Below, one piece after another: positions 1 to 39,864 of a stretch of DNA of 39,864 nt. The notes beneath the pieces are model-generated. The model had not been told where the DNA came from and did not search any database. It saw only the letters and a list, made by a program, of their open reading frames with translations. A program made the translations under genes and the position numbers. Origin of the DNA: Candidatus Cloacimonadota bacterium (lineage in GTDB: Bacteria; Cloacimonadota; Cloacimonadia; Cloacimonadales; Cloacimonadaceae); the NCBI GenBank assembly GCA_012516855.1, contig JAAYWB010000036.1, positions 1 through 39,864 of the forward strand, given 5' to 3'. The first letter of the stretch is position 1. Every line of letters begins with the position of its first letter.

Positions 1-304
1 AGTGAATCTACATGCTTAGTTGTCTTTGTTTTCGGCTGGGGCGGTGAAAGACAATCAGACCCGCCGAAGCCACTGCTCATTGTCTTAGCCGGGTTTTATG
101 AGCTCTCGAACCCGGAGCAGCCACACTGTTTCGACGCCCAATCCCTCCCCGGCGGCGCGGAAGGGCTGAACGTTAGCCGCTTATGCGGCTAAGGAGTAGT
201 TGTTGTTTGCAGTTAGATTTATTTGCTGCTTGATAACGGAGCGGACAGCGTCTCCGGCATGCATCTCTCACACCCTGGTTCCCTGTCGAAACCATGTCAC
301 CCCC
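1..304 (-). ncRNA. ssrA: tmRNA (3' end cut by window edge)
   Basis: Transfer-messenger RNA, which rescues stalled ribosomes and tags the nascent peptide for proteolysis. On the minus strand the mature 5' end begins GGGGGTGACATGGTTTCGAC at 304, the classic tmRNA start. The tag reading frame is at 210-181 and its stop codon lies in a perfect 8-bp hairpin (TTAGCCGC at 173-180 with GCGGCTAA at 185-192), as in known tmRNAs. Near the window edge the 3' domain is recognisable by AAGACAACTAAGCATGTAGA (26-7), the segment that precedes the acceptor domain. Roughly the last 45-50 nucleotides, including the T arm and CCA end, lie outside the window. It has its own promoter at 331-358. Confidence 0.95.
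181..210 (-). other. tmRNA proteolysis-tag reading frame
   Basis: The codons GCA AAC AAC AAC TAC TCC TTA GCC GCA TAA read A-N-N-N-Y-S-L-A-A-stop. The resume codon is GCA at 210-208. The LAA ending is the usual degron recognised by ClpXP-type proteases. The stop codon falls inside the hairpin that follows the tag. Confidence 0.93.
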
Positions 305-330
305 TATAAGCTTGTAAAGAACTTAAAGAC

Positions 331-358
331 AATATATTCAATGCGGGATTGCTGTCAA
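331..358 (-). promoter_or_regulatory. Promoter of tmRNA
   Basis: A perfect -35 TTGACA (358-353), a 16-bp spacer and a -10 TATATT (336-331) on the minus strand. Transcription would start near 324, about 20 nt upstream of the mature 5' end at 304, which fits RNase P processing of a short leader. Confidence 0.85.
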
Positions 359-426
359 GCGGTAAATCAGCACTTAGCTTCGTCCGGGCATAACCTGGCA
401 CATTGCCGGAAGCTTTCAAGATTGTT

Positions 427-555
427 GCCGGCTTGCTGGTCCTGAACCCCTGCTGGTCCGTATCAACAGAGCCTCCCGCCTTATCCCCGCATTTCATGGG
501 AGTGTTATACGAGTGGCAGGACGGGGGCGAAGCTGAGAGGGTTAAGGCTCTGTGC
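427..555 (-). repeat. Intergenic dispersed repeat, copy C (divergent)
   Basis: Third and most divergent copy of the family also found at 7899-8040 and 20916-21057. The 77-nt core (547-471 on the minus strand) begins CCTTAACCC and ends AAATGCGGG...GCGGGAGGC. It aligns without gaps to the other cores, and I count 51 of 77 matches to the copy at 20937. It starts directly after the pyrD stop codon and ends before the tmRNA promoter. The left arm of the long hairpin is partly eroded here. Homology beyond the core is weaker. Confidence 0.6.
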
Positions 556-1458
556 TCAACGCGCCTTGCCTATGATATCGGACAGCGAGAGGTCATTTTC
601 CCTCAGGTGCTTTTCCAGACTGTCGCGTAGCTTGACAGCGGCCAGGGGATCGCTGTAAAAAGCGGTGCCGAGGGCGATTGCGGAAGCGCCGGCCCAGAAA
701 AATTCAAGGGCGTCCCGCCAATTGTGGATGCCGCCCAGGGCCAGAATGGGGATTGTTACCATCTGGGCAACCTTGTGGCAGAGGGCCAGGGCGACTGGTT
801 TGATCCCGATGCCGCTGTAGCCGCAAACCGGACTGGATATCCTGAACCTGCCGGTTTTCCAGTCGATCGCTGAGCCGTAGAGTGTGTTTATCAGCGCCAG
901 TGAGGAAGCTCCGCCAGACTCGGCAGCTTGGGCGATGCAGGCTATGTTTGTTACATTGGGGCTGAGTTTGAAAATCAGTTCGCGTTGCGTGATGGCGGAC
1001 AGCCTGGAAGCCAGGGAAAAAACAACGTCCGGATCGGCTCCGAAGGCGATTCCCTCTCTGGCAACGTTGGGGCAGGAGACGTTCACCTCATAGCCGGCGA
1101 TTCCGTCCTGAACCTCCAGTCCTTCAAGAATCCGCAGAAACTCGTCTTCCGAAGAACCGGAGAAACTGACTATCAACGGAATCCTGAGTAAGTCCAGCAG
1201 CGACGGCAAATCCTCATTCAGCCAGGCTTTGAGGCCAGGATTCTGGAGGCCGATGGAATTAAGCAGCCCGGCCTCGGTTTCATAGAGACGCGGATGTGGA
1301 TTGCCCGCTTTCGGGGCCAGGGTGATGGTTTTGGTGGTATAGGCGCCGAGGACATCCTGGTCGAAGAGCTCGAAATAATCGGGGTCGAAAGTGCCAGAAG
1401 CAACTGTTACCGGGCTTTTCAGCCGCAGGCGCCCCAGCGAGGTGGCAAGGCTTTTCAC
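556..1458 (-). CDS. pyrD: Dihydroorotate dehydrogenase B, catalytic subunit
   Basis: FMN-binding catalytic subunit of class 1B dihydroorotate dehydrogenase. It oxidises dihydroorotate to orotate in pyrimidine synthesis and hands electrons to PyrK. The 300 residues match the family's usual length. Visible motifs are ASGTF near residue 20, NVSCPN with the catalytic base cysteine at 129, KLSPN near 165, and a C-terminal ALGTAF flavin-phosphate loop. The cysteine (class 1) and the adjacent pyrK (type B) make the subclass clear. The start is GTG at 1458, overlapping the pyrK stop as GTGA, with GGGAGGAG at 1461-1468. It is the last gene of pyrB-C-K-D; no classic terminator follows, only a hairpin-bearing repeat. 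Confidence 0.96.
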   Translation of the reverse strand: MKSLATSLGRLRLKSPVTVASGTFDPDYFELFDQDVLGAYTTKTITLAPKAGNPHPRLYETEAGLLNSIGLQNPGLKAWLNEDLPSLLDLLRIPLIVSFSGSSEDEFLRILEGLEVQDGIAGYEVNVSCPNVAREGIAFGADPDVVFSLASRLSAITQRELIFKLSPNVTNIACIAQAAESGGASSLALINTLYGSAIDWKTGRFRISSPVCGYSGIGIKPVALALCHKVAQMVTIPILALGGIHNWRDALEFFWAGASAIALGTAFYSDPLAAVKLRDSLEKHLRENDLSLSDIIGKAR

Positions 1459-2201
1459 AACTCCTCCCAGCGAATGGCGGATGCCTCAAACACAGGCCCT
1501 TCCTTGCAGACACGCTGCCAGCCCTCCCCCACCGGGACTGCGCAGCCGTGACAGGCGCCCAGCCCGCAGGCCATGTAGGCTTCCAGAGAGGCATAGTGCA
1601 GCAGACCGCTAACGCAGGACTGAAGTGCCTTCAGCATGGGCATGGGCCCGCAACTGCAGACCGTGTCGATATTCTCGGCTTTGATGATTTCTCGCACGTC
1701 GCGTGTGACCAAGCCTTGAATTCCGAAACTGCCGTCCAGGGTGTAAGCCCGGTCACAGGGAAAGACGTCCGTCACGCAGGCTCCGCCGTGGATGTGGATG
1801 ACCTTGTTCTCAGGCTCCAGAACCTGCTTCAGCCAGGCCAGGGGCGGATAACCGATACCACCACTCACAAGCAGGACCTTTTTGCCTTGAAGTTCTAGAA
1901 AAGAGTTGCCCAGCGGCCCAGTCAACAGCAACGGGTCGCCCCGCTTCAAATCAGCCAAAGCCTGGGTGCCAGGGCCCACAACCTTGATCAGGAAAGCGAT
2001 TTCACCATCATGAGCTTCAAACACGCTCACCGGCTTGAAGAGGCGCCTGGCTTGGGAAGGCGATCCCGCTTTGATTTCAAAGAACATCCCCGGACGGCAA
2101 CGCGGAGCCAGATCAGGCGCCGAAACGCTGATCCGCAGGTAAACCCGGTTGATCCGTTCGGTACTGAGCAACGGCAGTTCAAGATGGGTGATCACACTCA
2201 C
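1455..2201 (-). CDS. pyrK: Dihydroorotate dehydrogenase B, electron-transfer subunit
   Basis: FAD and [2Fe-2S] subunit that accepts electrons from PyrD and reduces NAD. The N-terminal ferredoxin-reductase barrel carries the flavin-binding stretch RRLFKPVSV. A nucleotide-binding domain contains LLVSGGIGYPPL. The C-terminal cluster motif CGLGACHGC followed by a later cysteine supplies the four iron ligands. The 248 residues are normal for PyrK. The GTG start at 2201 overlaps the pyrC stop by 4 bp, and the gene's own stop overlaps the pyrD start by 4 bp, so the two subunits are translationally coupled for equal production. Confidence 0.95.
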   Translation of the reverse strand: MSVITHLELPLLSTERINRVYLRISVSAPDLAPRCRPGMFFEIKAGSPSQARRLFKPVSVFEAHDGEIAFLIKVVGPGTQALADLKRGDPLLLTGPLGNSFLELQGKKVLLVSGGIGYPPLAWLKQVLEPENKVIHIHGGACVTDVFPCDRAYTLDGSFGIQGLVTRDVREIIKAENIDTVCSCGPMPMLKALQSCVSGLLHYASLEAYMACGLGACHGCAVPVGEGWQRVCKEGPVFEASAIRWEEL

Positions 2202-3466
2202 TCCTGCCAGGTTACGCGGCCTTCCAGGAAGGTGCAGACTACACGTCCAGAGAGCGTTTGGTCCAGCCAGGGGGTGTTTTTGCTCTTGGAGAGCATGGAT
2301 TCCGCGGTGAAAGTGGTGCTTGCTTCCAGATCGATGATGTTGAGGTCAGCGGGATGGCCGGTTTTGAGTTCAGCCGGCGGCAAGTCCAGGATTTTGGCCG
2401 GAGCACTGGTCAAGGCTTCAGCCAAGCGGGCCAGGGAGAGATGGCCGGGCTTCACCAGATGGTGGTAGAGCGCGCAAAAAGCTGTTTCCAGGCCTATGAT
2501 GCCAAAGGGGGCGTGGTCGAACTCGCGCACTTTCTCAAAATCGGCATGGGGAGCGTGATCGGTGGCGATGCAGTCTATGGTCCCGTCCTTAAGCGCGTCC
2601 AAACAGGCTTGTCGGTCCTTTTCAGTTCGCAGCGGTGGTTTCATCTTGGTGTTGGTATTGAAGCCCCGGCAGGCTTCTTCGGTAAGAATGAGATGGTGGG
2701 GAGTGACCTCGCAGGTGACTTTTCCACCGCGTTCCTTGGCTTCGCGCACCAGTTCAATGGAACGGGCGGTGCTGATATGGGCGATGTGCAGCCTGGCGCC
2801 GGTGCTTTCCGCCAGCATGATGTCGCGCGAGACGATGACCTCCTCGGCCAGACCGGGAAGACCGGCAAGCCCCAGCCTGGAGGCGACACGTCCACCATGT
2901 ATCTGGCCTTTACCTGCCAGATTGTAGTCCTCGGCATGGATAACCAGTGGCAGTCCGAAATTGGTGGCGTAGCGGATGCAGTTGAGCATCAACTTGGCGT
3001 TCTGAACGCAATTTCCATCATCCGAAACCGCGACAATCCCGCCGGACTGCATGGTGGCCATTTCGCTGATTTCCTTGCCCTCGCTCTTTTTGGTCATGGC
3101 GCCGATCACGTGGACCCTGGCCGAACCCAGGTCCTTGGCGCGACGCTGGATGTAGTCAACCGTGGCGATGTTGTCCACCACGGGATCGGTGTTCGGCATG
3201 GCGCAGAGACTGGTGAATCCGCCCCGGGCCGCGGCGCGGGTTCCGGAAACTATGTCTTCCTTATAGGTTTGGCCGGGGTCACGCAGATGAACGTGGATGT
3301 CCACAAAACCGGGAAAGATGTGTTTTCCGGAGGCGTTGACGATTTTGTCCGCCTTGGCCGGCAGACTTTTGGCGATTCTGGCGATCCTGCCGTTGCGGAT
3401 CAGGATGTCACGGGTCTGAAACTTTCCGTTGATGTAGGCGGTGCCATTGATGATGAGTGTGGTCAT
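2198..3466 (-). CDS. pyrC: Dihydroorotase
   Basis: Zinc amidohydrolase that cyclises carbamoyl-aspartate to dihydroorotate. The metal-binding signature DIHVHLRDPG is at residues 56-65 (histidines 58 and 60). Later metal and catalytic elements include VIHAED, HIAHIST and the ATDHAPH motif near residue 300. The 422 residues match the long class I (Bacillus/Thermotoga-like) enzymes rather than the shorter E. coli type. ATG at 3466 follows AAGGGAGGGG, which overlaps the end of pyrB 12 bp upstream. Second gene of the operon. Confidence 0.96.
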   Translation of the reverse strand: MTTLIINGTAYINGKFQTRDILIRNGRIARIAKSLPAKADKIVNASGKHIFPGFVDIHVHLRDPGQTYKEDIVSGTRAAARGGFTSLCAMPNTDPVVDNIATVDYIQRRAKDLGSARVHVIGAMTKKSEGKEISEMATMQSGGIVAVSDDGNCVQNAKLMLNCIRYATNFGLPLVIHAEDYNLAGKGQIHGGRVASRLGLAGLPGLAEEVIVSRDIMLAESTGARLHIAHISTARSIELVREAKERGGKVTCEVTPHHLILTEEACRGFNTNTKMKPPLRTEKDRQACLDALKDGTIDCIATDHAPHADFEKVREFDHAPFGIIGLETAFCALYHHLVKPGHLSLARLAEALTSAPAKILDLPPAELKTGHPADLNIIDLEASTTFTAESMLSKSKNTPWLDQTLSGRVVCTFLEGRVTWQE

Positions 3467-3478
3467 GTTTCCCCTCCC

Positions 3479-4417
3479 TTATAGTTTTCCGCCGAGGATG
3501 AGGAACATTAGTGCCATGCGCACAGCCACGCCGTTGGCTACCTGTTCCACAATTATGCTATGGCTGCTGTCCGCGATTTCAGGCAGGATTTCCACCCCGC
3601 GGTTCATCGGCCCCGGATGCATTATCAGAGCGTCTTTTTTGGCATACTGGATGGTATCTTTGGAGAGCACGTAGTGCTTGCTATATTCCTCCAAACTTGG
3701 AAACAAGCCCTCCTCCATCCGCTCAAGCTGCATGCGCAGGCCCATCACGACGTCAGCGTCGCTCAGAGCTTCGCGCAGGTCATATTCCACGCGGCATCCG
3801 AAAATGTCCTCCAGCCAGCCAGGCATCAGGGTCCGGGGACCGCAGACGGTCACCTCCATACCCAGTTTTTTCATGCCGATGAGGTTGGAACGCACCACCC
3901 TGGTGTTCAGGATGTCGCCCACGATGGTGATCTTAAGACCTTTGAGATCGCCCACGTGTTCCCAGATGGAAAAGATGTCTAGCAAGGCCTGGGTGGGATG
4001 GGCATGGCGTCCGTCACCGCCGTTGATGACGGGCTTTCCGGAGTATTTGTTCACCAGTTGGGGGCTGCCGGGACTGCTGTGGCGGACGCAGTAGAGGTCG
4101 ATACCCATAGCGTCGAGGGTATAGATGGTGTCCTGCAGGCTTTCGCCTTTCTGGAGTGAGGAAACCGAGGCCTGAAAGCTCACGACGTCTGCGCTGAGGC
4201 GGTTGGCGGCGAGCTCGAAACTCATTCTGGTACGGGTGCTGTCTTCCACAAAAAGGGTACAGACGGTTTTGCCGCGCAGGGTGGGAATTTTTTTATACTC
4301 GCGAAGGTTAATCTCTTTCATGCCTTGGGCGGCTGAGAGGATGTACATGATCTCATCGGCAGAATAGTCTTCCAGGTCGAAGAGGCTGCGGCCGACGAAT
4401 TGGGGCTTAGATTCCAT
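3479..4417 (-). CDS. pyrB: Aspartate carbamoyltransferase, catalytic subunit
   Basis: Joins carbamoyl phosphate and aspartate, the committed step of pyrimidine synthesis. Seen: the carbamoyl-phosphate loop STRTR at residues 60-64, HPTQ at 140-143 and MHPGPMNRG near the C-terminus. I place the start at the ATG at 4417 (312 residues) because AAAGGAG lies 5 nt upstream at 4423-4429; an upstream in-frame ATG at 4444 has no such site. No pyrI regulatory subunit is present, so the enzyme is probably an unregulated trimer or controlled otherwise. First gene of the operon; pyrE, pyrF and carAB are not in the window. Confidence 0.96.
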   Translation of the reverse strand: MESKPQFVGRSLFDLEDYSADEIMYILSAAQGMKEINLREYKKIPTLRGKTVCTLFVEDSTRTRMSFELAANRLSADVVSFQASVSSLQKGESLQDTIYTLDAMGIDLYCVRHSSPGSPQLVNKYSGKPVINGGDGRHAHPTQALLDIFSIWEHVGDLKGLKITIVGDILNTRVVRSNLIGMKKLGMEVTVCGPRTLMPGWLEDIFGCRVEYDLREALSDADVVMGLRMQLERMEEGLFPSLEEYSKHYVLSKDTIQYAKKDALIMHPGPMNRGVEILPEIADSSHSIIVEQVANGVAVRMALMFLILGGKL

Positions 4418-4468
4418 TTTGGCTCCTTTCCGGCTCACTGGCACGGATTAAAGGTGTTAATTTGCTCC

Positions 4469-4496
4469 TTTTTGGCGCGCTTGGGCATTCGGTCAA
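4469..4496 (-). promoter_or_regulatory. Possible promoter of pyrBCKD
   Basis: TTGACC (4496-4491), a 16-bp spacer, then CAAAAA (4474-4469), which matches the -10 consensus poorly. The spacing equals that of three better promoters in this window. The gap 4418-4653 lies between divergent genes, so a pyr promoter must be nearby. Confidence 0.3.
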
Positions 4497-4653
4497 GTTA
4501 TTTTTTGCCATCCCCTAATGGAAATACTCTCAAGCGGGAATCACCCATCACGCAAGTGCATATTGGCGAAACGGGTTGGAAAAAGTCTTGACTGATATTC
4601 CCCTTAGGATTTTTGGTATCTTTTAAAGGAAAAAACTCACAGGAGATATAATT

Positions 4654-5748
4654 ATGAAACGTCTCATGATCCTGGCTCTGGCTGCGTTGCTCTTTCTTTC
4701 AGCCTGCGCCGCGAACAGGGAGAAACTCAGCCCCCGCGCCACTGTTGACCTGAAATCCGCCGACGTGGCCTACAACCAACAGAATGTGGAAGAAGCCCTC
4801 GCCCTTTACAACAAAGTGCTGGATGAAAAAGAAGGCAATCCCAACCACGCCCACGCCCTGAGAAGGGTGGCGGACATCAACCTCTACTATGGCGAAACCA
4901 TTGCCGAAAGGGCAGTGGAATTCAATAAAAAGGCGTTTGAGAACTACAACAAATCCATCTCCATCATGGAAAAGTATGAAAAGCCCACGGAGAAAGAACT
5001 GGCCGCCATCCGCGACATGAAAAAACGCCGCACCAGCGCCTGGACGAGAATGTTCAACGCCGCTGACACCCAACTGGCCGATGGAAACACCGCCAGCGCC
5101 ATTGAAATCTTTGAGACAGTAGCCGCGATGGACCCATCCCGCACTGAGCCCCTCTACAAGCTGGCAACCATCTACCAGAAAGACGTTAAGGACGAAGCCA
5201 AAGCCGAGGCCATCCTGCTCAAAATCTATGAGGTGAATCCCGAAGACAACACAGTGCAGGAATCGATGGGAATCTTTTACCTGAACAAAAAAGAATACGC
5301 CGCTGCCATACCCTTCTTCGAGAAAGTGAAGCAGACCGAACCGTTGAACGTGAACAACCTGATGAACCTTTCCTACTGCCAATTCGAACTGGAACAATAT
5401 GAGGCTGCCAAGCTTAACAACCAGATGGTGCTGAACATCGAGCCCAACAACGAAGACGCCCTCGCCGACGCCAAATACATCGCCTTCAAACTGGAAGACG
5501 ACGCTGCCGCGGTGGGTTTTCTGAAAAGGCTATTGGAGATCCGTGACGACGATAGAGACTATCAGGATATCAGCTTTCTGCTCAACAAGATGGAAGATTA
5601 TCAAGAAATGATCACCTATGCCCGCAAATGGCATGAATATGACGGCATGAACAAAGACGCCGTGCGTCTTGTGATCCTCGGCGCTCAAAAGACCAGTAAC
5701 AAAGCCCTCGAGACTGAATTCAACAACATCCTTAAAAAGATGAAATAA
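4654..5748 (+). CDS. TPR-repeat lipoprotein
   Basis: A 364-residue exported protein. The N-terminus MKRLMILALAALLFLSAC is a lipoprotein signal with lipobox LSAC (cysteine 18), so it is probably anchored to a membrane facing the periplasm. The rest is helical with tetratricopeptide-like repeats, for example ADVAYNQQNVEEALALYNKV near residue 40, and units around 145-180, 190-225 and 225-260. TPR proteins serve as assembly scaffolds; the partner cannot be told. AGGAG lies 9 nt before ATG and an intrinsic terminator follows, so it is probably a single-gene unit. It diverges from pyrB with no evident functional link. Confidence 0.85.
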   Translation: MKRLMILALAALLFLSACAANREKLSPRATVDLKSADVAYNQQNVEEALALYNKVLDEKEGNPNHAHALRRVADINLYYGETIAERAVEFNKKAFENYNKSISIMEKYEKPTEKELAAIRDMKKRRTSAWTRMFNAADTQLADGNTASAIEIFETVAAMDPSRTEPLYKLATIYQKDVKDEAKAEAILLKIYEVNPEDNTVQESMGIFYLNKKEYAAAIPFFEKVKQTEPLNVNNLMNLSYCQFELEQYEAAKLNNQMVLNIEPNNEDALADAKYIAFKLEDDAAAVGFLKRLLEIRDDDRDYQDISFLLNKMEDYQEMITYARKWHEYDGMNKDAVRLVILGAQKTSNKALETEFNNILKKMK

Positions 5749-5768
5749 GCCTTTCCCGGATGGAAATC

Positions 5769-5800
5769 AGCCTGTCCGCTATCCGGGCAGGCTTTTTCTT
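5769..5800 (+). terminator. Rho-independent terminator after the TPR lipoprotein gene
   Basis: A 10-bp stem (AGCCTGTCCG at 5769-5778 with CGGGCAGGCT at 5784-5793, one G-T pair) with a 5-nt loop, then TTTTTCTT. It lies 20 bp after the lipoprotein stop. Its position argues that the next gene starts at 5808, not at the upstream in-frame ATG at 5760. Confidence 0.85.
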
Positions 5801-5807
5801 TGCCAGA

Positions 5808-6722
5808 ATGAAAGTCAAAACCGCTTATCTTTACGCCCTGGGCGCCGTGCTGGCCTGGTCCACCGTGTCCACTGCCTTCAAACTCAGCCTTCGGCATCTT
5901 ACTCCGCTGGGATTACTGCTTTTCTCTTCCGTCGCTGCCACTCTCTTTCTGGCGGGAACGTTTTTTGGCTCAGGCCGGAAGCCACGGGAGCTCTTCAATT
6001 CCTGGTGGCGTTCACTACCAGCGGGATTGCTGAATCCCTTCATCTATTATCTGATGCTGTTCGTGGCTTATGACCGCCTCCGTGCCCAGGAAGCGCAGGT
6101 GCTCAATTACACTTGGGCGATATTGCTTTCCCTGCTTTCGGTTTGGCTGCTCAAAGAGCGGTTCCGCCTCAACGACCTGCTGGCACTGCTGTTAAGTTTT
6201 CTGGGAGTGGTGGTCATTTCCACCCGGGGACGGATTTTCCAGCTTCAGTTCGATGATCCCCTGGGATCTTTACTGGCGGTTTCCACTTCGCTGGTCTGGG
6301 CCTCTTACTGGATTCTGAACCTAAAGGACACCCGCGACGCCAAAGGCAAGCTGCTATTCAATTTCCTGGTGGGCACCCTGGCCACAGCGCTCTACGCCCA
6401 GCTCCGCGGAAAAATGAACCTGCCCGGGCTCTTCACTGCGGACGGCGTAATGCTTTGGGGTTTGCTGGGCGCGCTGTATGTGGGCATTTTTGAGATGGGG
6501 TTCACCTTCATCCTCTGGCAGAAAGCGCTTGAAACCAGCGAAAACACGGCCTCAATCTCCAACCTTATCTTCCTGACCCCCTTCCTGTCGCTGATCTGCA
6601 TCGCCCTTATCCTGAAAGAAAGCATCCATCCCGCCACCTTCATCGGCTTGTTGGTGATAATCGGCAGCAATTTCTGGCAGAAAGGCGATTCCAAGCGAAA
6701 ATCCGGACTGGATAAAGGCTGA
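5808..6722 (+). CDS. EamA/DMT-family membrane transporter
   Basis: Inner-membrane permease of the drug/metabolite transporter superfamily, with about ten hydrophobic segments in two EamA halves (roughly residues 5-135 and 145-295 of 304). Typical features are the opening helix TAYLYALGAVLAWSTVSTAF, ALLLSFLGVVVIS closing the first half and the final helix ending IIGSNFW. Members export amino acids, nucleotides or metabolites; the substrate cannot be inferred. I start at ATG 5808 because the upstream alternative at 5760 would put the preceding gene's terminator inside the coding region. No Shine-Dalgarno site is visible. It converges on dinB. Confidence 0.85.
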   Translation: MKVKTAYLYALGAVLAWSTVSTAFKLSLRHLTPLGLLLFSSVAATLFLAGTFFGSGRKPRELFNSWWRSLPAGLLNPFIYYLMLFVAYDRLRAQEAQVLNYTWAILLSLLSVWLLKERFRLNDLLALLLSFLGVVVISTRGRIFQLQFDDPLGSLLAVSTSLVWASYWILNLKDTRDAKGKLLFNFLVGTLATALYAQLRGKMNLPGLFTADGVMLWGLLGALYVGIFEMGFTFILWQKALETSENTASISNLIFLTPFLSLICIALILKESIHPATFIGLLVIIGSNFWQKGDSKRKSGLDKG

Positions 6723-6724
6723 AA

Positions 6725-6771
6725 CCTGATTCCTACGAACCATGCCACTGCCTCCCTGGATTGGAATCAGG
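6725..6771. other. Inverted repeat between convergent genes
   Basis: CCTGATTCC (6725-6733) and GGAATCAGG (6763-6771) form a perfect 9-bp stem around a 29-nt loop, exactly in the gap between the transporter stop and the dinB stop. There is no T-tract, so a bidirectional terminator is only a guess. Confidence 0.35.
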
Positions 6772-6772
6772 G

Positions 6773-7840
6773 TTAAACCGGCAGTTCGAGCTGCTCAGAG
6801 CCGTCTGATTCGCCCAAGTCCAGTTTGCCCACCCCCACTCCCAGGAGGCGGATTTTGCGGCCCCTATCCCAGTTTGTCACCAGCAGTTTCTGGGCGTATT
6901 CGAAAAGCAGAGCTTTTTCGGAACTCACTTCGGGCAGCGGGCAGCTGCGGGTGACGCACTCAAAGTTATCGTATTTTATCTTGAGGATCAGGTTTCGGGC
7001 CTGAATGTTGCGAAAAGCCAGACGGTTAACCAGCCTGTCCACCAAGTCTTTCAGTTCCTCCAGCAGTTCTTCGATAGAGCTTAGATCGGTGTGGAAAGTG
7101 TTTTCGCAGCTGATGGATTTGGGGTCGGACTCGGTGATCACGGCGCGGTTGTCGATACCCCGCACCACCTGATAGAAATAGAGTCCCATTTTGCCAAAGA
7201 CGCGCGTCAGATCGCGCAGTTCCTGGCGGTGCAGGTCCTCTCCGGTGTGGATGCCCATTTTCTTCATCCTGGCAGCGGTGACCCGGCCTACGCCATAGAA
7301 TTTCCCGATGGGCAGATTGAACAGGATTTCCTGCGCTTTTTCCGGCGTGATCACGCTCAGGCCGTCCGGTTTCTCCAATTCGGAGCCGATCTTGGCCAGG
7401 AATTTGTTGAAGGAAACCCCGGCCGAACAAGTGAGTTGGGTGGCGGCCAGAATGTCGGCTTTGATGCGCCGTGCGATCTCCACGGGATCATCCAGCCCCG
7501 CTTTGTTTGTGGTAACGTCCAGATATGCTTCATCCAGGGACATCGTTTCCACAAGATCGGTATAGCTGAAAAAGACGGCCCGAATCTGCTCCGAGACCTC
7601 TTTATACAGCTTGAAACGGCAGCGCAAAAAGATTCCCTGAGGGCAGAGCTTCCAGGCCTGATGCGAACTCATGCCGCTGTGAACGCCAAATTTGCGCGCT
7701 TCGTATGAACAGGTGGAAACCACACCCCGGCCATTGGGGTTGCCGCCAACGATCACACATTTTCCCCTCAGCGAGGGGTCCTCGCGAATCTCAATCGCCG
7801 CGAAATAAGCGTCCATGTCGATGTGGATGATCTTGTTCAC
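6773..7840 (-). CDS. dinB: DNA polymerase IV (Y-family translesion polymerase)
   Basis: Error-prone polymerase that bypasses damaged template bases. The metal-binding residues are visible in HIDMDAYFAAIE (D8, D10) and SLDEAYLDV (residues 101-109, D103 and E104). The thumb/HhH region contains GKFYGVGRVTAARMKKMGI near residue 185, and a little-finger domain follows. The C-terminus QLELPV resembles a beta-clamp-binding peptide (consensus QLxLF), expected for this family. The 355 residues are typical. The start is GTG at 7840 (GTG AAC AAG ATC); the reading begins right at the conserved N-terminus. I see no LexA box upstream. Confidence 0.95.
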   Translation of the reverse strand: MNKIIHIDMDAYFAAIEIREDPSLRGKCVIVGGNPNGRGVVSTCSYEARKFGVHSGMSSHQAWKLCPQGIFLRCRFKLYKEVSEQIRAVFFSYTDLVETMSLDEAYLDVTTNKAGLDDPVEIARRIKADILAATQLTCSAGVSFNKFLAKIGSELEKPDGLSVITPEKAQEILFNLPIGKFYGVGRVTAARMKKMGIHTGEDLHRQELRDLTRVFGKMGLYFYQVVRGIDNRAVITESDPKSISCENTFHTDLSSIEELLEELKDLVDRLVNRLAFRNIQARNLILKIKYDNFECVTRSCPLPEVSSEKALLFEYAQKLLVTNWDRGRKIRLLGVGVGKLDLGESDGSEQLELPV

Positions 7841-7898
7841 GCGGCCAGTTTGCTATCAGCACCTGATTGGTCAAGGCTTTATTTCAGGCTTATCTACT

Positions 7899-8040
7899 GC
7901 CATGTCCTGCTGGTCACACCCTTAGCGCTCGTTTCAATCGCACTCCAACGCCTCCCGCCCAATCCTCGCATCAAATGCGGGTATCATGCGGGAGGCGCGA
8001 CTGAGACACATGAAAGGGCCTTAACGGCCAGAGAGGGTCG
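7899..8040 (+). repeat. Intergenic dispersed repeat, copy A
   Basis: About 140 bp, strongly similar to the copy at 20916-21057. Both share GCCATGTCCTG at the left, then CCCTTAGC, CGCCTCCCGCC, AATCCTCGCA, AAATGCGGG, GCGGGAGGC, and GAAAGGGCCTTAACGGCCAGA at the right. GCCTCCCGC and GCGGGAGGC form a 9-bp stem enclosing a smaller hairpin, and GGCCTTAACGGCC is nearly palindromic. The 77-nt core is 7920-7996. It lies between dinB and the end of the giant-protein operon. Confidence 0.85.
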
Positions 8041-8046
8041 AAAGGC

Positions 8047-8083
8047 TTAAAAAAGAAATGCCGCGCCTCGAAAGGGCGGCATT
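8047..8083 (-). terminator. Rho-independent terminator of the giant-protein operon
   Basis: On the minus strand, AATGCCGC (8083-8076) and GCGGCATT (8064-8057) form a perfect 8-bp stem with an 11-nt loop, followed by TCTTTTTT. It lies 23 bp after the stop codon at 8107. Confidence 0.85.
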
Positions 8084-8106
8084 ATCAGGTAATCTAAATA
8101 TAGGTG

Positions 8107-10071
8107 TTACATTTGCAGCAGAATCTCCACCCTGCGGCTCTTGCCGAGGGCGGAAGGTTCGGTTTGGGGATCCAGGGTGCGGGTGTTGCCATAGGCTTTC
8201 CACGATACGCGTTTTTTGGCGATGCCTTTGCTGATAAGATAGTCTGCCACGGCACGGGCGCGACGCTCAGAGAGGTCCTTGTTCTCGGCCGTGGAACCAG
8301 ATTCCCAGGCATGCCCGGAAAGTTTGACCTTCAGGCCCTGGTTGGTGAGCAGGCTCATCACCAGCAGGTCCAATTCCGCGGTGGCCCCGCTTCCAAGCTC
8401 AGAACTGCCGTTTTCGAAAAGGATGTCAGGCAGGCTGAGACTGGCTTTTTTCTCCAGTTTTTGCAGCTCGATGTCCAGCTTGACCCTGGCCAATGACCTC
8501 GGGTCCTGGATGATTTGCTGGTGAACGAGGTATCCGGGGGTGTTTATAACCGCGGTATAGGTATCCGCCAAGGGCAGGGTGCCGAGGAAATTGCCCAGGG
8601 AATTGGTGTTGAACACTTCAACTGTCCTCTGCCCATTCGTTTCGCCGCTGATCTGGACCTCGGTCAGCACAGCCTCGCCAAACTGGTCATGCACAGAGCC
8701 TTCAACCCGGATAATGATGGGTTCAACGTCTTCCGCCAAGGCTTCTGTGGGTTGAGGTTCGCGTCCCAGGGGAGCAGGCACGAAACCAGGTTTGGGCAGG
8801 CCCTGCCTGATGGTTTCCAAGCTCTCGTCGATCCGAGCAAAGATGGTTTCCTCGTCAGCTGGCTTCCTCAGGGCGGGGGCCACATATTCGACATCCACGC
8901 TACGGACAGAGCCGTCGGCTTCACGAACGAGATAGCTGGTGGGCCTGGCGAGCGAGAAATTGATCTGGTAGATCTTTTCAAAACCGCTTACCTGGCGGTC
9001 GGAGCTTATATAGCCTTCGTTGCTGCCGCGGACATGGTAGAAATAGCGGTCATTGCGGGTGGAATTCACCGGCAGGCCCAGATTTTCTGGCAAAGACCAT
9101 TCCTGCCAGGTGGTGCCGATCCGGTAAGCCTTGAAGAGGTCATAACCGCCGAAGCCGGGATGGCCGCGGGACGAGAAATACAGTGTTCTTCCGTCCCAAT
9201 CCAGGAAAGGCGTTTGTTCGTTTTCCGGTGTGTTGATCATCGGCCCCAGGTTTTGAGGTTGGGTCCAGATGCCGCCGATCTTTTCACTTACATAGATATC
9301 CGTGCCGCCGTATCCGCCTTCCCGGGAGGAGGCGAAAAAGAGCAGCCGGTCGCGGAAAACCATGGGATGGGTTTCCACCTGCGAGGAGTTAAGTTGGGAG
9401 ATGTTTTGGGGCTGGAACCATTTATCGGTGCGGGGCACGAAATAGATGTCGCCGTCGCGTTTGTTGGTTTCGTAGTTGCCAAATATCCAGGCGCCCTGTG
9501 GATCGGCGGAGAAGCAGCCGAAAGCTTCGTTTTTGTCGGTGGAAAGTTCATCTACCAGCTCCGGCTGGCCAAATCCGGAGCTGAAAATCTCCGAACGCCA
9601 GATGTTTTCCTTGCCTTTTTTAGCCGGACGGAGGGAAGTGAAATAGAGGTACTTTCCCTCGGGGTCCAGGATGGCGCCGTAATCTGAATTGCGGCTGTTC
9701 ACATAATCCGGCAGAGGACGGATGTTCACCTTGCTGAATATCTTTTTCTGGCGCTGCACTATCCGTAGATAATTGTCAACCTGGGATTGATACTGCTTAT
9801 CTCCGGAATCAAGGTATTTGTCGAACCACCGCATCGCGCTGGCGGTATCCGCAACGGCAATGTGCAGCCTTCCCAGCCAGTAATGGTATTCCGGGACCCT
9901 GCCGTCAGCGGAGCGGTCCGCGCTTAGGAATTCACGGATGGCCCGGTTGTATTCGCCACGCTGATAATATTCCAGGCCCTCCTGCGCGTAGCGCGAGCCC
10001 GGAGACCTGATCTGGCCGAAAGCCAGGGCTGCCATGCCGACCAGCAGCAGAATGATCGCTGTTTTTTTCAT
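8107..10071 (-). CDS. TPR-PD40-OmpA outer-membrane/peptidoglycan protein (PorE-like)
   Basis: 654 residues. A signal peptide (MKKTAIILLLVGMAALAFGQ) is followed by a short TPR-like region (to ~100), a PD40 beta-propeller (~120-380, with blades such as DWDGRTLYFSSRGHPGFGGYD), a carboxypeptidase-regulatory-like beta domain (~450-530) and a C-terminal OmpA peptidoglycan-binding domain (~545-654; LSERRARAVADYLISKGI and a final SRRVEILLQM). This order resembles the type IX secretion component PorE and related proteins that fix machinery to peptidoglycan. The start at 10071 follows GGAG; an ATG at 10083 contains that site. It is the last gene of the operon, 16 bp after the barrel gene. Confidence 0.8.
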   Translation of the reverse strand: MKKTAIILLLVGMAALAFGQIRSPGSRYAQEGLEYYQRGEYNRAIREFLSADRSADGRVPEYHYWLGRLHIAVADTASAMRWFDKYLDSGDKQYQSQVDNYLRIVQRQKKIFSKVNIRPLPDYVNSRNSDYGAILDPEGKYLYFTSLRPAKKGKENIWRSEIFSSGFGQPELVDELSTDKNEAFGCFSADPQGAWIFGNYETNKRDGDIYFVPRTDKWFQPQNISQLNSSQVETHPMVFRDRLLFFASSREGGYGGTDIYVSEKIGGIWTQPQNLGPMINTPENEQTPFLDWDGRTLYFSSRGHPGFGGYDLFKAYRIGTTWQEWSLPENLGLPVNSTRNDRYFYHVRGSNEGYISSDRQVSGFEKIYQINFSLARPTSYLVREADGSVRSVDVEYVAPALRKPADEETIFARIDESLETIRQGLPKPGFVPAPLGREPQPTEALAEDVEPIIIRVEGSVHDQFGEAVLTEVQISGETNGQRTVEVFNTNSLGNFLGTLPLADTYTAVINTPGYLVHQQIIQDPRSLARVKLDIELQKLEKKASLSLPDILFENGSSELGSGATAELDLLVMSLLTNQGLKVKLSGHAWESGSTAENKDLSERRARAVADYLISKGIAKKRVSWKAYGNTRTLDPQTEPSALGKSRRVEILLQM

Positions 10072-10087
10072 CACCGCTCCCATTTGG

Positions 10088-11050
10088 TCAGAACCTCAGG
10101 ATGAGGGACAGAATGTGGTCATTGCCGAAAACCTCGTGGTTATTGTAGCGGAACACATAGTCCAGCTGGAAGTTGCGCAGCTTTATCCCAGTCCCGGCGG
10201 AAAGCCGGCCGCGGTTGTAGCCCAGCCGTAATCCGGTTTGCAGGGTGGAAAGCGTTTCCTCCCATGAACTTTGCTCGCTCACGGAGACGACAGACAGCTT
10301 TGAATCCGCCTCCGGATCTCTGCCGATCGAGGTCCAATACTCGGCTCCGAAACAGAAGTAGGGGTCTTCGTCCTTTTCCATTTTGGCATCGGCTGCCAGG
10401 GTTAAGCCCTTCAGGGGATAAGCCGCCAGGCCGGCCGAAATCTGGTAAGGCATTGTGGCGCCGTCGAATTCGCCATACAGGTCGCGGGCCATCGCCCCGA
10501 TTTCCAGATACTGGTTGATGTCATACTTCGCGCCGAAGTCCACTCCGTATCCGTAGATCGATTCGCCTTCCAGGGTGCTCAGATAGAACTTGGGGCCAAA
10601 GCCAAAACTGAAATCACCAATGCTGTTGGCATAGCTGAGGGTGAAGTTGTTTTCGCTGTCTGAGAAGGTGCCGGTGGGATTTTCGTTTTCATCGTAGCCG
10701 TCAATGTCTAGAACGTTGGCGTTCACCCAGGATAGCGCCAGAGCGCCGAATCTGAAGCGGTTTCCGAAGGAAGCGTAGTTGTGGCTGCGGTTGTAGCCCA
10801 TGTCCAAATTGACCATGGTGCCCAGCTCGAAATCCTTCATCCGCGTTAGCCCGGCCGGGTTCCAGTAGCCAGACACGATATCGTTGGTTACGGTAGATCC
10901 GGCTTCGCCCATGGCTATAACGCGGGCTCCGACTCCCATGCGGGAATAGGCCAAAAGTGAATTGTTCATCTCCTGGGCCGCGATGGGCGTAGCCGCAAGC
11001 ACGAGCAGCACAACGGGCAGGATGTAGTTCATTATCTTTATCGTTTTCAT
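10088..11050 (-). CDS. PorV/PorQ-like outer-membrane beta-barrel protein
   Basis: 320 residues: a signal peptide cut near PIAAQ, then a barrel-type sequence of alternating strands ending in phenylalanine, as outer-membrane proteins do. The N-terminal motif ARVIAMGEAG and SGYWNPAGL are typical of the PorV/UPF0164 group. In Bacteroidetes, PorV shuttles type IX substrates at the cell surface. Here it lies directly after a giant protein with a type IX-like sorting domain, so a role in its surface delivery is a fair inference. ATG at 11050 follows AAGGAGG, which overlaps the giant gene's end. Alternative: a plain FadL-like porin. Confidence 0.8.
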   Translation of the reverse strand: MKTIKIMNYILPVVLLVLAATPIAAQEMNNSLLAYSRMGVGARVIAMGEAGSTVTNDIVSGYWNPAGLTRMKDFELGTMVNLDMGYNRSHNYASFGNRFRFGALALSWVNANVLDIDGYDENENPTGTFSDSENNFTLSYANSIGDFSFGFGPKFYLSTLEGESIYGYGVDFGAKYDINQYLEIGAMARDLYGEFDGATMPYQISAGLAAYPLKGLTLAADAKMEKDEDPYFCFGAEYWTSIGRDPEADSKLSVVSVSEQSSWEETLSTLQTGLRLGYNRGRLSAGTGIKLRNFQLDYVFRYNNHEVFGNDHILSLILRF

Positions 11051-11060
11051 CTTTGCCTCC

Positions 11061-14000
11061 TTATTTGACCGCGATCTTGATCACGTGTTCAGACCTGTTC
11101 ACGCCGTCATTAGCTACAACGCGGGCAAAATAGGTTCCCCGGCCGACTTTGGCGCCGGAGATGTTCTTGAGATTCCAGGGAATCCTGATCTGATTTGAGT
11201 TCTGGGACGGTTCAGTGATAGTTTGGACCTTCTTTCCGGCAAAATCGTAGATCGAGACGGTGAGGGTCACATTGTTGTTGCGGTTGAGGATAACCACGAT
11301 TTCGGTCTGGTCGGTTGCTGGATTTGGCCAGGCGTATGAGGCGTCGCTGATATCCAGGTCCTGAGACTGATAGTATTCCACCGTAGATGCGCTAGCCGGG
11401 CTTTCAGTCCCGCCATACACAGCGGTCACGTAATATTCGTAGGAAACTTCCATTTCGATGCTGTAGTCATCGTAATAATAGTTTCCATCCACTTGAGTAT
11501 TCACCAGAGAAGTATTGATTTTAGTGAAGCCTGATTCCGTCAGTTTGCGGCGGTAAACGTTGAAGCCATCCAGGCCTTTGCCAGCATCGGGTAGGTTCCA
11601 CAGCACCCTGATGTAACCAGCGTAGGTGAATCCGCGCACATCGATCGGCGCCGAGAAGATGGAGTAAGTGGCGCTGGCCACAGGGCTAGGGGTCCAGTCG
11701 GCTTTGAATGCCCGGGCCGAGATCACCATGTTCTGCGCGAAGTTGGGCACTATCACAGGCTCGGTGTAGAGGGCTGATTCAGCCGTGGGTTCGCTACCGT
11801 CGGTGGTGTAGCGGATCTCGGAATCCTCGGTGGGAGATGAGATCACCACAAAGACCGGCGCACCGAAAGTTCCTCCCGGAGGTGAAAACACCGGCGGGGA
11901 AACGGTTCCGGTGATGGTGTAAACCGCTGTTTGGGTTTCGGAGGGAATCCAGCCGTCGGCAAATCCCCTGGCTTTGAGGGTGGAGGTGGCATTTTGCGGC
12001 AGGGTGATCGGAGCTGTGTAAGCCGCGGAATTCTCTGTGGGCTCGGTTCCGTCGGTGGTGTAGCGGATGGTGGCATTCGCAGGCAGAGTTGCCGCAGCCA
12101 GGGTGACGCTCTGAGCCGACTGGTAGGTTCCGGGCTCCGGACTGAACATCACTTGCGGCAGTTGCACATGTCCAGTTACGCTATAGACTCCCGTCCAGGG
12201 TTCGCTGGGGATCCAGCCTTCCTTGAAGGCGCGGATCGTGATCGTGAAATCGATTGAGTTCAGTCCAATGCTTACAGGCTCGTCAAAGACCGGAGAGGAT
12301 TCTGTCGGGGTGGAACCGTCCGTCGTGAAGCGAATCGTTCCTCCGCTGGGATTGGTTCCTCCCACAGACGTGACGCTGATGGTTTCGGTGAAAACACCCG
12401 GCGCGGGACTTAGATAGGGAGGCATCAATTGCATCTGACCGGTGAGGAAGTATTGGGCAGAATATGTTTGGCTGGGAAGCCAGTCATTCTTGTAAGCCTT
12501 TACTTTAATGGTTACATTAGCCGGGGCTGTCAGCTCTATCGGTTGCGTGTAAGCCGGGCTTGATTCAGTGGGTTCACTGCCATCCAGGCTATAGCGGAGA
12601 GTCGCTCCGGCAGGGTTTGTCTGGGTATTCAGGACAACCGCGATATTCGATGTATAGGTTCCTGCAGCAGGAGTGAACACCGGGTCCGGGATAGTGACAG
12701 CACCTGTGATGGTATAATAGCCAACATAGGTCTGGCTGGGGACCCAGTGGACCGCAAACGCCCTGGCACGAATCTCGTAGCTGTTGTTCATTGCCAGTTG
12801 AATGGGCTGGGTATAGATTTGGGATGTCTCAGTTGGCTCGCTGCCGTCCAGAGTGTAGCGGATCTGCGCCCCGGTGGGAATAGTTATGTTGTTGATGCTC
12901 ACGCTTTGTGCCGTCTGATATGTGCCGGGCGAGGGACTGAACACCGGCGTCTGGATGCTCGCCTGGCCCGTGATGGTATAGGTGGCTGTTTGGGTTGCAC
13001 TGGCGGTCCAGTTTGTCTTGAAGGCTTTCACTTTCAGGGTGGTTGTGCTGTTCAGAGGCAGGTTGATCGGGCCTGTGTAAATACTGGAAGAACTGGTGGG
13101 TTCAGTGCCGTCCATGGTGTAGCGGATGGTCGCGTCAGATGGGATCGTGGCAGCAACCGCTATGCTTTGGGCAGTTTGATAAATCCCTTCGGGTGGAGTG
13201 AATATTGGGGTTTGGAACACCACCTGTCCGGTGATAACATAGGTCGCGGTCGCTGTTGTGCTTGGCGTCCAGTTGGCCTTGAACGCTTTCACACTAATGG
13301 TGGTGGTGCTGTTCAAAGGCAGATTTATCGGCGCAGTGTAGGCAGGCGAGTTCTCTGTGGGCACAGAACCATCCAAAGTGTAGCGGAGCGTTGCCCCGGC
13401 AGGGGTTGTGTTCGTGTTCAGGGTGATGCTCTGTGCCGTCTGGTAAGTTCCGGCAGCCGGAGTGAAGACCTGGGCTGGCAATTGCACCTGGCCAGTTACG
13501 GTATAGACGGCCGTGTAAACCTGGCTTGGAGCCCAGCCGGTGAGAAAGGCCATTGCTTTCACTGTCGTGGTGGTATTGAGAGGAACAACAATCGGAGTAG
13601 TGTAGATTGGCGAAGATGCCGTGGGAGTGCTGCCGTCGGTAGTGTAGCGTACCGTTCCTCCCGCCGGGCTGGTGGTGGTGTTGATCACCACAGACTGGGC
13701 AGTTTGATATATTCCAGCCGCGGGTGTGAAAACCGGTTCGGCGATATTCAACGCGCCGGTGATGTTGTAGATAGCTGTGTAAGTTGGGCTGGGTAGCCAG
13801 TTGTTGAGATAAGCCTTCACCTTGATCGTGGTCATGGAACCCAGGGCCAGTTGGATGGCTGTGGTGTAGATCTGCGAACTCGACGTGGGTTCAGTTCCAT
13901 CCAGAGTGTAGCGCAGTGTAGCTCCGGCCGGTGTTGTGATTGTGTTCAGTGTAACAACCTGCGCGGTCTGATAGGTTCCAGCAGGCGGAGTAAAGACCGG

Positions 14001-17000
14001 TTCGGCAATCGAGACCTGACCGGTGACAGTGAAGACGCCAGTGTGGATCTGGCTGGGTTGCCAGTTCGCGGCGTAAGCACGCACCCTGATTGTCACACTT
14101 TGGCCATTGCCCACCTGTATGGGATTGCTGTAAACCGGCGAACTTTCGTTCGGGTCGCTGCCGTCCAGGGTGTAGCGCAGGGTCGCGCCAGCCGGGATGG
14201 TGGTGGTGTTGATCACCACAGCCTGCGGCGATGTATACAGCCCAGGGTTGGGAGTGAAGACAGGCAGAGTGATGGTCACGGCACCTGTTGTGGTGTAGTT
14301 TCCGGTGTGTATCTCGCTGGGCGTCCAGTTGGCCTTGAAAGCCCTCACTTTCAAGGTTAGCGAGGTTCCCAGGGACAGGTTGATCGGAGCGGTGTACTGA
14401 GGGGAAAGTTCTGTGGGATCATTGCCGTCGATGGTATAGCGGATCACCGCGTCGGATGGAACAGTGCCGTTGACCGTGATCTGCTGGGCAGTGGTGTAAA
14501 CCCCTGGCGCGGGTGAGAACACCGGGGTTTGGAAGGTCGCCTGACCTGTTATCACATAAGTGGCGGTCGCTGGGGCGCTTGGAATCCAGTTGTCACGGAA
14601 GCCTTTCACCTTGATGGTTGTGGTGCTGTTCAGACCCAACTGGATCGGAGTGATGTAAGCTGGCGAGAACTGGCTGGGCTCGCTGCCGTCCAGGGTATAG
14701 CGCAGAGTGGCGTCCGTTGGCAGCAGAGGCGGATTGATAGTCACGGTCTGGGCTGTTTGATAGGTGCCGGCAGGTGGAGTGAAGAGCGCCGCGGGCAGGG
14801 TCACCTGTCCGGTCATCACATAGGTGGCGCTGTAGAGCGGGCTGGGGATCCAGTTTTCTCTAAAGGCCCTGGCTTTCAGCGTGACTGTCTGATTCAAACC
14901 CAGATTGATCGGGCCGTTGTAAATCTCAGATGTAGTGGTGGGATCGCTGCCGTCGGTGGTGTAGCGGATGGTGGCGTCAGCGGGTATGGGATTGTTGATC
15001 GAGACGGTCTGCGGAGTGGTGTAAACTCCGGCGCTAAGGCTGAAGATGGGAGGCGTGATGATAACCTGGCCTGTGACCGTATAGGTTTCCTGAGTGGTGG
15101 CGCTCGGTTGCCAGCCAGCTTTGTAAGCTTTGGCCTTGATGGTTACCGTGCTGTTCAACTGCACCACAATCGCCGTTGTGTAAACAGCCGAGCCTTCATT
15201 CGGTTCGCTGCCATTGGTGGTATAATGAATGGTCGCTCCTGCTGTTGAGGTAGTTAGGACCACCGGTGTGGCCTGGGTGTAGATGCCACCGCCGGGAGCG
15301 AAGCTCACATCTGCCACAGTGCCGGTGACAGTGTAACTCGCAGAGACCACAGGGCTGGAGTTCCAGCCGTCTCGGTAGGCAATGGCCTGAATGAAGAGGT
15401 TGGTGTCAGAGGAAATGTGGATCGGGCTCTGATAAACTGTCCCGTGAGTGGGGGAAGGCAGCGTGCCGTCTGTTGTATAGCGGATCTGAGCGTTCTCTGT
15501 GGTCGTGGATATGCTCAGGTTAATAGGCTGGTAATAGGTTCCGGAGGGATGGGAGAACATCGGCGCCGCCACTTCCGGAATGATGATATTGATCACATAG
15601 CTGGCATTGGAGATCAGCGAAGTGTTCATACCCGTTTTAAAGGCGATGGCCTTGATCGTGGTGGTCTGGGAAATGTTCACTGGGCCCATATAGAGGTTGC
15701 CCACAGTTTCTGAGGGCTCAGTGCCGTCCAAGGTATAGCGGATGCTGGCCTCTGGGGTTTGGGTGCTAATCGCTACCTGCACCGGTTCGTTGTAAATACC
15801 GGCGGGAGGGCTGAAAACGGGGGTTTCGACCGTCTCGATCGGGATTACGATCACATACTGGACGGTGGCGATCGGCGATGGGTCATAACCGTCCTTGAAG
15901 CCACGGGCTTTGATGGTCACGTTGTTTGAAACGGTGAAGCTACCGGTGTAATGGGTTCCGTTATCCAGGGAGGGGTCGGTGCCGTTAGTGGTGTAAACCA
16001 AAGTCGCCTCAGGTGTGGCGGTTGTGATAGTCACCGTCTGGGCGGTGTTGTAAACTCCACTTGGGGGCTGGATCACAGGCGTAGCCACATCAGGCAGCGG
16101 GAGGTTGATATCGAAGGTCGCGCTAGTGATGGCGGAAGAATACCAGTTGGTTTTGGTTGCCATAGTTTTGAGCACCAGGTCGTGATCCACCAGGATAGGG
16201 ATCAAGGGGTCGTAAACCGGACTGCTTCCCGGCACAGGATTGGTGCCGTCCAGAGTGTAGTGGATCTGCGCGTCAGGAGTGACGGTACTCAGTGTCACGT
16301 TTTGACTTGAAGTGAAGGTTCCGCCGTTGGGAACTATGCTCACCGGGCTTACGAAGAAATTGTACTCTGCACTGCTTACATTGGAGGGGAGCCAGTTCGC
16401 GCGGTAGGCCCGGGCTTTCAGGACCGTGTTTTGCTGGATTTGGAGGGGACTGCCGTAAACCAGTCCGTTCGTTTCGCTGGGTTCGGTGCCGTCGGTGGTG
16501 TAATAGATGGTGGAACCGGCAGGCAGGGTGGTGATGCTCACACTGAAGGGAGCGCTGAAATCACCGGATGCCACAGAGAACATGGGGTCTGAGACTGGCC
16601 CGTTAATCACATAGCTTTGGGAAACGATGTTTGAATTTATCCAGTTACTGCGGTAGGCGATTGCTTTGATAGTGGCGCTGGAAGTCAGCTCAAATTGTCC
16701 CACATACAAGTCACCGTATTCCGGAGTGGGGTTTGTGCCGTCCAAGGTGTAGCGGATGCTTGCTCCTGCTGTGCCCACGCTCATCGAGATCGTTTGCGCT
16801 GAGGCGAAGCTGCCGCCGGGAGGCGTGATCACAGGATTGCTCACCACGAAAAAGTACTCAGCTGTAGCCACGGCTGAATCCAGCCAATTTTCCCTGTAGG
16901 CGTAGGCTTTCACCACCGTGTGACCTTGGATCGGGAATGGCGCACTGTAGGTGAAACCGTTGTCCAATGTGGGTTCGCTGCCATCCAGTGTGTAACGGAT

Positions 17001-20000
17001 GGTAGCCGCGGCCGGGATCACGCTGATGCTCACGGTTTGAGGCGTATTGTAATATCCGGCAGCCGGGTTGATGATGGGCAGGCCAACTGGGCCGTTGATC
17101 ACATAGGAAGCTGTGGAGACTGCTGAGGGTTCCCAGCCTTCCAGCCAGGCGAAAGCGCGGATGATGGTATTGGCTGAAACGTTTATCGGGTTTTCATAAA
17201 CCGTCCCGTTGCCCAGGGAAGGCGTGGTGCCGTCGAGGGTGTAGATGATCTGCGCGGTTGCCGGAACTGCTGTCAGGGATACGGCTTGAGCTGAAGCATA
17301 CTGGCCGGAGGGCGGATCAAAAACCGGCGCGCTCACCGTTCCGGTGATGTAGTACTGCGCGTTCGTGATCTCGCTGGGATTCCAGCCGCTTTTATAGGCC
17401 TTGGCCCGCAGCAACATATCCTGCGCCACGTGCACTGGATTACCGGTCACATAAGCGGTTCCGTTGCTCAGGCTGGGCTCCGAGCCGTCGGTTGTGTAAT
17501 AGATGGTGGCGTCTGGCGGATTGACTGAAATGTAAACATCCACAGGGCTGGTATAGGTTCCGGCGCCAGGCGTGAACACTGGGTTGGCGATGTTGCCGAT
17601 GATAGTGTAGATGGCCCCATAGATTTCCGAGGGCCTCCAATCATCGCGGAAAGCCCTGGCCTTGAGTGTGGCGCTGCTGTTGATCAGGATCGGCCCTTCA
17701 TAAGTGGTTCCGTTTTCCAAGCTGGGTTCACCGCCATCCAGGGTGTACCTGATCACGGCATCCGCGGGATAGGAAGTGATGGCGACAGTAGTGGAAACGG
17801 AATAGGTACCGCCATCGGGTGTGAAAGCCGGCGTGGTCACGGTTCCGGTAACCTGATAAGCTCGCTGGGTAACAGCGCTGTTGATCCAGCCAGCCTGTAC
17901 GGCGATGGCCTTGATATTGTAACTGGTTTGAAGCCCTATGGGGATTCCTGTGCCTGGATTGTACAAGGTGGAAAACTCAGTGGGGTTCGAGCCGTCGGTT
18001 GTATAATGTATGGAAGCGGCTGGCGCGCCGGGAACGCTGAGATGCACAACGATCGGATCCCAGTACAGGCCTTCAGCGAGGTCAAATTCGGGAGCGGGCA
18101 GGATGCCGATGCCGCAGGTTCCTTCCGTGATTGTGCTGGGGTCCCAGAATTCTTTGAAAGCGCGGGCCCACACCTGGTGCAGTCCGTTGCCCAAATCGAC
18201 CGGGCCTTCATAGAGGAAGGACCCTGTGGCATTTGGAGCCGGTTCGCTGCCGTCCAGGCTGTAATAGATCGCCGCGTCGGGCGTGCTGGAGCTCATGTTT
18301 AGCTGGATCGCAGAGGAAAAGCTTCCCGGCAGGGGATCGAAAACAGGAGCGGCAACGGTGCCTGTGATAGTGAACAAACCGGTTTGGATGTCGCTGGGAT
18401 AGAGGCCTGGATATTGGGCCAGCGCCTTGATGGTGGTGGTTTCCTCGATCAGGATGGGTCCGGAGTAAATCTGCGAGGTAGCGGGGTCAGGATCGCTGCC
18501 GTCAAGCGTGTAGTAAACAGCCGCGCCGGAGGGCAGGGTGGAAGAGCTGATGCTCACGGAAACCGGCGTGGTGCTGTATCCCGGTGCGGGATCGAACACC
18601 GTGCCGTTGGCATAGTCAAGTAAAACCGTTTTGGCGCGCACATCGTAGTAATAGCTGTAAGTATCGCTGGCCTGCCAGTCATCGAGGTAGGCCTTGAAGG
18701 TGATCCAAGTGGGGTTTGTGAGTTGGATCTGCTGTCCGCTTGTATAGACTTGCGCGCTGGGGTTGCCCGGGCCGGGCAGGCTGTTGTCAAGAGTGTAATA
18801 AACTGTCGCGCTGGCCGGGGTAACGCTCAGTCCGCCAATCTCAACTGCCAGATACTGGCCCTGGTCGATGAGATAAAACTCCCCTTCCGGAAGCGGCGGA
18901 GGCGTCATGGTGTGGCTATCAATCTGCACCGTGCCTGTCACGATATAGGTTTGTGAAGCCACCGTGCTGTTCATCCAGCCTTCCCTTGTGGCCAAAGCTT
19001 TGATGGTGACGGTTGTTTCCGCTCCAACCTGGATCGGCAGTTCGTATTCCAGGGTGCCCGGCATTCCGGGGCTGGGATCGTTGCCGTTAAGCGTGTAGTA
19101 GATCACGGCAGCCGGGTTGGCGTTGCTCAGAGTAACTTCCACCGGAGCATAGAAAAGCCCGCCCAGTGGCATGAATCCCGGCTCGGGAAGGGTTCCGGTG
19201 ATCCGGTAGCTTTCACTCTCTATCTGTGAAGGCGGAAAACCCGGATAAGTGAAGAAAGCCTTGATGGCCACTTCGTTTTCCGCGTTCGGAAGGGCGTCAA
19301 CCGCGATTGGAGCAGTATATACCTCAGATGTTTCCGTTGGATCGTTGCCATCCGTTGTGAAATAGATCACGGCCCCTTCAAAACCTGCCGGGGGAGCGAG
19401 CGTAACGCTGATCCCGCTGGTGTAGGTGCCGCCCGGGGGATTGAACAACGGCCCGTTTGGGCGCACGATCACGCTCCAGACAACGCTGTCTGTGGCTTGG
19501 CCGTCAGAAACCTCACAGCTAATGCTCTGTGTGCCAGGGATGTTAAACTGCCAGTCCAGACTGGATGTGGTGGAAACCACATCGGAGAAAGGCACGCCGT
19601 TGTGGATGCCGCTGTGGGTCCAGGTGTAGGTCAGTTCGTCGTTTTCAACGTCTGACGCGGTCACGGAAAAGGCCAGCAAAGCGCCCTGGTCGATATTCTG
19701 GGTAAGTTCTACAGGTTGCCAGGAGTCTATCTCCGGCGGGTCGTTTACCCCCAACACGTTGATATATATGGTCTGGCTGCTGTAGGCGTTCGAAAGCCTG
19801 TCCACGGCTGTGATTTCGTAGGTCGCCATGCCGTTGTAGTCCAGATGGGGCGTGAAAGTGACCAAAGAACCCGTGCCGGGCGGTTCCTGGGTCACGGTTA
19901 TGGGAAAATCGGCAAACAGAACGCTGAGGTCAAAGTTGGTGGGATCGGCCGAGTCGATGCAGCTCACATAGTCCTGAAACTCTATCTGCAACACCGTTTC

Positions 20001-20537
20001 TTCGTTGGTCACGAAGATGTTGCCATCCGGCAAACCGCTCCAGACGGGAGGATCAGGAACTGGTGTAACGTTTACGCGGATCACCGCCATCACTTCTGTG
20101 CTGCTGATCGGGTCGGTTGCCACCAAAACCAGGGATTCCGAACCATACCAGTTGGCTGTTATAGGAACAAACTGCAGCTTGAGCGGATTGCCCGGGTCCG
20201 GCTGGGTTATCGTGAAGCGAGTGGAAGGGTATAAAAATGAAAGCGTCAGGGCTATGCTTTCCGGATTATCTATGTGCCTGGTGAAATCTTTGGTCCAGGC
20301 CACATCCTCCAAAAACAAACCTGTGTCCGGATCGTCGATGTCAATGGCGTCCGGAAGGTTATATGGCGACGAGTCGAAATTGAAAGAAAAGCTCCTCGTC
20401 TGGGAATTGTTTCTGGCAATAAGCTCCAGAATCTCCGGTGAAAGCTCCGGGGTTCCCTGGTCAACCGGAATCCCGGTCTGCGCGAAGAGAGCGATTGCGC
20501 TCAACATCACGGCCAAAACCAACAAAAATCTATTCAT
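11061..20537 (-). CDS. Giant secreted repeat protein with C-terminal sorting domain
   Basis: 3158 residues, the largest gene here. Order: signal peptide (1-20); beta-sandwich/cadherin-like region (~60-360; VTASDVENDELTYTW); 30 tandem chitobiase/hexosaminidase C-terminal-like units (~361-2962, about 87 residues each); a fibronectin-III-like domain (~2965-3065; GFNVYRRKLTESGF); and a sorting-type domain (~3070-3158; AWPNPATDQTEIVV ... GRGTYFARV). The last is typical of type IX cargo, so the protein is probably surface-attached or released. No catalytic domain is seen; adhesion, matrix or polysaccharide binding is likely but unproven. Cysteine is very rare. AAGGAG lies 7 nt before ATG; a strong promoter is at 20670-20697. 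It heads an operon with a PorV-like barrel and a PorE-like protein. Confidence 0.88.
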   Translation of the reverse strand: MNRFLLVLAVMLSAIALFAQTGIPVDQGTPELSPEILELIARNNSQTRSFSFNFDSSPYNLPDAIDIDDPDTGLFLEDVAWTKDFTRHIDNPESIALTLSFLYPSTRFTITQPDPGNPLKLQFVPITANWYGSESLVLVATDPISSTEVMAVIRVNVTPVPDPPVWSGLPDGNIFVTNEETVLQIEFQDYVSCIDSADPTNFDLSVLFADFPITVTQEPPGTGSLVTFTPHLDYNGMATYEITAVDRLSNAYSSQTIYINVLGVNDPPEIDSWQPVELTQNIDQGALLAFSVTASDVENDELTYTWTHSGIHNGVPFSDVVSTTSSLDWQFNIPGTQSISCEVSDGQATDSVVWSVIVRPNGPLFNPPGGTYTSGISVTLAPPAGFEGAVIYFTTDGNDPTETSEVYTAPIAVDALPNAENEVAIKAFFTYPGFPPSQIESESYRITGTLPEPGFMPLGGLFYAPVEVTLSNANPAAVIYYTLNGNDPSPGMPGTLEYELPIQVGAETTVTIKALATREGWMNSTVASQTYIVTGTVQIDSHTMTPPPLPEGEFYLIDQGQYLAVEIGGLSVTPASATVYYTLDNSLPGPGNPSAQVYTSGQQIQLTNPTWITFKAYLDDWQASDTYSYYYDVRAKTVLLDYANGTVFDPAPGYSTTPVSVSISSSTLPSGAAVYYTLDGSDPDPATSQIYSGPILIEETTTIKALAQYPGLYPSDIQTGLFTITGTVAAPVFDPLPGSFSSAIQLNMSSSTPDAAIYYSLDGSEPAPNATGSFLYEGPVDLGNGLHQVWARAFKEFWDPSTITEGTCGIGILPAPEFDLAEGLYWDPIVVHLSVPGAPAASIHYTTDGSNPTEFSTLYNPGTGIPIGLQTSYNIKAIAVQAGWINSAVTQRAYQVTGTVTTPAFTPDGGTYSVSTTVAITSYPADAVIRYTLDGGEPSLENGTTYEGPILINSSATLKARAFRDDWRPSEIYGAIYTIIGNIANPVFTPGAGTYTSPVDVYISVNPPDATIYYTTDGSEPSLSNGTAYVTGNPVHVAQDMLLRAKAYKSGWNPSEITNAQYYITGTVSAPVFDPPSGQYASAQAVSLTAVPATAQIIYTLDGTTPSLGNGTVYENPINVSANTIIRAFAWLEGWEPSAVSTASYVINGPVGLPIINPAAGYYNTPQTVSISVIPAAATIRYTLDGSEPTLDNGFTYSAPFPIQGHTVVKAYAYRENWLDSAVATAEYFFVVSNPVITPPGGSFASAQTISMSVGTAGASIRYTLDGTNPTPEYGDLYVGQFELTSSATIKAIAYRSNWINSNIVSQSYVINGPVSDPMFSVASGDFSAPFSVSITTLPAGSTIYYTTDGTEPSETNGLVYGSPLQIQQNTVLKARAYRANWLPSNVSSAEYNFFVSPVSIVPNGGTFTSSQNVTLSTVTPDAQIHYTLDGTNPVPGSSPVYDPLIPILVDHDLVLKTMATKTNWYSSAITSATFDINLPLPDVATPVIQPPSGVYNTAQTVTITTATPEATLVYTTNGTDPSLDNGTHYTGSFTVSNNVTIKARGFKDGYDPSPIATVQYVIVIPIETVETPVFSPPAGIYNEPVQVAISTQTPEASIRYTLDGTEPSETVGNLYMGPVNISQTTTIKAIAFKTGMNTSLISNASYVINIIIPEVAAPMFSHPSGTYYQPINLSISTTTENAQIRYTTDGTLPSPTHGTVYQSPIHISSDTNLFIQAIAYRDGWNSSPVVSASYTVTGTVADVSFAPGGGIYTQATPVVLTTSTAGATIHYTTNGSEPNEGSAVYTTAIVVQLNSTVTIKAKAYKAGWQPSATTQETYTVTGQVIITPPIFSLSAGVYTTPQTVSINNPIPADATIRYTTDGSDPTTTSEIYNGPINLGLNQTVTLKARAFRENWIPSPLYSATYVMTGQVTLPAALFTPPAGTYQTAQTVTINPPLLPTDATLRYTLDGSEPSQFSPAYITPIQLGLNSTTTIKVKGFRDNWIPSAPATATYVITGQATFQTPVFSPAPGVYTTAQQITVNGTVPSDAVIRYTIDGNDPTELSPQYTAPINLSLGTSLTLKVRAFKANWTPSEIHTGNYTTTGAVTITLPVFTPNPGLYTSPQAVVINTTTIPAGATLRYTLDGSDPNESSPVYSNPIQVGNGQSVTIRVRAYAANWQPSQIHTGVFTVTGQVSIAEPVFTPPAGTYQTAQVVTLNTITTPAGATLRYTLDGTEPTSSSQIYTTAIQLALGSMTTIKVKAYLNNWLPSPTYTAIYNITGALNIAEPVFTPAAGIYQTAQSVVINTTTSPAGGTVRYTTDGSTPTASSPIYTTPIVVPLNTTTTVKAMAFLTGWAPSQVYTAVYTVTGQVQLPAQVFTPAAGTYQTAQSITLNTNTTPAGATLRYTLDGSVPTENSPAYTAPINLPLNSTTTISVKAFKANWTPSTTATATYVITGQVVFQTPIFTPPEGIYQTAQSIAVAATIPSDATIRYTMDGTEPTSSSSIYTGPINLPLNSTTTLKVKAFKTNWTASATQTATYTITGQASIQTPVFSPSPGTYQTAQSVSINNITIPTGAQIRYTLDGSEPTETSQIYTQPIQLAMNNSYEIRARAFAVHWVPSQTYVGYYTITGAVTIPDPVFTPAAGTYTSNIAVVLNTQTNPAGATLRYSLDGSEPTESSPAYTQPIELTAPANVTIKVKAYKNDWLPSQTYSAQYFLTGQMQLMPPYLSPAPGVFTETISVTSVGGTNPSGGTIRFTTDGSTPTESSPVFDEPVSIGLNSIDFTITIRAFKEGWIPSEPWTGVYSVTGHVQLPQVMFSPEPGTYQSAQSVTLAAATLPANATIRYTTDGTEPTENSAAYTAPITLPQNATSTLKARGFADGWIPSETQTAVYTITGTVSPPVFSPPGGTFGAPVFVVISSPTEDSEIRYTTDGSEPTAESALYTEPVIVPNFAQNMVISARAFKADWTPSPVASATYSIFSAPIDVRGFTYAGYIRVLWNLPDAGKGLDGFNVYRRKLTESGFTKINTSLVNTQVDGNYYYDDYSIEMEVSYEYYVTAVYGGTESPASASTVEYYQSQDLDISDASYAWPNPATDQTEIVVILNRNNNVTLTVSIYDFAGKKVQTITEPSQNSNQIRIPWNLKNISGAKVGRGTYFARVVANDGVNRSEHVIKIAVK
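11648..19456 (-). repeat. 30 tandem ~260-bp units inside the giant gene
   Basis: Each unit encodes about 87 residues: a start like PVFTPAAGTYQTAQ, a core such as ATIRYTTDGSEPTESSP, then a KAKAF...WTPS strand and an ITGQ-type linker. I count 30 units by hand. Two sub-types are seen: upstream units 7-16 often have SLDNGT or LENGT after the core, while units 17-29 share TYQTAQ and LNSTTTIKVKAF and are more alike. Unit 3 is irregular, with a long insertion and a weak core. Confidence 0.88.
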
Positions 20538-20669
20538 TCTCTATCTCCTTCCAAGAATTGCGCTTGGCTGTGTTTTGACAAAGTATGCGCTCCGTTGCGC
20601 CGGGCGAAACACCAGAGTGTTGGGTCCTGAAAACAAACGGTGCGAATACGGACTTTTATTCATAATGTC

Positions 20670-20697
20670 ATTTTATCGCCCCTTTTAATGCTGTCAA
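20670..20697 (-). promoter_or_regulatory. Promoter of the giant-protein operon
   Basis: A perfect -35 TTGACA (20697-20692), a 16-bp spacer, and -10 TAAAAT (20675-20670). The predicted start is near 20663, giving a leader of about 125 nt before the ATG at 20537. Confidence 0.8.
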
Positions 20698-20915
20698 TAA
20701 ATTTTTCTTCCGCCCCGCTTCCTCTTGTAGAAATAATTCCAGCCTCATCCGCCGATGGATTCTGCCGTCCCTTGGTCTGCAAAGCTGGATATCGGCAACA
20801 AATCCGATAGTTTCCTGCTCATTTCAATCAGGATGGATAAAGCCTTCCTGACCGCTATCAGATTGGATTTTCGCCGCTACTTGCTTCGTAAAAGAGCCAG
20901 ATATGTTTTCCAACC
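20698..20915. other. Non-coding stretch between divergent transcription units
   Basis: Part of the 610-bp gap between the giant gene and the RNA methyltransferase gene. Short reading frames here look random. A loose inverted repeat is visible (CCGATAG near 20801 with CTATCAG near 20855), but nothing I can name. Confidence 0.4.
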
Positions 20916-21057
20916 GCCATGTCCTGTCTGCCGCACCCTTAGCCCTCTTGCCCATCCCCCTCCCCCGCCTCCCGCCAAATCCTCGCACTAAATGCGGGCA
21001 TCGTGCGGGAGGCACATCCGGAATTTGTGAAAGGGCCTTAACGGCCAGACAGCTTCG
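20916..21057 (+). repeat. Intergenic dispersed repeat, copy B
   Basis: Same family as 7899-8040 and 427-555. The 77-nt core is 20937-21013. It has the complete 9-bp stem GCCTCCCGC/GCGGGAGGC with an inner hairpin (TCGCACTAAATGCGGG region), then GAAAGGGCCTTAACGGCCAGA. It lies 90 bp upstream of the RNA methyltransferase gene and in the same strand sense as copy A. Confidence 0.85.
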
Positions 21058-21147
21058 CTGCGCTCTTCAGCGGGATTTCCGGCCAGTGATTTTCAGAAAC
21101 CAAACGATTTTGATTGACAGCCTGGCTCTGTCCGTCCCACTGGCCCG

Positions 21148-22296
21148 ATGAAAAGATTCACATATCAGGACAAGGGAAGCTATTTCGCCATTGTAGCGGG
21201 AAGTTTGGAACGCCACGCGGCTGCGGAATTGGGCGAACTGGGGGCCGACGTGAGCCGGGATGTGCCCCGAGGGCTATATTTCTGTTGTGATCAGGAAACC
21301 CTTTACCGCGTGCTGTACACTTCCAGGCTGGTTCAGAGGGTGCTGGCGCCGCTGACATCCTTTGCCTGTCCCGACGAAAAGCTGCTTTACCGCAAAGCGC
21401 GGGACCTGATTGATTGGGCCGCTCTGTTCCCTGTGGACACCAGTTTTGGGATCCAGGCCAACGTGAGTTCCAGCAAGATCAGGCACTCGCTCTACGCGGG
21501 GCAAGTGCTCAAAGACGCCATCTGCGACAGCTTCAGAGATAAAACAGGGCGGCGGCCGGATTTCAGCACCAGGCTGGCTCCGGTGAATTTTAACCTCCAC
21601 ATTCACGCAGACCGGGCCGCCATTTCGCTTGACCTCACCGGCGTGAGCATGCACAAACGCGGCTACCGCAAAGCCGCCGGGGCTGCGCCATTGCAGGAAA
21701 CCCTGGCCGCGGCGATGGTCAGATTGTCAGGCTGGGATGGTGGCAGAAAATTGCTGGACCCCATGTGCGGCAGCGGGACCATCCTGGCTGAGGCTTTGAT
21801 GAGCTTTTGCAGGATTCCGGCGGCGTTTCTCAGGCGTGACAGCGGATACCAGTTTTTGCCGGACCACCATCCGGAATTGATGAAGAAGGTCAAAAATGAA
21901 GCTGACTCGGAGATTCGCCCCCTGCCTGAAGGATTGTTAAAAGGCTCGGACATGAACGCCCGGAACATTCAGACCGCGAAGGAAAACCTGGCCTTGCTGC
22001 CGGGTGGGGACAAAGTTGAACTGCGAACCTCACGCTTTCAGGATCTCGAACGGGAAAGCGGCCGCTGCGTGATCTCCAACCCGCCTTACGGGGTAAGGCT
22101 GGAAGACAGGAGCAGAGCGGAGCAGCTCTATAACGACCTCGGGGATTTCCTCAAGCAAAAGTGCCCGGACAGCGAGTCCTACCTCCTCTGCGGCGACAGC
22201 AGGCTGGTGCCTCAGTTGCGGCTGAGGGCGCATTGGAGAAAGAATCTGAAGAACGCGGACCTGGAGGTTGTGCTGGCGAAAATCCTGGTGCGCTAA
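21148..22296 (+). CDS. THUMP-domain RNA N2-guanine methyltransferase (RlmL/YpsC type)
   Basis: 382-residue SAM-dependent methyltransferase, probably acting on 23S rRNA. The N-terminal ~155 residues form a ferredoxin-like/THUMP RNA-binding region. SAM motif I is LLDPMCGSGTILAEA around residues 202-216, and the catalytic NPPYG is at about 311-315, which marks N-methylation of guanine exocyclic nitrogen. The length fits the one-domain YpsC/RlmL-N form rather than the fused E. coli RlmL-RlmK of about 700 residues. No Shine-Dalgarno site precedes ATG 21148. A TTGACA at 21114 lacks a matching -10. It converges on the MBL hydrolase gene. Confidence 0.88.
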   Translation: MKRFTYQDKGSYFAIVAGSLERHAAAELGELGADVSRDVPRGLYFCCDQETLYRVLYTSRLVQRVLAPLTSFACPDEKLLYRKARDLIDWAALFPVDTSFGIQANVSSSKIRHSLYAGQVLKDAICDSFRDKTGRRPDFSTRLAPVNFNLHIHADRAAISLDLTGVSMHKRGYRKAAGAAPLQETLAAAMVRLSGWDGGRKLLDPMCGSGTILAEALMSFCRIPAAFLRRDSGYQFLPDHHPELMKKVKNEADSEIRPLPEGLLKGSDMNARNIQTAKENLALLPGGDKVELRTSRFQDLERESGRCVISNPPYGVRLEDRSRAEQLYNDLGDFLKQKCPDSESYLLCGDSRLVPQLRLRAHWRKNLKNADLEVVLAKILVR

Positions 22297-22347
22297 ACAA
22301 CATTGTTGCCCACGCGCTATCAAGGACTTGGAAAGTTAATTTATCGG

Positions 22348-23133
22348 TTAAATATCCAGCAGGGGGGGGTGTCCGTTCTGCCCGGCCACCAGCAGCCGGA
22401 TGTCGCTGCGAACGGTTTCCAGATAGTTGCGCATGGTCTCCAGGGCAAGCTGAGGATCGTTGTTGGTCTCGCTGAGATGGGCCAGGACAAGGTTTTGGAG
22501 CCCGTGATGCATCACCTGGCTCACCATGCCAACGGCCTGGAGGTTGGAAAGATGTCCGATGTTGCTTTTGATGCGCTGTTTCAAAGCCCAGTCATAAGGC
22601 CCGTCCATCAGCATCCGCTCATCGTGGTTGCTCTCCAAAACAAGGGTGGTGCAGCGTTTCAGCTTGTTCAGGGTCAGCGTGGAAGGAAATCCCAGATCGG
22701 TGGCCACGCCCAGTTTGCGCTCCTCGTCGCCAGCCCGGGTAAAGGTGAAGTTGCAGCTGTCCGCGGCGTCGTGGGGTGAGGAGAAAGGATGGATAACCAG
22801 ATCACGGATGCTGAAGCTGCTGCCGGTTTCGAATTGTATGACCCCGGCGGGAATATCTCCGAGGCGGCTTTTGCACTGGTCCAGAGTGCCTTCATTGATG
22901 TAGAGCGGGATTCTCAGCTTGCGGGCTAGAGCCCCCACTCCACGGGTATGGTCAGAATGCTCATGGCTCACAATCACGCCCTGAAGCTCGTTGTGTCCAA
23001 CGCCCAGAGAATCAAGAGCCGCAAGGATGTTCCTGGCGGCAACGCCGGAATCCAGCAACAACGCCGCTTCGCCTGTGCGCACAAGGATGGCGTTGCCCTT
23101 AGAACCGCTCACCAATACCGAGGTTTGAAACAT
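22348..23133 (-). CDS. MBL-fold metallohydrolase (YycJ/WalJ-like)
   Basis: 261 residues of the metallo-beta-lactamase fold. The N-terminus SVLVSGSKGNAILV is characteristic of the YycJ/WalJ group, which contains putative nucleases or regulators of the cell cycle. The metal motif HEHSDH is at residues 57-62; further ligands are in SSPHDAADS and LESNHDE, and a late conserved histidine is in LAHLSETNND. It is the last gene of the long rimP operon; its ATG is 2 bp after the yhaM-like stop codon, so it is translationally coupled. I see no convincing terminator in the 51-bp convergent gap that follows. Exact substrate unknown. Confidence 0.87.
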   Translation of the reverse strand: MFQTSVLVSGSKGNAILVRTGEAALLLDSGVAARNILAALDSLGVGHNELQGVIVSHEHSDHTRGVGALARKLRIPLYINEGTLDQCKSRLGDIPAGVIQFETGSSFSIRDLVIHPFSSPHDAADSCNFTFTRAGDEERKLGVATDLGFPSTLTLNKLKRCTTLVLESNHDERMLMDGPYDWALKQRIKSNIGHLSNLQAVGMVSQVMHHGLQNLVLAHLSETNNDPQLALETMRNYLETVRSDIRLLVAGQNGHPPLLDI

Positions 23134-23135
23134 CC

Positions 23136-24086
23136 TCAGATCTTGGTGAGGTGGTAATAGCGGTTGTTCAGCTTGTCGTATTCGCTCCAGACAGCGTTTT
23201 CCGGGGCAGCTTCCAGCATCTGGGCCACACCCACGCTCTGGGCGTCCAGATTGTCGCAGAGATGCAGAACCAGCGCTTCAATGGTCTGGGGCAGGCGCAC
23301 GGAGGCTTTTTCGTATTCCCCGTGATGGGCCAGGATCATGTGGCGCAAATTGAGCAGGATTTCATCCGGGAAACCGGCTATCATCCTGGCTTGTTCGCAG
23401 ATATACTGGTCGCTGAGGCTGAGGTGTCCGATCAGGCGTCCCACTTCTGTGAAATCTATCGCTGGCATGGTGTTGTATTCGAAAATCTTGCCAAAGTCGT
23501 GCAGCAAAGCCCCCGTGAGCAAAAGGTCGCGGTTCACGGGATACATCACCGAAACAAAATCGCAGAGGGTGGCAACGGACACCGTGTGTTCGATGAGCCC
23601 ATGCATATAGTTGTGATGCCAACTTTTGGCCGCGGGGGCTTCCAGAAACCGAGAGAAGATTTCCTTGTCGCCAAAGACGGCTTGCAGCAGTTTGTGCAGC
23701 CAGATGTTCTCCACTTTGTCCACAAAAGCGAAGAACTGCTCCGCCAAAGTGTCCGGATCCTTTTTGCTGCGGGTTACGAAATCCTCGAGCCGGTATTCGG
23801 AGTGGTCGGCAAAACGGATTTGGGAAACGTTTAGCTGGATTTGCTCCTTGTAGCTGTTCACCAATGCCTTAACGTGCACCACATCGCCCGCGGAGAAAGA
23901 TTCGCTGATGTTTTTGGCGTCTTTCCAGACGTTGCCGGCGATGGTGCCGCTGCGGTCCTGCAAACGCAGGCGCAGATACTGGTCGTTCCTGCCGTCGCGC
24001 AGTTCCTTTTCAGCCACCAGATAGAAGCCTTGGATCTCTTTGCCGAGATATTCCTTTAATTCTGAGATGTCGATGTGATCAGTCAT
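23136..24086 (-). CDS. 3'-5' exoribonuclease, YhaM family (OB-fold + HD domain)
   Basis: 316 residues. The N-terminal OB-fold (~15-95) contains LRLRLQDRSGTIAGNVW, typical of the nucleic-acid-binding module of YhaM. The HD hydrolase domain (~155-300) shows HHNYMHGLIEHT and LLHDFGK (H196, D197) and a later HMILAHHGEYE. YhaM trims RNA and single-stranded DNA from the 3' end in a metal-dependent manner. Length matches the family (~310-320). The gene starts 7 nt after the sorted-protein gene in an operon otherwise rich in RNA enzymes, which supports an RNA role. Confidence 0.88.
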   Translation of the reverse strand: MTDHIDISELKEYLGKEIQGFYLVAEKELRDGRNDQYLRLRLQDRSGTIAGNVWKDAKNISESFSAGDVVHVKALVNSYKEQIQLNVSQIRFADHSEYRLEDFVTRSKKDPDTLAEQFFAFVDKVENIWLHKLLQAVFGDKEIFSRFLEAPAAKSWHHNYMHGLIEHTVSVATLCDFVSVMYPVNRDLLLTGALLHDFGKIFEYNTMPAIDFTEVGRLIGHLSLSDQYICEQARMIAGFPDEILLNLRHMILAHHGEYEKASVRLPQTIEALVLHLCDNLDAQSVGVAQMLEAAPENAVWSEYDKLNNRYYHLTKI

Positions 24087-24092
24087 TTGGGC

Positions 24093-25991
24093 TCACTTTA
24101 TAATGTTTATCCTTTTATTAACGGTGGTTGTTCCGCCCTCTGGCAGGGGGACCTGAACCCGGAGCAGGTAAACCCCCGAGGCGGGAAATTCGCTTCCAGC
24201 CAAAGTCAGTTCCGCTTTGTTGCCTTCCAGGTCCAGAATCTTCTGTCCGCGCAGGTTGTAGATTCTCACCCGGCCCAGTTTCTGTCCCTTGTCCAGGCTG
24301 ATTTTCAGCCAGCCGTCGCCTCTGAGCGGATTGGGGCTCACTCTCAGCACAGGGGCCGGCTGGACCTCGTCCTGGACGGCAACCACATTGGTGAAATCAC
24401 TATAGGCGGAATAGAGAATCCTGCCGCCGCCGGAAAGCTGCAGCCAGTAGTAGAGGCGGTAGTTTTGGGCCAGTTCGTCCAGGGAAAGGTCGCTGAGTGA
24501 CAGGTTGAAGTTCAGCCTAAATTCTTCGCCCTGGCCCAGAGGGCCGCTCAGAGGGGCTCCGTGGGTTATCCAGCGGTCGATCACGAAGCGCTCGGCGCCG
24601 TCAAAGATGACTTTTTTGAAGAGCCCCACGCTCAGGCGGGTGGAATTGATCAGGTTATACTCGGTGGCGATGTTGTAGAGCAGGGTATTGTCGTTGGCAA
24701 GGGTCAGTTCCCCGCTGAGCAGGTCATTCTGTGCAATGTGCTCAAACCGGCATTCCGAGGCCGACACGAATGATTTAAGGTCCCGCGCGGCCAGGCAGTG
24801 CTGTTCATACTGAGTGCCGTAACCCGACGAAAACCCGTTCAGGCGCAAATCCCCGTTTACCGCAGTGCGGGGCAGGGTGTTGAAGCTGTACCAGTTGAAC
24901 CTGATTTGCGCGGCCACGTTGGCCAGGGAGTCGCTGAGGATGGGGAAATAGTTCAATATATGGATGTCTGGAAAAGAGAAAGGATCCTGGTTGGTGGTGA
25001 TCTGGGCCGAACCGCCCTCGCGCAGGAAATTCTCCGCCAGCCAGATGGGATAAGGGTCAGCGAAGCTGAAGCGGTTCAGCAAGATCAGGTTGTTGCCTGC
25101 CGCCAGGGTATCCGCCAAAGCGCGTGCCACAGCGCGGACCTTAAGCTGCATTGGCTGGTCAGGAAGGCTAAACTGGTGTTCGGAGTATCCGGGGCTTTGG
25201 GGGCCGAACACATATTCTGAGCGGGGCGGGATCGGTTCGCTGATGGCGATGGTGTCTGCCCGGGTGAAGGTGTTTCCCGGCGAATTGACCGTTACGGTCA
25301 CGGTCGCGCCGCTCACGGTGAGGTCGGAATGGTTGTAGAGCGTGAATCCCGGGCCGGTTTGCTGCCGGGGCTGGAGATCGCCCTCCAGGTCGAAATCCAC
25401 GAGTTCCAGATCAAAGTTGCTGAGCACAAAATCCCCCGCCAGGCCAAAGAGCAGTTCCGCGTTGAAGCCTGCCGTGGCCAGGCTTTGGAAATAGGGGTTG
25501 ATGCTGTTTGTGTTCCAGTAATAGCTGTGCTCGCCCCCTCCGGCGGAAGCTGCCACAAAGCGGTTGGCGAAATTGGTGGCATAGGTTACCACCAGCCACA
25601 GGGAATCACCCTGCACGGGATTCGAGAAAGGAACCTCTACCTGATTTGAGTTCACAGGCACCTTAGCCCAAGCCAGGCTGGCTCCCGGGCCTCCATAATA
25701 GTCCGAAAACAATTCCACCCGCACCGAATCCCCTGTTTGAGGCAGCCAAAGCAGCGCCTTGGTAACTTGGAATTCGCTGTTGTAGTTGGCTGGATAGACC
25801 TCCGCGAAATTGAAGCGGACCGCCCAGATATTGGAGCCGTAAAAATGATAGTCGTCGCTGCCTTGGTGATAGGCAAAGTTGTATTCCCTTTCGGCGGCAG
25901 GCCAAACGTCCTGTCCGCTGCCGGGAAGGATCCCCAGGGCGAAGGACATGCTGTAGAGGACACTCAGGGCGAGGATCAGACCGTATTTCAC
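24093..25991 (-). CDS. Secreted protein with type IX-like C-terminal sorting domain
   Basis: 632 residues. The signal peptide MKYGLILALSVLYSMSFALG is followed by a long beta-rich region with no enzyme motif that I recognise. It includes CARDB-like segments (~205-300; TLYNHSDLTVSGATVTVTV) and a thioredoxin-like-looking stretch (~310-430). The C-terminal ~85 residues (VSPNPLRGDGWLKISL ... RVRIYNLRGQKILDL ... GVYLLRV) are a sorting domain like that of the giant protein. The GTG start at 25991 overlaps the ribF stop by 4 bp, with GGAGG upstream. A surface-sorted protein here, inside a translation/RNA operon, is unexpected. Confidence 0.82.
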   Translation of the reverse strand: MKYGLILALSVLYSMSFALGILPGSGQDVWPAAEREYNFAYHQGSDDYHFYGSNIWAVRFNFAEVYPANYNSEFQVTKALLWLPQTGDSVRVELFSDYYGGPGASLAWAKVPVNSNQVEVPFSNPVQGDSLWLVVTYATNFANRFVAASAGGGEHSYYWNTNSINPYFQSLATAGFNAELLFGLAGDFVLSNFDLELVDFDLEGDLQPRQQTGPGFTLYNHSDLTVSGATVTVTVNSPGNTFTRADTIAISEPIPPRSEYVFGPQSPGYSEHQFSLPDQPMQLKVRAVARALADTLAAGNNLILLNRFSFADPYPIWLAENFLREGGSAQITTNQDPFSFPDIHILNYFPILSDSLANVAAQIRFNWYSFNTLPRTAVNGDLRLNGFSSGYGTQYEQHCLAARDLKSFVSASECRFEHIAQNDLLSGELTLANDNTLLYNIATEYNLINSTRLSVGLFKKVIFDGAERFVIDRWITHGAPLSGPLGQGEEFRLNFNLSLSDLSLDELAQNYRLYYWLQLSGGGRILYSAYSDFTNVVAVQDEVQPAPVLRVSPNPLRGDGWLKISLDKGQKLGRVRIYNLRGQKILDLEGNKAELTLAGSEFPASGVYLLRVQVPLPEGGTTTVNKRINIIK

Positions 25992-26890
25992 AGCTTCCCC
26001 TCCGCGACCAGTTCCCTGGCCTGGGCCAGATCCTGAAGCATGGCCTCCCGCAAGGCGTTGGTTCCTGTGAACATCTTTTCCTCCCTGAAATAGCGCAGCA
26101 ATTCCACTTTAAGCGGAACACCGTAGATCTGACGGTCAAAATCCAGAATATGGGTTTCCACCGCCACAATTCCGCTGTGTTTCAAAGTTGGGCTGGAGCC
26201 AATATTTGTCAATCCAAAAAAACTTTCCCCGCCCAGACGCACCCGGCTGAGATAGACCCCGTTCTTTGGCAGAATCTGCCGGGCTTCCTCCAAACGCAGG
26301 TTGGCTGTGGGAAAGCCCAGGTCGCGCCCCAGGGCGGAACCGCTTACCACCTTGCCATAAATGGTATAGGGGGCTCCGAGCAATCGGTTTGCCCCGACCA
26401 GATCGCCCTGGATGAGTATTTCCCGGATCAGGGTGCTACTAACCACCCGGTCGCCGTTTTGAAGCGGCTCCACGTAATGCAACTGATAGCCGTAGAGGGT
26501 TTGCTGTTCCTGTAAAAAAGCGTAGTCGCCCCTCCGCTGATGGCCAAAATGGGAATCATAACCCAGCACCAGAGCTGTGGGCTCAAAAAGGCCGACGATC
26601 TGGTCGCGAAGAAAGTCTTCCGCGGATACCCGGGAAAGTTCTTCATCAAAATGGAGCAGCGCCACCTCATCCACCCCCAGTTCTTTCAGCATTCTGGCTT
26701 TCTGCTGCGGAGGCAGCAGCAAGAGGGGATGCAGGTCACGATCAAGCACCTGGGAGGGATGGTTGTCATAGGTGATCACCACGCTTCTGAGCTTGAGCCG
26801 GCGAGCCAGTGCGGTCAGCTCGCCCAGCAGCTTGCGGTGGCCCAGATGCAGTCCGTCGAAATTTCCGATGCTTAAAACGCTGCCTTTCAT
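25988..26890 (-). CDS. ribF: Bifunctional riboflavin kinase/FAD synthetase
   Basis: Converts riboflavin to FMN and then FAD. The N-terminal nucleotidyltransferase domain has NFDGLHLGH (HLGH at residues 15-18) and later STLIREILIQGD. The C-terminal riboflavin kinase domain (~185-300) has LGRDLGFPTANL, and FFGLTNIGSSPT near residue 225. The 300 residues are normal. It follows truB by 5 bp, a truB-ribF pairing common in bacteria, and overlaps the next gene's start by 4 bp. Confidence 0.96.
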   Translation of the reverse strand: MKGSVLSIGNFDGLHLGHRKLLGELTALARRLKLRSVVITYDNHPSQVLDRDLHPLLLLPPQQKARMLKELGVDEVALLHFDEELSRVSAEDFLRDQIVGLFEPTALVLGYDSHFGHQRRGDYAFLQEQQTLYGYQLHYVEPLQNGDRVVSSTLIREILIQGDLVGANRLLGAPYTIYGKVVSGSALGRDLGFPTANLRLEEARQILPKNGVYLSRVRLGGESFFGLTNIGSSPTLKHSGIVAVETHILDFDRQIYGVPLKVELLRYFREEKMFTGTNALREAMLQDLAQARELVAEGKL

Positions 26891-26894
26891 AAAG

Positions 26895-27758
26895 TCACCT
26901 GAGGTTTATGACGGGCTGGACAAAGCCTGAGCTTCGTTTGGCCACACCAAGCAATGTGTCATTGCCGTCCAGCAGTAGGATGCGGTCCGTGTCCTTGCCT
27001 TCGCTGCCAATACCCTGTCCGTTCCTCAGCGCGGCAAGTTCGGCATCCCGCGGTTGGTAGAATTCAAAGCCCGTGAACAGATTTCGGGGCGGGTGGAAAG
27101 CAGCCTGATAATTCTCCGGCGTGAGCTCGTCCAGTTGCCAGGCCTCTGACAGATCAACCGCTCCGATGGCCTCTCTCCGCAAGGCGACCGTGTGTCCCAC
27201 TGTGCCTATACAGCCGGCGATATATTCACTCAAGCTGCGGATATAGGTCCCCTTGGAAACACGGCAAACATAGGTCAAATCGGGGGGATCGTAGTTCAAG
27301 ACGCCGAATTTACTGATTCGGACGGGCCGCGGGGCAAGGTCCAGCTTTTCACCCTTGCGGGCGTAGTCATAAGCCGGCCGGCCATTCACTTTCAGCGCCG
27401 AATGCTGCGGAGGGCTCAGTTCCTTCAGCCCAAGCACCCGTTCATGCAGAAAGGCTTCGTCCAGCTTGTCCGGGATGGGGCCATCTTGACGCACGAAATC
27501 TCCCTCTGTATCGCCGGTGTTGGTCTGGCTGCCCAGTCTCAGAGTGGCTGAATAGGTCTTATCCTCCGCCTCAAGGTATCCGCAAAGTCGGGTGACGGAG
27601 CCAAGCGCGCAGATTAGCAGCCCGGTAGCTAAAGGATCAAGGGTACCGGTATGTCCTATCCTCCTGATCCCGGTCAGCTTTCGCAGTCCGCGCACTACGT
27701 CGAAGGAGCTGCAGCCTGACGGTTTGTCGATCAGCAGGAATCCTCTCGGTTCAGGCAT
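26895..27758 (-). CDS. truB: tRNA pseudouridine(55) synthase
   Basis: Makes pseudouridine 55 in the tRNA T-loop. The catalytic motif GHTGTLDPLATGLL has the nucleophilic aspartate at residue 41, after the N-terminal GFLLIDKPSG. KGTYIRSL and the C-terminal PUA-like region are present. I start at ATG 27758 (287 residues): it overlaps the nrnA stop as ATGCCTGA and leaves the family N-terminus intact, whereas the longer frame adds 23 residues that are a shadow of nrnA. Confidence 0.96.
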   Translation of the reverse strand: MPEPRGFLLIDKPSGCSSFDVVRGLRKLTGIRRIGHTGTLDPLATGLLICALGSVTRLCGYLEAEDKTYSATLRLGSQTNTGDTEGDFVRQDGPIPDKLDEAFLHERVLGLKELSPPQHSALKVNGRPAYDYARKGEKLDLAPRPVRISKFGVLNYDPPDLTYVCRVSKGTYIRSLSEYIAGCIGTVGHTVALRREAIGAVDLSEAWQLDELTPENYQAAFHPPRNLFTGFEFYQPRDAELAALRNGQGIGSEGKDTDRILLLDGNDTLLGVAKRSSGFVQPVINLR

Positions 27759-28758
27759 TCGCAGGTAGATTGCGCAAAGTCCGGTCCAAATTGCCCAGCA
27801 ATTCGGCCTTGAGCGAGTCCAGATCACCGCGCAAGTTGGCCCCGGAAGCGCTCACGTGACCTCCGCCTCCATAGGCGACGGCAACGGAGTTAACGTCGAA
27901 TCTGGGGGAACGCAGGCTGAGCCTGTATTCGCCGGGCTTCTCTTCCCTCAGGTAGGCAATGATGTCGATATCGCGAACACCCTGCACCCAGCGGGTGATG
28001 TTCATGATCGAGTCGGCGGTGAGCTTGTTGCGGGCCTGCATTTCCAGAGTGGAATACATATAGAGGACGCGACCATCGTTGTGCAGCTCGATAGTGGAAA
28101 GAACTTCGCCGATGTAGCGCATCTCCAGGGCTCCGTGATTGAGGAAATATTCCTTGTAAAGCTGTGCGGGAGAGATGCCCAATTCACAGAGTTCCGCCGC
28201 GATGCGGAAAACCTCGGCATTTGTGTTGGCATTGATAAAGTTGTTGGTGTCGTTGATGATCGTTACATAGATGCAGTTGGCCACCGCGATCCTCAAAGCC
28301 TCCGGCAAGGCGGCTATTTCGCTTTGCAGAGCCCTGAAAACTATCGCCCCGGCAGAAGCCGCGGAGGTATCCACAAAGCTGTAATCAGTTTTGATAATGC
28401 CGTTCTCCGGAACGTGATGGTCAATAAGGATCACGTGGCTGGCATCCCGGATGAGGCCTGTGCGTTCGTCCACCCGACTGTAGCTGTTGCAATCCAGCAC
28501 AATCAGCAGATCGTAGCTCATGCCCTCATGGTAAGTGAGGACCGAAGCTCCCTCCATCAGGAAAGCGAAGCGTTCCAGATGCGAATCCTGGTCCACGATG
28601 ATTTCGCTTTCAAGGCCCCTGTCCTTTAGGATCAGTTGCAAGGCCAGACTGGCCGCGAAGCCGTCACCGTCCGGTTCAACGTGGGACATGATGCCCACTT
28701 TCCGGCCTGGTATCAGTTGGGCTAGCAGTTTATCGTGCAATTTCTGGGAATTTTTCAT
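27751..28758 (-). CDS. nrnA: DHH/DHHA1 phosphoesterase: nanoRNase / PAP phosphatase
   Basis: Degrades 2-5-nt RNAs and dephosphorylates pAp. The DHH domain shows SHVEPDGDGFAAS (residues ~23-35), VLDCNSYSRV and LIDHHVPENG. The C-terminal DHHA1 domain ends with GGGGHVSASGA. I choose ATG 28758 (335 residues), preceded by GGGGA 8 nt upstream; upstream starts at 28803 or 28812 would add a tail not typical of NrnA. It lies between rbfA and truB, the common rbfA-nrnA-truB order. The 94-bp gap before it is the largest in the operon. Confidence 0.92.
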   Translation of the reverse strand: MKNSQKLHDKLLAQLIPGRKVGIMSHVEPDGDGFAASLALQLILKDRGLESEIIVDQDSHLERFAFLMEGASVLTYHEGMSYDLLIVLDCNSYSRVDERTGLIRDASHVILIDHHVPENGIIKTDYSFVDTSAASAGAIVFRALQSEIAALPEALRIAVANCIYVTIINDTNNFINANTNAEVFRIAAELCELGISPAQLYKEYFLNHGALEMRYIGEVLSTIELHNDGRVLYMYSTLEMQARNKLTADSIMNITRWVQGVRDIDIIAYLREEKPGEYRLSLRSPRFDVNSVAVAYGGGGHVSASGANLRGDLDSLKAELLGNLDRTLRNLPANA

Positions 28759-28852
28759 TTTGATGTTCCCCACATCAGCCCCACTCTTGTCCCACAGCCC
28801 CATCCGGAGCACGCTTCCGCGGGGACCGCTCTGGGTTCAGGGGCCGGCGGGT

Positions 28853-29344
28853 TTATTGGTCCTTTTCCTCTTCCTCTTCCTCTTCTTCCTGGATGAACTC
28901 GTTGTAGAGTTCCTCGTCTTCGTCCACGTCGTAAATGTCATCATCGTCCAGATAGTCTTCCAAGTCTATATCTGGGTCATAAGCATCATCATCGTCGTCG
29001 TATCTCTGCTTGAGTGAGGCCAGCAAAACTTCTACCGCCTCGGCCCTGTCCTCTGTCTCGTCATAGAAGAAGGTCAGCTCGGGAATCGTTCTCATGATCT
29101 GTGCTCCTGCGATCTGTTTTTTTAGGAACCCCGACGTCTTGATCAGTTGTGCCCTGATGCTGTCGTGAGTAGCGGGGTTGTTGTAATGAGAAAAGTATAT
29201 CTTGGCATACCTGAGGTCTTTGGACAAGACCACATCCGTAATAGTCACCCAGTCCAGCGCGGGGTCCCGCATTTTCTGGCTGATGGCGATGTTGAAAAGC
29301 TTTTTCAGCTCTTCCTGCAAACGGGGTATTCGGTGTGATTTCAT
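28853..29344 (-). CDS. rbfA: Ribosome-binding factor A with a long acidic tail
   Basis: 30S maturation factor that binds near 16S helix 1. Residues 1-114 form the KH-like RbfA fold (RIPRLQEELKKLF; DVVLSKDLRYAKIYFSHY; PELTFFYDETEDRAEAVEVLL). Residues 115-163 are an appended tail in which 30 of 49 residues are Asp or Glu, ending with eight glutamates in a row. Most RbfA proteins stop at about 110-130 residues. Its ATG shares one base with the infB stop codon (TGATG). Repeated GAA/GAG codons at 28861-28890 make the tail prone to slippage. Confidence 0.94.
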   Translation of the reverse strand: MKSHRIPRLQEELKKLFNIAISQKMRDPALDWVTITDVVLSKDLRYAKIYFSHYNNPATHDSIRAQLIKTSGFLKKQIAGAQIMRTIPELTFFYDETEDRAEAVEVLLASLKQRYDDDDDAYDPDIDLEDYLDDDDIYDVDEDEELYNEFIQEEEEEEEEKDQ

Positions 29345-31962
29345 CAGAGTTTCTTGGCCACCTCTTCAAGCACATAACATTCCAAAACGTCGCCTTCCTT
29401 GATATCGGAGAAATTGGCCAGGGAAAGGCCACACTCCGTTCCCGCCTTCACTTCAGCCACGTCGTCGGCGTAGTGTTTCAGCGAGGACAGGTCGTCTTCC
29501 GTCACCTGCACGTCGTTGCGGAAAAGGCGCACTTTGCAGCCCCTTTTGATCACTCCACGGTCCACCTGGCAGCCGGCGACGGTGCCCACTTTCTTGATCT
29601 TGAAGACCTGGCGAACGGTGGCGGAGCCGATTACGGACTCTTCGATTGTGGGTTTGAGCATTCCCTCGAGCGAATGGCGTACGTCTTCGATGGTATCGTA
29701 GATCACCTGATACAGTTTGATTTCCACCCCTTCTTCCTCCGCCAGTTTGCGGGCGAGATGGCAGGCCCTGACGTGGAAGCCCAAAATGACTGCGTTGGAG
29801 GCCGAGGCCAAGCTAACGTCCGCCTCATTGATGCCGCCCACGCTCTTGTGGATGATGTTCACCTGCACTTCTTCGTTGGAAAGCTTCTCCAGCGAATCAG
29901 CCAGGGCTTCGGCGGAGCCGTCGGTATCAGTTTTCAGGATGATATTGAGCTCGTTGATAGCTTCTTCCTTGATGCGGGCGAAGATATTCTGCAGCGAGGA
30001 TTTGTTTTGGAATTTCTCGCGTTCAAGGCGGATCTGGTTCCGTTCGGAGCTGATGCTGCGGGCGGTTTTTTCGTTGTCCACCTGATTGAGGAAGTCGCCG
30101 GCCTTCGGAGCCTCGTTAAGACCGTAAATCCTGCCAACATCTGAGGGATTAAGGATTTTTATGTCCTGGCCGCGTTCGTTCTCAATTTTGCGGATTCTGC
30201 CATGGGTGGCGCCGCAAACGATGATGTCCCCCTTGCTCAGGGTGCCTTCCTGTACGAGGATGGTGGCCACTGAACCCATGCGGGTGTCTTTGGCGGCTTC
30301 GATAACCACAGCCAGGCCCGGCATTTTCCGGCGGGCTTTGAGTTCCATCAGTTCCGAAGTGAGCAGGATAAGTTCGATCAGGTTCAGGATGCCTTCCCCG
30401 GTAACCACAGAGGTTTTGCACCAGGGCACCTCTCCCCCGTACTGCTCCAGCAAAACGCCGTATTCCAGCAACTGCGCGACAACGCGGTCCACGTTGGCGT
30501 CCGGCAGGTCGATCTTGTTGATGGCGATGATCAGGTTCACCCCGGCGGCTTTGGCGTGGTCGATGGCCTCGCGGGTCTGGGGTTTCAAGCCTTCGTTGGC
30601 CGCCACCACGATCACGGCGATGTCGGTAATGTTCGCCCCCCTGGCCCGCATGGCGGTGAAGGCTTCGTGGCCGGGCGTGTCCAGGAAGGTGATCTTGTTC
30701 TTGTTGATCTCGATCTGATAGGCGCCGATGTGCTGGGTGATGCCTCCGGATTCCCCCGCCACGATGTTTGTGTTGCGGATGTAGTCCAGAATCGAGGTCT
30801 TGCCGTGGTCAACGTGTCCCATAATGGTCACCACGGGCGGCCGGGGTTCTTCTTCCACTTCAGCGTACAAATCTTTGTTCCCTTCCAGAACGTCAGTGCC
30901 GTACTCATCTTCAAAGCTGAATGGTACTTTGAACTCATCGCAGACCATTTCCAGCGAATCGCGGTCCAGACGCTGGTTTATCGTGACCAACTGGCCCATG
31001 GCGAAAAACTTGCTGATGATCTCGGCCGCTGAAACATTCAGGATCTTGGCCAGTTCGCTCACGGAGGTGAATTCGCGGATGACGGCCGGGCTGTCGCTGC
31101 CGTCTTCCACCTGTTGGGCTTCGCGATGGTATTTTTTCTTCTTTCCAGTCTTCTGCAAAACTTTCTTGATATTGCGGGAAATTTCGGCTTCGTCGGCTTC
31201 CACGAGCTGGACATCCTTATGCTTGGACTTTTTGGAGGTGCCCATGATGGCCCTTTTGTGGCGGCTCTTTTCGCCCAGATCTTCATGGCTGACCTTGCTC
31301 TTGCCGAACTTCTTCCCTTCGGACTCCTTCATAGGGCCGACTGGAGGGATAGGCTCCACAGGTTCCTGCTTCCTGCGTGGTTCTTCAGACCGCTTTCTGG
31401 ATTCCACCCGGGACCGGGTTTCGCTTTTTTCTTCATGTCCGACCTGGGAGGATTTGGCGCGCGCCGGCTTGCTCCGGGGCTGAACCGGGGTGGCTTGGGT
31501 GTAAGGAACGATAACGCGGTGCTTGGGTGCCTCCCGGGTGGGCGGAACATACTTTTCCGGCTGAATGGGGGCTTCCAGCGCTTCTTTTTCCTGTTCTGGC
31601 TCTGTCGTCTCTGGAGTTTCTGGCAGGGGTTCCGGTTTTTTCTCGGCTTTCTTGCGGCTTTTCTTTTCTTTCGCTGGCTTGGTCGGGGCTTCCTCTGCGA
31701 CCTCCTCCGGCGCTTCCGGGGCAGGTTCTGCCTTGGCGGTCTTGGCCGCCTGGCGCATTTCCATGACACGCTTCCTTTCCTTTTCCGCTCTCTTTTCCGC
31801 GTCCATCTGCTCGTTGTATTTCCTGCGGATCAGGTCCGCCACTTCCTCGTCCACGAGGCTCATGTGGCTTTTCACGATTACGTTAAGGTCGGTAAGGTGT
31901 TTCCTCAGCGCCATGGTGCTGATCTTCAGTTCTTTGGCCAGTTCATGTACTCTTATTTGCAC
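29344..31962 (-). CDS. infB: Translation initiation factor IF-2
   Basis: GTPase that brings initiator tRNA to the 30S subunit. An IF2-N domain (VHELAKELKIST, residues 4-15) is followed by a long charged linker (~60-290), a second N-domain (VSELAKILNVSAAEIISKF), the G domain (GHVDHGKT near 380; DTPGHEAF; NKIDLPD) and C-terminal beta-barrel domains. I start at GTG 31962 (872 residues): GGAGGAA lies 4 nt upstream, and the conserved N-terminus begins right there; the longer frame reads into ylxQ. It overlaps ylxQ by 20 bp and rbfA by 1 bp. Confidence 0.97.
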   Translation of the reverse strand: MQIRVHELAKELKISTMALRKHLTDLNVIVKSHMSLVDEEVADLIRRKYNEQMDAEKRAEKERKRVMEMRQAAKTAKAEPAPEAPEEVAEEAPTKPAKEKKSRKKAEKKPEPLPETPETTEPEQEKEALEAPIQPEKYVPPTREAPKHRVIVPYTQATPVQPRSKPARAKSSQVGHEEKSETRSRVESRKRSEEPRRKQEPVEPIPPVGPMKESEGKKFGKSKVSHEDLGEKSRHKRAIMGTSKKSKHKDVQLVEADEAEISRNIKKVLQKTGKKKKYHREAQQVEDGSDSPAVIREFTSVSELAKILNVSAAEIISKFFAMGQLVTINQRLDRDSLEMVCDEFKVPFSFEDEYGTDVLEGNKDLYAEVEEEPRPPVVTIMGHVDHGKTSILDYIRNTNIVAGESGGITQHIGAYQIEINKNKITFLDTPGHEAFTAMRARGANITDIAVIVVAANEGLKPQTREAIDHAKAAGVNLIIAINKIDLPDANVDRVVAQLLEYGVLLEQYGGEVPWCKTSVVTGEGILNLIELILLTSELMELKARRKMPGLAVVIEAAKDTRMGSVATILVQEGTLSKGDIIVCGATHGRIRKIENERGQDIKILNPSDVGRIYGLNEAPKAGDFLNQVDNEKTARSISSERNQIRLEREKFQNKSSLQNIFARIKEEAINELNIILKTDTDGSAEALADSLEKLSNEEVQVNIIHKSVGGINEADVSLASASNAVILGFHVRACHLARKLAEEEGVEIKLYQVIYDTIEDVRHSLEGMLKPTIEESVIGSATVRQVFKIKKVGTVAGCQVDRGVIKRGCKVRLFRNDVQVTEDDLSSLKHYADDVAEVKAGTECGLSLANFSDIKEGDVLECYVLEEVAKKL

Positions 31963-32302
31963 TTGGTTCCTCCACTTTGGCGATGCCGCTGTGATATTCC
32001 AGCATCCGGGTGGCAAATTGTTTGTCAGTTATTCCGTAAATCCCTGTGATGGGCACGCCCAGGGCGGCGCTCAGCTCCAGCTGGCTGCTAATGCGTGTGA
32101 CGCCGGTGTTCCCCAGGGCCAGCCGCGCTGCGGCTTCCATCCGGGCGACGGAGCGTTCCGCGGTGTCCGAGGCGATGACTATCAGCCTCAGGCCCCGGGA
32201 ATTAAGCTCCCGCAGGCAGGCGTCCGTTCCCGCGATCAGTTTCCCAGCTTTCCTGGCAAACTGCATCAGGTTGATGATTTTGCGGGTGAGTTCGGCTTCC
32301 AT
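31943..32302 (-). CDS. ylxQ: L7Ae-fold ribosomal-protein-like protein (YlxQ type)
   Basis: 119 residues with the L7Ae/L30e RNA-binding fold: RKIINLMQFARKAGKLIAG at residues 6-24, then LRLIVIASDTAERS and GVPITGIYGITDKQF. YlxQ occurs between ylxR and infB in many bacteria and probably binds structured RNA. The ATG at 32302 shares one base with the ylxR stop (TGATG). A much longer reading frame through this region only reflects an out-of-frame extension over ylxR. Confidence 0.88.
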   Translation of the reverse strand: MEAELTRKIINLMQFARKAGKLIAGTDACLRELNSRGLRLIVIASDTAERSVARMEAAARLALGNTGVTRISSQLELSAALGVPITGIYGITDKQFATRMLEYHSGIAKVEEPSANKST

Positions 32303-32571
32303 CAGTTTTTCCCCGCGGAAGCGAATATGGCTTCCGAACGCAGTTTGAATCTGCGTTTCAGATGGTTCCGTTTCCATTTGTCCAGCCCGCGCAGGCAATC
32401 CGGACCCTGGCAGACGTAATGTTTGCGTCTCTGCACCCGGCGCCGTGGATCGAACACGATGCCCTGGGGCAGCACGAAGAAACTGAGCAGTTCCTTCGCC
32501 TCCCTTTTGGCGCGGCAGACCACACAGGTCCGCTGTGGCACGTGTTCCGCGTGGCTGTTCTTGTTCGGCAT
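32302..32571 (-). CDS. ylxR: YlxR family RNA-binding protein (DUF448)
   Basis: 89 residues. RTCVVCRAKREAKELL near the N-terminus and YVCQGPDCL are the conserved YlxR elements. Known members bind nucleic acid, and one was reported to bind the RNase P protein-RNA complex. The ATG at 32571 shares a base with the nusA stop (TGATG), so nusA, ylxR and ylxQ are linked by stop-start overlaps. A longer frame from 32637 reads through nusA sequence and is rejected. Confidence 0.88.
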   Translation of the reverse strand: MPNKNSHAEHVPQRTCVVCRAKREAKELLSFFVLPQGIVFDPRRRVQRRKHYVCQGPDCLRGLDKWKRNHLKRRFKLRSEAIFASAGKN

Positions 32572-33806
32572 CAGAATAATTTGGCGGCTTCCTTGAGCCG
32601 TTCGGCGGTTTTCTGTCCCACCCCCTCCAGGTTGCAAAGCTCATCCACCGAGGCGGCGTAGATATCCTGAACGGAGGTGTAGCCAGATTGGCGCAGGACC
32701 TCGGCGATTTTAGGGGTCACGCCGTCCAGGTCGGTGACGTGGCTGACGGTGCGGCGTTCCTTGGCCATCTTTTCCTCAAATTCTTCTTGAGTGTAGATGT
32801 CGATTTTCATTCCGGTGAGTTTGGTGGCTAGTTTCACGTTTTTGCCGCCCTTGCCGATGGCGACCACCTTGTCCGGCTCTTCCACGATAACGCTTGCGGA
32901 GCGGTTGCGCTCGATTATCACGCGCTTCACCTTTTCCACGCCCAGGGCCCGTTCTATCATCTTTTCGGGGTCTTCATCATGCACCACGATGTCGATCTGT
33001 TCTCCGCGCAGTTCTTTGCGGATGCTGTCGATGCGGGCTCCGCGCGGGCCGACGCAAACGGCCACGGGGTCCAGCTTCGGGTCTGTGCTCATCAGTTCCA
33101 CCTTGGTGCGGATGCCTGGTTCCCGCACGATTTTCAATATCTTTATCGTGCCGTCGTAAACTTCGGGGATTTCCGTCTCGAAGAGTTTTTTCACGAATTC
33201 CGGGTTCGTGCGCGAGAGGATTATCGTCACATTTGAATGGTGGTTGCGGATGTTTGTCACGTAGGCCTTGATGTTGTCGCCCACACGGTAATACTCGTTT
33301 TCCACCTGCTCGTCGGCCGGCAGCAGGGCGTCCGTGTAGCTGATATCTATGCGGTAGCCGCCGGTGTCGTCGATGGTCTTGATCTTGCCGCTCGCAATGG
33401 TGTGCTTCTGCTTGTTGAAGTCGTTCTGGATCTTTTCTTCCTCGAGCTGGCGTATCTTGTCTTGGATCGCTTTCTGGGCGGTCTTGATCAGTTTGGGCTC
33501 AAATTCGTGCATGGCCATCACCTGCGGAACGAAATCCCCCAGTTGGGTGGCCCTGCCGAACTGCTTCCTTGCTTCCTCCAGCGAGATTTCTCCCAGCCTG
33601 CTCTCGGTTTCTACCACCTGGCAAAGATAGTGGGCCTTGATGGTGTTGCTGCTTTCTTCAACAAAGATTTCCAGTTCGTTTTCCGGCTCCAGCTTCTTGC
33701 TCAGCGTAGTGTGGATCGCCTCCATTATCATTTCCTGGATGACTTCCTTGTCCAGTTGCTTGATGGCGGCAAGCTTCACCACCGCGTCAAGTATGTTAGC
33801 GTTCAT
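32571..33806 (-). CDS. nusA: Transcription elongation/termination factor NusA
   Basis: Binds RNA polymerase and nascent RNA, promoting pausing and hairpin termination. The N-terminal domain (1-~125) is followed by S1 (~135-200; EQVENEYYRVGDNIKAYV), two KH domains (~205-345; GPRGARIDSIRKELRGEQID and AIGKGGKNVKLATKLTGMKID) and a C-terminal helix-hairpin-helix region (~360-411; NLEGVGQKTAERLKEAAKLF). It lacks the two E. coli acidic repeats but has HhH instead. ATG 33806 follows GGAGG and overlaps the rimP stop (TAATG). The leader upstream of this operon contains a terminator, a plausible autoregulation site. Confidence 0.97.
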   Translation of the reverse strand: MNANILDAVVKLAAIKQLDKEVIQEMIMEAIHTTLSKKLEPENELEIFVEESSNTIKAHYLCQVVETESRLGEISLEEARKQFGRATQLGDFVPQVMAMHEFEPKLIKTAQKAIQDKIRQLEEEKIQNDFNKQKHTIASGKIKTIDDTGGYRIDISYTDALLPADEQVENEYYRVGDNIKAYVTNIRNHHSNVTIILSRTNPEFVKKLFETEIPEVYDGTIKILKIVREPGIRTKVELMSTDPKLDPVAVCVGPRGARIDSIRKELRGEQIDIVVHDEDPEKMIERALGVEKVKRVIIERNRSASVIVEEPDKVVAIGKGGKNVKLATKLTGMKIDIYTQEEFEEKMAKERRTVSHVTDLDGVTPKIAEVLRQSGYTSVQDIYAASVDELCNLEGVGQKTAERLKEAAKLF

Positions 33807-34279
33807 TATTGCTCCTCCCTCTTCGGTGAGGCTAGATAGACTGTTTTGGCCCGGGAAATCGCTTTCAGCTCAATTTCCACCCGGCTGCCCCGGTCGTCCA
33901 GGACCACGTTGTCCTGATTTACCTCGACCAGCGTGCCCAAGGCAGATCTCTTCTGCTCTCCCTCGGTCCATTGCACCGCCACCTTTTCGTTGATGGCGCT
34001 CACCCAGTGGCTTTTCAGCTTCAGGGGACGCTCCAGCCCGGGTGACGACACTTCCAGAAAATAGCGGTCCGGAATCAGGTCAAATTCCTCCAGTTCCGCA
34101 CCCAAGGCGCGGCTGAACCGGGCGCACTCGTCCAGGGTCACCCCGCCGATCTTGGTGAGGTAAACCGTGATGATGCGGCCCTTGCCGGACATCTTTTCAT
34201 CCAGGTCGTACAGCGCCAGATGCTGCTCCAGGCAAATCCGGCGGGCAATTTCTTCAACTTGCGGACGGTAATACTCCAT
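33806..34279 (-). CDS. rimP: Ribosome maturation factor RimP
   Basis: 30S subunit assembly factor. The 157 residues contain the family hallmark YFLEVSSPGLERPL near residue 85 and the VDECARFSRAL-like stretch before it. The start at ATG 34279 is chosen because AAAGGA (34291-34286) lies 6 nt upstream; an in-frame GTG at 34297 precedes that site. First gene of the long operon that runs to 22348. Confidence 0.95.
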   Translation of the reverse strand: MEYYRPQVEEIARRICLEQHLALYDLDEKMSGKGRIITVYLTKIGGVTLDECARFSRALGAELEEFDLIPDRYFLEVSSPGLERPLKLKSHWVSAINEKVAVQWTEGEQKRSALGTLVEVNQDNVVLDDRGSRVEIELKAISRAKTVYLASPKREEQ

Positions 34280-34309
34280 CTTGCTTCCTTTACACACTCT
34301 TTTTGTGTC

Positions 34310-34338
34310 AAAAAAAATAGCTAACTTCCGTAGCTATT
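34310..34338 (-). terminator. Leader terminator/attenuator upstream of rimP
   Basis: On the minus strand, AATAGCTA (34338-34331) and TAGCTATT (34323-34316) make a perfect 8-bp stem with a 7-nt loop, followed by an unbroken run of eight T (34317-34310). It sits between the promoter at 34406-34433 and the rimP ATG at 34279, so transcripts must read through it. Confidence 0.75.
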
Positions 34339-34346
34339 CGTCCTTA

Positions 34347-34382
34347 CAAAGGCAATTCTATGATCAAAGCCAGCGGCCTTTG
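34347..34382 (-). promoter_or_regulatory. Leader hairpin with two alternative pairings
   Basis: CAAAGGC (34382-34376) can pair with GCCTTTG (34353-34347), or the overlapping CAAAGGCC can pair with the nearer GGCTTTG (34371-34365) with one bulged G. The two folds share the same left arm and exclude each other. Both lie just before the terminator hairpin in the rimP leader. Confidence 0.45.
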
Positions 34383-34405
34383 CACCGCTTTATAAACTGA
34401 CGGTC

Positions 34406-34433
34406 ATTTTCTGGGCGGCTGTTTTGGTGTCAA
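34406..34433 (-). promoter_or_regulatory. Promoter of the rimP-nusA-infB operon
   Basis: A perfect -35 TTGACA (34433-34428), a 16-bp spacer and -10 GAAAAT (34411-34406; four of six consensus bases). The spacing equals that of the tmRNA and giant-gene promoters. The predicted start is near 34399, giving a 120-nt leader. Confidence 0.65.
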
Positions 34434-34730
34434 GCTGAATTTTGATTCTCCGCTTCGCCTTTATGCGGACGCGCCGGAAGATGGATGCCGATTCCAGAAA
34501 ACTCGCCAGAGTAGAGCGACGCGGGGATTTCGACTCCGGCAAGACTGTCCACTTAAACGATTCGATCGAAAAACTCTTGGCTAAGCGGGTTTGTTTTTCC
34601 GGAAAACTGGTTACGATTGTCAATGAAGCATATTAAGGATGGTTTTCAGAATGCGCAGGGGAAAGTATGAGCTTGACAAATTCTTATAGCTGCCATTTCT
34701 GCGATTCATCATAAAATAAGGAGCGCCTCA
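34434..34730. other. Non-coding stretch between divergent units
   Basis: I see no convincing gene. Two overlapping frames (34390-34623 minus and 34442-34636 plus) both begin with TTG, lack Shine-Dalgarno sites and are in conflict. A TTGACA at 34673 has no fitting -10. Confidence 0.45.
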
Positions 34731-36614
34731 ATGAACGCAATGTACTTTGGAACTGTGGGAGAATTGAAGTCCATCCGGGCTTCCGGGAATTTCGAGAAAT
34801 TTCTGGTGGACTGCTTCGTTTCGGAATTCGGCAAGCCTTCCGAGGCTTTGGTCAATTCCTGGCTCAATTCCACAGGCTATATGCTTGACCTGATGTCCGA
34901 TCCCGAATTCGACGCCCTTCCAGCCATCCTTGAGCTTCAAATTCCTATCGGTGCTGAGCGGCTGGACCTGGTGTTGCTGGGAGGAACAAAGTCCAAACCA
35001 AAAGCTCTCATTATCGAACTGAAGCAATGGAGTTCCGTGAAACAAGTTCCGGGTCAGCAACTACTTGTCGTGCCCCGCGAAGGCCGGGCCCAGCACCCCA
35101 GCGAACAAGCCCTAAACTACCGGGGAAAGATGATGATGTTCAGTTCCCTGGGAGAGGCCTACGAATGGCGGGCTATCGCCGTGGCTCACAACCTAGGGAT
35201 GAAATACCAGCCGGTGGCTGAGTCTGCTGAATTCACTGATTTCACCCGAGAAGCTCGGCTGTTCTACACTGAGGAAAGGAAGGAACTCCGGGAATACCTA
35301 TTCTCCGAACTCCTCCCCTGCGATTTGGGTGCTGCTGAACTGCAAAGTTTCACGAAAGGTGGGTTTGCACACACTGGCTTTTTTTTCGATTTCTTCCGCC
35401 GCCACGCCAAAGACATCAGAAATAATATCCAAAAAGCCCTTTATGACAAAGGTATGGGTCTAACACAGGTACAGCGCCTGATTGTGGAGGACATTTTGGA
35501 AAAGGTCGCTTCAGGCGAAGAAGCCTGTTTCTTGGTCGAAGGCCGTCCAGGAACCGGAAAGACCCTTCTGGCAGCCCAACTGCTGCTTAAGACCATTGGC
35601 GCCAACAAATCCAGCGTGATGGCCTTCCGCAATAACCGCCTGGTGGCAATCCTTAGAAAATGCTTCAACAACGCCGGCCCTGGCGCAGCTAACGCTCTGC
35701 TCTTCAGTTCGGTACCCATGTATCAGATCGGCCTTGCGGACAAGAAATACCACGATAACCAATTCGACTTCGTGGTCTGTGACGAGGCCCAAAGGTTTTC
35801 GGCGGAAAACATCGGGGTTATCATGAAACGCGCCCCAGTGACGGTTTTCTTCCATGACGAACCCCAGCTGCTCAATCCCCCGGAACAGGGCGACACCGCC
35901 ACCTTCGAAAAAGTGGCGGCTCAAGTGGGGAAAAATCTTATCAGACTCAACCTCGGCTCCCCGGTCCGCTGCCGCGGCGGCAAGGTTTATCAGGACTGGG
36001 TTGATAGCTTTGTGGAACACTCTCAAGCCCGGGCCCCGAAAATGAATAACTACCGGCTTGAGGTCTTTAGCTCCATCAATGACATGATATCCGAACTGCG
36101 CATACTTGCTATGAAACACAGGGTCGCCCTGGTGGCCAGCTTTACAGAATCCAAAGGCAAAAAAGGCTCCGTCGACGATCCGGACAACCTCCGCATAGGC
36201 CATCCCCTGTCTTCGGGGCTGGACATCTACAAAAATTCCGGCCTAAACATCCCCTGGCTGATGGACCCCCAAAAGGACTACACCCCCTACTGGCTTGGCG
36301 GCGAAAGCAACAACCTTGACCGGATCGCCTCCATCTACGGCTGCCAGGGCTTCGAAAGCGACTATGTGGGAGTGGTCTGGGGCCGCGATTTTATACGCCG
36401 GGGCGACACTTGGAAGGTGGGCCATCCGGACATCATCACCGACAATATCGATAAATTGCAGGTCTATGTCCGTTCCAATGGCGATAAGGCCCTCATCTAT
36501 TTCCAAAACCGCTACCGCATCTTCCTCACCCGGGGGATGCTGGGCACCTTTATCTTCTGTGAGGACCCGGAGACGAGTGAGTATCTGGAAACGGCTATAA
36601 TCAGGGGAAAATAA
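34731..36614 (+). CDS. Nuclease-helicase of the DUF2075 (Schlafen group 3-like) type
   Basis: 627 residues. The N-terminal part looks like a PD-(D/E)xK nuclease: ERLDLVLLGG (D79), then IIELKQW (E97, K99). A helicase-type ATPase follows, with Walker A EGRPGTGKTLLA (residues 270-281) and Walker B VVCDEAQ (~348-354). Near the C-terminus are CQGFESDYVGVVWG and RIFLTRG, a motif VI equivalent. Such proteins occur in defence islands and mobile regions. ATG 34731 follows AAGGAG. The neighbour downstream is a decayed nuclease-like gene, which fits an accessory island between rimP and the polysaccharide genes. Confidence 0.85.
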   Translation: MNAMYFGTVGELKSIRASGNFEKFLVDCFVSEFGKPSEALVNSWLNSTGYMLDLMSDPEFDALPAILELQIPIGAERLDLVLLGGTKSKPKALIIELKQWSSVKQVPGQQLLVVPREGRAQHPSEQALNYRGKMMMFSSLGEAYEWRAIAVAHNLGMKYQPVAESAEFTDFTREARLFYTEERKELREYLFSELLPCDLGAAELQSFTKGGFAHTGFFFDFFRRHAKDIRNNIQKALYDKGMGLTQVQRLIVEDILEKVASGEEACFLVEGRPGTGKTLLAAQLLLKTIGANKSSVMAFRNNRLVAILRKCFNNAGPGAANALLFSSVPMYQIGLADKKYHDNQFDFVVCDEAQRFSAENIGVIMKRAPVTVFFHDEPQLLNPPEQGDTATFEKVAAQVGKNLIRLNLGSPVRCRGGKVYQDWVDSFVEHSQARAPKMNNYRLEVFSSINDMISELRILAMKHRVALVASFTESKGKKGSVDDPDNLRIGHPLSSGLDIYKNSGLNIPWLMDPQKDYTPYWLGGESNNLDRIASIYGCQGFESDYVGVVWGRDFIRRGDTWKVGHPDIITDNIDKLQVYVRSNGDKALIYFQNRYRIFLTRGMLGTFIFCEDPETSEYLETAIIRGK

Positions 36615-36617
36615 GCT

Positions 36618-37437
36618 GTGGCAGCTTCACGATGTGCATCTGGTGTATTCTCGCTAGATGAAAGCTATAAAAATGTAGGATCCTACATCAAACGCTCCGA
36701 CCTCCCAAGAATCTTGAGAATACCCGACAGCGAGTTGTTAATCCTGAGATTTACATATGTTGGCGGAATTGAAGTGATTGACGAGAATGTGCTCCACAAA
36801 ACATACTACAATCTACCCTTACCGGAGTGTTTTCAAAACACAAAAATGAGTTTGGATGAGGTAATACTCTCTGCAATCATTAAGAAAACCCTACCCGATG
36901 CGGAAATTGAGTACCAGATTCCATGTGGAAGGAGACGGATTGATTTAAAATCACTCATCTCGGAAATTCAGTATGTGTAGAATTTGATGGACCAAGCTAT
37001 TTTGCCATATCCCGGTTCGGTCCTCCAAAAAATGATCCGCGGGACCGGAACAAATTGTTTGAAGATACCTTGGGCATAGAGTGTGTTTCCTGGCCTTATT
37101 GGATTCAGCGCTGTGAACGCAACGTCAGGGCGCTTTTCGATGATTCAGTGGAAGGATATGGTGCATTATGGAGCACCAACTTCCATTTCGGCGATTTCGT
37201 GTTCCATGATTCCGCTGCCTTGATATAGTTAATTACTGGTCGGTTTCGTGCTTCACGGCATGGCTATGCCAATTTCTATGAAAAAGACTCGCTCGGCAGG
37301 CAGAAGCCCGAACCACCCGATAATTTCGAAGATCATGAGCGGAAAGAAATCTTCCCAGCAGCTTCTTCCCAAGGGATGGAAGGAAAAGGAAAGGTGGTTA
37401 CCGGAATTGATTATTGCCTGCCTTTAAAAGGTGTTTT
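36618..37437 (+). pseudogene. Broken endonuclease-like gene (frameshifts and internal stop)
   Basis: The frame opens at GTG 36618, 4 nt after the helicase gene, and reads to RRRIDLK. A one-base loss in the AAAA run at 36947-36950 shifts the frame: restoring one A gives RRRIDLKITHLGNSVCVEFDGP and continues as FAISRFGPPKNDPRD ... WSTNFHFGDFVFHDSAALI to a TAG at 37226. The same frame goes on (GRFRASRHGYANFYEKDSLG), then a second shift near 37340 gives LLPKGWKEKERWLPELI and TAA at 37435. The pattern D..VEFDGP recalls DUF559/Vsr-like nuclease folds; I cannot name the family. The sequence is AT-richer than its neighbours, suggesting transfer. Sequencing indels could explain the shifts but not readily the TAG. 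Confidence 0.75.
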
Positions 37438-37450
37438 AATGGAGCGTTAG

Positions 37451-37611
37451 AGAATAAGCCAAACCGGAAAGTGGCGGCCTCGGTTCTAGTAGCGGTTCCG
37501 GTATTCCCGGTCGGTTTTTTACCTTGGAGGAGCCTTTTTTACTCTTGATTATGTTTCTTTGACGTTAGGGGTGTTTGTCCGCTCAGGACAGACAGCTCCG
37601 ACTCGTTATGA
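37451..37611. other. Non-coding stretch after the pseudogene
   Basis: No gene seen. ACCGGAA (37463-37469) and TTCCGGT (37496-37502) can pair, and TTTTTT at 37515 follows 12 nt later, a weak terminator candidate. TGTCC/GGACA near 37577 makes a small hairpin. Confidence 0.3.
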
Positions 37612-37842
37612 GCTTCTTTTGCTCACTTTTATCCGCTAGCCTCAGCTTGTCGAGTAGCTCATACCCGGTACCGATTCCAGAAGCCCGGCTTCGACGGCCC
37701 TTTATACAGAGCAGCAGGGGAGGTCGTTGGCTTCAATCTGAGCCCGGGTTATAGCTTCGAGTTCGACGTAAGGTTCCACTTTGAGGAGCGTGTAATTCAT
37801 TTAAGGAAGCACCGAGATAGCATGGAGTATGTTTTGAAATAA
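37612..37842 (+). pseudogene. Possible 3' remnant of an unknown gene
   Basis: A frame of 76 codons open from the TGA at 37609 to TAA 37840, with no usable start codon. Its second half reads like protein (GFDGPLYRAAGEVVGFNL, then SFEFDVRFHFEERVIHLRKH). I do not recognise it. It may be the tail of a gene removed during rearrangement of this island, or a chance open frame. Confidence 0.25.
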
Positions 37843-37966
37843 ACTTTCGTGTTTTCTTCCTGTTTTGTTTCCTGAAAATGGCGAAAGAGAGAAGAAGTTA
37901 GTGGTGAGAGCCAGCGCTGGGCATTATTTTCTTGACACCCACGGCAGAATAAGAGTGACTGCTTAC

Positions 37967-38818
37967 ATGAGAAAAACAGTAAGAGAGAAACACCCCGGGT
38001 TTTTGACCATCGATATCGAGGATTTCTATCACATCATCGGAGTGAGGGGAACTCCGCCGGTCGAGGCTTGGGACCGGCTCCCGTCCCGGGTGGAGATCGG
38101 GTTGGAACGCTACTTTGAGCTGTTGGCAGCCAAAGAGGTGAAGGCGACCATGTTCTTTCTGGGCTATATCGCGCGCCGGCATCCGGGCTTGGTGCGTCGG
38201 GCGATAGAACTGGAGCATGAAGTGGCCTCGCACGGGATGTATCACCGGGAGGTCAGCAAGATGGATTCTGACGAGTTTTACCGGGACGCGCGCGAGTCCC
38301 GGCTTTTGCTCGAGGATATCTCCGGAGTGAAGGTGCGCAGCATGCGCAGTCCGGGATTCTCCATCGGGGGAGCCACTCCGTGGTTTTTTGACAGGCTCTT
38401 GGAGGCGGGTTATGAGTATGACTCTTCCGCCCTGCCCATCCGCCGGGATAGAAGGGGCATCTCTGGCGGGTCGCTCGCCCCGGGCTATGTTGTCTGTTCT
38501 GGAGGAAGGATTTTCGAATTCCCGATCACCGTGGCCAGGCTGCTTGGCCTCAGGGTCAGTATGTTCGGGGGCGGATATCTGCGCTTTTTCCCCCAATGGT
38601 TCATCTCCGTGATGGCGCGGAAGGTGCTGCACGAGTATCCCCTTACGATCTATATTCATCCGCGCGAGATCGATCCTGGGCATCCGCGCATCGAGATGAA
38701 CGCTTACAGAAAGTTCAAAAGCTACATCAATCTTGCCAGCGTCCCGGCCAAGCTCGAAATGCTGATGGGTTCCACCCGATTCCTCAGGATGGGGGATTAT
38801 TATGACGCGTCCAAATAA
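37967..38818 (+). CDS. Polysaccharide deacetylase (NodB-like, XrtA-cluster type)
   Basis: Metal-dependent carbohydrate de-N-acetylase of 283 residues. It begins GFLTIDIEDFYH (catalytic and metal aspartates), then VKATMFFLGYIARRHPGLVRRA, EVASHGMYHREV (metal histidines) and MRSPGFSIG. The C-terminal part LTIYIHPREID resembles the DUF3473 extension of deacetylases from exopolysaccharide/PEP-CTERM loci. ATG 37967 is chosen because family homology starts right after it; an upstream ATG at 37865 adds 34 unconvincing residues. The Shine-Dalgarno match is weak. It overlaps the next gene by 17 bp, so they are coupled. Role inferred: trimming of a secreted or lipid-linked glycan. Confidence 0.85.
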   Translation: MRKTVREKHPGFLTIDIEDFYHIIGVRGTPPVEAWDRLPSRVEIGLERYFELLAAKEVKATMFFLGYIARRHPGLVRRAIELEHEVASHGMYHREVSKMDSDEFYRDARESRLLLEDISGVKVRSMRSPGFSIGGATPWFFDRLLEAGYEYDSSALPIRRDRRGISGGSLAPGYVVCSGGRIFEFPITVARLLGLRVSMFGGGYLRFFPQWFISVMARKVLHEYPLTIYIHPREIDPGHPRIEMNAYRKFKSYINLASVPAKLEMLMGSTRFLRMGDYYDASK

Positions 38819-39470
38819 AGAAAAAGCGGGGAATGTCACGGCGGGATATTTCGATTCCTACGCAAATGAGTTCGATTCTATCTATGGAAGCGGGAAGGGG
38901 CTTCCGCATCGTCTGGTAAACCGCTATCTGCGCGGCAGCGTCCGTGAAAGATTCAAGCTGACCCTGGAAGCCTGTTCGCCTGTGGAAGGAAAGACAGTTC
39001 TGAACGTGGGCTGCGGTCCTGGGCATTACTCCGTCGGCCTCGCGATGCTGGGCGCGAAAGAGGTCACGGGGATAGATTTTGCCCCGGGGATGGTCGAACT
39101 GGCCCGGGCAAAGGCGGCGGAAAAGCATTTGCAAGAAGTTTGCAAGTTTGAGGTCAGGGACTTTTTCAGCGTCACGGGCAGCAGCTATAATTATCTCATC
39201 CTGATGGGCTTCATGGATTATATCGCCGATGCCGAAGCCTGCGTGCGGCACAGCATGGGACTTTTCAAAGAAAAGGCTTTCTTCAGTTTCCCCGTATCCG
39301 GCGGGTTCCTTGCCTGGCAGAGAAAGCTCCGCTATCGGAGGAAATGCCCGCTTTACCTCTATTCTTATGCCGATGTCGTCAATATATTCACCGCGATTCC
39401 CGGTATCCGCTTCAGAATCCGCAATCTGAAAAGAGACTACTGGGTCGAGGCCTGGCATGATGTAATGTGA
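38802..39470 (+). CDS. Class I SAM-dependent methyltransferase
   Basis: 222 residues. Motif I is VLNVGCGPGHYSVGLA (~residues 66-81) and motif II is VTGIDFAPGMVELARAKA. YNYLILMGFMDYIAD matches motif IV of small-molecule methyltransferases. It opens with AGYFDSYANEFDSIY, typical of UbiE-like or sugar/polyketide methylases. Overlap with the polysaccharide deacetylase suggests that it modifies a glycan or its lipid carrier; the substrate is not readable from sequence. Confidence 0.85.
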   Translation: MTRPNKEKAGNVTAGYFDSYANEFDSIYGSGKGLPHRLVNRYLRGSVRERFKLTLEACSPVEGKTVLNVGCGPGHYSVGLAMLGAKEVTGIDFAPGMVELARAKAAEKHLQEVCKFEVRDFFSVTGSSYNYLILMGFMDYIADAEACVRHSMGLFKEKAFFSFPVSGGFLAWQRKLRYRRKCPLYLYSYADVVNIFTAIPGIRFRIRNLKRDYWVEAWHDVM

Positions 39471-39500
39471 CAGCCTGAGGGGGTTGAATGCTATTGAATG

Positions 39501-39557
39501 GGCTCTTTTTCATATCGAGTGTGTGTCCGGGCGATCCACTCGGTTTGAAAGAGAGCC
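39501..39557 (+). terminator. Possible terminator after the methyltransferase gene
   Basis: A long imperfect hairpin: GGCTCTTTTTCA (39501-39512) pairs with TGAAAGAGAGCC (39546-39557) with one mismatch, and CGAGTG (39516-39521) pairs with CACTCG (39537-39542). GTCTTTTTCC follows directly. CCGTCT (39556-39561) could instead pair with AGACGG (39580-39585), so the fold is ambiguous. It lies 30 bp after the stop codon. Confidence 0.5.
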
Positions 39558-39592
39558 GTCTTTTTCCTATCTGCCGGAGAGACGGTCTATCG

Positions 39593-39858
39593 ATTTGATC
39601 AATTCCATCAATTCATCAATTCCCTTTCTACGGCCCCCCATAATGGGAGGAATAGGTCTATCAGGACAATACTACCGAGTATCTACATATATACCATATA
39701 AATACCTATATAACTACTAATACCTACTATATTAGTATATATTATATCTATCTAGTATATATATCAATATGATAGCTATCATCCTTCCAGGTCCTGGAGG
39801 GGGAGGTTGAAAAGGGGCCGTGGAAAGGGAATTGATGAATTGATGGAATTGATGAAAT
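39593..39858. repeat. AT-rich element bounded by ~45-bp inverted repeats
   Basis: The left arm 39593-39637 and right arm 39814-39858 are reverse complements with two mismatches in 45. Each arm contains tandem GAATTGATG-like units (three copies) followed by GGGAAAGG and GGCC. The 176-bp interior is very AT-rich (39675-39775), with repeated AATACCTA and AGTATATAT motifs and no coding frame. It could be a non-autonomous transposon (MITE-like) or a very long hairpin. No clear target-site duplication is visible. Confidence 0.75.
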
Positions 39859-39864
39859 GAAAAT

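Follow-up and report, generated by a model that had tools for sequence, protein, structure and literature searches.

A conserved terminator-bearing leader of the rimP-nusA-infB operon in Cloacimonadota, a likely attenuator with NusA as candidate effector

The window analysed here is a stretch of 39,864 nt of Candidatus Cloacimonadota contig JAAYWB010000036.1 (assembly GCA_012516855.1), and the leader under study lies on its minus strand at 34433-34280. Directly downstream is rimP (33806-34279, minus strand, ATG at 34279), the first gene of the operon, which encodes the ribosome maturation factor and is matched by many concordant NCBIfam RimP models, with a best E of 3e-26 that falls below the curated cut-off. 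The second gene, nusA (32571-33806, minus strand), matches TIGR01953 NusA at 299.8 bits, above the cut-off, and overlaps the end of rimP, so that this candidate feedback regulator is encoded within the controlled operon. Profile matches and shared strand define the remaining genes of the unit (22348-32637, minus strand), in the order ylxR/rnpM, an L7Ae-like gene, infB, rbfA, a DHH phosphoesterase gene, truB, ribF, and three more that encode a 632-residue protein, an HD/OB protein and a protein of the metallo-beta-lactamase fold. Together, the 12 same-strand genes from rimP onwards form one putative transcription unit. The 632-residue protein (24093-25991, minus strand) has no Pfam match. Elsewhere in the window, one open reading frame spans 3158 codons (11061-20537, minus strand) downstream of the rimP operon, and a tmRNA gene (RF00023; 1-304, minus strand) is cut by the window start. 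The product of the divergent neighbour of the leader (34731-36614, plus strand) has a Schlafen group 3 helicase domain (PF09848, E 1.1e-62) and an N-terminal part of no assigned family. The open frames upstream of rimP vary among relatives.

Inspection of the sequence from 34433 to 34280 gave the order promoter, hairpin H1, linker, hairpin H2, terminator hairpin H3, a run of eight T, the Shine-Dalgarno (SD) stretch and rimP. The promoter (34433-34406, minus strand) is sigma-70-like and matches the consensus at 10 of 12 positions, with TTGACA at 34433-34428, a 16-bp spacer and GAAAAT at 34411-34406; transcription is predicted to start at about 34399. H1 (GCGG-TGCAAAGG-CCGC, 34388-34373) is the upstream hairpin of the leader RNA. 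H2 (CCTT-TGT-AAGG, 34352-34342) stands immediately 5' of the terminator and is weak in the window (-0.4). H3 (AATAGCTA-CGGAAGT-TAGCTATT, 34338-34316), with T8 at 34317-34310, occupies 34338-34310 in all; it is the only hairpin with a T8 run in the window and has an 8-bp stem and an energy of -6.8 kcal/mol. Because it contains only two G-C pairs, it lies under the threshold of a generic terminator scan. RNA ended at H3 would measure about 90 nt. The ribosome-binding region of rimP, a 30-nt stretch recognized by sequence and fold (34309-34280), contains the SD AAAGGAAG at about 34291-34284. The leader as a whole folds only slightly better than shuffled versions of itself (z -1.74). These observations bear out the promoter and the rimP SD described in a sequence-only reading of the same DNA. 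That reading also called H3 a perfect terminator with an 8-bp stem plus eight T; hairpin and T8 are both there, but the full stem takes up two of the eight T, leaving either 8 bp and T6 or 6 bp and T8.

Folding of the read-through transcript predicts a pairing between the U-tract and the SD region (UUUUUUUGACAC with GUGU.GUAAAGGAA; 34317-34280, minus strand). A GAtgnaAAnngnGTGtg-like stretch 3' of the T8 run is partly conserved in the window's family, and this partial conservation together with the modelled pairing makes a translational effect possible.

Conservation was examined in a comparison set of 99 rimP leaders of the phylum Cloacimonadota; for the window's own family (f1, 50 genomes), 45 leaders were compared. 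A terminator hairpin followed by at least six T was found in 82 of the 99 phylum leaders, compared to 13 of 495 shuffled leaders. Within f1, TAGCTA-loop-TAGCTA is present in 42 of 45 leaders, and the T-run behind it is exactly eight in 40 of these, seven in one and nine in one. All 12 positions of the H3 stem are identical in 42/42, against a mean column identity of 56% for the leader, and energies range from -5.5 to -8.5 kcal/mol. The loops differ in length and sequence, with 6, 7, 8 or 10 bases between the hexamers. Because the stem is invariant in sequence, these data suggest that something reads the sequence itself and not the shape alone. The same invariance means that the H3 stem yields no covariation evidence for itself, which counts against the explanation that we favour below.

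In all 42 TAGCTA-type leaders, TTGAC(A/T/G) precedes the 3' arm of the terminator by 103-118 nt, while the distance from H3 to the rimP start varies from 44 to 232 nt. Because the first distance is nearly constant and the second is not, promoter and terminator form one unit. This unit is also specific to its locus. Each genome with a match to the TAGCTA pattern has a single copy of it, located at rimP (13/13). A covariance model of the leader (R1), built from 24 hand-picked leaders (alignment A2), had exactly one match, always at rimP, in each of 37 Cloacimonadota genomes and gave none in 23 loci from other phyla. Comparison among relatives shows selection on the leader, with the promoter, H1 and H3 as its conserved parts.

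H1 was analysed for covariation in the 24 hand-picked leaders and then in all 42, which removes the effect of hand-picking. In the full set, 62 cells were changed on both sides of the stem, compared to 29.4 ± 4.3 in shuffled alignments, a control that ignores relatedness, and to 9-26 when the partner strand was slid, a control that corrects for it. The H1 pairing is kept through compensatory changes, a pattern beyond the reach of the sequence-only reading. A hairpin of at least 4 bp at the position of H2 is found in 33 of 42 leaders versus 37% of shuffles, with a mean energy of -3.4 versus -0.9. The two competing pairings that the sequence-only reading described are both present in the window, where the H1 loop (GCAAAGGC, 34383-34376) can alternatively pair with the 5' side of H2 (GCCTTTGT, 34353-34346). 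However, the competing pairing occurs in only about five of the eleven genomes of the genus, and is a feature of a subclade and not of the family.

Two further candidates were set aside. An antitermination switch with two mutually exclusive structures was rejected because neither arm of H3 had a conserved competing partner; the duplexes that each arm can form with the leader upstream had the same energies as shuffled controls. A leader peptide (GTG CAA AGG ... TAA) was also rejected; its frame stays open in the window and in G002 and G010 but not in G001, and other genera lack it.

Other Cloacimonadota lineages carry different terminator stems at rimP. Terminators of the form (G)CTGAC-loop-GTCAG(C) with T-runs precede rimP in families f4, f5 and f9 and in genus g5 of f1, and the class-level sister family f13 has GCTGGTT/AACCAGC or GCTCCGA/TCGGAGC followed by T6. 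By the terminator scan used, no such terminator stands at rimP in seven small families (f2, f3, f6, f7, f8, f10 and f11). Within f1, GCTGAC stands alone in g5 (leaders L021, L022 and L161), both types occur in genome G018 (L020), and TAGCTA stands alone elsewhere. The g5 terminator lies about 44 nt past the -35 element, at the position that H1 has in the rest of the family, and in G018 the H1 position is occupied by a GCTGAC hairpin with CTTTTT, alongside the TAGCTA terminator. Because g5 has only the older type at this place and G018 has both, we infer from these positions that H1 may be a remnant of a GCTGAC-type terminator and H3 a later addition.

Terminators in this operon leader have been described before. 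A sequence-conserved terminator in the rimP leader was described as the most ubiquitous attenuator and ranked first among attenuated genes, and NusA was proposed to act on it (Naville and Gautheret 2010, PMC2965389). The Cloacimonadota element resembles it: the conserved terminator is specific to the rimP-nusA-infB leader, its distance from the start codon varies, no antiterminator is apparent, and NusA is the proposed effector. The published stem, however, is GGGc..gCCC, in contrast to the AU-rich TAGCTA and perfect U8 of f1, which also has a covarying hairpin upstream. The published type reads GAGTGGG..CCCACTC in 42 of 67 leaders (strict) from loci of other phyla, and either form of it is found in 0/99 Cloacimonadota leaders. 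Because GAGTGGG..CCCACTC is absent from all 99, the element lies outside the published sequence motif, although it would work in a similar way. In Bacillus subtilis, NusA stimulates termination in the 5' leader of its own operon and so regulates itself (PMC12288461). That leader likewise places an intrinsic terminator before a NusA-encoding operon, but NusA dependence was measured there, whereas the Cloacimonadota element, which differs in sequence and architecture, is known from sequence. In Streptococcus agalactiae, the transcripts of gbs0413-0418 share one start but come in a short and a long form, with premature ends for which NusA was proposed (PMC4448216). Here too a terminator precedes rimP-nusA-infB, but it lies 31 nt past the start, compared to about 90 nt and hairpins in front in Cloacimonadota. 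No Rfam covariance model matched the window leader at E<=5, nor the leaders of relatives, and a literature search for Cloacimonadota and attenuators found no paper. The suggestion that such regulation would be new was nevertheless too strong, given the earlier rimP-leader proposal and the known autoregulation in B. subtilis. The principle is already known; the novelty lies in an element specific to this clade, in its architecture of several hairpins and in its turnover among lineages of the phylum.

Because the leader is conserved across several genera, keeps a near-constant promoter-terminator distance, occurs in single copy at rimP and has a covarying upstream hairpin, it is very likely an attenuator of some kind, and that part of the sequence-only reading is well supported. 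H3 very probably works as its off-switch. Our preferred model is an attenuator in the 5' leader of rimP-nusA-infB in which the level of NusA sets the fraction of polymerases that stop, and we assign it a probability of roughly 0.6. RNA polymerase would start near 34399, transcribe H1 and H2 and then reach H3, where the invariant AUAGCUA stem and U8 would cause part of the polymerases to stop and release the leader of about 90 nt; termination at this point is what we infer from the sequence. The remaining polymerases would continue into rimP, nusA, ylxR, infB and the later genes. Plentiful NusA would increase pausing and termination at H3 and so lower expression of its own operon.

The position of nusA as second gene of the operon favours this model, as does the presence before rimP of terminators with other stems in f4, f5, f9, f13 and g5. 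H3 also has no upstream gene to serve, since the neighbour at 34731 is divergent and no clear same-strand gene lies between it and the promoter. On the other side, seven families appear to lack such a terminator by scan, termination at a perfect U-tract may need no NusA, and no antiterminator was better than shuffled controls. Established cases in B. subtilis, S. agalactiae and E. coli make NusA plausible as the effector, and our analysis puts its chances slightly above even. Mimicry of an rRNA leader through a shared NusA box was ruled out in G021, the genome in which it was sought: no hairpin similar to the rimP leader was found before the 16S gene that would suggest a common NusA site. The leader very likely extends attenuation of the NusA/IF2 operon to an uncultured, deep-branching phylum. 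A sequence-frozen terminator is retained in the operon, but lineages differ in which sequence is frozen: GAGTGGG..CCCACTC in Firmicutes-type leaders, and TAGCTA, GCTGAC or GCTGGTT within Cloacimonadota. Such differences open to testing a long-standing question, the identity of the reader of the rimP-leader stem: NusA and the other proteins of the operon can be compared, lineage by lineage, with the stem present.

We also considered readings that leave NusA out. A tentative one, to which we give perhaps a quarter of our belief, is that Cloacimonadota possess here a new, compact structured RNA in which H1 is the sensor, H2 a second hairpin, and the terminator stem is recognized by a protein dedicated to it and distinct from NusA. 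Its origin would lie within the phylum, as an older GCTGAC-type terminator became H1 and a new terminator was added downstream. A considerably less likely rival to the NusA model is an attenuator read through H1/H2 and the H3 stem by another product of the operon (RimP, YlxR/RnpM, the L7Ae-like protein or IF2) or by an unidentified ligand. The covariation of H1 and recurrence of H2 make the leader more than a bare terminator, the frozen H3 stem suggests specific recognition, and several RNA-binding proteins are encoded in the operon. Against this, a conserved antiterminator pairing was not found, no known RNA family matches the leader, and the established precedents for this operon favour NusA. 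We consider it improbable that H3 is a constitutive partial terminator, giving a constant fraction of read-through or a leader-derived small RNA without feedback. A simple hairpin with a perfect U8 indeed requires no factor, and the failure to find an antiterminator is consistent with a fixed leak, but such a leak needs neither a frozen stem sequence nor a covarying upstream hairpin. Finally, although TAGCTA is an invariant DNA palindrome, we reject the pair as a DNA-binding operator, an idea with very little probability left, on the variable spacing of the hexamers, the T-run that always follows, the position about 100 bp downstream of the -35 element, and the different yet pairing stems with T-runs in sister lineages.

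A second hairpin was observed at rimP outside the window's family. In most families of the order, an invariant ACCACTG-N(4-14)-CAGTGGT hairpin is located upstream of the SD and, in leaders that have a terminator, downstream of it, about 35-130 bases ahead of the rimP match (leaders L023-L031 and L162-L193; f2, f3 and f5-f11). It lacks a T-run, is absent from f1 rimP leaders and usually occurs once per genome, at rimP. This hairpin may be a second element, either translational or protein-binding.
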